Shown piece by piece: positions 1-64,000 of a stretch of DNA of 64,000 bases. This DNA comes from Verrucomicrobiota bacterium. GTDB taxonomy: Bacteria > Verrucomicrobiota > Verrucomicrobiia > Verrucomicrobiales > Akkermansiaceae. Location: assembly GCA_004293445.1 (NCBI GenBank), contig RDYP01000006.1, forward strand, positions 62,001 to 126,000. Reading direction: 5' to 3'. Every line of letters begins with the position of its first letter. Position 1 is the stretch's first letter. A program made the position numbers and the translations under genes. The notes below the pieces were generated by a model that ran no database searches, was not told the origin of the DNA, and worked only from the letters and a program-made list of their open reading frames with translations.

Positions 1-76
1 ACGGCCGCCACTCGACCGGGTTGTGCGCGTGCTGCAAAAGATAAGGCGAGGTTTCTTCGGCGAGGGCGTTCGGCAT
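1..76 (-). CDS. DUF255 thioredoxin-domain protein (YyaL/SSP411 type), N-terminal fragment
   Basis: Only the first 25 codons are in the window; the gene continues off the left edge. The predicted N-terminus MPNALAEETSPYLLQHAHNP followed by VEW is the hallmark opening of the DUF255/YyaL/spermatogenesis-associated protein 20 family (consensus N-x-L-x-x-E-[TS]-S-P-Y-L-L-Q-H-x-x-N-P-V-x-W). Family members carry a thioredoxin-fold domain followed by an alpha/alpha-barrel like N-acylglucosamine 2-epimerase; their reaction is not established. ATG is at 76-74. The 134 bases between this start and the cysteine desulfurase stop show no gene. Confidence 0.85.
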   Translation of the reverse strand, partial: MPNALAEETSPYLLQHAHNPVEWRP

Positions 77-210
77 GGGTCGGGGTGCTCAAGGAGTGCG
101 GCAGGCACGACTCAACAGCCCGCCGCTGGCGACCCGATAGCCCGAAGGCTCTCCCGACGCGAGGATCTTCCCGACCCTCTTCCGCAAAACGGAACACCCG
201 CCCGGTCCGC

Positions 211-1392
211 TCAGGCCGAATACACCACCACCGGCCCCGTGCTCCCCCCCTGCACCCGACGCAGCTTTTCCACCGCCTTCTTCACCGCCTCCGCTGCGGC
301 CATGGCCTCCTCCATCGTGTTCAGACAGGAAAAGCCGAACCTCAAGCTGCTCTTCGCCTTCGCATCCGAAAAGCCCATCGCCTTCTGCACATGCGACGGC
401 TGCTGCTTCCCGGTCATGCACGCCGAACCCGCGGAACAGGCCACGCCGAGATCATCTAACAGAATCAACAGACCCGCCGCCTCGCATCCCGCGAACGACA
501 AATGACTGGTCCCCGGCAATCGGTGCAACAAATCGCCATTGACCGTCACACCCTCCACCTCACCCACCAGCTTCGCCTCGAAGGCCGCCCGCAACGCGCC
601 CGGATGCGCCCCTGCCGCCAAGCGCGCCCGCGCCATTTCAGCGGCTTTACCCAGACCTACGATGCCCGCCGTATTTTCCGTACCGCTCCTGCGGTCCCTC
701 TCCTGTCCGCCACCGCGTACCATTGGCTCGAAACGACAGCCGCTCCGGATGTAGAGCGCGCCCACTCCCTTCGGTCCGTGGAACTTGTGCGCCGACAGCG
801 ACAAGAAATCCACCGGCACCCCGCGAACATCCACCGGGATTTTGCCCACCGCCTGAATCGCATCCGTATGAAAAGCCAGCCCACAGCCACAGGCAATCTC
901 GCAAGCCTCGTCCACCGGCTGAATCACCCCGGTCTCGTTGTTCGCCCACATCACCGAAGCAAAGCCGCCGCCCTCCCGTGCCGCCTCGCAAGCGGCCCGG
1001 AAATCCTCGACCCGCAAACGCCCACCACCATCCACCCCGGCACGCAAGACCGGATAACCAACATCGGCGAAGGTCTCGATCGGCCGCAGCACCGCACTGT
1101 GCTCGATCTCGCTCGTCACGACTTTCCCGTTCTTCCGCCCCACCAGTCGGGCCAGCCATTTCAGCGCCATGTTCGTGCTCTCCGTTCCGCCTCCGGTAAA
1201 CACCACCTCATCGGCATCCGCTCCGATCAACAGCGCCACCTGCTCGCGTGCGTCCTCGATCGCGCGACGCGCCTCTTTCGCTCCCGAGTAACCCGCGCTC
1301 GGATTGTGAAAACCGTCTTTCAACCAAGGCAGCATCGCATCGAGCACCTCGGGCAACAGCGGAGTCGTCGCATTGGCATCCAAATAAATCAC
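211..1392 (-). CDS. Cysteine desulfurase (NifS/IscS family, class V aminotransferase fold)
   Basis: A PLP enzyme that removes sulfur from cysteine for Fe-S cluster and thiocofactor assembly in the cytosol. The family N-terminus IYLDANATTPL follows a GTG codon at 1392-1390, which I take as the start; an in-frame upstream ATG at 1437 would add 15 residues with no family likeness. Visible motifs are the TGGGTEST PLP-phosphate region, NNETGVIQPV, the HTDAIQAVGK segment, the lysine loop SLSAHKFHGPKG and the active-site cysteine loop ACSAGSACMTG. Length is 393 aa, usual for the family. It is not next to a scaffold gene, but a NifU/IscU-like gene lies at 57.5-58.0 kb. IscS-, NifS- or SufS-like partition cannot be decided here. 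Confidence 0.92.
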   Translation of the reverse strand: MIYLDANATTPLLPEVLDAMLPWLKDGFHNPSAGYSGAKEARRAIEDAREQVALLIGADADEVVFTGGGTESTNMALKWLARLVGRKNGKVVTSEIEHSAVLRPIETFADVGYPVLRAGVDGGGRLRVEDFRAACEAAREGGGFASVMWANNETGVIQPVDEACEIACGCGLAFHTDAIQAVGKIPVDVRGVPVDFLSLSAHKFHGPKGVGALYIRSGCRFEPMVRGGGQERDRRSGTENTAGIVGLGKAAEMARARLAAGAHPGALRAAFEAKLVGEVEGVTVNGDLLHRLPGTSHLSFAGCEAAGLLILLDDLGVACSAGSACMTGKQQPSHVQKAMGFSDAKAKSSLRFGFSCLNTMEEAMAAAEAVKKAVEKLRRVQGGSTGPVVVYSA

Positions 1393-1463
1393 GGCAGCAA
1401 AATAAGTCGCCGACCCATCACCCGCAAGCCCCACCACCCCAGACTTGCCTCTCTCTTCTCCTC

Positions 1464-1919
1464 CTTGGACTGCGGCAGCCCGCTGCCGCTTTCAACCCCG
1501 CAGCCCGCTGCGGGGGAGCACAAGAAAAGCCACCCCCCAGCCCAAGCACCCTCAAAATCCCCCAGCCCACCCCACCGAGCCAGCAGGCTAGCTCCGGAAA
1601 AGCCTCTTCCTTGGACTGCGGCAGCCCGCTGCCGCTTTCAGCCCCGCAGCCTGCTGCGGGGAGCACAAGAAAAGCCATCCCCCCAGCCCAAGCCCCCCCA
1701 AAAAAAATCCCCCGACTACTCCCACCGGGCCAGCAGGCCGACTCCAGCAAAGCCTCTTCCTTGGACTGCGGCAGCCCGCTGCCGCCTTCAACCCCGCAGC
1801 CTGCTGCGGGGAGCACAAGAAAAGCCAATCCCCAGCCCAGCCTCCCCCAATCCCCAGCCCACCCCACCGAGCCAGCAGGCTGGCTCCGGCAAAGCGGCAG
1901 CAGGCTGCCGCAGTCCAAG
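1464..1919. repeat. Inverted-repeat element, subfamily 1, three tandem modules
   Basis: The segment opens with CTTGGACTGCGGCAGC and closes with its inverse GCTGCCGCAGTCCAAG, so it is bounded by terminal inverted repeats. Inside, the left-end module (CTTGGACTGCGGCAGCC[C/T]GCTGCCGC, then a second hairpin CCCCGCAGCCTGCTGCGGGG) occurs three times, at 1464, 1610 and 1760. Each copy is followed by the subfamily 1 spacer (agcacaagaaaagcc, then a C-rich tract) and by a GCCAGCAGGC arm. Only the last module has the closing right end. The stretch from 1920 to the next gene (2095) holds no gene I can support. Confidence 0.9.
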
Positions 1920-2095
1920 GTGCTCTCCACCCAAAGCCAACCACATGCCGCAACACAATCGTCACGTGAGGAAATCGCCACACCGAAAATAATGCGAACC
2001 TCGTTCCAAGATAAAGCATCCGCCCGGCACCGGGAGACGTGCTCAACCGATACCACACTCATTGCACGATATCATTATCCACATCTTACACTCCG

Positions 2096-3628
2096 ATGAA
2101 ACTCCACTCGATCCGCAAGCAATTGCTCATGACCGCCGGCCTCATCGCCACGCAGTCCGCCATGGCCGGAACCGATGTCTGGTTCACCCCCCTGACCCAG
2201 TCCGCTCCTGTCGTCGCCCCAAACGCCGTTGAGGAACTCTCCTCGCCTTGGGTCACTCCCGCCGGCATCACCCAAAACAACTGGGTCAGCCTCCGCGAAA
2301 TCGAAGACCAAGTGCTCAGCCCCGGCCAGTCCATCGTCCGCGTCCCTGGCCAAAATACCAGCGCCTCCATGTTCGACATGCTGGCCTACAATCCGGAAGG
2401 CACCCACGTTTTCATCCCTCACGAAACGCCCATCGGCGCCGGCTGCACCCGCTACGATATCTTTAGTAACAAAGCCGAGGTGATTTTCGCCGGCGACCAA
2501 AAGGGTGGCGCCACCCCAAGCGACTGGACCAACGACTTCGGTGCCTTCGACCCCTGCCGCTGGACCCCAAACAACACCCTCTTCCTCGCCGAAGAATGGG
2601 CAGGCCTCGGACGCGTCGTGGAAATCCTCAACCCGATGGCCCCTACCGCCGAAATCGAATCCCGCATCGTCGAAAGCATCGCCAACGTTTCCCACGAAGG
2701 CATCAACTTCAGCCAGAAGTTCAAGGACACCATCTACTACATCGACGAGTGGAACTCCGGTTCCATCTACAAGTTCGTCATGAAGACCCCCGGCGACTAC
2801 AGCGTCGGTCAGACCTTCGTGCTTTCCGTGGACGACTTCCTTGCTTCCGGCGGCGTTCCTGCTGCGAACTACAACGAAGGCGCAAACGCCACCGCCACCC
2901 GCGAAGGCATCGCCACTTGGATTCCCCTCACCGACGCCAATGGCGTGGCGCTCCCCGGCATCACCAATCCATTCCGCGACGGCCCAACCAACGATCCCCG
3001 CACCAACAGCAACACCATGGGCGGCCGCCCGGCCGCCGATGACGCTGGCGGCACTCCCTTCGGCCGCCCTGAAGACATGATCGTCAGCCGCAACTCCAGC
3101 GGCAACGAAATGCTCTACGTCGCCGTGACTTCCGAAAGCAAGGTCATCTCCATCGAGATCCTCGGCAAGGTCAAGCCAACCGGCAAGGCCATCGTCCGCA
3201 CGATGGCTTCCGAAAGCGGAACTCCGAAGAACCTCGGCTTCGCCGCGACCACCGGCGTGCTCAACTCCCCGGACAACCTGTCAATGGACGCCGCTGGAAA
3301 CGTCTACGTCATCGAAGACTCCCCGAACAGCTCCTCGACCGGCGGCGACATCTGGTTCATCCGCGACAAGAACAGCGACGGCGTGGCCGAGTCCCTCGAC
3401 CACTTCATCAGCATCCGCGTCAACGGATCGGAAGCCACCGGCATGATCTTCAATCCCGCCGTGCCCACCGAGTTCGTGGTCGCCGTCCAGCACCCGAGCA
3501 GCACCAACCTGACCTCCGTGCCCAACGGCATCGGCGACGCGGTCTGGAGCTTCAACGTGTCCGGCGCACCAAACGCCAAGGGCTACCTGAAGGCACTCGC
3601 CAAGGGCCGCTTCAACACCAACCAATAA
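2096..3628 (+). CDS. Secreted PhoX-like protein (DUF839/PF05787-type)
   Basis: Predicted secreted protein of 510 aa. ATG at 2096 is chosen because it begins a classic Sec signal (MKLHSIRKQ, hydrophobic stretch, cleavage after QSAMA). The mature part has features of the PhoX/DUF839 family of calcium-dependent beta-propeller phosphatases: an early PEGTHVFIPHE segment, AEEWAGLGRVVEI, SHEGINFSQKFKDTIYYIDE, RPEDM and a late NVYVIEDSPNSS stretch with a DKNSDGVAES acidic loop. PhoX enzymes are periplasmic or extracellular phosphomonoesterases, but several DUF839 proteins have no known activity, so alkaline phosphatase is only a possibility. A strong terminator follows at 3665. Confidence 0.65.
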   Translation: MKLHSIRKQLLMTAGLIATQSAMAGTDVWFTPLTQSAPVVAPNAVEELSSPWVTPAGITQNNWVSLREIEDQVLSPGQSIVRVPGQNTSASMFDMLAYNPEGTHVFIPHETPIGAGCTRYDIFSNKAEVIFAGDQKGGATPSDWTNDFGAFDPCRWTPNNTLFLAEEWAGLGRVVEILNPMAPTAEIESRIVESIANVSHEGINFSQKFKDTIYYIDEWNSGSIYKFVMKTPGDYSVGQTFVLSVDDFLASGGVPAANYNEGANATATREGIATWIPLTDANGVALPGITNPFRDGPTNDPRTNSNTMGGRPAADDAGGTPFGRPEDMIVSRNSSGNEMLYVAVTSESKVISIEILGKVKPTGKAIVRTMASESGTPKNLGFAATTGVLNSPDNLSMDAAGNVYVIEDSPNSSSTGGDIWFIRDKNSDGVAESLDHFISIRVNGSEATGMIFNPAVPTEFVVAVQHPSSTNLTSVPNGIGDAVWSFNVSGAPNAKGYLKALAKGRFNTNQ

Positions 3629-3664
3629 GCAAGCCCGGCCTCGAGGCCGACCTGCTTCCAACGA

Positions 3665-3695
3665 GGGCGGATCCGCAAGGGTCCGCCCTTTTTTT
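3665..3695 (+). terminator. Rho-independent terminator of the PhoX-like gene
   Basis: GGGCGGA (3665-3671) and TCCGCCC (3682-3688) form a 7-bp perfect stem with a 10-base loop, followed directly by seven T residues. It lies 37 bases after the stop codon. Confidence 0.88.
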
Positions 3696-3797
3696 GTCAT
3701 CATTCGCACGACTCTTCACATGTCACAAAATCGTCTCCTTCTCACGATTTCAAGGACAGCGGCACGCTTCGTAATCCCGAAGGCTCGCGCGCACCTC

Positions 3798-5429
3798 ATG
3801 AATCCCCACCACTTTCCCCTTCTCTTTCTGGCCTTCGGCTCACTCGCCCACGCCGCGGATCCCATCCCCATTCATCAGCAATTGCTGGAATCCCTGCGCA
3901 CTCACAAAGGCGTCCTGCCGCCCGTGCCCGACACTCATCCGATCAATACCCTCTCCAATCCCGAGGCCGTTGTTCCACCCCAGTGCTACACCCGCACCGA
4001 GATCCTCCACAACCCCTGCTACGTCTGCCATCAGGACCCCATCGAAGGCCGCGAAAACCGAATGGCCGATGCCGACCTCCAACAAGCCTACAGTTTCAGC
4101 GACATCGGCATGACCAATCAGTGGAAGAATCTCTTTGAAGATCGCCGCGAACGCGTCGCGAAAATCAGCGACGACGAAATCCTCAGCTACATCTCCGGCG
4201 ACAACTACTCCGAACTCCCCGCCCGCCTTCGCGAAGCCGGATTCAAGGGCTGGATCCCCGATCTCGCCAACCTCCACCTCGGCCATGCCGCCTTCGACGA
4301 ACAAGGCTTCGCCAAAGACGGCAGCCACTGGGTTGCCTTCAACTACAAACCCTTCCCCTCTACCTTTTGGCCAACCAACGGCTCCACGGACGACGTGATG
4401 ATCCGCTTGCCGGAAGCCTACCGCAGCACTGCCGACGGCAAGCCCTCCACCGACGTCTACAAGGCCAATCTCGCCATTCTCGAAGCCGCCATCAAAGGCC
4501 TGCCCGAAATTTCCTGCCTGCCCGTCGATGAAAACAATATCGGCCGCGACCTCGATGGCAATGGCACCCTCGCCACCGCCCACCACATCCGCGACACCCG
4601 ACGCTGGACCGGTGCGGCCGAGCCACTCCACCTCGAAAGCCACCTCTACCCCGAAGGCACCGAGTTCCTCCACACCGTCCGCTACGTCGGCGTCGGCAGC
4701 GACGACAGCATCGGAGTCTCCACCCGGATGAAGGAGGTCCGATACTCCAAAAAGGCCAAGGCTTACTCCAAGCCCATGTATGCCCGACGCTATGACCTCG
4801 AAGCCCAGGAAAAGGAAGCCGGCAACTTGCCCGCCTACCTCGACCTCGGCCACCACGGGCTCGACAACAACAACGGTTGGGCACTCCACGGCTTCATCGA
4901 AGACCGCCACGGCCGACTCCGTGCGATGACCTACGAAGAGAATTTTTCCTGCATGGGCTGCCACAACTCCGTCGGAGCCAGCATCGACAAAACCTTCAGC
5001 TTCCCGCGCAAACTCGACGGAGCCGAAGGCTGGGGCTACATCAACCTCAAGGGCATGCCCGACGCGCCCAACGTCGGCGAGACCGCAGGTGAAATCGCCA
5101 CCTACCTCGCCCGCGCCGGTGGAGGCAGCGAGTTCCGCAACAACGACGAAATGGCCGCGAAATGGTTCAAGCCCGACGGCAGCCTCGATCGCGAAAAAGT
5201 CTCCGCTGCCAAAGACGTTTACGAACTCATCACACCATCCCGCGAACGCGCCCTCGCCCTCAACAAGGCGTACCGCACCATCGTCGAAGATCAGGACTAC
5301 ATCCACGGCAAAGACGCCGTCCTCGTCCCACCCGTCAACGTCTACGACAAGATCGACAACGAAAACACCCCGACCCTCCCCCCCGAGCGCGTCTTCAAGT
5401 GGAACATCATCCTCGACTGGCCGGAATAA
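3798..5429 (+). CDS. Secreted dihaem cytochrome c-like protein of unknown function
   Basis: ATG at 3798 gives a 543-residue protein with a signal peptide (MNPHHFPLLFLAFGSLAHA, then ADP); an upstream in-frame ATG at 3720 would bury this signal. There are two haem c attachment motifs, CYVCH (residues 74-78) and CMGCH (385-389), more than 300 residues apart, so a periplasmic redox role is likely. Other visible features are a DENNIGRDLDGNGT segment (about 247-260) that could bind calcium and a conserved-looking GHHGLDNNNGWALHGF stretch before the second haem site. I do not recognise a named family. It follows the PhoX-like gene in the same direction but beyond that gene's terminator, so it is probably a separate transcript. 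It ends 12 bases before a repeat cluster. Confidence 0.75.
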   Translation: MNPHHFPLLFLAFGSLAHAADPIPIHQQLLESLRTHKGVLPPVPDTHPINTLSNPEAVVPPQCYTRTEILHNPCYVCHQDPIEGRENRMADADLQQAYSFSDIGMTNQWKNLFEDRRERVAKISDDEILSYISGDNYSELPARLREAGFKGWIPDLANLHLGHAAFDEQGFAKDGSHWVAFNYKPFPSTFWPTNGSTDDVMIRLPEAYRSTADGKPSTDVYKANLAILEAAIKGLPEISCLPVDENNIGRDLDGNGTLATAHHIRDTRRWTGAAEPLHLESHLYPEGTEFLHTVRYVGVGSDDSIGVSTRMKEVRYSKKAKAYSKPMYARRYDLEAQEKEAGNLPAYLDLGHHGLDNNNGWALHGFIEDRHGRLRAMTYEENFSCMGCHNSVGASIDKTFSFPRKLDGAEGWGYINLKGMPDAPNVGETAGEIATYLARAGGGSEFRNNDEMAAKWFKPDGSLDREKVSAAKDVYELITPSRERALALNKAYRTIVEDQDYIHGKDAVLVPPVNVYDKIDNENTPTLPPERVFKWNIILDWPE

Positions 5430-5441
5430 CAAAGCCTCTTC

Positions 5442-5760
5442 CTTGGACTGCGGCAGCCCGCTGCCGCTTTCAGCCCCGCAGCCTGCTGCGGGGAGCACAA
5501 GAAAAGCAAAATCCCCCAGCCCAATCCCCCCCAAAAAAAATCCAGCCCACCCCACCGGGCCAGCAGGCTGGCTCCAGCAAAGCCTCTTCCTTGGACTGCG
5601 GCAGCCTGCTGCCGCTTTCAACCCCGCAGCCCGCTGCGGGGAAGCACAAGAAAAGCAAAATCCCCAGCCCAAGCCCCCCCTCCCCCAAAAAAAACCGACC
5701 CACCCCACCGGGCCAGCAGGCTAGCTCCGGTAAAGCGGCAGCAGGCTGCCGCACTCCAAG
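5442..5760. repeat. Inverted-repeat element, subfamily 1, two tandem modules upstream of the RAYT gene
   Basis: Same architecture as the element at 1464: left-end modules start at 5442 and 5590, each with CTTGGACTGCGGCAGCC[C/T]GCTGCCGC, the CCCCGCAG..CTGCGGGG hairpin, the acaagaaaagc spacer and a GGGCCAGCAGGCT arm. The single right end GCGGCAGCAGGCTGCCGCA closes at 5760; its last part reads CTCCAAG instead of GTCCAAG. The next gene, a REP-associated transposase, starts 36 bases later. Confidence 0.9.
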
Positions 5761-5796
5761 ATCGACGTCCCTCACCGATTCACATATCAGGGAAAG

Positions 5797-6384
5797 ATGC
5801 CTGAAGATCTACCGGACGATGAAAAGTCCACCAAAGGCACCCGGGATTGGCCCCATGCCCCACCGCACCGACTCGGTCAAAGCGGCGTCTATTTCCTCAC
5901 CGCTCGAGCCGCCGAGGGCCGCGCACTGCTCGGAGACGATTCCATGAAGGACTGGTTCCAAGCGACGCTGTTCGAGATCTCCAACGACTTCGGATGGACG
6001 CTCGAAGCCTGGGCCATTCTATCCAATCACTATCATCTCGTCGGCCACAGCCCTCGAGGCCCGGATGGTGCGGAATCCCTGCGCGAAATGATCCGCAAGC
6101 TTCATAGCCTTACGACCCGAGAGCTCAATCGTCGCGAGAACCTTCCCGGTCGCACACGACTGTGGCAGAACTTCCGTGAAACCTGCCTGACCCACCAACC
6201 CAGCTACCTTGCGCGGCTGCATTACGTTCATCAGAATGCCGTCCACCACAAGCTCGTCATCCAGGGCTCGGACTGGAAATGGTGCAGTGCAGCTTCTTTC
6301 AAGAAAGCCGTCAGCCCGGCCTGGCTGAAGACCATCACCGGCTTTCCCTACGACGAAATCGCCGCCAAGGACGGCGACCTCTGA
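5797..6384 (+). CDS. REP-associated tyrosine transposase (RAYT; Y1/HUH superfamily, IS200/IS605-like TnpA)
   Basis: Single-strand DNA transposase-like enzyme of 195 aa. The HUH metal motif is H78-Y79-H80 within AILSNHYHLVGH, and the likely nucleophilic tyrosine is Y143 in YLARLHYVHQNAVHH, matching the family pattern Y-x-H-x-N-[PA]-V. The segment LWQNFRETCLT (122-132) takes the place of the usual W-[QE]-x-x-[FY] stretch. RAYTs are single-copy domesticated relatives of IS200/IS605 that act on REP palindromes. Here the gene lies between clusters of palindromic repeats (5442-5760 and 6424-6583), the expected REPtron-like arrangement. AGGGAAAG just before the ATG could serve as ribosome binding site. 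The frame is intact and the catalytic residues are present, so it is probably active. Confidence 0.88.
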   Translation: MPEDLPDDEKSTKGTRDWPHAPPHRLGQSGVYFLTARAAEGRALLGDDSMKDWFQATLFEISNDFGWTLEAWAILSNHYHLVGHSPRGPDGAESLREMIRKLHSLTTRELNRRENLPGRTRLWQNFRETCLTHQPSYLARLHYVHQNAVHHKLVIQGSDWKWCSAASFKKAVSPAWLKTITGFPYDEIAAKDGDL

Positions 6385-6423
6385 CTTGAACCGAGCAGCC
6401 CTCCTCGGACCTGCGGCATCAGG

Positions 6424-6583
6424 CTTGGACTGCGGCAGCCTGCTGCCGCTTTCAACCCCGCAGCCCGCTGCGGGGAGCACAAGAAAAGCCACCCCCAGCC
6501 CAAGCTCCCTCCAAATCCCCCGGCCCACCCCACCGGGCCAGCAGGCTAGCTCCGGAAAAGCGGCAGCAGGCTGCCGCAGTCCA
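6424..6583. repeat. Inverted-repeat element, subfamily 1, single complete unit
   Basis: The cleanest single copy, about 160 bp: CTTGGACTGCGGCAGCCTGCTGCCGC left end, CCCCGCAG..CTGCGGGG hairpin, acaagaaaagcc spacer with a C-rich tract, CCGGGCCAGCAGGCT arm, and GCGGCAGCAGGCTGCCGCAGTCCA right end. Three hairpins share a CAGCCTGCTG-type core. It lies between the RAYT stop (6384) and the stop codon of the HTH gene on the other strand (6587), so it may also serve as a bidirectional terminator. Confidence 0.9.
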
Positions 6584-6586
6584 CAC

Positions 6587-7000
6587 TCACTCATCCATCC
6601 CGTCGGCGACCTTGGTCTCCGGCAAGGGCTTGATCTTCGGATAAGCCCCCTGCCGCTTTTTCGCCAAAATCTCGTCCGCCTTCTCCAAAATCGCATCGCG
6701 GCAGAAGACCTTGAAACTCTCCGCCCCGGCGAGCCGACTCGCGACATCGGCCCGGTCAAATTGCTCGTCCGTCTCGAAGATCTGATTCCATGGCGGCACA
6801 TCCGGCCGAACCTCCTTCTGCCGCGCTGCTTCGAGCGCCAGAACCCGGGTGACTTCCTCCATGAATTCGATCGTCCGCTTCCCCTTCGGACCGAGATACT
6901 GACGGATCGTGTTCTCACTCAGCTTCAGCTGCTTCGCGAGCCACTTCCGGTCTTTCCCGATGGTCGCCAAAAGCCGCGGAATGTCCTGATGCTCAATCAC
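6587..7000 (-). CDS. Small helix-turn-helix protein, possible regulator of the adjacent restriction-like cluster
   Basis: 137 aa. Residues 8-40 (LLATIGKDRKWLAKQLKLSE then NTIRQYLGP) fit a lambda-repressor/XRE-like helix-turn-helix: a short helix, the WLAKQLKLSE turn region and a recognition helix NTIRQYL. The rest is charged and helical (FMEEVTRVLALEAARQKEVR, later DAILEKADEILAKKRQG) without a recognised domain. It is divergent from the SNF2 helicase gene at 7228, and the 227-bp gap between them contains several inverted repeats, a layout typical of an autoregulating repressor controlling a defence operon. This role is inferred from position only. The C-terminus ends three bases from a repeat element. 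Confidence 0.6.
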   Translation of the reverse strand: MIEHQDIPRLLATIGKDRKWLAKQLKLSENTIRQYLGPKGKRTIEFMEEVTRVLALEAARQKEVRPDVPPWNQIFETDEQFDRADVASRLAGAESFKVFCRDAILEKADEILAKKRQGAYPKIKPLPETKVADGMDE

Positions 7001-7045
7001 CCCGCCATGTTAGACCACGGTTTCGAAGTCGGGAGCCCTGAGTCA

Positions 7046-7076
7046 CTATTCGCTATCGAATAGACACTTCGTCTAT
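7046..7076. promoter_or_regulatory. Two overlapping inverted repeats in the divergent promoter region
   Basis: CTATTCG (7046-7052) pairs with CGAATAG (7057-7063) across a 4-base spacer. Overlapping it, ATAGAC (7060-7065) pairs with GTCTAT (7071-7076) across 5 bases. The two hairpins are mutually exclusive because they share bases 7060-7063. They lie between the divergent HTH and SNF2 genes; operator or attenuator use is possible but unproven. A further short hairpin, AGACA/TGTCT with a trailing T run, lies at 7185-7204 just before the SNF2 start. Confidence 0.4.
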
Positions 7077-7119
7077 CCGCTCTTGGTTTCGAAATCCCTA
7101 CTAACCAATCGAAAAGTAA

Positions 7120-7133
7120 TTCTTTATAAAGAA
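7120..7133. promoter_or_regulatory. Palindrome with TCTTTATAAAGA core upstream of the SNF2 gene
   Basis: TTCTTTATAAAGAA is a perfect 14-bp palindrome in the AT-rich gap between the divergent HTH and SNF2 genes. Its central 12 bases, TCTTTATAAAGA, recur exactly inside the 28-bp palindrome before the DUF4143 ATPase gene (13703-13714). A shared operator, perhaps for the neighbouring HTH protein, is an inference. Confidence 0.4.
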
Positions 7134-7227
7134 AGAATCATAGCCACGAACAGCTAGATCCATGAAACGCCAAGCTTGCCGATGAGACAGTTTTTGTCTT
7201 TTTTGGCTATCTAATTGCGATCACGGA

Positions 7228-10125
7228 ATGACCCCCTACCACGCGAAATACTACGCCCACGAGCTGACCCGGACGGGCGGGGACGGCGTGGACCGGCTCG
7301 GTAGGGCGCTCTTCGACGCCACCGTCACCCTCAATCCCCACCAGATCGAGGCCGCCCTTTTCGCCCTGCGTTCCCCGCTTTCGAAAGGCGTGCTCCTCGC
7401 CGACGAGGTGGGCCTCGGCAAGACCATCGAAGCCGGGCTCGTGCTCTGCCAATCCTGGGCCGAGGGCCGCCGCAGGCTCCTCATCATCACGCCCGCCTCC
7501 CTCCGGAAGCAATGGGCGCTGGAACTCCACGAAAAGTTCAACCTGCCTTCCATCATTCTCGACGCCCACGCCTGCCGTGAGCTGCGGAAGTCCGGCCACG
7601 CCTCGGCCTTCGAGCAGTCGCGGATCGTCATCACTTCCTACCACTACGCCGCGCGGATGGCGGCGGAAATCCAGCCCGTCCCTTGGGATCTCGTCGTGAT
7701 GGACGAGGCCCACAAGCTTCGTAACTGCCACCGCGAAAGCAACCGACTCGGCCAAGCGATCAAAAAGGCCACCGCCGACCGCAAGAAGATCCTCCTCACC
7801 GCCACCCCGCTCCAGAACTCGCTGGTCGAGCTCTTCGGCCTCGCCTCGCTCATCGACGAGCGCCTCTTCGGCGACCTCCCGACCTTCCGCACCCAGTTCG
7901 CCAATGCAGGCGGCGACCTGCCCGGCCTCCGCGAACGCCTCGCCGCCTTCTGCCACCGCACGCTCCGCAGCCAGGTGCTGGAGTATGTGAAATACACCGC
8001 CCGCCAGCTCCTCACCCAGCCCTTCACGCCCACCGAGGACGAACACACGCTCTACGAAACGGTCTCCCGCTACCTCCAGCGCGACGATTGCTACGCCCTC
8101 CCGCAGCGCCAGCGCCACCTGATCGTCCTGCTTGTTCGGAAGGTCCTTTCCTCCTCTCCACGCGCCCTCGCCGGGACGCTGGAAATGATGCGCGACCGCC
8201 TGCTCCGCATCCAGCAGGACGCGAAAAACCAGGCCGGTCTCTTCGACCAACTCCTCGCCGGCGACGAGCTCGATGCCGACCTGCTCGACGAACTCCTCGA
8301 AGACGCCGAGGACGCGGAAATCGATGACGACGAGGAAACTCCGGCCACCAACGAAACAGCCGCCGACGAGGAGATCGCCATCGATCCCGCGAAGCTGAAA
8401 AAGGAAATCGCCGAGCTCGACGACTACATCCGCTGGGCCCGCGGCATCGGCGTGGACACGAAGTCCCGCACCCTCCTCAAGGCGCTCGACATCGGCTTCG
8501 CCCAAATGGCCGGGATGAATCCGCCCGCCCCGCGCAAGGCGGTCATCTTCACCGAATCCCGCCGCACCCAGGCCTTCCTCAAGGACTTCCTCGAAGCCAA
8601 CGGCCACGCCGGAAAGATCGTCCTCTTCAACGGCTCCAACAACGATCCCGACTCGAAGCGCATCTACGAAAACTGGTGCGCCGCCAACCGCGACAGCGGC
8701 CGCATGACCGGCTCCCGGCCCGTCGATTCCCGCACCGCCCTCATCGATGCCTTCCGCGACTCCGCGGAGATCCTGATCGCCACCGAGGCCGCTGCCGAAG
8801 GCATCAACCTCCAGTTCTGCGCCCTCGTCATCAACTTCGACCTGCCCTGGAACCCGCAGCGCATCGAGCAGCGCATCGGCCGCTGCCACCGCTACGGCCA
8901 GCAGCACGACGTCGTCGTCATCAATTTCCTCAACCAGCGCAACGAGGCCGATCTCCGCGTCCACCAGTTGTTAGAGACCAAGTTCCACCTCTTCTCCACG
9001 CTCTTCGACAACTCCGACGACGTGCTCGGCCTCGTCGATGGCACCATCGATTTCGAACGCCGCGTGCTCGAGATCTATCAGCAGTGCCGCTCCGCCGATG
9101 AGATTAACGCCGCCTTCGACGCGCTGCAGAACGAACTGAAGGAACAGATCGAGTCGCGGATGAAGGAAACACGGAAGCTCCTGCTCGATCACTTCGACGA
9201 GGACGTGCATGAGCGGCTGCAAGTCCGCCTCGACGGCGCGAAACAACAGCTCGACCGCATCGGCCGCCTGTTCTGGGCGCTCACCCGCTTCGAACTGAAG
9301 GACCACGCCGCCTTCGATGACGAGGAACTCGCCTTCGACCTTCACCAGTCCCCCATCACCGCCGCCCTGCCCGGCCACTACCGGCTCGTCTCAAAGGGCC
9401 GCGCGAACATCCCCGGCGATTTCCTCTACCGGCTCAACCATCCGCTCGGCGAACACACCATCGCCCAGGGCAAAGGTCATCCCTGCCCGCTGGCGGAGCT
9501 GACCTTCGAAATCAGCGCGCATCCCACCAAGGTCAGCGTGGTCGAACAGCTCAAGGGCCGCTCCGGCTGGCTCACCCTCCAGCACCTGCGCATCGACTCG
9601 CTGGAACGCGAGGACCACCTGCTCTTCTCCGCCTTCGACGACGAAGGCCGCGACCTCGATCAGGAAACCTGCGAACGCCTCTTCTCCGTGGCTGGGACTT
9701 CCATTCCCAGTTCTTCCACCGAGCCACCCCCGCGCCTTGCCCAGGAAGCCGCGCGCCACGTCGCCGCCACGCTCAACCGCTCGCTGGAAACGAACCACCG
9801 CCACTTCCAACAAGCCCGCGACCAGCTCGACCGCTGGGCCGAGGACATGGAACTGGCTTCGCAGAAGCAGCTCGAAGACCTCAAGCGCCAGATCCGCGAT
9901 CTCCAGCGCCGCTCCCGCCAAGCTCCCACGCTTCAGGAGGAAAAGGCGATGCAGGACCAGATCCTCAAGCTCGAACAACAGAAGCGCCGCCAGCGCCAGC
10001 GCATCTTCGAGATCGAGGATGAGATCGAGGCGAAGCGCAAAACCCTCGTCGCCGCCCTCGAAGCGCGGCTCCAACAGAAAACCCTAACAACCCCGCTCTT
10101 CACGGTCAGGTGGAGCGTCCTCTGA
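7228..10125 (+). CDS. SNF2-family DNA helicase/translocase of a defence-type cluster
   Basis: 965 aa. Superfamily 2 SNF2/RapA-like ATPase: ADEVGLGKTIEAG (Walker A, about 58-70), ITPASLRKQW (motif Ia), VVMDEAHKLRN (motif II, D159-E-A-H), LLTATPLQNS (motif III), then after a long acidic insert the second lobe with EAAAEGINLQFC and QRIGRCHRYGQ (548-558, motif VI). The C-terminal 120 residues are a predicted coiled coil rich in E/Q/R. Such proteins translocate on duplex DNA; relatives occur as DISARM DrmD and in other restriction-linked loci. It is the first gene of a same-strand series with a methyltransferase and a Res-like nuclease, though a repeat element now separates it from the methyltransferase. 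No nuclease motif of its own was found. Confidence 0.85.
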   Translation: MTPYHAKYYAHELTRTGGDGVDRLGRALFDATVTLNPHQIEAALFALRSPLSKGVLLADEVGLGKTIEAGLVLCQSWAEGRRRLLIITPASLRKQWALELHEKFNLPSIILDAHACRELRKSGHASAFEQSRIVITSYHYAARMAAEIQPVPWDLVVMDEAHKLRNCHRESNRLGQAIKKATADRKKILLTATPLQNSLVELFGLASLIDERLFGDLPTFRTQFANAGGDLPGLRERLAAFCHRTLRSQVLEYVKYTARQLLTQPFTPTEDEHTLYETVSRYLQRDDCYALPQRQRHLIVLLVRKVLSSSPRALAGTLEMMRDRLLRIQQDAKNQAGLFDQLLAGDELDADLLDELLEDAEDAEIDDDEETPATNETAADEEIAIDPAKLKKEIAELDDYIRWARGIGVDTKSRTLLKALDIGFAQMAGMNPPAPRKAVIFTESRRTQAFLKDFLEANGHAGKIVLFNGSNNDPDSKRIYENWCAANRDSGRMTGSRPVDSRTALIDAFRDSAEILIATEAAAEGINLQFCALVINFDLPWNPQRIEQRIGRCHRYGQQHDVVVINFLNQRNEADLRVHQLLETKFHLFSTLFDNSDDVLGLVDGTIDFERRVLEIYQQCRSADEINAAFDALQNELKEQIESRMKETRKLLLDHFDEDVHERLQVRLDGAKQQLDRIGRLFWALTRFELKDHAAFDDEELAFDLHQSPITAALPGHYRLVSKGRANIPGDFLYRLNHPLGEHTIAQGKGHPCPLAELTFEISAHPTKVSVVEQLKGRSGWLTLQHLRIDSLEREDHLLFSAFDDEGRDLDQETCERLFSVAGTSIPSSSTEPPPRLAQEAARHVAATLNRSLETNHRHFQQARDQLDRWAEDMELASQKQLEDLKRQIRDLQRRSRQAPTLQEEKAMQDQILKLEQQKRRQRQRIFEIEDEIEAKRKTLVAALEARLQQKTLTTPLFTVRWSVL

Positions 10126-10162
10126 ACGCCGGATGAACTGCAGTTGCATCACCGGCGAAGCC

Positions 10163-10324
10163 TTTGGACTGCGGCAGCCTGCTGCCGCTTTCAGCCCCGC
10201 AGCCTGCTGCGGGGAGCCAAGGAACCGCGAAAGGACAAGCCCGCGGGGCACTCTTTCACCTCTCATCCACCCCGGGCCAGCAGGCTGGCTCCGGAAAAGC
10301 GGCAGCAGGCTGCCGCAGTCCAAG
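10163..10324. repeat. Inverted-repeat element, subfamily 2, between helicase and methyltransferase genes
   Basis: It has the same ends and hairpins as the other elements (TTTGGACTGCGGCAGCC... and ...GCTGCCGCAGTCCAAG, plus the CCCCGCAG..CTGCGGGG hairpin), but a different middle: ggggagccaaggaaccgcga leading to ctctcatccaccccgggcca. This spacer type is shared with the copies at 13371 and 18843 and not with those near the RAYT gene. It fills most of the 250-bp gap between the two genes. Confidence 0.9.
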
Positions 10325-10375
10325 GAACCACGCGGACTGATCTCTCACTGAAGCCCTCCTTTCACCCTTTTTCCC

Positions 10376-13360
<2,985 letters not shown>

Positions 13361-13370
13361 GGGTCGGTGA

Positions 13371-13533
13371 CTTTGGACTGCGGCAGCCTGCTGCCGCTTT
13401 GAACCCCGCAGCCTGCTGCGGGGAGCGGATGGGGAGCGAAAGAATCGCCCTCTGTTCCCTCATTTCTCCTTCCATCCACCCCGGGCCAGCAGGCTGGCAC
13501 CGGAAAAGCGGCAGCAGGCTGCCGCAGTCCAAG
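13371..13533. repeat. Inverted-repeat element, subfamily 2, downstream of the methyltransferase gene
   Basis: Begins CTTTGGACTGCGGCAGCC 10 bases after the methyltransferase stop and ends GCCGCAGTCCAAG at 13533. Middle part: ggggagcggatggggagcga through tccatccaccccgggccagc, like the copy at 18843. Both terminal arms and the CCCCGCAG..CTGCGGGG hairpin are intact. Confidence 0.9.
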
Positions 13534-13547
13534 TCTTTCTGAAGCCC

Positions 13548-13648
13548 ATGCCCGCCCGCACCCGCACCACCCCGCCACCGCTGACTTCGGCAAAAAGCTG
13601 GTCCTCCAGCATTGAGTGTTCTCCCTGCTGGAGGCGCTGGATCTTCCC
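13548..13648 (+). pseudogene. Broken duplicate of the first ~100 bases of the Res-like gene
   Basis: This stretch aligns with the 5' end of the intact nuclease gene at 15203. Both start ATGCCCGCCCGC, both contain AAGCTGGTCCT and TGTTCTCCCTGCTGGAGGCGC, and by hand I count about 15 mismatches and one gap over about 96 columns. The copy has lost one base around 13584 (frameshift) and carries TGA at 13612-13614 where the intact gene has the tryptophan codon TGG, so it cannot be translated as Res. Similarity fades after about 13645. It is what remains of an earlier start of res, or of a duplication made when the ATPase gene arrived. Confidence 0.82.
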
Positions 13649-13694
13649 GCATCGATTTGGCTTCAAATCTGAGCTAATTCAGCAAAAAGAGCTT

Positions 13695-13722
13695 GATTAA
13701 GATCTTTATAAAGATCTTAATC
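13695..13722. promoter_or_regulatory. Perfect 28-bp palindrome upstream of the DUF4143 ATPase gene
   Basis: Left arm GATTAAGATCTTTA (13695-13708) is followed directly by its exact reverse complement (13709-13722), with no loop. It lies 13 bases before the ATG of the ATPase gene, where a bound dimer would block initiation. The core TCTTTATAAAGA is shared with the site at 7120-7133. No T run follows, so a terminator is unlikely. Confidence 0.55.
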
Positions 13723-13735
13723 GATCAAAAGAAGC

Positions 13736-15187
13736 ATGAATCTGCCCAAAAACGAATTGATTGCCGTCCTCCAGGAATTCAATCCTTGGTGGAACGGTCG
13801 TGCCTCCACCGATTTGCCGGATTGGGAGCGTTCCGCCATGGGACCGCTCCGGGATTGGATGGCGGACACCGAATCGAGGCGGGCGCTGGTGCTCAGCGGC
13901 GCACGGCAGACGGGGAAGACCACCCTGCTGCGGCAGGCGGTCCGGCATCTTCTGGAAGACCGGCCCGCGGCGGGGAACATCCTCTACGCCACCTTCGACC
14001 ATCCCATCCTCAAGCTGGCGGGACTGGAACGCACGCTGGCGGCCTGGGAGGAGATGTTTCCGCCAGAGCCGGACGAGCCGCAGTGGTTGTTTCTGGATGA
14101 GATCCAGTATGTGGCGGAATGGCAGACCTGGCTGAAGCATCAGGTGGATTTCAAGCGGGGCCGGAGAATCGTGGTCACCGGATCCGCTAGCCCGCTGGGA
14201 GCGGCCAAAGCGGAATCCGGAGTGGGGCGCTGGCAGACCCTGCCGCTGGCCACCCTGTCGTTCGGGGAGTTCCTCAAGCTGCGCAACATCGATCCCGGGC
14301 CGGTGCCTTTGGTCAAATCGCTGAAGCAATGCTTCGACTGGAGCGAGGGGGACTTCGCGCGCACGGCGGGCCTCGCGAAAGGGCTGACGCCGCATTTCCA
14401 TGACTACCTGCTGCGCGGCGGCTTTCCGGAGCCGGCGATGGTGTCCGATCTGTCGCGCTGCCAGCGGCTGCTGCGGGAGGACATCGTGGACAAGGTGCTC
14501 AAGCGCGACATGACCGCCCTTTACGGCGTGCGCCGCGTGCTGGAGGTGGAGAAGATTTTCCTCTATCTCTGTTATCACGACGGCGGGATCGTGGATGTGG
14601 CGGCGCTGTCTCGCGAACTGGATGGCGTGAACCGGAACTCGGTGAACAATTTCCTCGATCTCTTCGAATCCACGCATCTGGTCTATCGCCTGCGTCCGCA
14701 CGGCTACGGCAAGGAAGTGCTGCGCGGCAAGCCGAAGCTCTATCTGGCGGATGCGGCCTTGCCCGGCTCGGTGCTGCTGCTCGGCAGGAAGCTGCTGGAA
14801 CGGGCGGACCGCTTGGGCGCGGCGGTGGAGACGGCCTTTTTCAAGCATGTCTTCACCCGTTACTACGCCGACCAGCCGTCCTTCACCTACTGGCGGGACA
14901 AGGCCAACAAGGATCTGGAAGTGGACCTGATCGCCTCCATCGGCGAGCGTTTGGTGCCTTTTGAAGTGAAGTATCAGGATGCCGCCCCGGAGATGTCGAA
15001 ACTCAAGGGCCTCCGCCATTTCCTGGAAGACCAGAAGTTGGAACAGGGCTATGTCATCACCCGGCGCTGGGAAGACTTCGGCATCCGGCAGGTCCCCTCC
15101 GCCAAGACGGGCCGCGAGCGAGTCCTGCTCGATTCACGCATCCTCTCCATCCCGGCTCCGCTCGCCTGCTACTGGCTGTCTTCCTGA
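13736..15187 (+). CDS. AAA_14/DUF4143 ATP-binding protein inserted in the restriction cluster
   Basis: 483 aa. N-terminal AAA-type ATPase domain with Walker A GARQTGKTTLL (about 54-64) and Walker B WLFLDEIQYV (about 116-125), followed by sensor VVTGSASPL; the C-terminal half fits DUF4143 (SFGEFLKLRN, DIVDKVLKRDM, TYWRDKANKDLEVDLIAS with a D-x-E-V-D core, VPFEVKYQD). DUF4143 ATPases are widespread, usually solitary, horizontally mobile proteins of unknown function; the C-terminal domain resembles restriction-endonuclease folds and might be a decayed or active nuclease. The gene sits between methyltransferase and nuclease genes, where type III systems normally have none. It is flanked by an intact and a broken copy of the res 5' end, so I read it as a later insertion. 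It ends 15 bases before the intact res ATG. Confidence 0.88.
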   Translation: MNLPKNELIAVLQEFNPWWNGRASTDLPDWERSAMGPLRDWMADTESRRALVLSGARQTGKTTLLRQAVRHLLEDRPAAGNILYATFDHPILKLAGLERTLAAWEEMFPPEPDEPQWLFLDEIQYVAEWQTWLKHQVDFKRGRRIVVTGSASPLGAAKAESGVGRWQTLPLATLSFGEFLKLRNIDPGPVPLVKSLKQCFDWSEGDFARTAGLAKGLTPHFHDYLLRGGFPEPAMVSDLSRCQRLLREDIVDKVLKRDMTALYGVRRVLEVEKIFLYLCYHDGGIVDVAALSRELDGVNRNSVNNFLDLFESTHLVYRLRPHGYGKEVLRGKPKLYLADAALPGSVLLLGRKLLERADRLGAAVETAFFKHVFTRYYADQPSFTYWRDKANKDLEVDLIASIGERLVPFEVKYQDAAPEMSKLKGLRHFLEDQKLEQGYVITRRWEDFGIRQVPSAKTGRERVLLDSRILSIPAPLACYWLSS

Positions 15188-15202
15188 AATTTCTCCGAAC
15201 CC

Positions 15203-18200
15203 ATGCCCGCCCGCGTCCGCTCCACCGTCCCACCGCTTCCCTTCGACAAGAAGCTGGTCCTTCAGCAATGGGTGTTCTCCCTGCTGGAGGCGCGGGACCT
15301 TTACGACCTTTGCGACAGTGAATTCCGCCACCCGGACGCCGAGAAGTGGGATACCGAAAACGTCACGGAGTTCCATCGCCTGCTGGTGCAAAAAACCATC
15401 GAGCGCGAGCACCTGCCGCACGCGCTGCTGCGGGCCTTCGACGAAAACATCGTCCGCCACACCATGGCGATCAACGGACGCCGCAAGGAGCCGATCCGCT
15501 GGAAATACTACCAATACATCGCGCTGCTCTTCACCGAGATCTACCTGCATTGGTATTTCCACAAGCCCGCCGCCTTGCTGGCCGCGCTCAACGCCCGCAT
15601 CGCCACCTTCAACGCCGGGCTGGAGAACACGGAGCACCTGCTGCCCTGCACCGAGGCCGACTTGAAGAAGCTCTGCTTCTGGCAGGCCACCGGCAGCGGC
15701 AAGACGCTGCAGATGCACGTCAACATCCTGCAATACCTCGACCACCTCGCCCGCGCGGGGCGCAGGCACGAGCTGAACAAGATCATCCTGCTCACGCCAA
15801 AGGAAGGACTGAGCCTCCAGCACCTCAAGGAATTCGCCGACTCAGGGATCGACGCCGAGCTGTTCGAAAAGGAAGGCACGGGTTCCATGTTCTCCGGCCA
15901 GACCGTGGAGATCATCGACGTCAACAAGCTCGCCGACGAGTCGAAGGACAAGACCGTCGCGGTCGATTGCTTCGAAGGAAACAACCTCGTGCTGGTGGAC
16001 GAGGGGCACCGCGGCTCGTCGGGCGAGGAATGGATGAAGCGCCGCGAGAAGCTTTGCCGCGATGGTTTCTGCTTCGAATACTCCGCCACCTTCGGCCAGG
16101 CCGTGAAGGCCGCGACGCCGGTGAAGGGCGACGACGGGATCAAGCGCAACCTGCTGGAGCAGAACTATGCCCGCTGGATCCTCTTCGACTACAGCTACCG
16201 CTTCTTCCACGGCGACGGCTACGGCAAGCATTACCGCATCCTCAACCTGAGAGAACAACGCGACGACGACCAGCGGCAACTCTACCTGGTGGCCGGACTG
16301 CTTTCCTTCTACCAGCAGCTCCGCGTCTGGGCCGACCATCGCGACGAGTTCTCCGTGTTCAACGTCGAGCGCCCGCTGTGGGTGTTCTTCGGCGCGAAGG
16401 TGAACGCCGGGGAAATCTCCGACATCGTTGATGTGCTCCTGTTCTTCGCGAGATTCGTCCGCAACCGGGCCGAATCGATCCGCCAGTTGGACCTGCTGCT
16501 CGATGGCCGTGACGGCATGGTCGATCGCAAGGGCCGTCCACTCTTCTCCACCGGATTTCCCTACCTCAAGTCGATCGGCCAGAACGGAGAGATGGCCTTC
16601 GACGGCATCCTCTCGGCGTTTTTCAACTCGCCGACCGGCGGCAAGCTCCACGTGCGCGATCTCAAGTCCGCGGCGGGCGAGCTCTCGCTTTCCCTCGGAA
16701 ATGCCGAGCCCTTCGGCGTGATCAATGTCGGCGATGAGAAGACCTTGCACGGCCTATGTGAAAAGCATCCGGAGCTGCTGGCCACTTCCGATCAGGAATT
16801 CGGCGGATCCTTGTTCCGCCAACTCTCCCACACTGCCTCCCGCATCCACCTGCTGTTAGGCTCGAAGAAATTCACCGAGGGCTGGAACAGTTGGCGCGTC
16901 TCCGCCATCGGCCTGATGAACATGGGCAAGAAGGAAGGATCGGACGTGATCCAGCTCTTCGGCCGCGGCGTGCGCCTCAAGGGCTGGGACATGACGCTCA
17001 AGCGCTCGTCGGCGTTGAAGGACCTCAACCTCGGCATCATGCAGGAAGCCACCGAGGCGCAGCGGCGCTTTCTCCACCTCGTCGAGACGCTCGATGTCTT
17101 CGGCGTGAAGGCCGACTATATGGCCAGCTTCCGCGAGTATCTCGAAACGGAGGGCGTGAACCCCGAGCCGGACCAGGAGGAGATCATCGTGCCCATTCTA
17201 CCGACTCTGACTGATCTTCCTTCGAAGAAGCTCAAGATCGTGCGCGTGCCGGAGCATCTGAACTTCAAGCGCGACGCGCCGAAGCCAAACCTTGAACCCG
17301 ACCGTGACACTTTCCTGCGTTCACCGGTTAGGGTCGATTGGTATCCGCGCATCGAAGCCCTGAGTGCAGTCGAGTCCCGGCGGGGTCTGGATGCCATCTC
17401 GAAAGACACCGGCCTTCTGGAAGCGCGGCATCTTGCGTTTCTCGACTACGAGGCGCTGCATCTCGGCTTGCAGCGCTTCAAGACCGAGCGCGGGTTTTCC
17501 AATCTGCGGCTGGACCGCGCCACGATCCCGCAATTGCTCGCGGATCCCCATTGGTATGAGCTTTCCATCCCCAGGCAGGAGCTGGAGAGCGGCCGCTTCG
17601 AAAGCGTGCGCACCTGGCAGCAGATCGCCGAAGCGCTGTTGAAGGGGTATTGCGAACGCCTTTACAAGAACCGCAAGCAGGGTTGGGAAAGCGAGCACGC
17701 GGAGGCCTACGACCTCGGTCCCGGCGATCCGAACTTCGAGCAGGAATACCGCTTTCTCGTGCAGGCCGAGAACGAACTCGTCGGGCAGATCAAGGATCTG
17801 GCCAAGCAGGTGGTGAAACCGGGCTTCAAGAAATGCTCGTTCGCCCAAGTGAACGCGCTGAGCTGGGACGGACACCTCTACTCACCGCTCGTCCACATCG
17901 CTGGAAACTCGCTCGTTACTGTCAGCCCGGTCAGTCTCAACGAGGGCGAGTGGCAGTTCATCAACGACCTCAGAAGCCACCACGAAGTGCACCCCGGCTT
18001 CTTCGAAGGAAAGGAGCTTTTCGTCCTCCGCAACAAGAGCAAGAAGGGCATCGGTTTCTTCGAGGCTGGGAATTTCTATCCCGACTTCATCGTCTGGCTC
18101 CTCGTCGGGAAGCAGCAGTATCTCAGCTTCGTCGATCCCAAAGGCCTGCGGAACACCCAGGGCTTCGACGACCCGAAGATCGCCTTCGCGGAGAAGATCA

Positions 18201-18418
18201 AGGCCATCGAAGCCCGCTTGTCGAAAGCCACGCCCGGGCTGGTGCTGAATTCCTTCATCCTATCGACCACCTCATTCCGCCAGATCCACTGGTGGGACAA
18301 GCTCAAGACACCGGAGGACTTCGCTGCGGCCCATGTGCTGCTGCAGAAGGACGAACCTGAAAGCTACATCGGGAAGATGTTCGAGCTGATTCTCGCGTCG
18401 GTCGACAAGGGCGAGTAA
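15203..18418 (+). CDS. Type III restriction enzyme Res-like helicase-nuclease
   Basis: 1071 aa. Superfamily 2 helicase core: CFWQATGSGKTLQMH (Walker A, about 157-171), NLVLVDEGHRGSSGEEW (motif II as DEGH instead of DEAH/DECH), FEYSATFGQA (motif III), ENTEHLL before the core, and DVIQLFGRGVRLKGW (motif VI). A PD-(D/E)xK-type nuclease site lies near the C-terminus: D961 in FYPDFIVW and D978-P-K980 in YLSFVDPKG. Type III Res subunits cut DNA in complex with Mod, powered by ATP; here the partner would be the methyltransferase at 10376. The first ~35 codons exist a second time as a broken copy at 13548. No frameshift was noticed, so it looks functional. Alternative: a stand-alone helicase-nuclease used with the SNF2 protein. 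Confidence 0.87.
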   Translation: MPARVRSTVPPLPFDKKLVLQQWVFSLLEARDLYDLCDSEFRHPDAEKWDTENVTEFHRLLVQKTIEREHLPHALLRAFDENIVRHTMAINGRRKEPIRWKYYQYIALLFTEIYLHWYFHKPAALLAALNARIATFNAGLENTEHLLPCTEADLKKLCFWQATGSGKTLQMHVNILQYLDHLARAGRRHELNKIILLTPKEGLSLQHLKEFADSGIDAELFEKEGTGSMFSGQTVEIIDVNKLADESKDKTVAVDCFEGNNLVLVDEGHRGSSGEEWMKRREKLCRDGFCFEYSATFGQAVKAATPVKGDDGIKRNLLEQNYARWILFDYSYRFFHGDGYGKHYRILNLREQRDDDQRQLYLVAGLLSFYQQLRVWADHRDEFSVFNVERPLWVFFGAKVNAGEISDIVDVLLFFARFVRNRAESIRQLDLLLDGRDGMVDRKGRPLFSTGFPYLKSIGQNGEMAFDGILSAFFNSPTGGKLHVRDLKSAAGELSLSLGNAEPFGVINVGDEKTLHGLCEKHPELLATSDQEFGGSLFRQLSHTASRIHLLLGSKKFTEGWNSWRVSAIGLMNMGKKEGSDVIQLFGRGVRLKGWDMTLKRSSALKDLNLGIMQEATEAQRRFLHLVETLDVFGVKADYMASFREYLETEGVNPEPDQEEIIVPILPTLTDLPSKKLKIVRVPEHLNFKRDAPKPNLEPDRDTFLRSPVRVDWYPRIEALSAVESRRGLDAISKDTGLLEARHLAFLDYEALHLGLQRFKTERGFSNLRLDRATIPQLLADPHWYELSIPRQELESGRFESVRTWQQIAEALLKGYCERLYKNRKQGWESEHAEAYDLGPGDPNFEQEYRFLVQAENELVGQIKDLAKQVVKPGFKKCSFAQVNALSWDGHLYSPLVHIAGNSLVTVSPVSLNEGEWQFINDLRSHHEVHPGFFEGKELFVLRNKSKKGIGFFEAGNFYPDFIVWLLVGKQQYLSFVDPKGLRNTQGFDDPKIAFAEKIKAIEARLSKATPGLVLNSFILSTTSFRQIHWWDKLKTPEDFAAAHVLLQKDEPESYIGKMFELILASVDKGE

Positions 18419-18535
18419 CACAACCCATCCGCCGCGCCGTCTCGGAGAACGCGAAGCAGCTCCGGCTAAAGCGGGCGGAGTGGTCGTGAGGTCCTACCCC
18501 GAACACGCCGACCGACTAAAGAGCGAATCCGCCCC

Positions 18536-18685
18536 GACGATGAACTTGCAGTGCAGCAGGCTATCGTTGCGGAGATCGAAGCCGAGCAGGCGCTGGTCGC
18601 CGCCAACCGCGAGTTGATCACCCGTTTCGAGAAGAAGATCCAAACCACGCTGGCCCGCGTGTGGGGGGAGCGAGAGTCAGACTGA
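18536..18685 (+). pseudogene. C-terminal remnant of a type I restriction-modification subunit (HsdM/HsdS-like)
   Basis: An open frame without start encodes DDELAVQQAIVAEIEAEQAL followed by VAANRELITRFEKKIQTTLA and RVWGERESD, then TGA at 18683. This charged helical tail ending in VWGE is characteristic of the C-termini of type I methylation/specificity proteins. Nothing upstream back to the res stop (18418) continues it in frame with family-like sequence, so only the last ~50 codons remain. Confidence 0.55.
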
Positions 18686-18688
18686 TTC

Positions 18689-18817
18689 ATGAAACCCAGC
18701 TTCATCGCCTAACTTGACGAGTCGGGTGACGGGTGCTTCCTCTTCCATCCCGTTGGCAGTGGCATCTGGCTGAAGTTCGCGCTCTCGGCGGCGGTGATTC
18801 GGCAAACCAACTTTTGA
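18689..18817 (+). pseudogene. N-terminal remnant resembling a DUF3800 protein
   Basis: Starting at ATG 18689 the frame reads MKPSFIA, stop (TAA at 18710), then LDESGDGCFLFHPVGSGIWL and KFALSAAVIRQTNF before TGA at 18815. DUF3800 proteins begin with an F-x-A-Y-[IL]-D-E-[SA]-G-[DN] motif followed by a W-F-x-L-[AS]-A-V-x-V strand; here TAC (Tyr) would have become TAA. DUF3800 genes are frequent in defence islands. Only about 42 codons remain. Confidence 0.55.
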
Positions 18818-18842
18818 TGGATCTGGTGAAGTGAATCTCTTC

Positions 18843-18975
18843 CTTGGACTGCGGCAGCCTGCTGCCGCTTTGGACCCCGCAGCCTGCTGCGGGGAGCGGA
18901 TGGGAAACGAAAGAATCGTCCCAAGGTCCCCATTTTCTCCACCCACCCCGGAGGAGCAGGCTACCGCAGTCCAAG
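18843..18975. repeat. Inverted-repeat element, subfamily 2, with shortened right arm
   Basis: Left end CTTGGACTGCGGCAGCCTGCTGCCGC and the CCCCGCAG..CTGCGGGG hairpin are complete. The right side has lost part of its arm (ggaggagcaggctaccgcagtccaag), making this copy about 30 bp shorter than the copy at 13371, whose spacer (gagcggatgggaaacgaaagaatcg) it otherwise resembles. It marks the downstream boundary of the accessory island. The whole gap 18419-19061 holds the two remnants above, this repeat and nothing else I can support. Confidence 0.88.
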
Positions 18976-19061
18976 GTGCTCGAGCACCCATCCGCATCGA
19001 CGATATTTTTTCCAAGGAATTTCCGGGGTGCGTGTCATAGTTCTCGAGTCCTTCGACACCG

Positions 19062-20486
19062 ATGAAAATCCTCAGCCTCTCCACTGCCCTCATGGCCGCC
19101 GCCAGCGCCGAAACCGCTCTGACGATCTACAACCAGAACCTCGCGGTGGTGCGCGAGACCCTCCCGCTCGATCTCAAGCCGGGCGAGAATCCGGTGAGCT
19201 TCGACCGCGCCACCGCCCAGGTGATGCCCGACTCCGTGGTGCTGCGCGATCCTGCCGGCAAGGCCGCCTTTTCGATCCTCGAGCAGAGCTACCGCAACGA
19301 CCCGGTCAGCCGCTCGCTGCTGTTGAGCCATTTTGAAGGCCAGGAGATCGAGTTCCGCAGCGTCTATCCCGACGGCAAGGTCGAGCTGCAGGCCGGCAAG
19401 ATCGTCCGCTCCGGCCACGTTCCCGGCGGCCAGCCGCAGGACCCGATCATCGAGGTCGACGGCAAGCTGCGCTTCCAACTCCCCGGCGAGCCGCTCTTCC
19501 CCGCGCTCGGCGACGGCTCGATCCTCCGCCCGACCCTCGGCTGGCAGATCCGCAGCGACGCGGCGGCGAAGTTCGACGCCCAGCTGTCCTACCTCAGCAA
19601 CGGCTTCAACTGGGAGGCCGACTACAACCTGGTCGCGCCGGAGAAGGGCGAGACCGTGACTCTGACCGGCTGGGTCACCGTGAACAACCAAAGCGGCACC
19701 GCTTTCCAGGACGCCAAGGTCAAGCTGGTGGCCGGCGAGGTGAACATCATCGAACCAAGCCACCCCAACGTAGGCATGATGCGCTCGAAAATGATGGCGA
19801 TGGAAGCCGACGCCGCGCCGGCGGTGCAGGAGAAGGCCTTCGACGACTTCCACCTCTACACTCTACAGCGTCCGCTGACGATCCGCGACAAGGAGACGAA
19901 GCAGGTCGAGTTCCTACGCGCCGCGGCGGTCAAGGCGTCCAAGCGCTACGTCTACGATCCGGCCGCGATGCGCTTCTTCGGCGGTGGCGGCCCGCAGACC
20001 CAGCCGATCCAAGGGATGGAGTTCCCGAAGGACGTGGCGATCTACTGGGAGTTCAAGAACGACGAGTCGAACGGCCTGGGCGTCCCGCTGCCCGCCGGCC
20101 GCGTCCGCTTTTACCGCTCCGACGACCAGGACGGGAACCTCGAGTTCGTCGGCGAGAACGACATCGATCACACCCCGCGCAACGAGGAGGTCTCGATCTA
20201 CACCGGCAATGCCTTCGACCTGGTCGGCGAACGGAAGATCGTGAACTTCGAGCGCGACGACCGCGCGGAGTGGATGAAGGAAAGCATCGAGATCACCGTG
20301 AAGAACCGCTCCAAGGAGCCGAAGGAGATCGTGGTCCGCGAGCACCTCTGGCGCTGGCTGAACTGGAAGATCGAGAACGCCTCGATGGAGTCGGTGAAGA
20401 AGGACGCGCAGAAGATCGAGTTCACCGTGAAGCTCGCCCCGGACGAGGAGAAGAAGGTGACCTACACCGCGCACTACAGCTGGTAG
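19062..20486 (+). CDS. DUF4139 domain-containing secreted protein
   Basis: 474 aa. A short signal-like N-terminus (MKILSLSTALMAAASA) is followed by the family opening LTIYNQNLAVVRETLPLDL and a segment GKLRFQLPGEPLFPALGDGS. The central LGWQIRSD..AQLSYLSNGFNWEADYNLV is the most recognisable DUF4139 motif (LsYl..gl.W.a.Y.l). The C-terminus YEIT-like ITVKNRSKEPKEIVVREHLW ends KKVTYTAHYSW as in the family. Function is unknown; members are secreted beta-rich proteins. The stop codon touches the first of three tandem 114-bp repeats. An in-frame ATG at 19092 would be a poorer start since it removes the signal. Confidence 0.85.
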   Translation: MKILSLSTALMAAASAETALTIYNQNLAVVRETLPLDLKPGENPVSFDRATAQVMPDSVVLRDPAGKAAFSILEQSYRNDPVSRSLLLSHFEGQEIEFRSVYPDGKVELQAGKIVRSGHVPGGQPQDPIIEVDGKLRFQLPGEPLFPALGDGSILRPTLGWQIRSDAAAKFDAQLSYLSNGFNWEADYNLVAPEKGETVTLTGWVTVNNQSGTAFQDAKVKLVAGEVNIIEPSHPNVGMMRSKMMAMEADAAPAVQEKAFDDFHLYTLQRPLTIRDKETKQVEFLRAAAVKASKRYVYDPAAMRFFGGGGPQTQPIQGMEFPKDVAIYWEFKNDESNGLGVPLPAGRVRFYRSDDQDGNLEFVGENDIDHTPRNEEVSIYTGNAFDLVGERKIVNFERDDRAEWMKESIEITVKNRSKEPKEIVVREHLWRWLNWKIENASMESVKKDAQKIEFTVKLAPDEEKKVTYTAHYSW

Positions 20487-20827
20487 TAGCGCGACTTTGC
20501 AAGTTGCGCGCTTCTCGCGGCGGACCTCTCCCAGCGATCACGAAGCTTCAGGGCAAGACCGCCCCTCCCACACACAACGTGCAACGTTGTGCTACTCCGG
20601 TAGCGCGACTTTGCAAGTTGCGCGCTTCTCGCGGCGGACCTCTCCCAGCGATCACGAAGCTTCAGGGCAAGACCGCCCGTCCCACTCACAACGTGCGACG
20701 TTGTGCTACTCCGGTAGCGCGACTTTGCAAGTTGCGCGCTTCTCGCGGCGGATCTCTCCCAGCGATCAGGAAGCTTCAGGACAAGACCGCCCGTCCCACA
20801 CACAACGTGCAACGTTGTGCTACTTCC
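20486..20827. repeat. Three tandem copies of a 114-bp palindromic unit
   Basis: Units begin at 20486, 20600 and 20714 with GTAGCGCGACTTTGCAAGTT and each ends in ACGTTGTGCTAC-like sequence, so the unit has GTAGC/GCTAC ends. Each contains two inverted repeats: GCGCGACTTTGCAAGTTGCGCGC near the start and ACAACGTGCAACGTTGT near the end. Copies differ at only a few positions. The first overlaps the last base of the DUF4139 stop codon; the last overlaps the stop codon (CTA at 20820-20822) of tag on the opposite strand. The family is unrelated to the CTTGGACTGCGG elements. Confidence 0.92.
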
Positions 20828-21359
20828 GAAAGCAGTCCGCGCTGTGGTCGTCCACCATCCCGACCGCCTGCATGAAGGCATACATTGTGGTCGATCCCAC
20901 AAAGTTGAAGCCAGCCCTGCGCAGCGCCTTGCTCAGGGCATCCGATTCCACCGTCTTCGCCGGGAAGTCGGCCATCGTCCGAAAACGATTCACGCGGGGA
21001 ACGCCGCCGACAAATTCCCACAACCACGCCACCGGATCATCCAGCCGCAGCCATGCCTTCGCGTTTTCCCGCACCGAGAGAATCTTGCCGCGATGGCGGA
21101 TGATGCCCGGATCTCCCGCAAGAGCCTCCAGCTCCACGTCGGTCATCGCCGCGACCCGCTCCGGCTCGAATCCATGAAACACCTCACGGTAGCGATCGCG
21201 CTTCTGCAGGACCGTCCACCACGATAGCCCGGCCTGCGCGCCCTCGAGGCAGATCATTTCAAAAAGATAGCGTGGATCGCGCGACGGCACGCCCCACTCG
21301 CTGTCGTGGTAGGCGACGTAAAGCGGCCTGTCCGCAGGCAACCAAGGGCAACGAATCAT
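20820..21359 (-). CDS. tag: DNA-3-methyladenine glycosylase I
   Basis: 179-residue base-excision repair enzyme that removes 3-methyladenine from DNA. ATG at 21359 gives the family N-terminus MIRCPWL with Y-H-D-x-E-W-G (YHDSEWGVPSRD), then LFEMICLEGAQAGLSWWTVL, the HhH segment and FVGSTTMYAFMQAVGMVDDH. The structural zinc ligands of Tag appear conserved: C4, H18, H172 and C176. An upstream in-frame start would overlap the next gene's leader and lacks family similarity. Divergent from glyQS. The stop codon lies within a GCTAC end of the 114-bp repeat. Confidence 0.95.
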   Translation of the reverse strand: MIRCPWLPADRPLYVAYHDSEWGVPSRDPRYLFEMICLEGAQAGLSWWTVLQKRDRYREVFHGFEPERVAAMTDVELEALAGDPGIIRHRGKILSVRENAKAWLRLDDPVAWLWEFVGGVPRVNRFRTMADFPAKTVESDALSKALRRAGFNFVGSTTMYAFMQAVGMVDDHSADCFRK

Positions 21360-21454
21360 CGCAGGATCCTGCGCTTCTCCCTCTCGATGCGCAATCCCGC
21401 CTTGCCCGCAGCGTTCTAGGCTGGTTTTCTCCCGCCCCGACAATCCCCGACCCT

Positions 21455-23020
21455 ATGGCCAACAAGGACTTCACCGACCCCGCCCGCATGGAGAAAATCG
21501 TCTCCCTGTGCAAACGCCGCGGCTTCATTTTCCAAGCCGGCGAACTCTACGGCGGACTCAATGGTTGCTGGGACTACGGCCCGCTCGGCGCCGAGCTGAA
21601 GCGAAATCTCAAGGACTACTGGTGGCGCAAGACCGTCCAAGAACGTGACGACGTGCTCGGCATGGACGGCGCGATCCTCACCATGGAGCAGGTCCTCGTC
21701 TCCTCCGGCCACGTCGGCGGTTTCAGCGATCCGATGTGCGACTGCCTGCTTTCGAAAGCACGTCTGCGCGCCGACCAGATCCCGGCCCAAGACGGCACGG
21801 CGGTCTATTTCTCCGGCGCGAAGCACGAGGCCAGCGGCTGGTCCTCCGACAAGGCCTTCGCCGTGCTGGTCGCCCCCGGCAAGGACCCGATCGAGTCCCA
21901 CAAAACGGCGCGGAAATTCTACGCCGACCACATGCCGGACAAGAAGATCTCCCCGAAGGAGCTCGAGCTGACCGAAGAGCGCCGCGAGGAAGTCACCGCC
22001 AGCACCTCCTTCAACCCCGAGAACGGCGGCCTGCTGACCGAACCGCGCCAGTTCAACCTGATGCTCCAAACGAACTTCGGCGCGACCGGCGACCAGATCG
22101 CCTACCTGCGCCCGGAGACCGCTCAGTCGATTTTCGTCCAATACAAGAACGTCCTCGACTCCAACCGCATCAAGCTGCCCTTCGGCATCGCGCAGTGCGG
22201 CAAGTCCTTCCGCAACGAAATCAACCCGCGCAACTACACCTTCCGCAGCCGCGAGTTCGAACAAATGGAGATCGAATACTTCTGCCGCCCGGAGGACGGC
22301 ATGCGCCTAACCGACGAGTGGCTGGAGGAGCGCCTCAAGTTCTATGGTGAGATCGGAATCCCGCGCGAGAAGCTCCACATCCTGGACGTTCCGGACGGCG
22401 AACGCGCGTTCTACTCGAAGAAAACCTACGACATCGAATACGAATTCCCCTTCGGCATCCAGGAACTGGAAGGCGTGGCCTACCGCACCGACTACGACCT
22501 CGGCGTCCACCAAAAAGGCGCCGGCAAGCCGCTCGAATACTTCGACGAGGAAAGCAAGGAGCGCTTCCTGCCCCACGTGGTGGAACCTTCCGCCGGATGC
22601 GATCGCACCGTGCTCGCACTGATCTGCGAAGCCTTCGACGAGGAGGAGCTCACCGATGAAAAGGGCAACAAGGACGTCCGAACCGTGCTGCGTTTCGTGC
22701 CGCGCATGGCCCCGGTGAAGGTGGGGATTTTCCCACTGCTCAAGAAGAACGAGGAGCAGGTCCGCATCGCCCGCGAGATCCAGAAGAAGCTCCAGCCGTG
22801 GATGACCGTCTTCTACGACGACGGTGGTGCCGTCGGACGCCGCTACCGCCGCCAGGACGAAATCGGCACGCCCTTCTGCATCACCATCGATTTCGACACT
22901 CTCGGCGAAAACGATCCCGCGAACACCGGTACCGTGACCGTCCGCCATCGCGACTCAATGGAGCAGGAGCGGATGTCGATCGATGCCCTGCTGCCCTGGC
23001 TGCTCGAGCGCGTGCGCTGA
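21455..23020 (+). CDS. glyQS: Glycyl-tRNA synthetase, single-chain class II type
   Basis: 521 aa; charges tRNA-Gly with glycine in the cytosol. ATG at 21455 is chosen because the family N-terminus starts here (MEKIVSLCKRRGFIFQAGEL then YGGLNGCWDYGPLG). Class II motif 2 appears as GKSFRNEINPRNYTFRSREF and motif 3 as VEPSAGCDRTVLALICEAF; RPETAQSIF precedes motif 2. The C-terminal anticodon-binding domain starts near PRMAPVKVGIFPLLKK. It lacks the alpha/beta two-subunit organisation. A good terminator follows 28 bases after the stop. Confidence 0.96.
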   Translation: MANKDFTDPARMEKIVSLCKRRGFIFQAGELYGGLNGCWDYGPLGAELKRNLKDYWWRKTVQERDDVLGMDGAILTMEQVLVSSGHVGGFSDPMCDCLLSKARLRADQIPAQDGTAVYFSGAKHEASGWSSDKAFAVLVAPGKDPIESHKTARKFYADHMPDKKISPKELELTEERREEVTASTSFNPENGGLLTEPRQFNLMLQTNFGATGDQIAYLRPETAQSIFVQYKNVLDSNRIKLPFGIAQCGKSFRNEINPRNYTFRSREFEQMEIEYFCRPEDGMRLTDEWLEERLKFYGEIGIPREKLHILDVPDGERAFYSKKTYDIEYEFPFGIQELEGVAYRTDYDLGVHQKGAGKPLEYFDEESKERFLPHVVEPSAGCDRTVLALICEAFDEEELTDEKGNKDVRTVLRFVPRMAPVKVGIFPLLKKNEEQVRIAREIQKKLQPWMTVFYDDGGAVGRRYRRQDEIGTPFCITIDFDTLGENDPANTGTVTVRHRDSMEQERMSIDALLPWLLERVR

Positions 23021-23047
23021 GCCATCGGCCCGGCCACCGAACCACAG

Positions 23048-23081
23048 AGCGCGCTCCCCAAAAAGGGACGCGCTTTTTTTG
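23048..23081 (+). terminator. Terminator downstream of the glycyl-tRNA synthetase gene
   Basis: AGCGCGCTCCC and GGGACGCGCT form a GC-rich stem with a single bulged base around an A-rich loop, followed by a run of seven to eight T residues. Confidence 0.85.
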
Positions 23082-23089
23082 TATCCCGC

Positions 23090-23398
23090 TCAATGCGCCA
23101 GCGGGACCGGCAGGTCGATCACCCGCTCCGCTTCCCAACGCGTGATCCTTGCGTCCCTGTTGACGTCGTAATGCTTCATCATCGCATCGAGTTCCTTGGG
23201 CTCGATCCCCACGACACCGGCCTCCGCGACGCCTTGCTCGATCTCCTTGCGCGTCAGACTCCCGTTGCCGTCGTAATCAAAGCGGTCGAACTTCTCCAGC
23301 AAGCCGATCATTTTGCGACCGTGCGCCGCTTCGTCGTGAGACGGATCTTCGAAAGCACAAGAGGCGATCAGCAGGGGAAGAATGCACAACCATTTCAT
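23090..23398 (-). CDS. Small EF-hand lipoprotein
   Basis: 102 aa from ATG at 23398. The N-terminus MKWLCILPLLIASC has a lipobox (IASC, Cys14), so a lipid-anchored envelope protein is predicted. Two EF-hand loops are visible: DYDGNGSLTRKE (about 41-52) with all usual calcium ligands, and DVNRDARITRWE (about 78-89), also well formed. EF-hand lipoproteins like this are common in Verrucomicrobia and Planctomycetes; no partner is evident. Convergent with glyQS and divergent from rlmH. Confidence 0.82.
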   Translation of the reverse strand: MKWLCILPLLIASCAFEDPSHDEAAHGRKMIGLLEKFDRFDYDGNGSLTRKEIEQGVAEAGVVGIEPKELDAMMKHYDVNRDARITRWEAERVIDLPVPLAH

Positions 23399-23482
23399 TC
23401 GCCACGGATCATCCCGAAACCCGACTTCGCGACAAGCGGGAAAGCAAGTTGACCACCCCGCCCCCATGAGGATGCTCCCCCC

Positions 23483-23923
23483 GTGCGCATCCGCATCCTC
23501 GCCGCCGGAAAACCTTCCCTCGCCTATGCGAAAAGCGGGGTCGACGAGTATCTCAAACGACTCGGCCGCTACGGCAGCCACGAACTCGAATTCCTCAAAG
23601 CCGGCGATTCCTCGAGCGTCTCCGCCGCCCTGCTGGAACGCTCGGCCGGGACCTTTCGGATCGCACTCGACGAACGTGGCGATTCGCTCGTCACCCGCGC
23701 CTGGGCCGACCACTTCGCTGCCCTGGAAATGCGGGGCGACATCAAGGCCCTCTGCTTCCTGATCGGGGCGTCCGATGGACACACACCCGAACTACGCAAG
23801 CGCTGCGATGCCGTCTGGTCGCTGTCCAGCCTGACCATGCAGCACGAACTCGCGCTCGTGGTGCTGCTGGAGCAACTTTACCGCGTCGCCACCCTCAGAC
23901 GTGGCGAGCCCTACCACCGCTGA
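23483..23923 (+). CDS. rlmH: 23S rRNA (pseudouridine-1915 N3) methyltransferase RlmH
   Basis: 146-residue SPOUT methyltransferase acting on pseudouridine 1915 in helix 69 of 23S rRNA. GTG start at 23483 gives MRIRILAAGKPSLAYAKSGV, the usual family opening. The C-terminal knot is clear: FLIGASDGHTPEL, then WSLSSLTMQHELALVVLLEQ and LYRVATLRRGEPYHR, ending on the family's YHR/YHK. Length is close to the usual 155. Confidence 0.93.
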   Translation: MRIRILAAGKPSLAYAKSGVDEYLKRLGRYGSHELEFLKAGDSSSVSAALLERSAGTFRIALDERGDSLVTRAWADHFAALEMRGDIKALCFLIGASDGHTPELRKRCDAVWSLSSLTMQHELALVVLLEQLYRVATLRRGEPYHR

Positions 23924-23942
23924 AATCGCCGCGAAGGCGAAA

Positions 23943-24119
23943 TCAGCGCCGCGGCTGCTGAGGAAGGGCACTGAATGCCCCACCGCCCTGACCCACCTGC
24001 GGCTTGTTCCACGGAATCTGACTCGATGTATTCGGCGGCGGCACAGGCTTACGCTCTTTTTCCTCCATCGCACAGGATGGCAAAAAGGCGACAAGGGCGG
24101 CGGCGATGATCGTGCGCAT
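23943..24119 (-). CDS. Very small lipoprotein
   Basis: 58 aa from ATG at 24119: MRTIIAAALVAFLPSC gives a signal with lipobox (LPSC, Cys16), followed by a short charged/proline stretch (EEKERKPVPPP) and SSQIPWNKPQVGQGGGAFSA. There is no domain; the IPWNKPQ motif recurs in small verrucomicrobial lipoproteins as far as I recall. It lies just after the terminator of the coiled-coil gene on the same strand, so it needs its own promoter or read-through. Convergent with rlmH. Confidence 0.6.
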   Translation of the reverse strand: MRTIIAAALVAFLPSCAMEEKERKPVPPPNTSSQIPWNKPQVGQGGGAFSALPQQPRR

Positions 24120-24130
24120 GGCAGGAGCAT

Positions 24131-24166
24131 AAAAAAACCTCCGCGGCATGCAAGCTCGCGGAGGTT
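24131..24166 (-). terminator. Terminator of the coiled-coil gene pair
   Basis: Read on the minus strand, AACCTCCGCG (24166-24157) pairs perfectly with CGCGGAGGTT (24145-24136), followed by a run of T residues (24135-24131). It is 26 bases after the stop of the gene at 24192. Confidence 0.85.
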
Positions 24167-24191
24167 TCGGGAGAACGAAAGGTGGAAGAAA

Positions 24192-25001
24192 TCAGTTGGT
24201 CGAAGGATTCGCCAAGATCACGCGGTCGCCTGCTTGGATCCGAGCACCGGGTGCCAAGGTCTTGAGATCGATCTCGGCGATCGTTTGGGTGGGCTCGATC
24301 GATGAAGGCTGAAGCTCGGCAACCAGTCGGCCCTCGCGCTTGACCAGAAGCTTCGTTTGCGGAGTGAAGCCCGTGCTGCTGCCAGCCGCGATGACCACAA
24401 ATCCCCAGTCGTCGTTGACGGCGGAAACCACGGCTTCCATCGCATTCCGGCGGATCCGCGAATCGCGGGCAGCGGAGCGATCGGCCAAACGGGCGATCTC
24501 AGCCTGATTGGTATCCACCACCTTGCGAGCGGCACCCACCAAGGACTCCAATTCTTCGAGCTGCTTGGTCTTCTCCTTCTTGTCTTCCTTCACCTTGGCG
24601 ACTTGCTCGCCGAGGTTGTCCAAAGTCACATCCTCACCCGCGTCCTTGAGCATCGCGATCACCTCGTCCTGGATCTTCTTGAGATCCGCAAACTTGGCGG
24701 CCTGCTCTTCCAAGGTTCCCTCCAATTCCGCGAGATCGCGGCGCAGGGTCTTTTCCTTGGCGACCAGGTTCTCAATCGAGGCCTCGGCATCGGCCTTGTC
24801 CTTCGTTGCCGCATCAAGCGCGGCAACCTCCTTCGCAAGATCGGCCTCCTTTTCGTCACCGCTCTTGGAAACGCGGGTGTTGGTCGCAATCGCGTCGAGC
24901 TTGATCTTCTTCTGATTCTCGAACTTCCCGAGATTCTCGTAAGAGAAATAGGCGGCTCCACCGCTGACTAGAAGGGCGAGGGCGTAGAAAAGTGCTTTCA
25001 T
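24192..25001 (-). CDS. Membrane-anchored coiled-coil protein, paralogue 2
   Basis: 269 aa: one N-terminal transmembrane or uncleaved signal segment (MKALFYALALLVSGGAAYFS), a charged coiled coil from about residue 30 to 185 (EKEADLAKEVAALDAATKDK and similar heptads), and a C-terminal small beta domain (DDWGFVVIAAGSSTGFTPQT, then RVILANPSTN). The same three-part plan occurs in the gene immediately upstream, 37 bases away. The C-terminal domain resembles the FlgT/SH3-like domains in which a V-x-I-x-x-G-x-x-x-G motif is followed by V-x-R-x-G. Function unknown; an envelope-spanning or cell-wall role is possible. Confidence 0.7.
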   Translation of the reverse strand: MKALFYALALLVSGGAAYFSYENLGKFENQKKIKLDAIATNTRVSKSGDEKEADLAKEVAALDAATKDKADAEASIENLVAKEKTLRRDLAELEGTLEEQAAKFADLKKIQDEVIAMLKDAGEDVTLDNLGEQVAKVKEDKKEKTKQLEELESLVGAARKVVDTNQAEIARLADRSAARDSRIRRNAMEAVVSAVNDDWGFVVIAAGSSTGFTPQTKLLVKREGRLVAELQPSSIEPTQTIAEIDLKTLAPGARIQAGDRVILANPSTN

Positions 25002-25038
25002 ACAGGTTTTGAAAATAGAGCTGGAAATCGAATTTGTT

Positions 25039-25833
25039 TCACTTGGCGGCCTTGGCAGCGTCAGCTGCTTCCGCGGCGGGGACCACGCGATCGCCCACCA
25101 TCAACACCGTGTCCTCAGCCATCGAATCAGGGACGATTTCCGCAGCCGCGCGATTGGACTCAACCGAGCTCACCCGCAATTTCGCGACCACCGCGCCGTC
25201 GCGCACGACTTCAAGCGAAGAACCGGAAACCACGCCACCGCCATTGCCAATCGGCAGGGTGATGAATCCGTAGGCCGGATAAATCGCGGCAATGCTCGAC
25301 GCCGTGAAGAAGGAACGCTTGTTCGCGTAGTTGCCATCCTTGGTCCGATAAGCGGCGATCACGCCTTCCGTCCGGGTCTTCTCGCTGGTCAAGTCGGACA
25401 GCTGCGCCTCGTTCGAAGCAATGTCCGCCGTCAGCTCCTCGAGCTCCCCGGCGGTCCGCCGCATCTCGCCGACCAACTCCTCGATGTCCCCAGCTTCCTT
25501 GAGCTTGTCTTCGATTTCGGTGATCCGCGAGGCGTTGGACTCGGTCTCTTCCCGCTTCGAAGCAATTTCCTGCTCCACGCCGCGGTTCTTCTTGATCTGG
25601 GACGCCTCGGTCTCGCGAAGAACCACCGTGGCTTCTTCGGTGGACTTCCGGTTCTTCTCGGTCTCGTTGAACTCCTTGGTCAGCTTGTCCAATCGGTCGC
25701 GGGAATTCGCAAGACGCTTCTCTTCGCGCTGCCGGGACTCGATCTCCTTCGCGTAAGCCTCCTTGTTTTTCGAAGCAAGAAACGCGGCGGAAAGCAAAGC
25801 GAGGGCGGTAAGAATGGCAAAAATGTTGGCCAT
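25039..25833 (-). CDS. Membrane-anchored coiled-coil protein, paralogue 1
   Basis: 264 aa with the same layout as its downstream neighbour: an N-terminal hydrophobic segment (MANIFAILTALALLSAAFLA), a coiled coil of about 120 residues (KEIESRQREEKRLANSRDRL onward), then a C-terminal beta domain (FITLPIGNGGGVVSGSSLEV, later TVLMVGDRVVPA) and an Ala-rich tail. Sequence identity between the two coiled coils is low, but the C-terminal modules share the G-x-x-x-G, VxR-x-G-x-x-V and GDRV motifs, so they look like an old tandem duplication. Transcribed first in the pair. Confidence 0.7.
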   Translation of the reverse strand: MANIFAILTALALLSAAFLASKNKEAYAKEIESRQREEKRLANSRDRLDKLTKEFNETEKNRKSTEEATVVLRETEASQIKKNRGVEQEIASKREETESNASRITEIEDKLKEAGDIEELVGEMRRTAGELEELTADIASNEAQLSDLTSEKTRTEGVIAAYRTKDGNYANKRSFFTASSIAAIYPAYGFITLPIGNGGGVVSGSSLEVVRDGAVVAKLRVSSVESNRAAAEIVPDSMAEDTVLMVGDRVVPAAEAADAAKAAK

Positions 25834-25966
25834 GGGGTTTTGACGTTGGCGGGTGGCTGGTTCTGGGCGGCAAGCTAGGGACTACCACTCCGCCCCGGCA
25901 ATCCCAAATTTCACGATTGTGCAGGGTGGATTTACAAAGGATGGACAGGGCAGCAAGCAGCCACCG

Positions 25967-27712
25967 ATGAATTCCGTTCTCCGCGTCTTCGCCTACCTTC
26001 GACAATATCCCGGCCTCGCCACCGCCCAGTTTTTCTGTGCGACGCTGATGGCCGTATCAGTGATCTTTTTCCCCTCCGTCGTCCGCTTCGTCCTGAACGA
26101 CATCCTGCCCCACCCCGAACGCCACCACGAACTCACTTTCTGGGTCCTCGTCGGCCTCGCCAGTTTCTTCGCCAAGGACGGCCTCAATTGCGCGCGAATC
26201 TTCGTCAACAACCACTTCGAGCAGAACGTCATCTTCGACATCCGCTCCGACCTCTACCGCAAAATCCAGCGACTGCCCTTGAGTTGGTTCGATTCCCGCC
26301 GCACCGGCGACATCATGACCCGGGTCGTCGAAGATGTGACCTCGATGGAACGCGTCCTGATCGATGGCATCGAACTCGGACTCGTCGCCGCGATCCAATT
26401 GATCGCCGTCGGGGTCGTGATGTATGCCACCGACTGGCAGGTTTCACTCTGGGCCACCTTGCCGATTCCCATTCTCCTCACCGGCGCTTGGATCTATTCC
26501 AAGGACGCCCGCCACCGCCACAAGGCCGAACGCAACGCGACCTCCGCCCTGAATTCACTTCTTCACGACAACATCGCAGGCATCCGCCAAATCAAATCCT
26601 ACGCCGCGGAAAGCGAAGAACACGCCAATTTCAACCGACTGTCCCACCAAGTCCGCCGCGCCACCCTGAACCTGATGAAATGGTGGGCCATCTACAATCC
26701 GAGCATGTCCTTCGCCAGCATGCTCGGCTACGTCCTCGTCCTCGGCCTCGGCGGACAGGCGGTCATCGCCAACCGCATCGCCATCGGCGACCTCGTCTTC
26801 TTTTTCCTCCTGCTCAATCTCTTCTACGAGCCCGTTTCAAAGCTCCGCCAACTCAACCAGATGATCTTTTCGTCCCGCGCCGCCGGCGACCGGGTCTTCG
26901 AAATCCTCGACTCCGAGGACGAGCCGAATGCCGCCCACGGCAGCAGCCTGCCCGCCACCATCGAAGCCCACGTCCGCTTCGAAAACGTGGCCTTTGCCTA
27001 CAACGACCAACCCACCCTCCACGGCGTCGACTTTGATGCCCCACCCGGGAACACCATCGCTCTCGTCGGTTCGACGGGTGCCGGCAAATCCACCGTCCTC
27101 TCCCTGCTCAACCGCTTCTACGAAGCCGATTCCGGCAGGATCACCATCGACGGCACCGACATCGCCACCCTCGCCAAAGGCTCGCTCCGCGAAAAAATCG
27201 GCTATGTCACCCAAGAGCCCTTTCTCTTCAACGGCACCGTCCGCGAAAACCTCTCGCTGGCCAAACGCGATGCCACCGACGCCGAACTTTGGGCAGCACT
27301 CGACGCCGCTCACGCTGCAGGCTTCGTTCGAGAGCTCCCGAAACAACTCGATACCAACGTCGGCGAACGTGGCGTGAAACTCTCCGGCGGCGAAAAACAA
27401 CGCCTCTCCATCGCCCGCGCCCTGCTCAAGAACGCCCCCATCCTGCTGCTCGACGAGGCCACCGCGTCCGTCGACAGCGAGACCGAGCGCCAAATCCAAG
27501 ACGCGCTCGACCGCCTCATGGAAAATCGCACCGCTTTCGTCATCGCCCACCGCCTCTCCACCATCCGCAACGCCGATAAAATCTACGTGCTCGAGAAAGG
27601 CCAAGTCATCGAACAAGGCACCCACGAAGAACTTTGGGCCCGCGGAGGAAAATACGCCGACCTTTGCCGCAAGTCCTTCCTCAACCGCGATACCGCACTC
27701 GTGGGAAACTGA
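25967..27712 (+). CDS. ABC exporter, fused permease-ATPase (MsbA/multidrug type)
   Basis: 581 aa. ATG at 25967 is preferred to the upstream ATG at 25853, whose leader lacks similarity. N-terminal type IV transmembrane domain with about six helices (LATAQFFCATLMAVSVIFFP and others; SWFDSRRTGDIMTRVVEDVT is the typical exporter loop). The nucleotide-binding domain has Walker A GSTGAGKST, Q-loop YVTQEPFLFNGTV, signature LSGGEKQRLSIARALL, Walker B ILLLDEATASVD and H-loop AHRLSTI. Substrate is not predictable; MsbA-like lipid A flipping or drug export are the usual choices. It likely works as a homodimer in the inner membrane. Confidence 0.9.
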   Translation: MNSVLRVFAYLRQYPGLATAQFFCATLMAVSVIFFPSVVRFVLNDILPHPERHHELTFWVLVGLASFFAKDGLNCARIFVNNHFEQNVIFDIRSDLYRKIQRLPLSWFDSRRTGDIMTRVVEDVTSMERVLIDGIELGLVAAIQLIAVGVVMYATDWQVSLWATLPIPILLTGAWIYSKDARHRHKAERNATSALNSLLHDNIAGIRQIKSYAAESEEHANFNRLSHQVRRATLNLMKWWAIYNPSMSFASMLGYVLVLGLGGQAVIANRIAIGDLVFFFLLLNLFYEPVSKLRQLNQMIFSSRAAGDRVFEILDSEDEPNAAHGSSLPATIEAHVRFENVAFAYNDQPTLHGVDFDAPPGNTIALVGSTGAGKSTVLSLLNRFYEADSGRITIDGTDIATLAKGSLREKIGYVTQEPFLFNGTVRENLSLAKRDATDAELWAALDAAHAAGFVRELPKQLDTNVGERGVKLSGGEKQRLSIARALLKNAPILLLDEATASVDSETERQIQDALDRLMENRTAFVIAHRLSTIRNADKIYVLEKGQVIEQGTHEELWARGGKYADLCRKSFLNRDTALVGN

Positions 27713-27745
27713 GGAACATCCCGCGCAAACCCGCCGGGCAGAGCA

Positions 27746-28504
27746 TCAACGCCCCTCGAGGGCCGATTCCCACAACTCCGCAATCTGCCTGAGCAAATCA
27801 TCGATCAGCCCGAATTTCTCCCACTCGCGCAGCGCACCGAACATCGACGCAGCGAGCACAGCCCCCGCCATGACCAGCGCTGCCCAATAGCAAAACGCCA
27901 AGAGCTTGCCGACCCGGTCAAGCTTCCGGGTTCCCGCATAGCCCGCCGGTGCCGCCATGAGACGAAAACCCAGCCAGAAGTTCAAAAAGGGCAGAAACCA
28001 ACCCAAAACCCACCAAGGCGACATCCCCAGATTCCGCAGCCGCATCCATTGGGTCGCCCCCACCAACCAAATTACTAGCGGCCACACCAGCCAGCGCAAA
28101 TAGGCCGCACACTCCACGGGGGCTTGCGCCCTCAACCATGGAAGCGCCCAGTGCCATCCCAACACCAGCCCCGCAGGCAGCACAAGGGTGCCCATGGCAT
28201 AGCCAAAGCGCCCCGTCCCGAACGACCTCGCCCGCAGCGGAGCTTTGGAAACGGATCGTTTCGCCGCTGGCGGCGATCCTTCCCCAACCGATGCCGCGCC
28301 GGGTTCTCGCGGGAGCCTTCGCTCGAAGAGCCCCTCCACCTCGCCCGCCGGCTCCCAATCGCTCTGCCCGGAAGTCCACACCAGGTCCTTTCGCGGATCC
28401 AAATCTCCCGCGCGGGCCATCTCGAGCAAATGATCAAAGCCCACCGGACCGAATCGTTCGCCCCCGATTGAAAAAAACCACTGCTGCGCCTGGGGCTCAA
28501 TCAC
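27746..28504 (-). CDS. GYF_2 (DUF4339) domain membrane protein
   Basis: 252 aa from a GTG at 28504. The N-terminal GYF_2 module is clear: QQWFFSIGGERFGPVGFDHL, then ARAGDLDPRKDLVWTSGQSD and WEPAGEVEGLF. After a charged linker come about four hydrophobic segments (FGYAMGTLVLPAGLVLGWHW, YLRWLVWPLVIWLVGATQWM, WWVLGWFLPFLNFWLGFRLM, LLAFCYWAALVMAGAVLAAS). RLRNLGMSPWWVLGWFLPFL resembles DUF805/DUF4328-type membrane domains. This N-GYF_2 plus membrane layout is frequent in Planctomycetes-Verrucomicrobia, function unknown. Longer frames upstream overlap tatC and have no similarity. Convergent with the ABC exporter. Confidence 0.78.
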   Translation of the reverse strand: MIEPQAQQWFFSIGGERFGPVGFDHLLEMARAGDLDPRKDLVWTSGQSDWEPAGEVEGLFERRLPREPGAASVGEGSPPAAKRSVSKAPLRARSFGTGRFGYAMGTLVLPAGLVLGWHWALPWLRAQAPVECAAYLRWLVWPLVIWLVGATQWMRLRNLGMSPWWVLGWFLPFLNFWLGFRLMAAPAGYAGTRKLDRVGKLLAFCYWAALVMAGAVLAASMFGALREWEKFGLIDDLLRQIAELWESALEGR

Positions 28505-28616
28505 CCGGCCTCCATGACTCAAAACGACCCGACGGTCAAACCCGCCTACCCGACGCAATCCGGATTCCCCCCTTGCCTCCCGGCCACGGCAGGCTTTGAA
28601 TCCGCCCCCACCAGCC

Positions 28617-29870
28617 ATGTTTCTGCTCAAGAAGGTTTTCCAACTGCGGGACAAGGCGAACCCGGACCTCGAGAAACCCTTTCTCGACCACCTTGAAGAC
28701 CTCCGGGTGATGATCACCCGCATCGTCCTCACCTTGGTCGTCTCGATGCTCGGCTGCTTCGCCTTCCAGGACGACCTGATGGCCATCCTCCGCAAGCCCG
28801 TCAACGAAGTCTGGCTGACCCACGAACAAGGCCTGCTCGCCGACGACATCGACGCCAAAACCTGGGAGGCCGCCAAACGCATCGAGCGCGCCGCAGCCGG
28901 ACTCGACGATACCCTCGCGCCCCATTTTCTCGACCGCTTCGACAGCCCCACCCGCGAACTCGTCGCGACCATCCGACTCCTTCGCGCCGTCGCCACGCTG
29001 CCGGAATCCCAGCGCGCGGAATTCCTCGCCGCCGCCGGACCCGACTCTCCGCCCGCCGCACGCGTCACCACCCTCCTCAAAAACGGCGCCAGCCCGGAAA
29101 TCGACCTCCGCGGTAACCTCCAAATGATGTCCACCCTCCGGCCGACCGAAGGCTTCATGCTCTCGATGAAACTCGCCTTCTTCGCCGGCATCATCGTCTC
29201 CTTTCCCCTCCTCCTCCTGTTCATCCTCCAATTCGTTCTCCCAGGCCTCCACCAGCACGAAAAACGCGTCCTCTGGCCCGCCCTCGCCATCGGCTTCGGC
29301 CTCTTCCTCCTCGGCGTCTCCTTCGCCTACTTCCTCGTCCTCCCGCGCGCCCTGGAATTCTTCCACGAATGGAACCTCAAACTGGGCGTCGCCAACGACT
29401 GGCGCATCGGTGACTACATCACCTTCGCCACTCAGTTCACCCTCCTCTTCGGCCTATCCTTCGAACTCCCCGTGGTGGTCATGGTCTTCGTCAAGCTCGG
29501 CCTTCTCAGCTATGAAACGATGAGCCGCACCCGCGCCTACGCCATCCTCGCCATCGTTGTCATTGCCGCGATCATCACCCCCACCCCCGACGCCTTCACC
29601 CTTTGCCTCATGGCCCTCCCGATGATCCTGCTCTACGAAGGCTGCATCTGGATGGCTTGGTTCGATGCCCGCAAGCAGCTGCGCGACGAGCAAAACGAGG
29701 AACGCGCCCGCATGGAGCGGCTGCTCATGGCGTCGGACGAAACCGAGATCAGCGAAGGCAGCGATCGCGACGACCCCTGGGACCCCTCCGCCTGCGAAGA
29801 GGGCTGGCGCGAAGGCGAACGCACCTGCCCCGAAACAGAGGACGAAACGAAAACCCCGCCCCAAGCCTGA
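28617..29870 (+). CDS. tatC: Sec-independent translocase subunit TatC with enlarged first periplasmic loop
   Basis: 417 aa, against about 250 for typical TatC. ATG at 28617 starts MFLLKKVFQLRDKA. TatC hallmarks: PFLDHLEDLRVMITRIVLTL at the N-terminus (E-x-L/R-x-R motif as HLEDLR), PTEGFMLSMKLAFFAGIIVS, LPRALEFFHEWN, then FGLSFELPVVVMVFVKLGLL and YAILAIVVIAAIITPTPDAF. Between the first helix and PTEGF, where TatC usually has about 40 residues, about 115 helical residues are present (residues 55-170). The acidic C-terminal tail of about 60 residues (MASDETEISEGSDRDD) is also extra. No tatA/tatB gene is adjacent. With TatA it exports folded proteins carrying twin-arginine signals. Confidence 0.93.
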   Translation: MFLLKKVFQLRDKANPDLEKPFLDHLEDLRVMITRIVLTLVVSMLGCFAFQDDLMAILRKPVNEVWLTHEQGLLADDIDAKTWEAAKRIERAAAGLDDTLAPHFLDRFDSPTRELVATIRLLRAVATLPESQRAEFLAAAGPDSPPAARVTTLLKNGASPEIDLRGNLQMMSTLRPTEGFMLSMKLAFFAGIIVSFPLLLLFILQFVLPGLHQHEKRVLWPALAIGFGLFLLGVSFAYFLVLPRALEFFHEWNLKLGVANDWRIGDYITFATQFTLLFGLSFELPVVVMVFVKLGLLSYETMSRTRAYAILAIVVIAAIITPTPDAFTLCLMALPMILLYEGCIWMAWFDARKQLRDEQNEERARMERLLMASDETEISEGSDRDDPWDPSACEEGWREGERTCPETEDETKTPPQA

Positions 29871-29898
29871 TCCTCAACACCTCTCCAGCTTCTCCACC

Positions 29899-30774
29899 AT
29901 GCACTCCATGACAGGATTCGGCCGCGGTTCGGCCACCACGAACGACGGCACCGCCACGGTGGAAATCACCTGCGTCAACCGCAAGCAAGCCGAAGTGGTC
30001 GTCCAGTCCGCCCGCGAACTCAACGAATTGGAGCCACAAATCCGCCGCAACGTGCTGGAACACATCTCCCGCGGCCGCATCCAAGTCAGCATCCAGTTCG
30101 AACGCCCCGGCAGCGAAGCCACCCCGGTCCGCGTCGACCTGAAACTGGTCGATGCCCTCGAATCGGCCTTCCACCAGATTTCCTCACACCTCCAGCGCGA
30201 GGTCACCCCGCGGGCGTCCGATTTCCTCCGCACCCCCGGCATCATCCGCATCGAAGACCGGGGCATCGACCCCGCCACCGCTTGGCACGCCATCGAACCT
30301 GCCCTGCAGACCGCCATCGCACAGGTCATCGAAATGCGCGCGACCGAAGGCCGGGATCTCGCCCAAGACCTCCGCACCCGCCTCGATCTCCTAGAAGCCA
30401 CCGCCCAAGCGATTGCCACCCTCGCCCCCGGCCGCCCGGATCGCTACCGCGGCCAATTGCTGAAACGCCTTCGCGAACTCGATCTGGAGCTGGACGCCCA
30501 GGACGAACGTGTCCTCCGCGAACTCGCCGTTTTCGCCGACCGCTGCGATATTTCCGAGGAAATCACCCGCCTCGATTCCCACTTCCGGAAATTCCGCGAC
30601 TACATGTCCGCCAACGAAGCCGCCGGACGCTCTCTCGATTTCCTCTGCCAAGAAATCCACCGCGAATTCAACACCATCGGCTCCAAAGCCTCTGACGCCA
30701 CCCTCGCCCAGCACGTCGTCACCGCCAAAACCGAACTCGAGAAAATCCGCGAACAGGTCCAAAACATCGAGTAA
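29899..30774 (+). CDS. yicC: YicC family endoribonuclease-like protein
   Basis: 291 aa. The start at 29899 gives the family signature MHSMTGFGRG followed by EITCVNRKQAEVVVQSAREL. The C-terminus matches the DUF1732 part: LDSHFRKFRDYMSANEAAGR, SLDFLCQEIHREFNTIGSKA, ATLAQHVVTAKTELEKIREQ then VQNIE. YicC proteins are reported to act in RNA turnover and stationary-phase growth in E. coli. It follows tatC by 28 bases, so co-transcription is likely. Downstream is a 370-bp gap with repeat sequences. Confidence 0.92.
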   Translation: MHSMTGFGRGSATTNDGTATVEITCVNRKQAEVVVQSARELNELEPQIRRNVLEHISRGRIQVSIQFERPGSEATPVRVDLKLVDALESAFHQISSHLQREVTPRASDFLRTPGIIRIEDRGIDPATAWHAIEPALQTAIAQVIEMRATEGRDLAQDLRTRLDLLEATAQAIATLAPGRPDRYRGQLLKRLRELDLELDAQDERVLRELAVFADRCDISEEITRLDSHFRKFRDYMSANEAAGRSLDFLCQEIHREFNTIGSKASDATLAQHVVTAKTELEKIREQVQNIE

Positions 30775-30840
30775 GCCCCCACCGACATCCCCCCGGACCT
30801 CTTTCTTGGCCTCTCCCGTGGACTCTTTCTTGGACTCTTT

Positions 30841-30899
30841 CTTGGACTGCTGCAGCCTGCTGCAGCTTTCCCGGAGCCAGCCTGCTGGCCCGGGTAAAG
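30841..30899. repeat. Degenerate fragment of the CTTGGACTGC element
   Basis: CTTGGACTGCTGCAGCCTGCTGCAGC corresponds to the left end with two G-to-T type changes that keep the stem paired (GCTGCAG/CTGCAGC). It is followed directly by a GAGCCAGCCTGCTGGCCCGGGTAAAGC arm; the central hairpin and right end are missing. Upstream, TTGGACTCTTTC is repeated twice. The rest of the gap 30775-31144 holds a 7-bp tandem repeat and no gene. Confidence 0.7.
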
Positions 30900-31033
30900 C
30901 CCCGACCCACAGCCCCGACCAACAGCCCCGACACCGTAGACGAATCGCCCATGACTTCGCAAAACCATCGACTCCACGGCCGCGGGTAAAGTGGGACCGC
31001 CCGGCGGTCAGTCCCTACCATTGATCAACCAGC

Positions 31034-31103
31034 ACCGACCACCGACCACCGACCACCGACCACCGACCACCGACCACCGACCACCGACCACCGACCACCG
31101 CCC
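31034..31103. repeat. 7-bp tandem repeat (ACCGACC)n before ribH
   Basis: Nine perfect head-to-tail copies of ACCGACC (31034-31096) and a tenth copy with one change (ACCGCCC). The array ends 41 bases upstream of the ribH ATG. Seven-base arrays in promoter regions are prone to slipped-strand length change. Confidence 0.95.
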
Positions 31104-31144
31104 ACCGGTTGACTTTTCCATCCCCTCCCCTCATACCCGCACCC

Positions 31145-31654
31145 ATGTCCACGGCCCTGCCGCCCAAACCCCGCATCATCGGACCCCGCGTCCGGCTCTG
31201 CATCGTCGCGTCGAAATACAACGAGCAGTACACCGACGCCCTCGTGGACAATGCCGTCGACGAGCTCAGCGAACTGATGCCCCAAACCCGAGTCGATATC
31301 ATCCGCGTCCCCGGTGCCTTCGAAATCCCGGTCACCATCGCCAATGTCCTCGATCGCGGTGAGCACTCTCCCGCCTGCGTCATCGCACTCGGCGTGATCC
31401 TGAAAGGCGCCACTGCCCACGCCGACCTCGTCGCCATTTCGGTGACCGAGTCGCTGATGGGCCTCGCCCTCCAACACAAAATCCCCATCATTCACGAGGT
31501 GCTGCTGGTCGAAGACGAAAAACAAGCCTACGCCCGCTGCATCGCTTCCAATCTCAACCGCGGCCGCGAAGCCGCACGCATCGCCGCCGCCATGGTCGAC
31601 ATCTTCGGCGAAATCGATCGCTCCATGCCCCGCCCCGCCACCCGCAATGCCTAG
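31145..31654 (+). CDS. ribH: 6,7-dimethyl-8-ribityllumazine synthase
   Basis: 169 aa; penultimate enzyme of riboflavin synthesis, joining the pyrimidinedione with 3,4-dihydroxy-2-butanone 4-phosphate. ATG at 31145 is chosen; an upstream ATG at 31109 gives a leader without similarity. Motifs: RLCIVASKYNEQYTDALVDN, VDIIRVPGAFEIPVTIANVL, VIALGVILKGATAHADLVAI with the catalytic histidine in ATAH, and EVLLVEDEKQAYAR. It overlaps nusB by eight bases, a common ribH-nusB pairing. Confidence 0.95.
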   Translation: MSTALPPKPRIIGPRVRLCIVASKYNEQYTDALVDNAVDELSELMPQTRVDIIRVPGAFEIPVTIANVLDRGEHSPACVIALGVILKGATAHADLVAISVTESLMGLALQHKIPIIHEVLLVEDEKQAYARCIASNLNRGREAARIAAAMVDIFGEIDRSMPRPATRNA

Positions 31655-32546
31655 CCGCCGACAAATCCGCGAAGCGGTCGTCCAATTCCTCTACTGTGCC
31701 GATCTTGAGGGCGGGGCCAATCCCGCCTCCCTGCGCGAAGCCTTCTGGCAATTCGTGACGGAGTCCGATCGCCGCATCCTGCTGCAGGCGACTTGGAAAA
31801 CCCTCCACCACCTCAGCCTCGGCCGGGAGGCACGCTTGACCGAATTTCAACAACGCGCCCCGCTCGCCATCGCCACGCTCAAGGCAAGGCCCGATCTCGA
31901 AGCAACGGCACGAAGCCTCGAACAGGTAGCCGACCTCGAGAACCGCTGGTCGGCAAACATGATCTCACTCTCCCGCGTTCCCAAGGACGCGGATGACGAT
32001 GACTTCGGCGCCGCATTCGAGCCCGCCCTCGCCACCTTCTTCCGCACCGACCGCGACCTCGCCACCGCACGCCGCCGCTTTCTCGAAGCCTTGGAAGACA
32101 TCCCCTCGCTCCGTGCCCATTTCGAGCCCGTCGCCGGTAGCATCCGCCGACTCGACCGCATTTCGGAACGCGTCCGCATGGTTGAGGAACCGGAAAACTT
32201 CCCCGACCAAGGCGACCTCGCGAAAATTCGCGAATGCCGACAGTCCCTTGCTGAACTCCGCCACGAAACCGACTCGATGGCAGACGCCGTGCTCCGCGAG
32301 AAAGACGAACTCGATCGCCGCATCGCCGATGTGGTCGAGAACTTCGCCCCTGAACGCCTCAACCCCGTCGACCGCGCCATCCTCCGCCTCGCCACATGGG
32401 AAATCCTCCACGCGGATAAAGTGCCGGCCCCCATCGCCATCGACGAAGCGATCGAACTCGCGAAACGCTTCGGCACCACCGACTCCGGCCGCTTCGTGAA
32501 TGGCGTGCTCGACCGCATCGCGAAACAGGCGAGTTCGGCGAACTGA
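31647..32546 (+). CDS. nusB: Transcription antitermination factor NusB with long internal insertion
   Basis: 299 aa, about twice normal NusB. The start SRRQIREAVVQFLYCADLEG matches the NusB N-terminal helix, and the C-terminus NPVDRAILRLATWEILHADK, PAPIAIDEAIELAKRFGTTD and SGRFVNGVLDRIAKQ is a textbook NusB end. Between about residue 60 and 225 lies an extra, helical, charged region (SLEQVADLENRWSANMISLS and others) with no recognised domain. NusB acts with NusE in rRNA antitermination. Translationally coupled to ribH by overlap. Confidence 0.93.
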   Translation: MPSRRQIREAVVQFLYCADLEGGANPASLREAFWQFVTESDRRILLQATWKTLHHLSLGREARLTEFQQRAPLAIATLKARPDLEATARSLEQVADLENRWSANMISLSRVPKDADDDDFGAAFEPALATFFRTDRDLATARRRFLEALEDIPSLRAHFEPVAGSIRRLDRISERVRMVEEPENFPDQGDLAKIRECRQSLAELRHETDSMADAVLREKDELDRRIADVVENFAPERLNPVDRAILRLATWEILHADKVPAPIAIDEAIELAKRFGTTDSGRFVNGVLDRIAKQASSAN

Positions 32547-32620
32547 AACGGCACCTGCTCCAATCCCCCCGGAATTTTCCCATCCCCCCGGCGCCACCGC
32601 CCTGCTAGAAACCGATCGCG

Positions 32621-33994
32621 ATGGCCCACTACCCCACCCGCTTCCAGCTCCGCACCCTGTGGAATGCCGCCACCGGAGTGTCGATCCTCATCCTCGGCGC
32701 CCTCCTCGTCGGACTGGTCTGGCTGATGGGCCAAATCTTCGGTTTCCTCCAGCCCGTCCTCGTCCCCCTAGCCGTCTCCGCCATCATCGCCTATCTTCTG
32801 GATCCCGTCGTCCGGATTTTTCAAAAGCGCGGCTTTTCCCGCCGCTGGGCCGTGGTCTCCACCTTCGCCGGCTTCACCCTGCTCGCCGCCGGACTCGTCG
32901 CGATCATGATCCCCCTCGTCGGCGGCCAGATCCACAACTTCCAGCAACAGCGCCAGGCCATCGCCGACAAGCACCCGCCAGCCGCGACCAGCCCGACGCC
33001 CACCGATGCCAAACCGATCGATGAGATGATGGTCGACATCCTCATCGGCACCCGCAACCGGAACGAATGGGCGAAGCCCTTCATCGATCCCCTCCTCGGC
33101 CCGCCCAGCGATCCGAATTCCGAAGCCCCCAAGGCAACCCTCACCGCCGCCCTCGACGAAGCCGCCGAACTCGGCCGCATCCAGCCCGACCCGCCCATCG
33201 TGCTCCAAAGCACCGAACTCTGGGCCCAAGGCAAGACCTACCTCGACGAAATCCTCGGATGGGTCAAAGGCGGCGCCGGCAAAATCCTCGGCTTTCTCGG
33301 CCTGGCCATCGGTTTCATCATGGTGCCGATCTACCTCTACTACTTCCTGAGCGAAAGCGCGGCCATCAAGGAGCACTGGCACGAATACGTCCCCCTCAAA
33401 GCCTCGCGCTTCAAAACCGAACTCATCGAAACCCTCACCGAGATCAACCGCTACCTGATCTCCTTCTTCCGCGGCCAGGTCCTCGTGGCCTTCATCGATG
33501 GCATCCTCGTCGGCCTCGCCCTCACCGCCTTCAACCTCCCACTCGGCCTCCTCATCGGCATCCTGATGGCCCTGCTTGGGATCATCCCCTACATCGGGAA
33601 CATCATCACCCTCGTTCCCGCCTGCGTCCTCGCCTACTTCCACTTCAGCGTCCCGGGCAACCAACACGTCCTAGGCGACAATCCCTGGGCCTACGTCGGC
33701 GGCGTCGTCGCGATTTTCGTCATCGTCCAACAGATCAACTCCCTGCTCACCGCCCCGAAAATCGTCGGCGACTCGGTCGGCCTGCACCCGATGACCGTGA
33801 TTTTCTCGATGCTCTTCTGGTCCCTCATCCTCGGCGGCTTCGTCGGTGCCCTTCTCGCCGTGCCCCTCACCGCCGCTGTGAAAGTCCTCTTCCGCCGCTA
33901 CATCTGGGACCGCAGGATGAGAGACGGCTATATCGATGCCGATCAAACCGAGTTCCCCGGCGAGGAATGGCTACCGTCCGACCCCGCCCCCTAG
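32621..33994 (+). CDS. AI-2E family (PerM/UPF0118) transporter
   Basis: 457 aa inner membrane permease. N-terminal helices (GVSILILGALLVGLVWLMGQ; LVPLAVSAIIAYLLDPVVRI, the family's A-x-x-x-A-Y-L-L-x-P motif), then a soluble stretch of about 150 residues with a Pro-rich insert (KHPPAATSPTPTDAKPIDEM), and C-terminal helices with LISFFRGQVLVAFIDGILVG and LGIIPYIGNIITLVPACVLA plus HPMTVIFSMLFWSLILGGFV. Members include E. coli TqsA and sodium/proton antiporters; the substrate here is unknown. Confidence 0.88.
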   Translation: MAHYPTRFQLRTLWNAATGVSILILGALLVGLVWLMGQIFGFLQPVLVPLAVSAIIAYLLDPVVRIFQKRGFSRRWAVVSTFAGFTLLAAGLVAIMIPLVGGQIHNFQQQRQAIADKHPPAATSPTPTDAKPIDEMMVDILIGTRNRNEWAKPFIDPLLGPPSDPNSEAPKATLTAALDEAAELGRIQPDPPIVLQSTELWAQGKTYLDEILGWVKGGAGKILGFLGLAIGFIMVPIYLYYFLSESAAIKEHWHEYVPLKASRFKTELIETLTEINRYLISFFRGQVLVAFIDGILVGLALTAFNLPLGLLIGILMALLGIIPYIGNIITLVPACVLAYFHFSVPGNQHVLGDNPWAYVGGVVAIFVIVQQINSLLTAPKIVGDSVGLHPMTVIFSMLFWSLILGGFVGALLAVPLTAAVKVLFRRYIWDRRMRDGYIDADQTEFPGEEWLPSDPAP

Positions 33995-34049
33995 CCCGCC
34001 GCACGACGAGGCCTTGATTTTCCGCCACGTCCATGGCGGCATCAGCGGT

Positions 34050-36426
<2,377 letters not shown>

Positions 36427-36477
36427 GCCAAGCGCCTCTTCAACCGCGCGCAGCCCGCTGCCGCTCGATGGCAATCG

Positions 36478-36511
36478 CCTTTTGTGGCGTCCTCACGGAT
36501 CCCACAAAAGG
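36478..36511. repeat. 10-bp inverted repeat between leuB and fabH
   Basis: CCTTTTGTGG (36478-36487) is the exact reverse complement of CCACAAAAGG (36502-36511), with a 14-base loop. There is no T run, so terminator function is doubtful. Just upstream (36451-36463) the words GCAGCCCGCTGCCGC hint at a fragment of the CTTGGACTGCGG repeat family. Confidence 0.5.
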
Positions 36512-36616
36512 CCCATCCCCAGCGACCACCGGTGAAACCGCAGCTCACGGGTCGCAACCCCACCGAAAGCTTCCCGCTTGCCACCGCAAGGCACGCTTCC
36601 CAAAGTCCGCCCGCTC

Positions 36617-37621
36617 ATGAGCGACGCCACTTCTTCCCAACACCAAGTCTGCATCGCCGGCACCGGTAGCTACCTCCCGGAAAAAGTCCTGACCAATGCC
36701 GACCTCGAGAAGATCGTCGACACCACCGACGAGTGGATCTTCACCCGCACCGGCATCCGCGAACGCCGCATCGCCGCGGAAGGCGAATTCACCTCCCACA
36801 TGGCCGCCAAGGCCGGGGCCAAAGCCCTCGAACAAGCAGGCATCGCCCCCGCCGAAGTCGACCTGATCATCGTCGCCACCATCACTCCGGATACCCTCAC
36901 ACCGGCCACCGCCTGCTACGTCCAGCAGCATCTCGGTGCTTTCGGCGCGGTCGCCTTCGACATCTCCGCCGCCTGCTCCGGTTTCCTCTACGCGATGAAA
37001 ATCGCCAAGCGGCTCATCTCCGACGGAGCCTTCTCCAACGCACTCATCATCGGAGCGGAAAAACTTTCGTCCTTCGTCAATTGGGAAGACCGCAACACCT
37101 GCGTGCTCTTCGGCGACGGTGCCGGCGCCGCCGTTCTCCGCCGTTCCAATCCCGGAGAAGGCGCGATCCTCGCCACGGAAATGGGCACCGATGGCGGACT
37201 CTCCCGCCTCATCAACATCCCCGGCGGCGGCTCCGCCTGCCCCATCACCATCGAAAACGCCGGCCAACACCTCGCCAGCCTCACCATGATGGGCAAAGAA
37301 GTCTTCAAGCACGCCGTCACCCGCATGAAAGAGTCCGCTGAAAAGGTGATCGAACGCGCGGGACTCCAGCCACAGGACATCGCGCTCGTCGTCCCCCACC
37401 AGGCGAACCTGAGGATCATCGACGCCATCGCCGAACGCCTCGCCGTCCCCACCGAACGCGTCTTCGTGAACCTCCAGAAATACGGCAACACCTCCGCCGC
37501 CGCCGTCGCCATCGCTCTCGACGAAGCCAATCGCAGCGGTGCCATCAAGCGCGGCGAAAACCTCGTCATGGTCGTCTTCGGTGCCGGCCTGACCTGGGCG
37601 GCAGCCGCCGTCCGCTGGTAG
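36617..37621 (+). CDS. fabH: 3-oxoacyl-ACP synthase III
   Basis: 334 aa; starts fatty acid synthesis by condensing acetyl-CoA with malonyl-ACP. ATG at 36617 precedes CIAGTGSYLPEKVLTNADLE. The catalytic triad is visible: C120 in ISAACSGFLY, H261 in VVPHQANLRI and N291 in KYGNTSAAAV. TDEWIFTRTGIRERR and the GDGAGAAVL segment are also typical. It is separated from leuB by 190 bases holding a hairpin. Confidence 0.95.
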   Translation: MSDATSSQHQVCIAGTGSYLPEKVLTNADLEKIVDTTDEWIFTRTGIRERRIAAEGEFTSHMAAKAGAKALEQAGIAPAEVDLIIVATITPDTLTPATACYVQQHLGAFGAVAFDISAACSGFLYAMKIAKRLISDGAFSNALIIGAEKLSSFVNWEDRNTCVLFGDGAGAAVLRRSNPGEGAILATEMGTDGGLSRLINIPGGGSACPITIENAGQHLASLTMMGKEVFKHAVTRMKESAEKVIERAGLQPQDIALVVPHQANLRIIDAIAERLAVPTERVFVNLQKYGNTSAAAVAIALDEANRSGAIKRGENLVMVVFGAGLTWAAAAVRW

Positions 37622-37696
37622 GCCCGGAGGACTGCCATCCAGATCGGAGTCGAGAGGAAACGCCTTCCGGCCACCGGTCTCTGATCCAGGTCTCCC

Positions 37697-39580
37697 ATGC
37701 GCCACCGCACCTCACCCGCCGACCTCGAAGGCCCACCACCCGGCCTCCCCCACATCATCGGCAACGAAGCTGCGGAACGCTTCTCGTTTTACGGCATGAA
37801 GGCCGTGCTCGCGGTCTTCATCACCGACTACCTCCACCTCATGGACCCAGCCGTCGGAAGCGCCATGAGCGAGGCCGCCGCCGCCGAAAAAGTCCACTTG
37901 TTCAACAGTGCCGTCTACGCCACCCCCCTCATCGGAGCTCTCCTTGCCGATCTATTCCTCGGCAAGTTCCGCGTCATCATCGCCCTCTCCATGGTTTACT
38001 GCGCCGGCCACGCTGCGCTCGCAGCGATGGGACTCTGCGGCTCCTCCCCACTGTGGCTGATCGCAGGACTCGCGCTCATCGCCCTAGGCTCCGGTGGCAT
38101 CAAACCCTGCGTCTCCGCCCACCTCGGCGACCAGTTCGGCACGCGCAATTCCCACCTCCTGCCAAAGCTCTTCAACGGCTTCTACTTCGCCATCAATTTC
38201 GGAGCCTTCGTCTCCACCCTCCTCACCCCCTGGCTGCTCGAATGGTACGGCCCCCACTGGGCCTTCGGCATCCCCGGCATCCTGATGGCCCTCGCCACCC
38301 TCATCTTCTGGCTCGGCCGCCACCGCTTCATCCATGTTCCCGCCGGCGGCAGACGCTTCATCCGGGAATGTTTCAGCCGCCAAGGCCTCACCGCCCTGCT
38401 CAAGCTCCTCCCACTCTACCTCTTCGTCGCCATCTTCTGGGCGCTCTTCGACCAGACCGGATCCACCTGGATCTTCCAGTCCCGCGAAATGGACCGCCAC
38501 TTCCTCGGCATCGAATGGCTACCCTCGCAAATCCAATCCCTGAATTCCGTCTTCGTTCTCACCTTCATCCCCCTCTTCGCCTACGTCGTCTACCCTCTGC
38601 TCGATCGACTCTGGCACCTCACCCCGCTCCGCAAAGTCGGCCTCGGACTCTTCATCATGGCGGCCTCCTTCGCCCTCGTCGGGGAAATCCAAAGCTGGAT
38701 TGACGACGGTGAGAAACCCTCCGTCTCCTGGCAAATCCTCGCCTTCGCCCTGCTCACCGCAGCCGAAGTCATGGTCTCCATTGTCGCGCTCGAATTCGCC
38801 TACACCCAAGCACCCAAGACGATGAAATCGCTCCTGATGTGCTACTACCTTGGAGCCGTCGCCCTGGGAAACTACCTCGTCGCCGAAGTGAACCACTTCA
38901 TCCAAATTCCCAGCGCCGCCGAAGAACAACTCGAACGCCAGCTCTCCGAACTCCCCTCCGACTGGCAGAGCTCTCCGCGCAACGTCATCCTCGCCGGCCA
39001 CGACGGAGTCAGCGGCCAAGGCGGAGACGACTTCATCGTCAGACTCGAAAATGGCCGCCGGACCGCGCTCGAAATCCCCGGCCAAATCCACTACCAAAAC
39101 GCAGCTCGCAAAATCACCGCAGCCGCCCGCGCCGCAGGCGATCGTCTCCCGCCCACAAACCGCTTCACCGATCTCGGCCAGGACCCTTGGGGCAATCCCC
39201 TCCGCTACGAAATTCTCAACTCAACCCGCTTCCGCATCATCAGCGACGGCCCCGACCGCCAATCCCACAGCCCCTGGGACCAAGGCATCCTCGTCGACAT
39301 CACCCACCCCGCCCCACCTGCAAAGGCATCATGGTTCGACCGCTTCCGCCCCGCGGAAACCTGGCTCAGCACCCGCAAACGCAAACTCGGCCTCCCCAGC
39401 CCGCCCGAAGCCACTACGACATCCTCCACCCGCTACGACATCACCCCCTTCTCCGGGGGCCAAACCAAACTTCGCGGTGCCGCCTACTTCCACTTCTTCA
39501 CTTGGCTCATGCTCGGCACCGCCGTCGCCTTCATCCCCTTCGCCCTCGCCTATCGGGCAAAAACTCACTTGCAGGACTAG
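37697..39580 (+). CDS. POT/PTR2-family proton-coupled transporter with GspG-like soluble insert
   Basis: 627 aa. The N-terminal half is a proton-dependent oligopeptide transporter: IGNEAAERFSFYGMKAVLAV carries the ExxERFxxY proton motif, followed by about ten helices with ATPLIGALLADLFLGKFRVI, GSGGIKPCVSAHLGDQF and FYFAINFGAFVSTLLTPWLL (PTR2 signature region). Residues about 405-560, before the last helix (HFFTWLMLGTAVAFIPFALA), form a soluble region. In it QNAARKITAAARAAGDRLPP, then DPWGNPLRYEI (496 onward), RFRIISDGPDRQ and PWDQGI resemble the C-terminal part of type II secretion pseudopilin GspG. Substrates are likely di- or tripeptides. The stop is four bases from the next gene. Confidence 0.85.
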   Translation: MRHRTSPADLEGPPPGLPHIIGNEAAERFSFYGMKAVLAVFITDYLHLMDPAVGSAMSEAAAAEKVHLFNSAVYATPLIGALLADLFLGKFRVIIALSMVYCAGHAALAAMGLCGSSPLWLIAGLALIALGSGGIKPCVSAHLGDQFGTRNSHLLPKLFNGFYFAINFGAFVSTLLTPWLLEWYGPHWAFGIPGILMALATLIFWLGRHRFIHVPAGGRRFIRECFSRQGLTALLKLLPLYLFVAIFWALFDQTGSTWIFQSREMDRHFLGIEWLPSQIQSLNSVFVLTFIPLFAYVVYPLLDRLWHLTPLRKVGLGLFIMAASFALVGEIQSWIDDGEKPSVSWQILAFALLTAAEVMVSIVALEFAYTQAPKTMKSLLMCYYLGAVALGNYLVAEVNHFIQIPSAAEEQLERQLSELPSDWQSSPRNVILAGHDGVSGQGGDDFIVRLENGRRTALEIPGQIHYQNAARKITAAARAAGDRLPPTNRFTDLGQDPWGNPLRYEILNSTRFRIISDGPDRQSHSPWDQGILVDITHPAPPAKASWFDRFRPAETWLSTRKRKLGLPSPPEATTTSSTRYDITPFSGGQTKLRGAAYFHFFTWLMLGTAVAFIPFALAYRAKTHLQD

Positions 39581-39584
39581 CCTC

Positions 39585-40409
39585 ATGCTCACCGATTCCC
39601 ATTGTCACCTCGCAAGCCATCGCTTCGATCCCTCCGAGATCCCAGTCCTCCTCGACCGCGCCCGACACGCAGGAATCTCCCGCATCGTCAGCCTCGCCAC
39701 CGACCTCGGAGACATCGATGCCAATCTCGCCATCGCCGACACCCACCCCGAAGTCTCCGTCTGCGTCGGCATCCACCCCTGCCACGTTCACGAAGCACCC
39801 GACAACGCTGTCGACCAGATCCGACCCCACCTTTCCGACCCGCGAATCTGTGGCATCGGCGAGACCGGACTCGACTACTTCCACCCCGCACCCGAGGGCT
39901 GGGACGAAGCCATCTTCCGCCAACGACAACGCGACTTCCTCGAAGCCCATTTCCAACTCGCCGCCCACTCCGGCCTCAACGTCGTCATCCACACCCGCGA
40001 CCAAAACGGCGACGCCTCCTTCCACGACGCCCTCGCCATCTACCGCCGCCACGCCTCCCACACCCGAGCCGTCTTCCACTGCTTCATCGGCAGCAGCGAA
40101 AACGCCCGGAAAGTCATCGAGCTCGGCGGACTCGTCTCATTCGGCGGAGTCACCACTTTCAAAAACGCCCGCGAAGTTCTCAACACCGCCACCACGCTCC
40201 CGGCCGGCACCTTCATGCTAGAGACCGACGCCCCCTACCTCGCCCCCGTCCCCCACCGCGGACAACGCAACGAACCCGCCCACGTCCACATCGTCGTCGA
40301 TCACCTCGCCGCAGCCCGTGGCGAAGACCCCGCAGAACTCGCCGCAATCACCAGCAGCACCGCCGCGAACTTTTTCCGCTTCACCCCACAGCACGGCACG
40401 ATCGCTTGA
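39585..40409 (+). CDS. tatD: TatD family metal-dependent DNase/hydrolase
   Basis: 274 aa TIM-barrel hydrolase. ATG at 39585 starts MLTDSHCHLASHRF, giving the first metal motif HCH. Further ligands: GETGLDYF (Glu), VVIHTRDQ (His), FHCFIGS (His) and LETDAPYLAPVPHRGQRNEP (Asp), all in family order. Such proteins are Mg-dependent 3'-5' exonucleases or D-aminoacyl-tRNA deacylases. Only four bases separate it from the POT gene, so it is probably co-transcribed. Confidence 0.92.
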   Translation: MLTDSHCHLASHRFDPSEIPVLLDRARHAGISRIVSLATDLGDIDANLAIADTHPEVSVCVGIHPCHVHEAPDNAVDQIRPHLSDPRICGIGETGLDYFHPAPEGWDEAIFRQRQRDFLEAHFQLAAHSGLNVVIHTRDQNGDASFHDALAIYRRHASHTRAVFHCFIGSSENARKVIELGGLVSFGGVTTFKNAREVLNTATTLPAGTFMLETDAPYLAPVPHRGQRNEPAHVHIVVDHLAAARGEDPAELAAITSSTAANFFRFTPQHGTIA

Positions 40410-40499
40410 ACAAAGCGAGGCACCCGCCTCGTTTCCTAACCGTCGTGTCGAAGCTTCCCAAACCAAGCCACGCCTGATAACTACCCGCACACCAAATCC

Positions 40500-41105
40500 A
40501 TGAGCCACTCACGTTACCTTCTCCTCGCCGCCACCTTCTCCCTCGCCTCCTGTTCGCTGTTCAACAAGGGCGGCGAAAACTACGACACCGTCGACGGCGG
40601 TATCGATGCCGCCTACGACACATCCAATCCTTACGGCGTACCCGACGAAGGTTCCGCGGACGCCGTTCCCTATCAGCCGATCAATCCGCCCGCAGACAAC
40701 CCGACCTACGCCCCCGCTGCTTACGAAGACAGCACCGCGATGCCGGAAATTTCCGACGCCGGCCCCGAGTCGATTCCCGCCCCTTCCAGCACCCGCCACA
40801 CCGTGGTCAAAGGCGACACCCTGGGCGGCATTGCCCGCCGATACGGCAGCAGCGCCTCAGCCATCAAGCAAGCGAACGGCATGACGAGCGACACCGTAGT
40901 CCTCGGCAAAACCCTCTCCATCCCCGGATCCTCCGGCCCCATTTCGCGCCCCGCCAGCAGCGGCGGAAAAACCCACACCGTCGTCCGCGGCGACACCCTC
41001 GGCCGCATCGCCGCACGCCACGGAACCACCGTCGCCGCGATCAAAAGAGCGAACGGCATGAAGTCCGATACCGTGATCCTTGGTGCCAAGCTCCGCATTC
41101 CCTGA
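40500..41105 (+). CDS. Lipoprotein with two LysM domains
   Basis: 201 aa. MSHSRYLLLAATFSLASC is a lipoprotein signal (lipobox LASC, Cys18). A low-complexity linker rich in D, P, Y and A (about 20-95) is followed by two LysM repeats: RHTVVKGDTLGGIARRYGSS to TVVLGKTLSIP and KTHTVVRGDTLGRIAARHGT to TVILGAKLRIP. LysM binds peptidoglycan, so an outer-membrane-anchored cell-wall-binding protein is likely. There is no catalytic peptidase or lysozyme domain. The next gene starts 8 bases later. Confidence 0.88.
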   Translation: MSHSRYLLLAATFSLASCSLFNKGGENYDTVDGGIDAAYDTSNPYGVPDEGSADAVPYQPINPPADNPTYAPAAYEDSTAMPEISDAGPESIPAPSSTRHTVVKGDTLGGIARRYGSSASAIKQANGMTSDTVVLGKTLSIPGSSGPISRPASSGGKTHTVVRGDTLGRIAARHGTTVAAIKRANGMKSDTVILGAKLRIP

Positions 41106-41112
41106 CCGCCCC

Positions 41113-42084
41113 GTGCCTCACTCCTCCCGCTTCGCTTCGCTCGCGCCGCTCCTTCTTGCGGCCTGCTGCCTTGCGCAGGAAACGAAGCCGGAAACCGCAC
41201 CCGAGGACAGCGCGTCACCAAGGCGCGCCGCCCTCGAACAAATGCTCGAAGAACGCGGCTCTCCCAACGATTTCGAAGCCTCCGTCAAACGAGCTCGCAG
41301 CCTCGGCGTCTCGGAACAAGCCGTGCTGGAGGCACGATTTCTCTATCAGGTCGATCGAGGCGACGACGATGGGCTCGTCGCAATGCTTCCCGATTTCCTC
41401 GCACGGCGGGATCGCTTCCAACCCGAGGATTCCGAAATTTTCGCCGTACGCGAAGATTGGCTCGCTGTGGTCGAATACGTCCAAGCACTCGCCGCGCTGA
41501 AAAAAAAGGACCACGACGCTTTCAAAAAGCACATCACGGAAGCCTTCTGGCTCAGCCCCCGTCAGGGCAATGCTTTCGCGCCACACATCGACCGCCTGCG
41601 TCTCGATGAAGCGATGCGCGATATCCGCATCGATCCCAAGACACGCCTCGAAGCACTCGACGCTAAAGAACCCGTCGAACTCGCCGGATTGATGAAGGAA
41701 CGGAAAGCCCTCCTTCTCCACTTCTGGTCCCCGTGGAGTCGTGAATGCGAGGACAGCTTGCCCGACTTCAAGGCGGTCGCACTCGAACTCCAACGCCATC
41801 AGATCGCCGTTGCATCCATGCTGGCAGAGAGCGAACCCGAAGCGCGCAAGGACGCACGGGAACTCATCGCCACCCTCGGCACACCGCCACCAGGAGCCTG
41901 GCTTATCGATGAGGGACAGCACTCGCCGAGCCGCATGCTTCGGATCCAAAACCTTCCCACCATGGTTCTCTTGTCCACGGAAGGCCGGGTGCTCTTCAAT
42001 GGACATCCTTCGGAAGAACGACTCTGGCAGGAACTCGCCAAGCTCGCTCCGGACATCGCCCGGCCACCTCTTCGCAAAGAGTGA
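41113..42084 (+). CDS. Thioredoxin-like (TlpA-type) lipoprotein lacking the CxxC motif
   Basis: 323 aa from a GTG at 41113, which puts a lipobox (APLLLAACC) in the right place; an ATG at 41080 would overlap the LysM gene. Residues about 30-195 are helical with TPR-like character (DDDGLVAMLPDFLARRDRFQ; LAVVEYVQALAALKKKDHDA). The C-terminal thioredoxin fold is seen in KALLLHFWSPWSRECEDSLP: the usual W-C-x-x-C is W-S-R-E-C, so the first cysteine is Ser. LPTMVLLSTEGRVLFNGHPS carries the cis-proline. Probably not a disulfide oxidoreductase of standard type; a single-Cys or binding function is possible. Tightly linked to the LysM lipoprotein gene. Confidence 0.78.
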   Translation: MPHSSRFASLAPLLLAACCLAQETKPETAPEDSASPRRAALEQMLEERGSPNDFEASVKRARSLGVSEQAVLEARFLYQVDRGDDDGLVAMLPDFLARRDRFQPEDSEIFAVREDWLAVVEYVQALAALKKKDHDAFKKHITEAFWLSPRQGNAFAPHIDRLRLDEAMRDIRIDPKTRLEALDAKEPVELAGLMKERKALLLHFWSPWSRECEDSLPDFKAVALELQRHQIAVASMLAESEPEARKDARELIATLGTPPPGAWLIDEGQHSPSRMLRIQNLPTMVLLSTEGRVLFNGHPSEERLWQELAKLAPDIARPPLRKE

Positions 42085-42086
42085 GA

Positions 42087-42122
42087 TATCGATGACTACG
42101 ATAATTATCGTAGTCATCGATA
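42087..42122. promoter_or_regulatory. Perfect 36-bp palindrome, candidate BlaI-type operator
   Basis: The left arm TATCGATGACTACGATAA (42087-42104) is followed by its exact reverse complement. The central part ACTACGATAATTATCGTAGT resembles BlaI/MecI/CopY operators (ACTACA-n-TGTAGT type). It begins two bases after the stop codon of the thioredoxin-like gene and lies 115 bases before the BlaI-like gene. A T run (42141-42148) follows 19 bases downstream, so a terminator role for the upstream gene is an alternative. Confidence 0.5.
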
Positions 42123-42237
42123 CCCTCCCCGCGGACATCGTTTTTTTTATTTAAGGTTTCATGAAAATCGCCGGGTTTGAACTTGACGTTATTCCGAACG
42201 ACTCGCTTCATGGTGACATCAATCCGCCGATTATCTC

Positions 42238-43134
42238 ATGGCACGCGTCACTCATCCTTCCAATTTAGAACTGCAGGCGCTTTCGGTATTGTGGCACGAG
42301 GGCCCATCTACGGTGGGCACAGTACTTGAGAAGCTGCCCGACGGGAAGGATCGCGCCTACACCACGGTGCTGTCGGTGCTCCAGAGCTTGGAGCGCAAGA
42401 AACTGGTGAAGCGGGCCCGCGACGGCCGCGCCCATCTCTACGAGGCGTCCTTCTCGAAAGACGCCGTGGTCCTCCGCGCTTCGCGCGAGTTCCTCACCAA
42501 TGCTTTCGGGGGTCGTCTCGGTGAGGCGATCCTCGCACTCCTCTCCGCTGGCACGTTAACGCCAGATGAGAAAACCAACATCGAACGCGAACTCAAACGA
42601 CACAAAGCGATGGCTGCAAAAAAAACAGCAAAGAAGGCCGCGGCCAAAACCGCGAAGAAAGTCGCCAAGAAAGCCCCGGCCGCCAAGGCCCCGGTGACCA
42701 AGGTGGCAAAGAAGGCGCCGGCAAAGAAGGCCGCCGCCAAAAAAGCACCTGCCAAGAAAGCGCCCGCTAAAAAGGCCGCTGCCAAGGTAGCCAAGAAGGC
42801 GACGAAAAAGGTCGCTGCAAAACCGGCTGCGAAGCCCGCCAAAAAAGCAACCAAGAAGGCCTCGAAGTCTGCCAAAAAGGCAGCCAAGAAGGTCGCCAAG
42901 AAGACCGTCGTCAAAAAAGCCGCTCCTGCCAAAAAGGCCGCGGTGAAGAAGGCCGCTCCCGCCAAAAAAGCTCCGGCAAAGAAAGCCGCTCCCGCGAAGA
43001 AGGCGGCAGTGAAAAAGGCCGCTCCCGCCAAAAAGGCCGCAGTGAAGAAAGCGGCACCCGCCAAGAAGGCCGCTCCTGCTAAAAAGGCCGCTCCCGCGAA
43101 GAAGGCCGCGAAAAAAGCTGCCAAGAAGGCCTGA
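42238..43134 (+). CDS. BlaI/MecI-type repressor fused to a histone H1-like Lys/Ala/Pro tail
   Basis: 298 aa. Residues 1-118 form a winged helix of the BlaI/MecI/CopY family: LELQALSVLWHEGPSTVGTV, DRAYTTVLSVLQSLERKKLV (recognition helix with YTTV and L-x-x-L-x-x-K) and HLYEASFSKDAVVLRASREF. From about 122 to the end the chain consists nearly only of K, A, P, V and T in AAKK, PAKKA and AVKKA units, as in bacterial H1-like proteins (HctA/AlgP type). The tail should bind DNA nonspecifically. There is no BlaR/MecR gene nearby. A perfect palindrome upstream is a candidate site for autoregulation. A strong terminator follows. Confidence 0.85.
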   Translation: MARVTHPSNLELQALSVLWHEGPSTVGTVLEKLPDGKDRAYTTVLSVLQSLERKKLVKRARDGRAHLYEASFSKDAVVLRASREFLTNAFGGRLGEAILALLSAGTLTPDEKTNIERELKRHKAMAAKKTAKKAAAKTAKKVAKKAPAAKAPVTKVAKKAPAKKAAAKKAPAKKAPAKKAAAKVAKKATKKVAAKPAAKPAKKATKKASKSAKKAAKKVAKKTVVKKAAPAKKAAVKKAAPAKKAPAKKAAPAKKAAVKKAAPAKKAAVKKAAPAKKAAPAKKAAPAKKAAKKAAKKA

Positions 43135-43203
43135 TGACGATGGTGCGGCCTCTTCCTCCGCCAAGTGCGAAAGAGAGTGCCCACCAGATCGCGTCCCTCA
43201 AAC

Positions 43204-43235
43204 GGCGGGGAGCTTCGGCTCCCCGCCATTTTTTT
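43204..43235 (+). terminator. Terminator of the BlaI-H1 fusion gene
   Basis: GGCGGGGAGC (43204-43213), TTCG loop, GCTCCCCGCC (43218-43227), one A, then seven T residues. A perfect 10-bp stem with a stable TTCG tetraloop. Confidence 0.96.
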
Positions 43236-43329
43236 CGCCCACTCCAAGCAAAGTCGCACTGCTTCCTTAAAAAAGGGATTGCATCCCCCCAACCCTCCAC
43301 CCATTCTCCCGGCCCCGTCCGGGGCACTC

Positions 43330-43404
43330 GCGCGGTTAGCTCAGTGGTAGAGCACCTCCCTGACACGGAGGGGGTCACTGGTTCGAACCCAGTATCGCGC
43401 ACCA
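43330..43404 (+). tRNA. tRNA-Val (anticodon GAC)
   Basis: 75 bases with encoded CCA. Acceptor stem GCGCGGT pairs with ATCGCGC; D-loop TTAGCTCAGTGGTAGAGC; anticodon stem CCTCC/GGAGG with loop CTGACAC, anticodon GAC at 43362-43364, reading GTC/GTT (Val); T arm CTGGTTCGAACCCAG; discriminator A and CCA at 43401-43404. Confidence 0.97.
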
Positions 43405-43417
43405 TTCTTTTCGCCCC

Positions 43418-44281
43418 GTGATCCCTGCGATCGATACTTCTCCCGAACGTCTCGCAGTTCTTTTGAGGCTACTCGACGATGAATCGCCTCCGGTTCGCAC
43501 ATCGGTTCAACAGGCCCTCACCGCCTTCGGGGGCGACGTCAGCGAACTACTCGGTGAACTGGAGATCCATCTCGACGAAGCGGATCTGGAACTTCTCTCG
43601 CTGCTGCTCCTGCCCGCACGCCGCGACCGACTTCGGAAGGAGTGGATTGTCCCAGCCGCCGGCGCGGCTGCGGTGGACGAAGATTGGGAACAGCTCGAAG
43701 CCCTCCTGAGGTCCTTGTCCGACTATCTTCACGACGGTGTCACTCTTCGGCAGACACTCGGCGACGCACTGGATCTCCTGGCCGAGGAATTCGAAGAAGT
43801 CGCCTCCACAGAAGGCGCCGCCGGACTCAATCGTGCGCTTTTCGAAAGCGGACGCTTTCAAGCGAACCACGACGAAGAGGACGATCCCGAAAACTACGAT
43901 CTCGCCCAGGTCCTCGCTGGGCGTCCCTCCAATGCCATCGGACTGGGCCTGATCTTCCTCCTCCTCGCTCGCCGACTCGACCTGGACGCCGAGGGTCTGA
44001 ATTTGCCGAAATCCTTCCTCTGCCGCTTCTACGAGGGAGGCGCAGCCGTGCTCACCGAGCCATCGATGAAAGGCCGCCAAGTGCTACCCGAAGATCTCGC
44101 CTACCGGATCCGCCGCTATCCGCGCGAAGTCCAGGCTCTCGCCGCACGTCCCGTCACGCCCGGCGAACTACTGGTCCGTGTGATCGAGGAACTCGCCACA
44201 TCCTGGTCCGTGAGAGGGGAGACCGCAGACGCGGAACTGATGGAAGAACTGCTCTCGACTCTGGTAAAAGGGCCATTCTAA
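43418..44281 (+). CDS. SirB1/transglutaminase-like (Transglut_core2) protein
   Basis: 287 aa from GTG at 43418, 13 bases after the tRNA. The N-terminal 70 residues contain HEAT-like helices (RLAVLLRLLDDESPPVRTSV then QQALTAFG). From about 90 to 240 the pattern is that of SirB1_N/Transglut_core2: SDYLHDGVTLRQTLGDALDL, FEEVAS, NYDLAQVLAGRPSNAIGLGL, IFLLLARRLDLDAEGLNLPK and SFLCRFYEGG. The catalytic Cys/His of true transglutaminases are not evident (Ile/Gly where Cys might sit), as in SirB1. Function unknown. Convergent with the regulator gene. Confidence 0.75.
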   Translation: MIPAIDTSPERLAVLLRLLDDESPPVRTSVQQALTAFGGDVSELLGELEIHLDEADLELLSLLLLPARRDRLRKEWIVPAAGAAAVDEDWEQLEALLRSLSDYLHDGVTLRQTLGDALDLLAEEFEEVASTEGAAGLNRALFESGRFQANHDEEDDPENYDLAQVLAGRPSNAIGLGLIFLLLARRLDLDAEGLNLPKSFLCRFYEGGAAVLTEPSMKGRQVLPEDLAYRIRRYPREVQALAARPVTPGELLVRVIEELATSWSVRGETADAELMEELLSTLVKGPF

Positions 44282-44298
44282 CCCATTCAGTTCATCCC

Positions 44299-44970
44299 TC
44301 AGCCACCGTCGCGCACCCCCAGGGTCGCCACCTCGTAATCGATCCTTGCGGGCCCGCCACGACCGCCGGGGATTTCCCTCCGAACGATGCGACTCCCGAG
44401 AAGATCCTCCATCATCCGCAGTTCCAAATTCACCGCACCCGGATACACCGCGAAGACCGCTTGCAAAGGATGATGGTATTCCTCGATCCGAAAACCCCGG
44501 GCGGCATCGTACTTGCATCGACCGAAGCATCCTTCCTTTTCACGCAGGGACGACAACAAGGTGGCGCGCTCCACCAGCGACTTCGCCTTGATCAACTTCG
44601 GCATCCATCGTTCACGCAAGCGCTCGAAGTAATTCAAGAGCATGCGCTCCGGTGCGGTCTCGCCAAACAAGACGCGTGCCGCCTCCAACAAATCCAGTGA
44701 AAGCGACACTCCCGCCTGCGGGAAAACGGCATCCGCTTTCGCGGTCAGCCGATACATGATTTCCGGCCGTCCCACTTCCTGCCGAGGCAGACGCCAGCGT
44801 TCGAGATAACCAAGCGCCACCAGCTTGTCGCACTGGTCCTTCATCCCCATGTAGCTGGTTTCGAGACGACGACTCAATTCCGGCACGGGCAAGCCGCCCG
44901 ACAATTTCAATTCATCGAGAATCTTCACCCATCCCTCTTTCACCAAATCGCGGAATCCCGGCAGGAACAT
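44299..44970 (-). CDS. Winged-helix transcriptional regulator (COG2345/SufR-like)
   Basis: 223 aa. The N-terminal winged helix covers WVKILDELKLSGGLPVPELS, then RRLETSYMGMKDQCDKLVAL, GYLERWRLPRQEVGRPEIMY and RLTAKADAVF, a DeoR/ArsR-like layout with GRP-x-x-x-Y-x-L-T as in the SufR/COG2345 group. The C-terminal part (LLNYFERLRERWMPKLIKAK onward) corresponds to the effector half. It has Cys residues in GCFGRCKY, though not the complete C-x12-C-x13-C-type set of SufR, and YHHPLQAVFAVYPGAVNLEL in the segment where the others lie. Fe-S sensing is therefore uncertain. It faces the SirB1-like gene. Confidence 0.7.
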   Translation of the reverse strand: MFLPGFRDLVKEGWVKILDELKLSGGLPVPELSRRLETSYMGMKDQCDKLVALGYLERWRLPRQEVGRPEIMYRLTAKADAVFPQAGVSLSLDLLEAARVLFGETAPERMLLNYFERLRERWMPKLIKAKSLVERATLLSSLREKEGCFGRCKYDAARGFRIEEYHHPLQAVFAVYPGAVNLELRMMEDLLGSRIVRREIPGGRGGPARIDYEVATLGVRDGG

Positions 44971-45046
44971 GCTTCAAATTCCCCGCATCCCACCCGTCGG
45001 ATCAATGGAAATCCCAAGCATCCTTTCCCAAAAATCCCGCCCACCT

Positions 45047-46354
45047 TCAGGGCTCTGGCAAAACCGGCGGAACCAGCCGCGCCGGAGGAGGAATCCGCAG
45101 CTCTCCGCCCGACAACATGACCGCAGAGCCAAGCGGGTCATCGACGAAACCTCCATTGGCGAGGTAGAAGCGACCATCCTTCACGCCCGCGCTCCGATCC
45201 AGTCGCTGCAAATCGCCATGGCCGTCATGACTGAATACTGCAGACGACAGGGGCAGCCAACGACCCGACTTCGTCCGAACCCAAGCGTTACCGAATTCAC
45301 AGACCCGCCGTAGATCGCCGTTCACTCCGGAAAAGTTCTCATTGAAGGAATACAAGTCGTGAAGATATCGGCCGTCCTCCGGCGCACGAAACGACGCGAT
45401 CAAACGCCAATCCTGAGACCTCGAATCCCGGAACCACCCCGTGTAGGTCGTAAGCCCATCCGAGATCTCGGCGCGGGTCATAAATTGCAGGGTGTCGCCC
45501 AGCTTCCAGGGATAGACCAAATGGCTGTGCCCACCCGTTCCCTCATTCCCGAAGTCACCCGCCTCGACACCCTCCCCTTTCGCCAAGAGCACCACCCTCC
45601 GTCGCGGATCGACCTTCGCACGATCGACCCCTTCGTCGCCCGCATCCCACACCGAGAAGATGATCCGACGCTCACCCGGACCGTTGACCTGCATGCCGAA
45701 ATAGCCCCGATGCCATCCCGTTGCCATGTAGTAACTCCACAAAGGATCCGTCCGCGGCGTGAGCTCCATGTGGAACCATTCGATTTCCTCTTCGACTTCG
45801 CCCGCCAAGGGATAGCGGAGGTGAACTGAAGCCGCATTGCGACGCTCGACCCTTGAAAAGCGAGCAAGCTCCGCCGCGGGTCCATCGAGCCGCAGCGACT
45901 CCAAGTCCGGCAAATCACCCTCCCCTTCCAAGGTGAAGCCATAGTAGCCCGCCGCCGGAATCACGATACGACCAAAAGAAAACCCCTCCGCCTCCGGCCG
46001 CCCGCGGAGCGTCCATGAGGCGGCATCGTTCCCCCGCGCCTTCACCTTCATCACCAATTCAGTCGCATCGGCGACAGGCTTGATGCAGCGGAGCGCTAGT
46101 TCCAAATCCCCCCGACTCTCCAGTCTTCCATACCAAGTCAAGCGGGTCCCAGCTTGCCACTCCGACACCATCCCATCGGAGCTACGACAAGCCCCACGTT
46201 CGGGATCCGGCGAAAGGTAGGCGGTATGGGCCGGCACCAAAAGCTCCGCTCGGACCTGCATCACAAGTCCGAGGACCAAGGCCAGTCGCCGAAAACGGAG
46301 GATCAAGAACAAGGGAATCGGGTGCCATGGGATCGAAGCAAGAAGCAGAGACAA
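45047..46354 (-). CDS. Secreted DUF5077/DUF3472 protein
   Basis: 435 aa if the TTG at 46354 is used; the true start is uncertain because several TTG codons precede the hydrophobic RRLALVLGLVMQVRA, which looks like a signal. The mature part has two modules: an N-terminal beta-sandwich (ELALRCIKPVADATELVMKV; YYGFTLEGEGDLPDLESLRL) matching DUF5077, and DUF3472 with SYYMATGWHRGYFGMQVNGP, RRIIFSVWDAGDE and GNEGTGGHSHLVYPWKLGDT. Such proteins are extracellular and possibly carbohydrate-binding. It begins 36 bases after guaA on the same strand and may be read with it. Confidence 0.72.
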   Translation of the reverse strand: MSLLLASIPWHPIPLFLILRFRRLALVLGLVMQVRAELLVPAHTAYLSPDPERGACRSSDGMVSEWQAGTRLTWYGRLESRGDLELALRCIKPVADATELVMKVKARGNDAASWTLRGRPEAEGFSFGRIVIPAAGYYGFTLEGEGDLPDLESLRLDGPAAELARFSRVERRNAASVHLRYPLAGEVEEEIEWFHMELTPRTDPLWSYYMATGWHRGYFGMQVNGPGERRIIFSVWDAGDEGVDRAKVDPRRRVVLLAKGEGVEAGDFGNEGTGGHSHLVYPWKLGDTLQFMTRAEISDGLTTYTGWFRDSRSQDWRLIASFRAPEDGRYLHDLYSFNENFSGVNGDLRRVCEFGNAWVRTKSGRWLPLSSAVFSHDGHGDLQRLDRSAGVKDGRFYLANGGFVDDPLGSAVMLSGGELRIPPPARLVPPVLPEP

Positions 46355-46390
46355 GACAGCGGGTTCGCCACCCCCGCCGCCAGCCTCTCG

Positions 46391-47914
46391 TCACTCCCAC
46401 TCGATGCTCGCCGGCGGCTTGGTCGAAATGTCGTAGAGCACGCGATTGATGCCTTTCACCTCGTTGAGGATCTTGTGGCTGGTCTCGCGGAGAATGTGAT
46501 AGGGCAACTCAACCCAGTCGGCAGTCATCGCATCCTCGGAAATCACCGCGCGCAGGCTGGTCGCCCACTCGTAGGATCGCTCATCACCTTTGACACCCAC
46601 GGTTTTCACCGGGACCAGAGCCGCATAGGACTGCCAGACCTTCTCATACCAGCCGTGCTCCTTGAGCTTGCCGATGAAGATCGCGTCGCACTCACGGATG
46701 ATGTGGAGCTTCTCCTCGGTGATGTCACCGGGGCAGCGCACCGCCAGACCAGGCCCCGGGAAAGGATGACGCCACAGGATGTCGTGAGCGATTCCAAGCG
46801 AGGCGCCCAGTGCACGGACCTCGTCCTTGAAGAGCTCCGCCAGCGGCTCCAAAACCTTGCCCTCGGCTTGCAGCTCGAGGATGCGGTCAACCCGGTTGTG
46901 GTGGGTCTTGATCTTCGATGCCTTCGACTTGGCGTTCGAGGCGCTTTCGATGACGTCCGGATAGAGCGTGCCCTGAGCCAACATCTCAGCATCGCCGACT
47001 GCATCCCAGAACGTATCGATGAAAAGCTCGCCGATGATCTTGCGCTTCGCCTCAGGATCAGAAACCCCGGCCAAGGCCCCGAGGAAGCGCTCGGAGGCAT
47101 CGATCGTTTCGATCGCCACGCCCATCCGATGGAAGTTGTTCTGCACTTCTTCCGTCTCGTTCTTACGCATCAATCCGTGGTCGACGTAGATCGCGCGCAC
47201 ATTCACACCAGCCTCGTTCAGAAGAACGGCAAGCACCGTACTATCGACGCCGCCGGATACGCCGCAGACCACCTGACGGTCGCCGACCGTGGCACGGATG
47301 CCATCGATGATCTCCCGCTTGAAGTCATCGATCCGGAAAGGCGCGAGCTCTCCGGCAGTGAGCAGGAAGTTGTGGAGGATCCGGTTTCCCTCGTGGCTGT
47401 GGGTAACTTCCGGATGGAACTGGATGCCATAAAAACGCTCGCCCCATTGCAGCGAAACCGGCGTACCATGCTGATTCGCAGCGAGCACCTTCGCGCACTC
47501 AGGAAGGACCTCGACGGTATCCGAGTGGCTCATCCACACCTGCGAGGCCGGCGATACGCCCTCATAGAGACCCGTGCATGCGGCGGGATTGAGCGTGGCA
47601 GGACCATACTCGCGACGATTGCTGGCCTTCACGGTTCCGCCGAACTTGATGTTCAGCAACTGCATCCCATAGCAGACGCCGAGCACCGGCACGCCAAAAG
47701 CTTCGAGTGCCGCAAAATCCAGATCAGGCGCATCCGCTTCGGACGTACTTTTCGGCCCGCCGGACAAGATGATCGCACCGGGCTTGCCGATGTTCGGGAA
47801 GTCCTCGATCGCGTAAAGCTTGGCGAAATAACCAAGCTCACGGACGCGGCGGACAATGAGCTGGGTATACTGCGAGCCGAAATCGAGAACGGCGACGTGT
47901 TGAATTTCCTGCAT
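46391..47914 (-). CDS. guaA: GMP synthase (glutamine-hydrolysing)
   Basis: 507 aa from ATG at 47914. N-terminal glutamine amidotransferase: VAVLDFGSQYTQLIVRRVRE, catalytic Cys in VLGVCYGMQLL and His/Glu in IQFHPEVTHS. C-terminal ATP-PPase: VVCGVSGGVDSTVLAVLLNE (PP-loop), IYVDHGLMRKNE and the dimerisation domain ending YDISTKPPASIEWE. Converts XMP to GMP. It lies 45 bases after guaB on the same strand, a guaB-guaA operon. Confidence 0.97.
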   Translation of the reverse strand: MQEIQHVAVLDFGSQYTQLIVRRVRELGYFAKLYAIEDFPNIGKPGAIILSGGPKSTSEADAPDLDFAALEAFGVPVLGVCYGMQLLNIKFGGTVKASNRREYGPATLNPAACTGLYEGVSPASQVWMSHSDTVEVLPECAKVLAANQHGTPVSLQWGERFYGIQFHPEVTHSHEGNRILHNFLLTAGELAPFRIDDFKREIIDGIRATVGDRQVVCGVSGGVDSTVLAVLLNEAGVNVRAIYVDHGLMRKNETEEVQNNFHRMGVAIETIDASERFLGALAGVSDPEAKRKIIGELFIDTFWDAVGDAEMLAQGTLYPDVIESASNAKSKASKIKTHHNRVDRILELQAEGKVLEPLAELFKDEVRALGASLGIAHDILWRHPFPGPGLAVRCPGDITEEKLHIIRECDAIFIGKLKEHGWYEKVWQSYAALVPVKTVGVKGDERSYEWATSLRAVISEDAMTADWVELPYHILRETSHKILNEVKGINRVLYDISTKPPASIEWE

Positions 47915-47959
47915 GGCCAAAAAGGGAATCGAAGGGAGAAATCGGTGCGAATGCCGAAC

Positions 47960-49414
47960 TCAGTGGAGCGGCTGATAGTTGGTCGGCTCTTCAGTAATGA
48001 CCACGTCGTGAACATGGCTCTCGCGGAGACCGCCTGCAGTGATGCGAGTGAAGCGGGCCCGCTCGCGGAGCTGCTCCAGACTGCTGGCACCGACATAGCC
48101 CATGCCGGAGCGAAGGCCACCCATCAACTGGAAGATCACATCGGAAAGCGGCCCTTTATACGGCACCCGGCCCTCGACACCCTCGGCGACGAGTTTGCCG
48201 GAGCTGTTTTGCCCGTATCGATCGCCGGAACCCTTGCGCATCGCGCCGAGCGAACCCATGCCCCGATACGTTTTGAAACGACGACCCTGGTAGTAAACAC
48301 TCTGCCCGGGACTCTCGCGGGTCCCAGCAAGCAGCGATCCAAGCATCACCAAGTCCGCTCCGGCGGCCAAGGCCTTCACGACATCGCCGGAGTAGCGAAT
48401 CCCACCGTCAGCGATGACCTTCACCCCGCGCTCACGGCAGTAGCCAGCCACGTTCTGGATCGCCGTGAACTGCGGCATCCCGACCCCGGCGATGACCCGC
48501 GTGGTGCAGATCGAACCCGGACCAACCCCGACCTTCAGGGCGCTGGCACCGGCAGAGACAAGATCACGCGCGCCCTGCTCGGTGACCACATTGCCCGCCA
48601 CGACCGGAATGTCGGAGAGCGAACGCAGCTTCGAAATCACTTCCATCACACGCGAAGTGTGGCCCGTCGCAGCATCGATGAACAAGGCGTCCGCCCCGGC
48701 ATCGATCATCGCCTGCCCACGCTCGACACAATCAGGACCCACACCGACCGCCGCGCCACAACGCAGCCGCCCACCGGGATCCTTGGCTGCGTTGGTGAAC
48801 GTGATGCGCTTCTCAATGTCCGACCCGGTGATCAAGCCAACCAACTTGCCGGCGGCATCGACCAGCGGCAGCTTCTCAATGCGATTCTGATAGAGAATGC
48901 GCCGCGCCTCCTCGAGCTCGGTGTTGGCGGGCGCGGTGATCAATTTCTCACGCGGGGTCATCACGTCGACCACCCGCGCATCGATCAAATCCAAGTATCG
49001 GACATCCCGCCCCGTGACCATGCCCTCCAGATGGCCTTCAGCATCGATGACCGGAAATCCGGAAAAGCCATGCTCATCCATGATCTCGCGGATCTCGCGG
49101 ATCGTTTGCTCTTTGCGCACCGTCAAGGGCTTCTGGATCACAGCGTTTTCGGAACGCTTCACCCGCGACACCATCGAGGCCTGCTCGGCAATCGAGCAAG
49201 CGCGATGAATCACTCCCATCCCGCCTTCGCGGGCCAAAGCCACCGCCAACTCGGGTTCGGAAACGGTGTCCATGGCCGCCGAAACGACCGGAATGTTCAG
49301 CCGAATGTCGGCCGTCACATGCGTGGAAATATCCGACTCCGTAGGGAGAATCTCGCTCAACGCAGGAACGAGAAGCACGTCGTCGAACGACAATCCGAGG
49401 GAAATATCCGCCAT
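47960..49414 (-). CDS. guaB: IMP dehydrogenase
   Basis: 484 aa. [20 protein letters not shown] at the start, two CBS domains in the middle (about 95-205; [40 protein letters not shown]), and catalytic loop [20 protein letters not shown] with the active-site Cys. [33 protein letters not shown] and the flap [18 protein letters not shown] follow. Oxidises IMP to XMP, the step before guaA. Confidence 0.97.
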
Positions 49415-49509
49415 GGGGGAGTCAAAAGAGGACGATCCCCGGAATCAAGAGCGAATCCCAAAAGGACCGCAACTTTAGCCGACGAAATGCCGCAAAAGCG
49501 CTTTCACGC

Positions 49510-50127
49510 TCACTTTTTTCGATAGTCCAAAGGCGCAGGAATCGAAATCACCGTCATCCCGGCCAACTGGCCAGCCATCACACCGGCAGGCGCATCTTCC
49601 AACACAAGGCAACGCTCGGGACTCACTCCCAGCAAAGCGGCGGCCTTGAGAAAAATATCAGGAGCCGGCTTGCCGAGAACCACATCGTCCGCAGTGACCA
49701 CCTCATCGAACAAATCGGACACACCCACCGCCTGCAAGGTTTTCTCGATCACCAAACGGGTGCCACCGGTCGCGATCGCCATCGGCACTTTTCCGCGCAA
49801 GCTCTCGGCAAAGGCCGCGACCTCGTCGATCAATTCAAGCTGACCGAGCTTGCGAAGGAATGCCTCCCGCTTCGCAAATGCCACCGCGGCAGGGTCCAGC
49901 TTCAAGTTGTACTCATCGTTGATCTCGACCACGATGTCCTTGGTTGGACGACCTCCCATGGCATAGAACACATCTTCTTTGAAGATGTTCGCCGCACCGT
50001 GCAGGGACAACGCCTCGCACCAAGCCTCGAAGTGATAAGGCATCGAATTTACCAAGGTGCCGTCACAGTCGAAAATCACGGCATCAAAGCCGTCCGCCGA
50101 GAGATTGATTTCACCAATGGTCGCCAT
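49510..50127 (-). CDS. HAD hydrolase, beta-phosphoglucomutase-like
   Basis: 205 aa. Motif I DAVIFDCDGTLVNSMPYHFE (nucleophile D, general acid D), motif II AIATGG (Thr), motif III lysine in VLGKPAPDIFLKAA and motif IV LVLEDAPAGVMAGQLAGM. The GRPTKDIV segment in the cap resembles beta-PGM and sugar-phosphate phosphatases. Substrate undetermined. It is followed after 96 bases by guaB on the same strand. Confidence 0.87.
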   Translation of the reverse strand: MATIGEINLSADGFDAVIFDCDGTLVNSMPYHFEAWCEALSLHGAANIFKEDVFYAMGGRPTKDIVVEINDEYNLKLDPAAVAFAKREAFLRKLGQLELIDEVAAFAESLRGKVPMAIATGGTRLVIEKTLQAVGVSDLFDEVVTADDVVLGKPAPDIFLKAAALLGVSPERCLVLEDAPAGVMAGQLAGMTVISIPAPLDYRKK

Positions 50128-50186
50128 GCGGAGGTCCGCGTAACAGCCAGCCCCCGAATGGCAAGGCCTCAGATAAGAAATATCCG

Positions 50187-51578
50187 TCAGAGCGGGAAAA
50201 CCCCATCAGCATAAGTGCCGGCCGGCACCGTCCGAAACTCCCCGGCAGGCGCGGAAAACGCCACCTTGCCCTTGAGAATCACGCCATCGGCAAAGCGCAG
50301 CGGCCCATCGATCACCAATTCGTCGCAGGCAGCCAAGGACGGCGAACCCAGCGACTCGATCGCATCGACCAGCTTGTAGGCCTCATCCAGCTTGACCACA
50401 GGAGGCTGACCGTGGCGCTCCTCAACAAGACCAACCCGGCCGTCGCCGCCCACTCGATAGGCATCCGATCGCAGGGCGAACAAATCCGCGGTCGATTTCA
50501 CCGGAGCGAAACGCGAACGCGGGACCTCGATCGCCTGCGAACCTTCAAAGCATTCGATCGCCGCTCCCATCGCCACCTCCAACTGAATGACCGGAGTCGA
50601 TGCCTTGTCCCGAGGATCGACGGTTTTGCGGTTCCGGATCATCGGTAGCGGCAAAACCCCGCCGGATTGCGCCAATCGCTCCTTGAGAAGATCGAGCCGC
50701 AGCCAAATCGAGTTCGTGTTGAAATAACGATGCCGATCGATGTCCTGGAAAGCATCGAGATCCGCGTCGGGACATTGCGCCACTTCGCGCAACAAAAGGC
50801 GACCATCCTCAGCCCGCACCGCCAAATGCCCACCCTTGCGGTCAGCCGGTGTGCGGCGGGTGACTTCCATCAAGAAGGGCGCGTCAGACTCCGCGAAATA
50901 CTTCAGCAGCCCGGGCTCGAGAACAGCACCCAGATTGTCGGAGTTCGAAACAAAAGCATATCTCACCCCCTCCGCCAGCAGGCGATCCAACCACCCGCTC
51001 CCGATCAAAGCAGGATAGAGATCGCCGTGCCCCGGCGGACACCACTCATGGTCAGGATGGGAAGGCCACTCGACGGGAGCCAAACTCGACTCATCGATCT
51101 TCGGCACCTGATTTTGCATCAGCTCGACCTCCGACGCCTCGGCAAAACCATCGGCCGCATACTTGCCGAGGTACTCCAAGGTATCGGCACTCGTGCTGAA
51201 ACTGTTCATCAATAACAAACGCGGCCCCTCGACACCCGCTTCGCGCAAGCTCTTCACTTGGCGCACGATCAGATCCAAGAAATTTACCCCCGGACGAACC
51301 TCCAACACACTCTTCACCTTCTGCAAACCCATGCTGGTCCCGAGACCACCATTCAGCTTGATCACCACGACCTGGGACAACAGCACGGGATCGAAGGCCT
51401 CGACACCGGGTTCGAAATATCCCAAGCGCTCGACCGGAAGAATCGACGACTCGGGGATCAAACCAGTCTCCTCACGGCACAGCGCCTCGTAATTGTGACG
51501 GAAGGCACCGATCGCCGCTTCCATCACACCTGCGGCTCGCATCTTCTGCTCGAATGGCACGAAATCTCCTGGCTTCAT
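50187..51578 (-). CDS. UTP-glucose-1-phosphate uridylyltransferase, eukaryote-like UDPGP family
   Basis: 463 aa from ATG at 51578; an upstream frame extension has no similarity. The UDPGP signature VVVIKLNGGLGTSMGLQKVK, VRPGVNFLDLIVRQVKSLRE, LLLMNSFSTSADTLEYL, QNQVPKID, WCPPGHGDLYPALIGSGWLD, YAFVSNSDNLGAV and FNTNSIWLRLDLLKE are all in place, so it is UGP1-like and not GalU-like. It makes UDP-glucose for glycogen, trehalose or envelope sugars. Divergent from rpoN. Confidence 0.93.
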   Translation of the reverse strand: MKPGDFVPFEQKMRAAGVMEAAIGAFRHNYEALCREETGLIPESSILPVERLGYFEPGVEAFDPVLLSQVVVIKLNGGLGTSMGLQKVKSVLEVRPGVNFLDLIVRQVKSLREAGVEGPRLLLMNSFSTSADTLEYLGKYAADGFAEASEVELMQNQVPKIDESSLAPVEWPSHPDHEWCPPGHGDLYPALIGSGWLDRLLAEGVRYAFVSNSDNLGAVLEPGLLKYFAESDAPFLMEVTRRTPADRKGGHLAVRAEDGRLLLREVAQCPDADLDAFQDIDRHRYFNTNSIWLRLDLLKERLAQSGGVLPLPMIRNRKTVDPRDKASTPVIQLEVAMGAAIECFEGSQAIEVPRSRFAPVKSTADLFALRSDAYRVGGDGRVGLVEERHGQPPVVKLDEAYKLVDAIESLGSPSLAACDELVIDGPLRFADGVILKGKVAFSAPAGEFRTVPAGTYADGVFPL

Positions 51579-51685
51579 CACGGATAGGGGTCGCGCCGGA
51601 GAGCGGTCATTACCAACTCGCCGACTGAAAAGACACTCGCCTCCCACGTTTGGAGACCCTCCGCAAGTAAAATAAAAAATCTCAA

Positions 51686-51701
51686 TGGCACGGAAAGTGC
51701 T
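51686..51701 (+). promoter_or_regulatory. Candidate sigma-54 promoter upstream of rpoN
   Basis: TGGCACGGAAAGTGCT matches the sigma-54 consensus TGGCACG-N4-TTGC[TA] at all but one base (GTGC for TTGC). The invariant GG (51687-51688) and GC (51699-51700) are exactly ten bases apart. It sits about 60 bases upstream of the rpoN ATG on the same strand, in an otherwise AT-rich gap. No enhancer-binding site was recognised. Confidence 0.5.
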
Positions 51702-51761
51702 TTGATTTTATACAGCTTCGGCTTAACTCCCGGCGTCCGCGAGTTCAGCGGGTATCTCGCC

Positions 51762-53165
51762 ATGGCCGACGCCTCGCTCCATCAATCCCTCGGCCAGCAG
51801 CAATCCCTGGCCCCCCAGATGCGGCGCAGCTTGGAAATCCTCCAAGCCAATTCGATGGAGCTTCAGCAACTCGTGCAGCAGGCGCTGGATATCAATCCAG
51901 TGCTGGAAGACATCACGGAATCCATCTCGCTCGACGAAATGTCGCCGGACCCCGAAGAAGCGGACTCCCTCGAACACCTCAACGAGACCGACGACGACTG
52001 GCGGGATCTTGAAATCATGGAACGCCGGGCGAATCCATGGAGCGCGGACGACGAAGAACGGCGCGAACACCTCTACAACTCCATCGTCGCTCCGGAGACC
52101 TTGCAGCAGCATCTCTCGCACCAGCTCGACTTCTCGCTGGTGGAACCCGAGATCCGCTCCGCTGCGCGCCAACTGCTCGGCAATCTCGATCCTCGCGGCT
52201 TTCTCGATCTACCTGCAGCCGAATTGGCCGTCCGACTTGGGATTCCGAAAAGGACGATGGAGGAGGCCGTCAAGCTGCTCCAGTCCTTCGATCCACCCGG
52301 CATCGGAGCCTCCGGCATTCAGGAATCCCTGTTGCTCCAACTCGAACGCAACGGCGAAGGCGGGAGCCTCGAATACCGAATCGTGCGCGACCATCTCGAG
52401 GAACTCGCCCGCAAACGCTACCCGCAAATCGCCCGCGCTCTCGGCACCAGCGTCGAACGCATCTCGGAGGCCGCCACGCGAATCGGACGACTGACACCGA
52501 ATCCTGGCGGCGACTTCGACCCGACCGGCAATCCATACATCCAGCCCGATGTGGTCATCGAGCGCAGCGACGATGGCTGGCGCGCACGCCTCACCCACGA
52601 GTATCTTCCCAAGCTGAAGATCAGCGATTTTTACAAGGACCTCCTCGGCAAGACCAACAACGACCGCAAGGCCCGCCATTTCCTCCGGGAACAAATCCGC
52701 GAAGGCCGCACCCTGATCCGTTCACTGTCGCTGCGCCAGGAAACCATCCTCTCGATCGCCGAAAAACTGATCGAATATCAGCCGGCCTTCCTCGCCAAAG
52801 GACCTCGCCACTTGCGGCCGCTGACGATGAACGAAATCGCCGACCAAATCGGCCTCCACGCAACCACGATCTCGCGCGCCGTGGCGGGCAAGTATCTCCT
52901 CACGCCACACGGGCTGATGGAAATGCGCGCCTTCTTCGCCGCAGGCTACCAAACTGCTGACGGCACCGAAGTCTCAAACGCCGGAGTGCGCGAGGCGATC
53001 CAAGATCTCGTTGGCAAGGAAGACCCCGCCAAGCCCCTCTCCGACGATGCCTTGGCCAAGCAGCTCAAAACCCAAGGGATCCCCGTCGCCCGCCGCACCG
53101 TTGCAAAATACCGCGAGCAATTGGGCATTCTACCTTCTCACCTTCGGAAGTCCTTCGTCGGCTGA
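51762..53165 (+). CDS. rpoN: RNA polymerase sigma-54 factor
   Basis: 467 aa from ATG at 51762. Region I is Gln-rich (LHQSLGQQQSLAPQMRRSLE, ILQANSMELQQLVQQALDIN PVLE). The acidic region II is followed by the core-binding region (LQQHLSHQLDFSLVEPEIRS, LDPRGFLDLPAAELAVRLGI, SFDPPGIGASGIQESLLLQL), the HTH (RPLTMNEIADQIGLHATTIS, RAVAGKYLLTP) and the RpoN box ARRTVAKYRE at about 443-452. It needs AAA+ activators to open promoters; none is in this window. A promoter of its own type lies directly upstream. Confidence 0.96.
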   Translation: MADASLHQSLGQQQSLAPQMRRSLEILQANSMELQQLVQQALDINPVLEDITESISLDEMSPDPEEADSLEHLNETDDDWRDLEIMERRANPWSADDEERREHLYNSIVAPETLQQHLSHQLDFSLVEPEIRSAARQLLGNLDPRGFLDLPAAELAVRLGIPKRTMEEAVKLLQSFDPPGIGASGIQESLLLQLERNGEGGSLEYRIVRDHLEELARKRYPQIARALGTSVERISEAATRIGRLTPNPGGDFDPTGNPYIQPDVVIERSDDGWRARLTHEYLPKLKISDFYKDLLGKTNNDRKARHFLREQIREGRTLIRSLSLRQETILSIAEKLIEYQPAFLAKGPRHLRPLTMNEIADQIGLHATTISRAVAGKYLLTPHGLMEMRAFFAAGYQTADGTEVSNAGVREAIQDLVGKEDPAKPLSDDALAKQLKTQGIPVARRTVAKYREQLGILPSHLRKSFVG

Positions 53166-53202
53166 AGCCAGCCCAAAACCACAGCGAAGGACTCGGTTTG
53201 TC

Positions 53203-55170
53203 TCACTCCTCTTCGCGGGAAGTGCCTCCGGAATCCTCGGCCGAGCCATCGGGCAGAATGTCTTCTAACAGGCGCTGGATGCCGGCGTCCGCCATCTCAC
53301 TGCGCGGGTAGATCGAGCGGGCCTTGAGATACCACGAAAGAGCGGAACCAATCTGCCTGTCCCTCCGGCCCCTCGTGTCCTGACGCTCTTCAAAGTCGCG
53401 GGCCTTGTTCAGCGCCTTGGTGAAATCCGCGACTTCGGGTGCCAACCGCTCCAGCTCGGCACCAAGTTTCGGATCGTCCGGGAACTCCTTGCGCAGCGCC
53501 GCGAGCTGCTCCCAAGCGGCATAGTCCTGACCCATCTTGCTGAATTCCGCAGCCTTGCCGAGGGCTCCCTCGATCCGTGTCAGGTTGGCGATGATCTGCT
53601 TGAAGGCCTCCTCACGACCCGCATCCCCGACGATCGACGGCGCGATCTCATACTGGCGGCGGAAAATCTCGCGGTAATTTTGCTCGCTCAACAGTCGATC
53701 GAAATCGTTCTTCGCCACCGCCATCCCCCCACCCGCCTCGACCAGTTTGTCGAACTCGGCGAGCTTTGGATTTTGGGGCCAGACCTCCATCGCTTTCTGA
53801 ATCTCCACCCCGGCCTTCTCACTTTCATTCTGCGATGCGGCGAGTTTGGCGGCATTGATGTGCATGTCGCTGACGCGAGTGTAGGTCGCGATTGCCGCCT
53901 CCGCCTTGGTCGCATCGAAGTCACCAGAACTCGCCTTGAGCTTCGCCACCAATTCCTTTGCCACCGTGTAGTCCTTTGCATCCAGAGCCGCGATCAGCTT
54001 GTAAGACTCGCGGACGAATTCGAGCACCTTGCGCTTGCTGTCACGCGGTAAGGTGCGGATCACGGGCATGAACTCCCCCACCGCGTAAGCCTCGCTCAGA
54101 CGCTTCGCAGCACTCTGCAGTTCGTTCTTTTCGGCGAGAAAAGAAAACGCCTCCACACCCTGATTCACATCCCGAATCGCCTCGCTGGCGAGCGAATCGA
54201 GCGCCGCCACGGTCGGACTGGCACCGAGACTCTCGGTGAAAAGCTTGGAAATCTCCGACTTGCGATCGATGTGCAGCTTGTTGTCTCCATCGCGCCAGAT
54301 TTGGTGATAAAAACGGGACGCCATCACCACGTGTTCGAATCGGCGCTGGACGAAAAACTGAAGCATCAAGGCCTGATACTGCACCTTGGCCTGAGTCATC
54401 TGGATCTCGTTCTTCGCCGTATTCGCCTTCTTCATCGCCTCGATCTCAGCGATGCGCTTGACGGAATTCATGTAGGCCAGCGAGCTCACCCCGCGACCCG
54501 GATTCTGGGCCGGCTGCCGGGCCTGACCAGGCTGTTTCCCACCGCCGTTTCCACCCTTGCCACCTCCACCGGTCTGGTTGAGCGAAGGATCGGTCTCCGT
54601 CGCTGCCTTCCAGTCGGAGTCGCTGATCAGGCGCTTCTTCTCCTCTTCCATCGCCTGGCTCAAGGCACGGGTGGAAGCGACATCCTTCTTCGCTAGCACC
54701 GCGGCGTAGATCGCCTGCGTCAGCGAATCACACAGCTTGGCATCGCCTGGAAAAGACGAAGCCCGAGGCAGCAGTTTGAGCGCACCCGCGAAATCGGGAC
54801 CTCCTTCGTGATGAGGCGAGATGAACTCGAGGATGGCATCGATGGTCGCACGATACTCCCGAGCAGCATCGGAACCGTCCTCCGGCTCGTTGAGAAAGCG
54901 CTCGAACCGGGCGGCGAGCAAGCGGTTGTCGGTCGCCGCCCACGTGTGACCATTCCACGATACCGTCTCGGCGGAAGGATCGAAAAATGGCAGCTCATTG
55001 CCCATCGGCGAGGCGGCCGACTTCTGCTCCGGTTGGCGCTGGATGACCGTGTCACCACCACCAGAGGGCGCCGCTGGCTGGGTCGCGCGATCGCGCACCT
55101 CGGGGTGAAGCACTTGTCCGGAAACAAGCGAGGTCGTGGCAAGAAAGGCGAGCGGAAGGAAGGGTTTCAT
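53203..55170 (-). CDS. Large secreted helical protein of unknown function
   Basis: 655 aa from ATG at 55170, with signal MKPFLPLAFLATTSLVSG. A Gly/Gln-rich low-complexity linker (GGGGKGGNGGGKQPGQARQP) separates an N-terminal part (FFDPSAETVSWNGHTWAATD; FISPHHEGGPDFAGALKLLP) from a long helical C-terminal part with TPR-like repeats (AGVEIQKAMEVWPQNPKLAE, ALSWYLKARSIYPRSEMADA). The segment QMTQAKVQYQALMLQFFVQRR lies between. I do not recognise a family; a Verrucomicrobia-specific envelope or secretion-related scaffold is a guess. The next gene upstream ends 8 bases before this start, indicating one transcript. Confidence 0.7.
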   Translation of the reverse strand: MKPFLPLAFLATTSLVSGQVLHPEVRDRATQPAAPSGGGDTVIQRQPEQKSAASPMGNELPFFDPSAETVSWNGHTWAATDNRLLAARFERFLNEPEDGSDAAREYRATIDAILEFISPHHEGGPDFAGALKLLPRASSFPGDAKLCDSLTQAIYAAVLAKKDVASTRALSQAMEEEKKRLISDSDWKAATETDPSLNQTGGGGKGGNGGGKQPGQARQPAQNPGRGVSSLAYMNSVKRIAEIEAMKKANTAKNEIQMTQAKVQYQALMLQFFVQRRFEHVVMASRFYHQIWRDGDNKLHIDRKSEISKLFTESLGASPTVAALDSLASEAIRDVNQGVEAFSFLAEKNELQSAAKRLSEAYAVGEFMPVIRTLPRDSKRKVLEFVRESYKLIAALDAKDYTVAKELVAKLKASSGDFDATKAEAAIATYTRVSDMHINAAKLAASQNESEKAGVEIQKAMEVWPQNPKLAEFDKLVEAGGGMAVAKNDFDRLLSEQNYREIFRRQYEIAPSIVGDAGREEAFKQIIANLTRIEGALGKAAEFSKMGQDYAAWEQLAALRKEFPDDPKLGAELERLAPEVADFTKALNKARDFEERQDTRGRRDRQIGSALSWYLKARSIYPRSEMADAGIQRLLEDILPDGSAEDSGGTSREEE

Positions 55171-55177
55171 GAGGGAT

Positions 55178-55576
55178 TCAGAGACGGGTGATGGCGGTCG
55201 CCACAGGGATACCACCTTGGCGGAACTTGACCTTCATCGAGTAGCGCTGCTCTCGCTCGATGTTGAAAGAAGTGAGATCGGCGGGAATTTCGACGCCGAG
55301 AAACTCGACACCCGAGGCCACGGCGACCTTCAAACTAACGACCTGGTTCGGATTCCCCTCACGATAAAATTTCTCATCGACCGTGCCCTCGACCACGTAC
55401 TCGTTGTCTCTCAGGGAAACCCCGTCCAAGACATCCTCCATGCTGATCTTCGCCCCGGAAATCGAGTCCGACTGCCCCCCCAGAAAAAGCTTCCCGCCGA
55501 AAAAGCCGGCGACGACGAAAACCCCGATTCCGATGAGAATGCCGGGGTTGATTCCTGAACTGGCGCGACGTGCCAT
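55178..55576 (-). CDS. Small single-pass membrane protein with beta-barrel-like domain
   Basis: 132 aa from ATG at 55576. A Lys/Arg-rich start and one transmembrane helix (GILIGIGVFVVAGFFGGKLF) are followed by about 95 residues in which YVVEGTVDEKFYREGNPNQV, VSLKVAVASGVEFLGVEIPA and YSMKVKFRQGGIPVATAI suggest an OB-like or similar beta fold. No named family. It is transcribed just before the large secreted protein, so the two may form a membrane-associated pair. Confidence 0.65.
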   Translation of the reverse strand: MARRASSGINPGILIGIGVFVVAGFFGGKLFLGGQSDSISGAKISMEDVLDGVSLRDNEYVVEGTVDEKFYREGNPNQVVSLKVAVASGVEFLGVEIPADLTSFNIEREQRYSMKVKFRQGGIPVATAITRL

Positions 55577-55672
55577 GGCGATGCTGGTGATGGGTTGGGC
55601 GTTGTGGGATTGAACTTCGGAATCCGTCGCAAGTTTCGACGAATCCAAGGGGCTTTGATGAAATGTTCCGGC

Positions 55673-57430
55673 TTAGTCCCACTGATGGCGGCGGGTACCG
55701 ATCCACGCGGCGATCAGACCGGCAGCCACGTGGAAGCCCAGAATGTAAATGCAGGCTTGCCGACTGGACAAGGAGGTGTCGATGACCGATTTCACCGCGT
55801 TCAGCACCTTCGGCTCCAGCGCGCTCACGCTGCCCGACCAGGCCCAGTAGGCGGAAATGAAAGGCCGGGTGAAGGATTCCACCGCGACCGGCAAAGCGAG
55901 CACCGCACCCGACAAAGGAAGCTGGAAACCGACAAGGTAGATGGAAAGCAGCGAGGCCTGCTCCGCCGTTCGCATCAAGGCCGAGATTCCAAGACACACC
56001 GCAGTCATCCCCCCATTGACCAGCAGAAGGAACAAAACGTGACTTTCAAATCCCCCGGCCCCGCCGCGGAAAGGCGCGAAGAGATTCACGAACACAGCCA
56101 TCCAAAGGGACTGCGCCAGCACCAGACAGGCAAGGAAGGTCACCTTGCTGGCGATGTAGGCACCCGGCCGAACCCCACCGAATTTCTCCTTCTCGAAAAT
56201 CTGCCGTTCGCCCGCGATCTCACGGGCGGAATTGTTCGATGCCATGAGGGACAACAAAATCACCTGGAACATGATGATCCCGGAGATCGCCGAACCCACT
56301 CGCACCTGGTCTCGCTTCACCGTCTGACGTTCCTGGATTTCCTCGACGATACTCTCCTGCCGGGTATCCGACAAATTCGCGATCTGTCCCTTCGCATTTT
56401 CTGAGAAAAGGGTCACCAGGACCGGGAAACAGAGCAGAATGGCCAATTGCAAAAACACCTGGCCGCGATCCCGGAAAAAGATCCGCCAACGACGAGACAA
56501 CAAGGTGGTGAACTGGGTAAAAAAGCCGGGCGTTCCCACCTTTGACTCGCCTGCCGCGGCCTCTGCACTCTCGTCGACTTCCCGCACGACGGGCAAATGC
56601 AAACTACCCGAGTCCAGCAACACCTTACGGTTCTTCTCCAACTTTCCGTAGTACGACTCACGGTGCTTCAACCACGAGCCCTGCCAGCGCTCCGACGTCT
56701 GCGTCGCCAGCTTGGGGTAAACCTCCTCGGTATCACTCACCGAGAAGTAATGAGTCATCAATTCAGGCGGTCCATGATAGGCAACCCGACCTTCATGCAA
56801 AACCAGAATGGAATCGTAGAGCTCAAGATGCGCCAACGAATGCGTCACCGACAGCACGATGCGGCCCTCACGTCGCGACAGATCGTGCAAAAGGCGAACG
56901 ATCTCACGCTCCGAACGCGGATCGAGACCACTGGTAACCTCATCGCACAGCAACAACTTCGGATCGGAAACCAACTCCATCGCCAAGCCCAGACGCCGCT
57001 TCTGCCCCCCTGACAGCACTTTGACCTGCCGGTCCGCGATCGCCGCCAAACCCGTCTCGTCCAGCACTCGATCGATCCTCTGATCCAGCTCCTCCATGTC
57101 GCGGACCTTGACCCGCAGGCGAGTCGATGCCTCCACAGACTCGTCCACCGTCAGTGGATCGTAGGCGATCGAGAACTGCGGCACGTAGCCGATCTCCGAC
57201 GGATCCAAGTCCCCATCCTCCGACAAATTCCGGCCATCCCAAAACAGCGCCCCGGCCGACTCCGGATTGAGCCCCGCAATCGTCCGCAGCAAGGTCGTCT
57301 TGCCACAACCCGAAGGACCCACGATCGCCATGAAGTGCCCACGAGGGATCTTCACGCTGGCCTTGTCGACGAGGTTCACGGCCTCGCCGTCTTTTTGAAT
57401 GGTAAAGCTGACGTCCTGAAGTTCGAGCAC
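55673..57430 (-). CDS. ABCG-type ABC transporter, ATPase N-terminal to permease
   Basis: 585 aa if the GTG at 57430 is used (VLELQDVSFTIQKDGEAVNL); the frame stays open upstream without similarity. ATPase: Walker A VGPSGCGKTTLLRTIAG, signature LSGGQKRRLGLAMELV, Walker B KLLLCDEVTSGLD, H-loop VTHSLAHLELYDSI. Then about six C-terminal helices of ABC2 type (FFRDRGQVFLQLAILLCFPV; ISGIIMFQVILLSLMASNNS; KVTFLACLVLAQSLWMAVFV; AEQASLLSIYLVGFQLPLSG). This order (NBD then TMD) is the ABCG/White arrangement, seen in some bacteria. Substrate unknown. The NifU-like gene lies 88 bases upstream on the same strand. Confidence 0.85.
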   Translation of the reverse strand: MLELQDVSFTIQKDGEAVNLVDKASVKIPRGHFMAIVGPSGCGKTTLLRTIAGLNPESAGALFWDGRNLSEDGDLDPSEIGYVPQFSIAYDPLTVDESVEASTRLRVKVRDMEELDQRIDRVLDETGLAAIADRQVKVLSGGQKRRLGLAMELVSDPKLLLCDEVTSGLDPRSEREIVRLLHDLSRREGRIVLSVTHSLAHLELYDSILVLHEGRVAYHGPPELMTHYFSVSDTEEVYPKLATQTSERWQGSWLKHRESYYGKLEKNRKVLLDSGSLHLPVVREVDESAEAAAGESKVGTPGFFTQFTTLLSRRWRIFFRDRGQVFLQLAILLCFPVLVTLFSENAKGQIANLSDTRQESIVEEIQERQTVKRDQVRVGSAISGIIMFQVILLSLMASNNSAREIAGERQIFEKEKFGGVRPGAYIASKVTFLACLVLAQSLWMAVFVNLFAPFRGGAGGFESHVLFLLLVNGGMTAVCLGISALMRTAEQASLLSIYLVGFQLPLSGAVLALPVAVESFTRPFISAYWAWSGSVSALEPKVLNAVKSVIDTSLSSRQACIYILGFHVAAGLIAAWIGTRRHQWD

Positions 57431-57518
57431 GGCGGAATGGGTGAATCGGATGTCTACGGAACAAAGCGCACCGATCCTGCAAGGGCGAGCAAGAAACCGT
57501 GGCCCGAGTCGGAGAACT

Positions 57519-57995
57519 TCAGTCCAGCGGCACAATCCGGATCTTCCCGGACGGCGGGCGCATCGCGTCCGACAAGGTCCGCCCGACGCTCGGCGAAGGA
57601 AGAGCCGGCTCCTGATCCAGCGCACTTTTCAAAGCCCCTTCAACCAATTGGCCGCAGTGAATTTTCATCGGCGGCAAAGGTCCCAAACCGCCTGTCAGAT
57701 CGTTCGCAGACAATTCCCGAGCCTCTTCCGCTGTTTTTCCCTGCAAAAGCTCCGTCGCCATCGACGCCACCGCAATCGCAGTCTGACAGCCGAAGGACTG
57801 GAACGAAGCGCGATCGATCACCCGCTTGCCATCTTTATCTTTGAACTTCAACCACATCCGAAGCATGTCACCGCAGTCGGGCGACCCTACCGTGCCCACC
57901 GCATCCGCATCGGCCAGCTCTCCCTGATTCTTCGGCGACAGCAGCGCCTCGCGGACTTTTTCTTCGAAATCGCTCACCTCCCGACGATGCGACAC
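57519..57995 (-). CDS. NifU/IscU-like iron-sulfur scaffold protein
   Basis: 158 aa. The three cluster-binding cysteines of the IscU/NifU N-terminal domain are present: C41 in GTVGSPDCGDMLRMWLKF (with the D43 that tunes cluster release), C70 in FQSFGCQTAIAVASMATELL and C114 in LPPMKIHCGQLVEGALKSAL. After it come about 40 residues with no known domain. It would accept sulfur from a cysteine desulfurase such as the one at 211-1392. Confidence 0.9.
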   Translation of the reverse strand: MSHRREVSDFEEKVREALLSPKNQGELADADAVGTVGSPDCGDMLRMWLKFKDKDGKRVIDRASFQSFGCQTAIAVASMATELLQGKTAEEARELSANDLTGGLGPLPPMKIHCGQLVEGALKSALDQEPALPSPSVGRTLSDAMRPPSGKIRIVPLD

Positions 57996-58197
57996 CCTGC
58001 CCGGGATTCAAGCCCGGGAAATGCGCAGCCCTCACCGAACCGTCCGCCCAAGCGCAAGCTTGCCAAGCCCCAGCCACCCGGAAATTCTCCCCCAGTCCCT
58101 CAGAGCACCCTCGGGGCATGGCGTTCGCGAAAAAATGCACCCAAGCACGCCCGCCCAAGTCACGATGCAAAATCACCCCAAGCCGGACGCCGCACCC

Positions 58198-58860
58198 ATG
58201 AGCCAAAATCCCAGCGGAGTCCGCGAAAGCCGAAAATCCCACTTCCTCGGGAAGCTCGCAGGCCACTTGATGAAGGCTTGGGGTGCCACCTTGCGCGTCG
58301 AATTCATCGACCGCTGCGGCCTCAGCCGACCCGGTGCCATTCCCGGCCCGGCCATTTACTGCCTCTGGCACAACCACATCTTCACCGTCCCCCGCGTTTG
58401 GCAGAAGTTTTGCGGCCAGCACCGCCGCGCGGTCGTGTTGACCAGCGCCAGCCACGATGGCAACGCCCTTGCGAAAGCCGTCGGAGTCTTCGGCCTTGGG
58501 GCCGTGCGCGGCTCCTCCTCCCGCCGCGCCGTCGCCGCACTCGTTGGCCTGCGCAAAGCGCTGCGCGAAAACTTGGACGCCAGCATCACCCCCGACGGCC
58601 CGCGCGGCCCACGCCACGTGGTCCAAGCCGGCATCATCAAACTCGCCGAAGCCAGCGGCGCGCCCATCATCCCGATGCATGTGGAATACTCCGCCTTCCG
58701 GGAACTCAACACCTGGGACCGCTTCGCCATCCCCAAACCCTTCAGCCACGTCCGCGTCATCTTCGACGAGGCGCTTGCGGTGCCCCCGAACCTCTCCGAA
58801 ACTGAGTTCGAACACTGGCGACTCCGCCTCGAAGAGACGATGCGACGCGGAGCCTGCTGA
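58198..58860 (+). CDS. DUF374 lysophospholipid acyltransferase-like protein
   Basis: 220 aa with ATG at 58198; alternatives at 58165 and 58135 give longer N-termini without similarity. Motifs: [20 protein letters not shown] (the H-x4-D-like block as WHNH), [34 protein letters not shown] (GSS-x-R motif), and [20 protein letters not shown] then [13 protein letters not shown] (PDGPRGP). This is the family related to LPLAT/KDO-transferase-linked lipid A acyltransferases. It probably acylates an envelope lipid at the inner membrane. Confidence 0.88.
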
Positions 58861-58891
58861 GCCCACTTCACCCACCTTCCCAAGACCTACG

Positions 58892-59776
58892 ATGAGTTCC
58901 GTAATTGATGGCAAATCCGTCGCCGCCACCGTTCTCGAGGAATGCCGCGCCGAAGTGCTCGAGCTGAAAGCCCGCGGCATCAACCCGGGTCTCGCTGTGG
59001 TGCTCGTCGGCGAGGACCCCGCCTCCCAAGTTTACGTCGGATCCAAGGTGCGCACCTGTGGCGATCTCGGCATCCACTCGCAGAAAATCGTCCTGCCCGC
59101 CAGCACCAGTCAGGAAGAACTCGTTGCCGTCGTCCGGGAACTCAACGCCGATCCCTCCATCCACGGGATTCTCGTCCAAAGCCCTCCACCAAAACACATC
59201 GACGAGGAAGCCGTGGTTCGCGCCATCGACCCCCGCAAGGATGTCGACGGCTTCCATCCGGAAAATGTCGCCAAACTCGCCCTCGAGGACAAAACCGGCT
59301 TCGTTCCCTGCACCCCCGCCGGTTGCATGCGCCTACTCGCCGCCGCTGGAGTGAAAACCGCCGGTGCCGAAGCCGTGGTCATCGGCCGCAGCATGATCGT
59401 CGGCAAACCGATGGCCCTGCTGCTCATGGCGAAAGGGTCGGACGCCACGGTGACCGTCGCTCATTCCCGCAGCCACGACCTACCGGCCATCTGCCGTCGC
59501 GCCGATATCATCATCGCCGCTGTCGGCCGGCCGGAAATGGTCAAAGGCGACTGGATCAAAGATGGTGCCGTCGTGATCGATGTCGGCATCAACCGCATCG
59601 AAGACCCCTCGAAAAAAAGTGGCTATCGTCTCGTCGGCGATGTCGCCTACGACGAAGTCGCGCCGAAATGCTCCGCCATCACCCCTGTACCCGGCGGCGT
59701 CGGACCGATGACCATCGCGCTGCTGATGAAGAACACGCTGCAAGCCGCGCGACAGCTGGGATCCGCAACTTCGTGA
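58892..59776 (+). CDS. folD: Methylenetetrahydrofolate dehydrogenase/cyclohydrolase
   Basis: 294 aa from ATG at 58892. Motifs: [20 protein letters not shown] (active-site Tyr and Lys), [69 protein letters not shown] (NADP site; the second position has Met for Ser) and [18 protein letters not shown], with [20 protein letters not shown] near the end. Interconverts one-carbon folates. Its TGA overlaps the GTG of the next gene. Confidence 0.95.
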
Positions 59777-60156
59777 AGCTCGCCGACCTCCTGCCCACCC
59801 TTGGCTTCCTGATCATCTTCCCACTGTGGTTTCGGATGCTCGGAGCCTGGATGTACCGGAAATCGGCGTGGCAAGAACTGGCCGAACATTTCCAGGCCCA
59901 ACGAACCCGCGGTACCTTCGAGCGCCTTTTGCGGCTATGCTTGGGAGACACGACCGCCGATCATTCTATCCTCGTGCGCCGAGAGGGTGACTTCATCCGA
60001 CTCCAAACAGGACTCCCCTTCCGCCTCTTTCTGCCCCACCCGCCGCTGAAAATCCCCATTTCGAGGATCCGTATGAAAGGCAAAAACCGGGGCACGATCG
60101 CCCTTCCCGGACGAGGCATCCCCTTCGAAGGATTCGACCCACGGGATCTGTCCTGA
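59773..60156 (+). CDS. Small membrane-anchored protein coupled to folD
   Basis: 127 aa from GTG at 59773, which overlaps the folD stop as GTGA, so translation is likely coupled. An N-terminal hydrophobic helix ([20 protein letters not shown]) is followed by about 90 residues of mixed alpha/beta ([40 protein letters not shown]) with R-x-R-x-K-G-K-N-R-G near the end. No known family; small proteins of this layout accompany various genes in Verrucomicrobia and Planctomycetes. Confidence 0.65.
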
Positions 60157-60181
60157 CCCCGACAAAAATCGCCTCCCGACC

Positions 60182-61111
60182 TCAAGGCAACGTCGTCCGC
60201 AACACCACCGCCCCACCAGCGCTTGCCAGCGACCCGGTGCCCCGCGGCAGCAAGAAAGTGTCGCCCTTGCCAAATCTCCCCCCCACACCGACCAAGTCCC
60301 CCTCCAGCACCGAGAGAATCGAAAACCTCCCCACATTCCGGTTCCCCACACTCTCCCCCGCCTCAAATTGCAGTTTCTCCACACGGAAATGCTCACACTC
60401 CGCAATCACTGAACCCGACGCATCGTCCATCCCCGGCTCAAAGTCGCCAAAGTCGATGCTCGCCAAGGAGGCCTCCACATGCAGCTCGCGGGGCTTCCCG
60501 TCCAGACCCGGACGATTCCAATCAAAGACCCGATAGGTGCTGTCACTGTTCTGCTGGATCTCGTGAATCAAGAATCCAGCGCCGATCGCATGCAGCCGTC
60601 CCGATGGAATGAAAATCGACTCCCCTTCCTTCGGCTCGATGCTGTGGACACAGTCCGCCACCGTCCCGTCCGCGATCGCTCGCTCGAAGTCCCTCCGCCC
60701 CACGCCACGACGCAGCCCCACGTGGAGCTTCGCGCCCACTGCCGCGCGGGCAATGAACCACATCTCACTCTTCGGTTCGCCACCCAGCTCATCCGCTCGA
60801 TCCGCCGGTGGATGCACCTGAATGGAAAGATCCTCACGCGCATCCAATACCTTGATCAATAAGGGAAAGCGCGGGCTATCGGGCAATCCTTCACCGAAGA
60901 TCTCCTCCCGCCGCTCCACCCACAAATCATGCAAGGTCTTTCCCACGAACTCCCCACCTGCCACCACCGATTGCTCCATCTCGCGATCCACCAACTCCCA
61001 AGACTCTCCAAACGGCCCATCGTCCGGCAGGCGACGGCCATACTCGCCCTCAAGCTGGCGACCACCCCAAACACGGGGCATGTAAAGCGGTTGAAAGACG
61101 ATGGGTTCCAC
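60182..61111 (-). CDS. manA: Mannose-6-phosphate isomerase, class I short type
   Basis: 309 aa from GTG at 61111, chosen because the family opening PIVFQPLYMPRVWGGRQLEG follows. Cupin metal site: LLIKVLDAREDLSIQVHPPA (Q-x-H), EPKSEMWFIARA (Glu) and GSVIAECEHFRVEKL later; PSGRLHAIGAGFLIHEIQQN (His) with the catalytic Arg in STYRVFDWNRPG. Interconverts mannose-6-P and fructose-6-P. Convergent with folD and the small coupled gene. Confidence 0.92.
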   Translation of the reverse strand: MEPIVFQPLYMPRVWGGRQLEGEYGRRLPDDGPFGESWELVDREMEQSVVAGGEFVGKTLHDLWVERREEIFGEGLPDSPRFPLLIKVLDAREDLSIQVHPPADRADELGGEPKSEMWFIARAAVGAKLHVGLRRGVGRRDFERAIADGTVADCVHSIEPKEGESIFIPSGRLHAIGAGFLIHEIQQNSDSTYRVFDWNRPGLDGKPRELHVEASLASIDFGDFEPGMDDASGSVIAECEHFRVEKLQFEAGESVGNRNVGRFSILSVLEGDLVGVGGRFGKGDTFLLPRGTGSLASAGGAVVLRTTLP

Positions 61112-61271
61112 GAACGCCAAACTTGAGGGATGATCCCGAGCTCGCAAAGCTCGGTTTGTGGCAACCAGGAGACAGCTCACGGATTACTAAAGATTTACAG
61201 AATTTCCGGGCTTCGAAATCGATCTTGCCCAGCCAGCCCGCGCAAAGGATGCTCTCCCGGGAGATTACCGC

Positions 61272-63725
61272 ATGGCAAAGAGTGACAACCGCAAGCGGGG
61301 CGAGGTGCCCGAATCACCCCGATGGTCGAATGAGGTCGTCGGGATCGCACTGATTTCCATCGGCCTACTCGCCTTCCTCTCCGTCATCTCCTACACCCCG
61401 AAAGATCTTCCCCGCTGGGGAATCCTCGAAGCCTTTGCCGAGCACCGTGCGGATGGCGAAGCCCGCGAGAACTTCATCGGCATCACCGGCGCGCTGCTCG
61501 GTTTCGTCCAACTCTCCCTCTTCGGTGCCGCCGGCTACCTCGTCCCTGTGGCCATGATCTGGTTCGGCATCGCCAAGCTGGTCTTCGACGCGAAGCTCAG
61601 CCCGCGCACTCTCACCGGTTTCGCCATCCTGACCCTCAGCGGCGCGACCTTCATGCACGTGCTGAACGGTATCTCCGGCGATTTCAAAGGCCCGGGCGGT
61701 GTCTTCGGCTATCTGCTCGGCGAATTCCTCTTCCTCCGCCTCCTCGGCAAGGTTGGATCCCTCATCGTTCTGGGCTCCACCTACTGGATCGCCCTGATCC
61801 TCCTAACTGGCCAAAAACCTGTCAGCTTCGTCAAAGGCTGTTACCGACTGACCCTGCACCTCCTCGCCCGTTCCCGCGAAAAACGAGAGCAGTCCCGGAT
61901 TCAAGCCACCAAAGACGATCAGCGGGCCCTCGAACGCGAGCGCGAGCGCGAACGCCGCCGCATGGAACGCGACGCCGCCAAAGCCGCCGAACCCGAGCCC
62001 GACCCTCAACAAGAACTGCCGCTCCGCGAAACACCGGCACCCCAAATCATCGACTCCTCGCAACGCAGAGTCGAGGCCCCGAAACCCGGGGACAAACCCT
62101 TCGAACGCAAGCCACAGCCAGCCGGTCATCTCTCGCTATCCACGGACGGCTTCGAAGACTACGACCTCCCGGGCTTCGATCTGCTCGACCCCGCCGACGA
62201 GGTGGAAGCGCCCGAAGCCAACCGCGAGGAACTCCTCGCCACACAGCGCATCATCGTCGACACCCTCCGCGCCTTCGGCATCGATGTCACCCCGGGTGAC
62301 ATCACCCGCGGCCCGACCATTACCCGCTACGAAATCTACCCCTCCACCGGACTCCGGGTCTCGCGCATCGCTCAACTAGAAGCCGACTTGGCCCGCGCGA
62401 CCTGCGCCGAGCGCATCAACATCCTCGCCCCCATCCCCGGCAAGGACACCGTGGGCATCGAACTCGCCAACTCCCAGAAAGTCTCGGTCCCCCTCCGCGA
62501 ACTCCTCCAAGACCCGGAATTCCGCTCGGCCAAAAAGAAAATCCCACTCGCCCTCGGTAAGGACGTCTATGGCAAAACCGTTATCGGCGACCTCGCGGCC
62601 ATGCCCCATCTCCTCGTCGCCGGTGCGACCGGGTCGGGCAAATCCGTTTGCATCAATTCGATCATCGCCTCGATGCTCTTCAAGTTCGGCCCCGACGAAC
62701 TCCGCTTCATCATGGTCGACCCGAAGGTCGTCGAGATGCAGATGTACAACAAGCTCCCCCACCTCGTCGTCCCCGTCGTCACCGACCCCAAAAAGGTCGT
62801 CGCCGCACTCAAGTGGGTGGTGAACGAAATGGAAAAACGTTACCGCGTCTTCGCCAAAACCGGCGTGCGGAACTTCGACTCCTTCAACAATCGCGTCCGC
62901 CCGGAAAAAGAGACATCCTCCCCCGAAGCGGAAGAAGAAGCCCCGCCTTGGAACGCCGACGAGGAGGTCGATATGGAATCGATCGAATCCATCGCCGCCG
63001 CCCTCGAGTCCGGCGAACTCGGTCCCGAAGCGGACGAAGACGAGCTCCCCATCGAGGACGACAAGATCCCCGACCGCTACCCCTACATCGTCGTCCTTGT
63101 CGATGAGCTTGCCGACCTGATGCAAACCGCCCCGGCCGATGTGGAAATGTGCATCGCCCGCATCGCGCAAAAAGCTCGTGCGGCCGGCATCCACCTGATC
63201 ATCGCCACCCAGACCCCGCGCGCCGACGTGGTCACCGGCATCATCAAGGCGAACATCCCCTGCCGCATCGCATTCCAGGTGTCGTCCGCCCTCGACTCCC
63301 GCGTCATCCTCGACACCAAGGGTGCCGACAAACTGGTGGGCAAGGGCGACATGCTCTATCTCCCACCCGGCTCGGCAAAACTCGAGCGATCCCAGGGGGC
63401 TTTCGTTTCCGACGAAGAAGTCGAGCGCCTCGTCGATCACTGCGCCGCCCAAGCATCGCCGAATTTCGAAAGTGACATTCAACGCTCCATCGACAACGGC
63501 GGCGAAGACGGGGACGACGAAGAAGATATCTCGCCGGCCGATGAAGAGCTCATCATGCGCTGCATCGAGGTCGCACGGCAGGAACAAAAGTGCAGCACCT
63601 CACTGCTCCAACGCCGTCTCCGTCTCGGCTACACCCGCGCCGCGCGCATGGTCGATATCCTCGAAGCCCGCGGCGTCGTCGGCCCGGGCGACGGTGCCAA
63701 GCCCCGCGAAGTCTATCTCAAATGA
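61272..63725 (+). CDS. ftsK: DNA translocase FtsK/SpoIIIE
   Basis: 817 aa. N-terminal membrane part with about four helices (VGIALISIGLLAFLSVISY; LGFVQLSLFGAAGYLVPVAM; LGKVGSLIVLGSTYWIALIL). A charged linker (REREREREERRRMERDAAKA-like, P/E-rich) is followed by the motor: Walker A GATGSGKSVCINS (451 onward), MVDPKVVEMQMYNKLPHLV and Walker B IVVLVDELADLMQT (D611). Between them, after NFDSFNNRVRP, an acidic insert of about 55 residues replaces the short normal loop. The C-terminal gamma winged helix (SPADEELIMRCIEVARQEQK, RLRLGYTRAARMVDILEARG) recognises KOPS-like sites. It resolves chromosomes at the septum. Confidence 0.95.
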   Translation: MAKSDNRKRGEVPESPRWSNEVVGIALISIGLLAFLSVISYTPKDLPRWGILEAFAEHRADGEARENFIGITGALLGFVQLSLFGAAGYLVPVAMIWFGIAKLVFDAKLSPRTLTGFAILTLSGATFMHVLNGISGDFKGPGGVFGYLLGEFLFLRLLGKVGSLIVLGSTYWIALILLTGQKPVSFVKGCYRLTLHLLARSREKREQSRIQATKDDQRALERERERERRRMERDAAKAAEPEPDPQQELPLRETPAPQIIDSSQRRVEAPKPGDKPFERKPQPAGHLSLSTDGFEDYDLPGFDLLDPADEVEAPEANREELLATQRIIVDTLRAFGIDVTPGDITRGPTITRYEIYPSTGLRVSRIAQLEADLARATCAERINILAPIPGKDTVGIELANSQKVSVPLRELLQDPEFRSAKKKIPLALGKDVYGKTVIGDLAAMPHLLVAGATGSGKSVCINSIIASMLFKFGPDELRFIMVDPKVVEMQMYNKLPHLVVPVVTDPKKVVAALKWVVNEMEKRYRVFAKTGVRNFDSFNNRVRPEKETSSPEAEEEAPPWNADEEVDMESIESIAAALESGELGPEADEDELPIEDDKIPDRYPYIVVLVDELADLMQTAPADVEMCIARIAQKARAAGIHLIIATQTPRADVVTGIIKANIPCRIAFQVSSALDSRVILDTKGADKLVGKGDMLYLPPGSAKLERSQGAFVSDEEVERLVDHCAAQASPNFESDIQRSIDNGGEDGDDEEDISPADEELIMRCIEVARQEQKCSTSLLQRRLRLGYTRAARMVDILEARGVVGPGDGAKPREVYLK

Positions 63726-63858
63726 GATCCGCCCTTTTGAGCTGACCTCCTGTATCCGCGGACGCGCTGGTCCTTTTCGTGGACGACCCCAACCACCCTC
63801 GAACGATCCGATCCTGAATCGGCATCTCTCGGGTTGTTCCTCCCATCTCCACCCGCCT

Positions 63859-64000
63859 CTACTTCTTGATCCGAATCGAAGTGCCGCAAAACGTGCAATT
63901 GAACCATTTGAACGTCATCACATGCAGCGCCACCGCGCCAATGTGACCGAGCAAGGGCATGTGGTGGGCCTTCCGATTCTTCAAACAATTCTTCGAAGCA
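63859..64000 (-). CDS. C-terminal part of an unidentified small protein with CxxC
   Basis: Reading from the right edge, an open frame gives ASKNCLKNRKAHHMPLLGHI then GAVALHVMTFKWFNCTFCGT and SIRIKK, ending with TAG at 63861-63859. It contains three cysteines, two as CTFC, and a weakly hydrophobic segment. The start lies outside the window unless the internal ATG is used. The 133 bases between this stop and the ftsK stop contain no gene. Confidence 0.5.
   Translation of the reverse strand, partial: ASKNCLKNRKAHHMPLLGHIGAVALHVMTFKWFNCTFCGTSIRIKK

What the first reader, a model, noticed from the sequence alone, without database searches (positions are those of the whole stretch)
7228..18418. 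Four-gene restriction-like cluster: SNF2 helicase, Mod-like methyltransferase, DUF4143 ATPase, Res-like helicase-nuclease
Two large SF2 motors of different type (SNF2 and type III Res) flank a roughly 1000-residue beta-class methyltransferase and an AAA/DUF4143 protein, all on one strand, with a divergent HTH gene upstream. Classical type III systems have only mod and res. DISARM has a SNF2 protein and a methylase but also DrmA/B/C, which are absent; BREX needs PglZ and BrxC/BrxL, also absent. The combination could be a variant or undescribed anti-phage system. The gene order and catalytic motifs are seen in the sequence; the defence role is inferred.
Basis: partly seen in the sequence, partly recalled or inferred. 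Interest (0 to 1): 0.65.

Follow-up and report, generated by a model that had tools for sequence, protein, structure and literature searches.

The report
SNF2-equipped type III restriction cassette
This is a bacterial DNA-restriction system in which the usual methylase and cutter genes travel with a third motor-protein gene and carry an inserted back-up defence gene; the core is a known kind, but the motor as a frequent partner and the gene-swapping slots look under-described.

Summary
The four genes are real and intact. Mod and Res are a long-form type III restriction-modification pair (PADLOC MTase_III 705 bits, REase_III 676 bits). SNF2 is a recurrent partner: it lies at 26 of 42 distinct informative long Mod-Res loci, and beside a short-type Mod in 15 other loci. 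The SNF2 tree splits along these types with one exception. SNF2 is optional: 16 of the 42 lack it, 3 of these carrying a UvrD-nuclease instead. It fails the two DISARM tests run.

DUF4143 is not core. It is catalogued candidate PDC-S01, in a slot between mod and res that elsewhere holds other defence genes (AAA_21+DUF4276, AbiE, Schlafen, GmrSD). A decayed duplicate of the res 5' end just upstream looks like an insertion footprint. A 12-bp palindrome found only twice in the 3.35-Mb genome lies upstream of SNF2 and of DUF4143 (0 of 20,000 shuffles share one), suggesting shared control. The DUF4143 model resembles STAND/NLR ATPases and ends in a PD-(D/E)XK-like motif, fitting a guard nuclease.

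Reading: a type III system with an accessory dsDNA motor and a swappable back-up effector. New variant of a known kind; function untested.

The parts
6587..7000 (-). small divergent gene (137 aa), helix-turn-helix-like by eye; candidate local regulator
   Evidence: ORF; no Pfam family; homologue 62% identical at the same place in G215
7087..7098 (.). 12-bp element TTTCGAAATCCC upstream of SNF2; the genome's only other copy lies upstream of its second SNF2 gene
   Evidence: 44 of 5000 shuffled pairs of the two upstream stretches share some 12-mer
7121..7132 (.). operator-like palindrome TCTTTATAAAGA, copy 1, between the HTH-like gene and SNF2
   Evidence: only two copies in the 3.35-Mb genome; expected 0.01 in the window with 1 mismatch allowed; not found upstream of SNF2 in G215
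7228..10125 (+). SNF2/RapA-DrmD-like dsDNA translocase, 965 aa
   Evidence: Pfam SNF2-rel_dom 111.6 bits; PADLOC DrmD PDLC02619 644.4 bits; NCBIfam DrmD_b 652.6 bits against a cut-off of 950; best solved relative RapA
10164..10331 (.). REP-like repeat in the SNF2-mod gap
   Evidence: repeat family D1; 88-89% identical repeats in G215
10376..13360 (+). long Mod, beta-class N6-adenine-type methyltransferase, 994 aa; DPPY at residues 489-492, FAGSGTT at 740-746; N-terminal extension of about 450 residues
   Evidence: PADLOC MTase_III PDLC03646 704.9 bits; motifs invariant in 18 sequences; closest solved structures are Mods 6k0w, 4zcf, 7dsu
13373..13535 (.). REP-like repeat after mod
   Evidence: repeat family D1
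13545..13645 (+). decayed duplicate of the first ~100 bp of res (stop and frameshift): insertion footprint
   Evidence: local alignment with 15200-15301, score 143 against shuffle maximum 39
13695..13722 (.). 28-bp perfect palindrome holding TCTTTATAAAGA copy 2 (13703-13714), 13 bp before the DUF4143 start
13736..15187 (+). embedded cargo: AAA_14-DUF4143 protein (PDC-S01), STAND-like ATPase with a C-terminal PD-(D/E)XK-like motif, 483 aa
   Evidence: Pfam AAA_14 97 bits, DUF4143 100 bits; PDC-S01 150.5 bits; G60 K61, D121 E122, E365, D397, E410, K412 invariant in 11 sequences and, where the row reaches that far, in 13 others incl. the window; model pLDDT 80.6, Z 16 to archaeal ATPases and plant NLRs
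15203..18418 (+). Res, SF2 helicase-like restriction subunit with C-terminal nuclease motif, 1071 aa
   Evidence: PADLOC REase_III PDLC03654 675.9 bits; G164, G166-T168, DEGH 266-269, SAT 294-296, FGRG 586-589 and PD 960-961 invariant in 18 sequences; D978 kept in 15 of 18 (E in 3), K980 in 14 of 18 (H in 4)

Best explanation
A type III-like restriction-modification system with an accessory SNF2 motor and one swappable back-up gene. Inferred from family: Mod methylates one strand of a short asymmetric site and, with Res, forms a complex that protects host DNA and cuts unmodified incoming DNA after ATP-driven switching or sliding by Res. Shown: SNF2 is a recurrent, co-diversifying neighbour of Mod-Res. 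Inferred: SNF2, a RapA/DrmD-type double-stranded-DNA translocase, works with them, most likely by moving along invading DNA and stripping bound proteins or polymerase so that Mod-Res can slide and find its sites; other systems manage without it or have a UvrD-nuclease in its place. Shown: DUF4143 sits in a slot filled by other defence genes elsewhere, and a duplicated res 5' end marks a likely insertion. Inferred: it is an NLR-like ATPase-nuclease guard, switched on when the restriction system is blocked or phage replicates, damaging nucleic acid to stop the infection. A palindrome shared by the SNF2 and DUF4143 upstream regions suggests one regulator, possibly the divergent HTH-like protein.
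For: Type III core: MTase_III 705 and REase_III 676 bits, kept motifs, type III Mods as closest folds. SNF2 partnership: 26 of 42 distinct informative long loci (with L025 counted); 18 of 22 SNF2 places in 288 related genomes have a mod gene at the locus, one a relic; 8 of 8 plasmid records opened for SNF2 have a mod, one disrupted. SNF2 tree: 18 long-type rows plus one short-type and one row without mod fall on one side of a 100/100 branch; the label needs 2 changes against 11.1 shuffled. Distance correlation over 18 loci: SNF2-Mod 0.44, SNF2-Res 0.56, 0 of 5000 permutations as high. Cargo: 22 of the 42 clusters in which I saw both SNF2 and mod (27 long, 15 short; a different set from the 42 loci above) carry a recognised gene between core genes. 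Footprint. Palindrome: 2 copies genome-wide, both here; 0 of 20,000 shuffled pairs share a 12-bp palindrome. DUF4143 model Z 16 to archaeal ATPases/NLRs; PDC-S01 described as ATPase + PD-(D/E)XK found by embedding (PMC12988326, passages).
Against: No activity was tested. 16 of 42 informative long loci lack SNF2 (6 of 8 Bacillota, the haloarchaea opened, and others), so SNF2 is not needed by the pair. SNF2-Mod correlation is weaker than Mod-Res (0.82), and host relatedness was not removed. In G215, SNF2 (88% DNA identity) is intact while mod and res are fragments. Two SNF2 places (G086, second copy in G172) show no mod. The palindrome was noticed before it was tested and was not found upstream of SNF2 in the relatives checked. 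The guard role of DUF4143 is by analogy; in the 7 other genomes of the phylum sample that carry a relative no core gene lies in the fetched stretch. The duplicate-end footprint was seen at 2 of 30 junctions tested. The DUF4143 nuclease fold rests on motif and paper, not on a fold match here; Foldseek's own top rows for the model had low TM scores (0.23-0.36) to AAA+ proteins of many kinds. In Res relatives the D and K of the last nuclease motif vary.
Confidence: 0.62

Rival explanations
1. An obligate four-protein defence system in which SNF2, Mod, DUF4143 and Res act as one machine.
For: All four are on one strand and DUF4143 ends 15 bp before res; a palindrome is shared by the SNF2 and DUF4143 upstream regions; a divergent AAA+DUF4143 gene lies upstream of long mod-res in two haloarchaeal plasmids (L032, L089).
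Against: DUF4143 is present in 1 of 26 distinct SNF2-bearing long loci and the slot holds unrelated genes elsewhere; insertion footprint; DUF4143 relatives in 7 other genomes of the phylum sample are not beside core genes.
Confidence: 0.1
2. A plain two-gene type III system; SNF2 is itself another piece of cargo or an independent neighbour drawn in by defence-island clustering.
For: 16 of 42 informative long loci lack SNF2, 3 of them with a UvrD-nuclease in its place; SNF2 is intact where mod-res has decayed in G215; in Conchiformibius SNF2 follows res instead of preceding mod.
Against: SNF2 is the commonest partner seen, usually upstream of mod, splits by Mod-Res type in the tree and tracks Mod/Res distances.
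Confidence: 0.23
3. A DISARM variant: SNF2 is DrmD and Mod is its methylase.
For: Best named hits of SNF2 are DrmD models.
Against: 652.6 bits against the DrmD_b cut-off of 950; no MZB domain (taken to stand for DrmB) in the whole genome while the same search rings in 8 of 14 control genomes; the 25 best of Mod's 35 PADLOC hits are all type III or II methylases; a Res subunit is present.
Confidence: 0.03
4. A decaying relic: the repeats and insert have broken the operon and it no longer restricts.
For: REP-like repeats in two intergenic gaps of 250 and 375 bp; a near relative in G215 is fragmented.
Against: All four frames are open and the catalytic motifs are kept.
Confidence: 0.12

Closest known systems
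Type III restriction-modification (EcoP15I, EcoPI class)
   Same: Mod and Res as partner genes; beta-class methylase; SF2 helicase-like Res with C-terminal nuclease motif; PADLOC type III models match strongly
   Different: Mod is ~1000 aa with a ~450-residue N-terminal extension (EcoP15I Mod chain is 644 aa); an SNF2 gene is a frequent third member; a 2013 type III review has no occurrence of 'SNF2' (PMC3874151, word search)
SWI2/SNF2-methylase dyad of polyvalent proteins (PMC5512222)
   Same: That paper pairs a SWI2/SNF2 helicase with a DNA methylase and likens the mechanism to type III Mod-Res, with translocation along dsDNA without strand separation (passage)
   Different: There the passage concerns domains of mobile-element polyvalent proteins; here SNF2 is a separate gene beside a complete Mod and Res
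DISARM DrmD (SNF2 helicase)
   Same: Closest named SNF2 family, aligned over residues 27-676
   Different: Below family cut-off, C-terminal ~290 residues unaligned, no MZB/DrmB-type domain found in the genome
PrrC/EcoprrI and PARIS guard modules
   Same: A back-up effector linked to restriction systems; PrrC lies inside a type I locus (PMC12707154, passages); cargo in relatives scores on these models: AAA_21 of L037 on AriA 123 bits, AAA_13 of L078 on PrrC 45 bits, though HEC-01A and PDC-S06 are their best
   Different: Here the host is a type III-like core and the effector is DUF4143/PDC-S01; triggering by restriction inhibition is not shown
PDC-S01 (guilt-by-embedding candidate; Payne et al. 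2024 preprint, not held here)
   Same: The DUF4143 protein is a member by profile (150.5 bits)
CoCoNuT/McrBC neighbourhoods (PMC11090510)
   Same: Figure legends list both SWI2/SNF2 ATPases and Mod/Res among neighbourhood genes (passages)
   Different: The passages do not describe an SNF2-Mod-Res unit; figures were not seen
RapA / SNF2 remodellers
   Same: Best solved relatives of the SNF2 motor core
   Different: Matches cover the motor core only; genomic partner here is Mod-Res

Membership tests
Type III restriction-modification | Mod subunit of type III family with DPPY and FxGxG motifs | tested here: met
   MTase_III 704.9 bits; DPPY and FAGSGTT columns invariant in 18 sequences
Type III restriction-modification | Res subunit with SF2 helicase motifs and C-terminal PD-(D/E)XK motif, at the same locus as Mod | tested here: met
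   REase_III 675.9 bits; motifs; res follows mod with DUF4143 between
Type III restriction-modification | Cuts DNA with two inversely oriented unmodified sites; methylates one strand | not testable with these tools
   needs biochemistry or long-read methylation data
DISARM | DrmD-family SNF2 above family cut-off | tested here: not met
   652.6 bits against 950
DISARM | DrmB (DUF1998/MZB) present | tested here: not met
   no MZB domain in the genome (97.4% complete); same search positive in 8 of 14 controls; that MZB stands for DrmB is recalled
DISARM | DrmA and DrmC present | not tested
   not searched genome-wide by their own models
BREX | PglZ and BrxC/BrxL at the locus | tested here: inconclusive
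   no PglZ on the window's contig; two PglZ domains elsewhere, on C6 and C9; BrxC/BrxL not searched
PDC-S01 | AAA_14 ATPase with DUF4143, profile match | tested here: met
STAND/NLR-type NTPase (fold class of the DUF4143 N-terminal part) | P-loop domain followed by helical and winged-helix domains | tested here: inconclusive
   Z about 16 over residues ~12-358 to 2qen, 2fna, RPP1 and 14-15.5 to CED-4; low sequence identity, one model; Foldseek TM scores low

The most novel reading that the evidence does not exclude
SNF2 is a true third subunit of a widespread class of type III restriction systems, spanning two Mod-Res lineages, and this class is a docking platform: fixed slots between its core genes take up interchangeable guard effectors, here an NLR-like ATPase-nuclease brought under the cassette's own operator, so that one inhibited restriction complex triggers whichever suicide module is docked.
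Probability: 0.3. Interest if true: 0.78.

Novelty: new variant of a known kind. Interest (0 to 1): 0.52.

Why it matters
If SNF2 is a working partner of Mod-Res, textbook two-gene type III restriction is only part of the story, and annotation that labels this SNF2 'DrmD' misleads. The slots give a ready list of candidate guard genes, including PDC-S01, reported as the fourth most common defence across prokaryotes yet unvalidated (PMC12988326, passages), in a setting where a trigger (the inhibited restriction core) can be tested directly.

Tried and rejected
Chance adjacency: rejected by recurrence and expectation. DISARM: rejected on the two features tested. Obligate four-gene system: rejected as main reading. 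Insertion footprint as a general feature of the slots: 2 of 30 junctions tested, the window and L075, so it supports this locus, not the rule. Operator shared with relatives: the palindrome TCTTTATAAAGA was not seen upstream of SNF2 in G215, the Akkermansia MAG, the second cluster of this genome, Klebsiella, G235, G132, G051 or G348 (for the Akkermansia MAG my start may be internal, so its stretch may be misplaced). Site history: in G251 (same genus) CysDes-PhoX-g569 and DUF4139-TAG are colinear with the window but ~4.9 kb of other genes lies between, so no clean empty site was found; in G277 only the DUF4139 side matched.

Literature: ten searches of the held open-access library showed no paper that I could see joining a separate SNF2 gene with type III Mod-Res; I saw passages only, of PMC12255303, PMC12988326, PMC13092281, PMC10853773, PMC7251935, PMC12707154, PMC3874151, PMC13356809, PMC11090510, PMC8418041, PMC5467263 and PMC5512222. 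PMC5704250 and PMC10542128 were seen as listings only. Against novelty: PMC5512222 already likens an SNF2-methylase dyad to type III, and PMC11090510 legends list SNF2 and Mod/Res. The key preprint (Payne 2024) and PMC3632139 are not held, so absence from print is weakly tested.

Mod N-terminal extension: the model has mean pLDDT 65 and the Foldseek rows shown were methyltransferases, so nothing is learnt about the extension. No nuclease structure appeared among the listed rows for the DUF4143 C-terminal part, which is not evidence against. The viral structure library gave mostly clamp-loader-like ATPases in the 50 rows shown.

Rows dropped: of 25 plasmid records covering at least 80% of Res, neighbourhoods of 11 were opened; the 14 not opened are 11 enteric records at the same 39.2% identity as L026, a second Priestia and two haloarchaea. 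For the 42 informative loci I dropped L034 (near copy of L026), L197 (copy of L182) and L023 (same contig as L041), and counted L025 as SNF2-positive although one search scored it 'none', its SNF2 lying at the locus edge. Loci with under 3 kb upstream of mod and no SNF2 were left out as truncated (3 Verrucomicrobiota, 9 Bacillota, 10 viral, 1 genome contig). G132, whose SNF2 and res lie on two contigs, is among the truncated but is counted once among the SNF2-mod clusters with cargo, on the assumption that the contigs join. The 420-aa reverse ORF in L036, the 372-aa reverse ORF in L069, unnamed ORFs in L027 and L086 and short ORFs in L186 were not counted as recognised cargo.

On checking, I corrected: junctions tested 30 (not 29), loci lacking SNF2 16 (not 13), palindrome 13 bp before DUF4143, Res final motif not invariant.

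Full report
What is there. Four open frames lie on one strand at the stated places, with a divergent 137-aa ORF upstream. Pfam gives SNF2-rel_dom/Helicase_C, N6_N4_Mtase, AAA_14+DUF4143 and ResIII; the small ORF matches nothing. PADLOC gives DrmD (644 bits), MTase_III (705), PDC-S01 (150) and REase_III (676). NCBIfam's DrmD_b aligns residues 27-676 of SNF2 at 652.6 bits, under its cut-off of 950. The window is G000:C7:62001-126000 of a 3.35-Mb assembly. I infer Verrucomicrobiota, because a same-family genome (G215) has a 65,100-bp contig that matches a record titled Verrucomicrobiaceae bacterium.

Mod-Res is a long-form type III pair. In 18-sequence alignments Mod DPPY 489-492 and FAGSGTT 740-746 are invariant, as are most residues of Res GSGKT, DEGH, SAT and FGRG and PD 960-961; the last nuclease motif of Res (D978, K980) is kept in 15 and 14 of 18. 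The closest solved structures to Mod are type III Mods. Res-long occurs in 13 of 288 genomes of the phylum, 17 of 299 of a second sample centred on Alkalithermobacter, taken as Bacillota, 24 viral-collection loci and 221 plasmid records, of which 25 cover at least 80% of Res.

SNF2 is a recurrent partner. In one search, SNF2 lies at 9 of 10 informative Verrucomicrobiota loci (one a relic), 2 of 8 Bacillota, 9 of 13 distinct viral-collection loci, 5 of 10 distinct plasmid loci opened (L025 counted) and the Akkermansia MAG: 26 of 42. Of the other 16, three have a UvrD-like helicase in its place (L030, L033, L189; Pfam shows UvrD plus PD-(D/E)XK in the first two; L189 by BLAST) and 13 have neither. 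In reverse, SNF2 has 22 places in 20 of 288 genomes: 11 with long mod (one a relic, G215), 7 with short mod, 2 near contig ends, 2 with no mod found. Eight plasmid records opened for SNF2 all have a mod or methyltransferase gene downstream; in L087 it is broken up among insertion elements. By chance about 0.005 SNF2 genes would be expected near 13 Res genes.

SNF2 and Mod-Res share history. In an unrooted 37-row tree the 18 long-type rows, one short-type row (Salmonella plasmid, with an insertion sequence after SNF2) and one row without mod lie on one side of a 100/100 branch; the label needs 2 changes against 11.1 in shuffles. Over 18 loci with all three genes, distance correlations are SNF2-Mod 0.44, SNF2-Res 0.56, Mod-Res 0.82, each with 0 of 5000 permutations as high. 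Host relatedness was not removed.

The slots hold defence genes. Between core genes relatives carry AAA_21+DUF4276 (L021 twice, L037, L069; AAA+DUF4276 by annotation in L029 and L087), AAA_21 alone (L039), AbiEi/AbiEii (L038), Schlafen AlbA_2 (L035), GmrSD (L043, L076, L084; DUF262 by annotation in L088), Abi_2 (L076, L077; Abi by annotation in L081), DUF2130 with AAA_15 or AAA_13 (L072, L079), AAA_13 (L078), DUF6119 (L075), AIPR and VapC by annotation (L082), HerA (L084), a PLD-type nuclease domain (L085) and RecD-like helicases (L025, L127). My count from these calls: a recognised gene between core genes in 22 of 42 clusters with SNF2 and mod, 9 of 27 long and 13 of 15 short. PADLOC names some of them HEC-01A/B, PDC-S06 and PDC-S68; of 10 proteins given to that call, DUF6119, DUF2130 and the 527-aa protein of L086 had no hit. 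The genome's own second cluster, G000:C12, is SNF2-AAA_21-DUF4276-short Mod-Res.

DUF4143 is an insert here. The first ~100 bp of res recur, with a stop and frameshift, at 13545-13645 just upstream of the DUF4143 stretch (score 143, shuffle maximum 39). The same sort of footprint appears at L075 and at none of the other 28 junctions tested. Haloarchaeal plasmids L032 and L089 have a divergent AAA+DUF4143 protein upstream of long mod (Pfam on the L089 gene; both flagged). DUF4143 relatives occur in 7 other genomes of the phylum sample; none of the fetched stretches holds a core gene by BLAST, so the protein also lives alone.

Shared elements. TCTTTATAAAGA occurs twice in the whole genome, at 7121-7132 upstream of SNF2 and 13703-13714 upstream of DUF4143. 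It is the only repeated one of 21 distinct 12-bp perfect palindromes in the window, and 0 of 20,000 dinucleotide shuffles of the two stretches share a 12-bp palindrome. I noticed it before testing it, and it was not seen upstream of SNF2 in the relatives checked, so it is a strong local hint of common control, not proof. A second element, TTTCGAAATCCC, also occurs only twice in the genome: at 7087-7098 and upstream of the second SNF2 gene on C12; 44 of 5000 shuffled pairs share some 12-mer, so this is weaker.

What DUF4143 may be. Its AlphaFold2 model (pLDDT 80.6) matches archaeal ATPases 2qen and 2fna, plant NLRs and CED-4 at Z about 14-16 over residues ~12-358, although Foldseek's own TM scores were low. 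E365, D397, E410 and K412 are invariant in 11 sequences, the pattern of a PD-(D/E)XK site. A 2026 survey describes PDC-S01 as an ATPase fused to a PD-(D/E)XK member, found by embedding, the fourth most common defence across prokaryotes, with validation pending for most such candidates (PMC12988326, passages). A guard role, as for PrrC in its type I locus (PMC12707154, passages), is inference.

What SNF2 may do. A paper on polyvalent proteins notes that SWI2/SNF2 ATPases move along dsDNA without opening it and likens an SNF2-methylase pair to type III Mod-Res (PMC5512222, passage). That is the nearest mechanistic precedent I found; the roadblock-clearing step proposed here is inference.

Verdict. 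It is a type III-like restriction cassette with a frequent SNF2 partner and an embedded PDC-S01 gene. Novelty lies in the SNF2 partnership across two Mod-Res lineages and the cargo slots; the passages I saw do not describe it, but the most relevant preprint could not be read.

Noticed in passing
G000:C12 (L069) 2427-12699: The same genome carries a second SNF2 cassette with short Mod and Res and an AAA_21+DUF4276 pair between SNF2 and mod.
   Followed up: partly
L041 5976-11091 (G215): SNF2 (88% DNA identity) is intact while mod and res are reduced to rearranged fragments, with the mod 3' end lying after the res 3' end.
   Followed up: partly
window 7087-7098 and G000:C12:72814-72825: TTTCGAAATCCC occurs only twice in the genome, upstream of each of its two SNF2 genes.
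   Followed up: partly
window 1463-6583, 10164-10331, 13373-13535, 18842-18962 and RAYT gene 5797-6384: REP-like repeats lie in gaps of and around the cassette beside a REP-associated tyrosine transposase (just under its cut-off); similar repeats and an 83% identical transposase lie beside the G215 relic.
   Followed up: partly
window 20486-20827: Three near-identical 114-bp tandem repeats after the DUF4139 gene.
   Followed up: no
window 42087-42122: A 36-bp perfect palindrome, the longest found in the window.
   Followed up: no
L026 res gene, 8324-8621 of the query L026:3563-13315: A 298-bp piece of the Klebsiella plasmid res gene recurs at 100% identity in 18 of the 20 E. coli records listed (170 records matched, 167 at 99% or more), annotated there as a DUF1158 protein.
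   Followed up: no
L030 4096-7038, L033 4172-6955, L189 4148-6880: A UvrD-type helicase takes the SNF2 position upstream of long Mod-Res in Priestia, Athalassotoga and a viral-collection contig.
   Followed up: partly
L152 6214-11000 (G251): In a same-genus genome the same flanking genes enclose other genes (phospholipase-D-like, histone-deacetylase-like and acetyl-CoA-hydrolase-like by eye), so the site is variable.
   Followed up: partly
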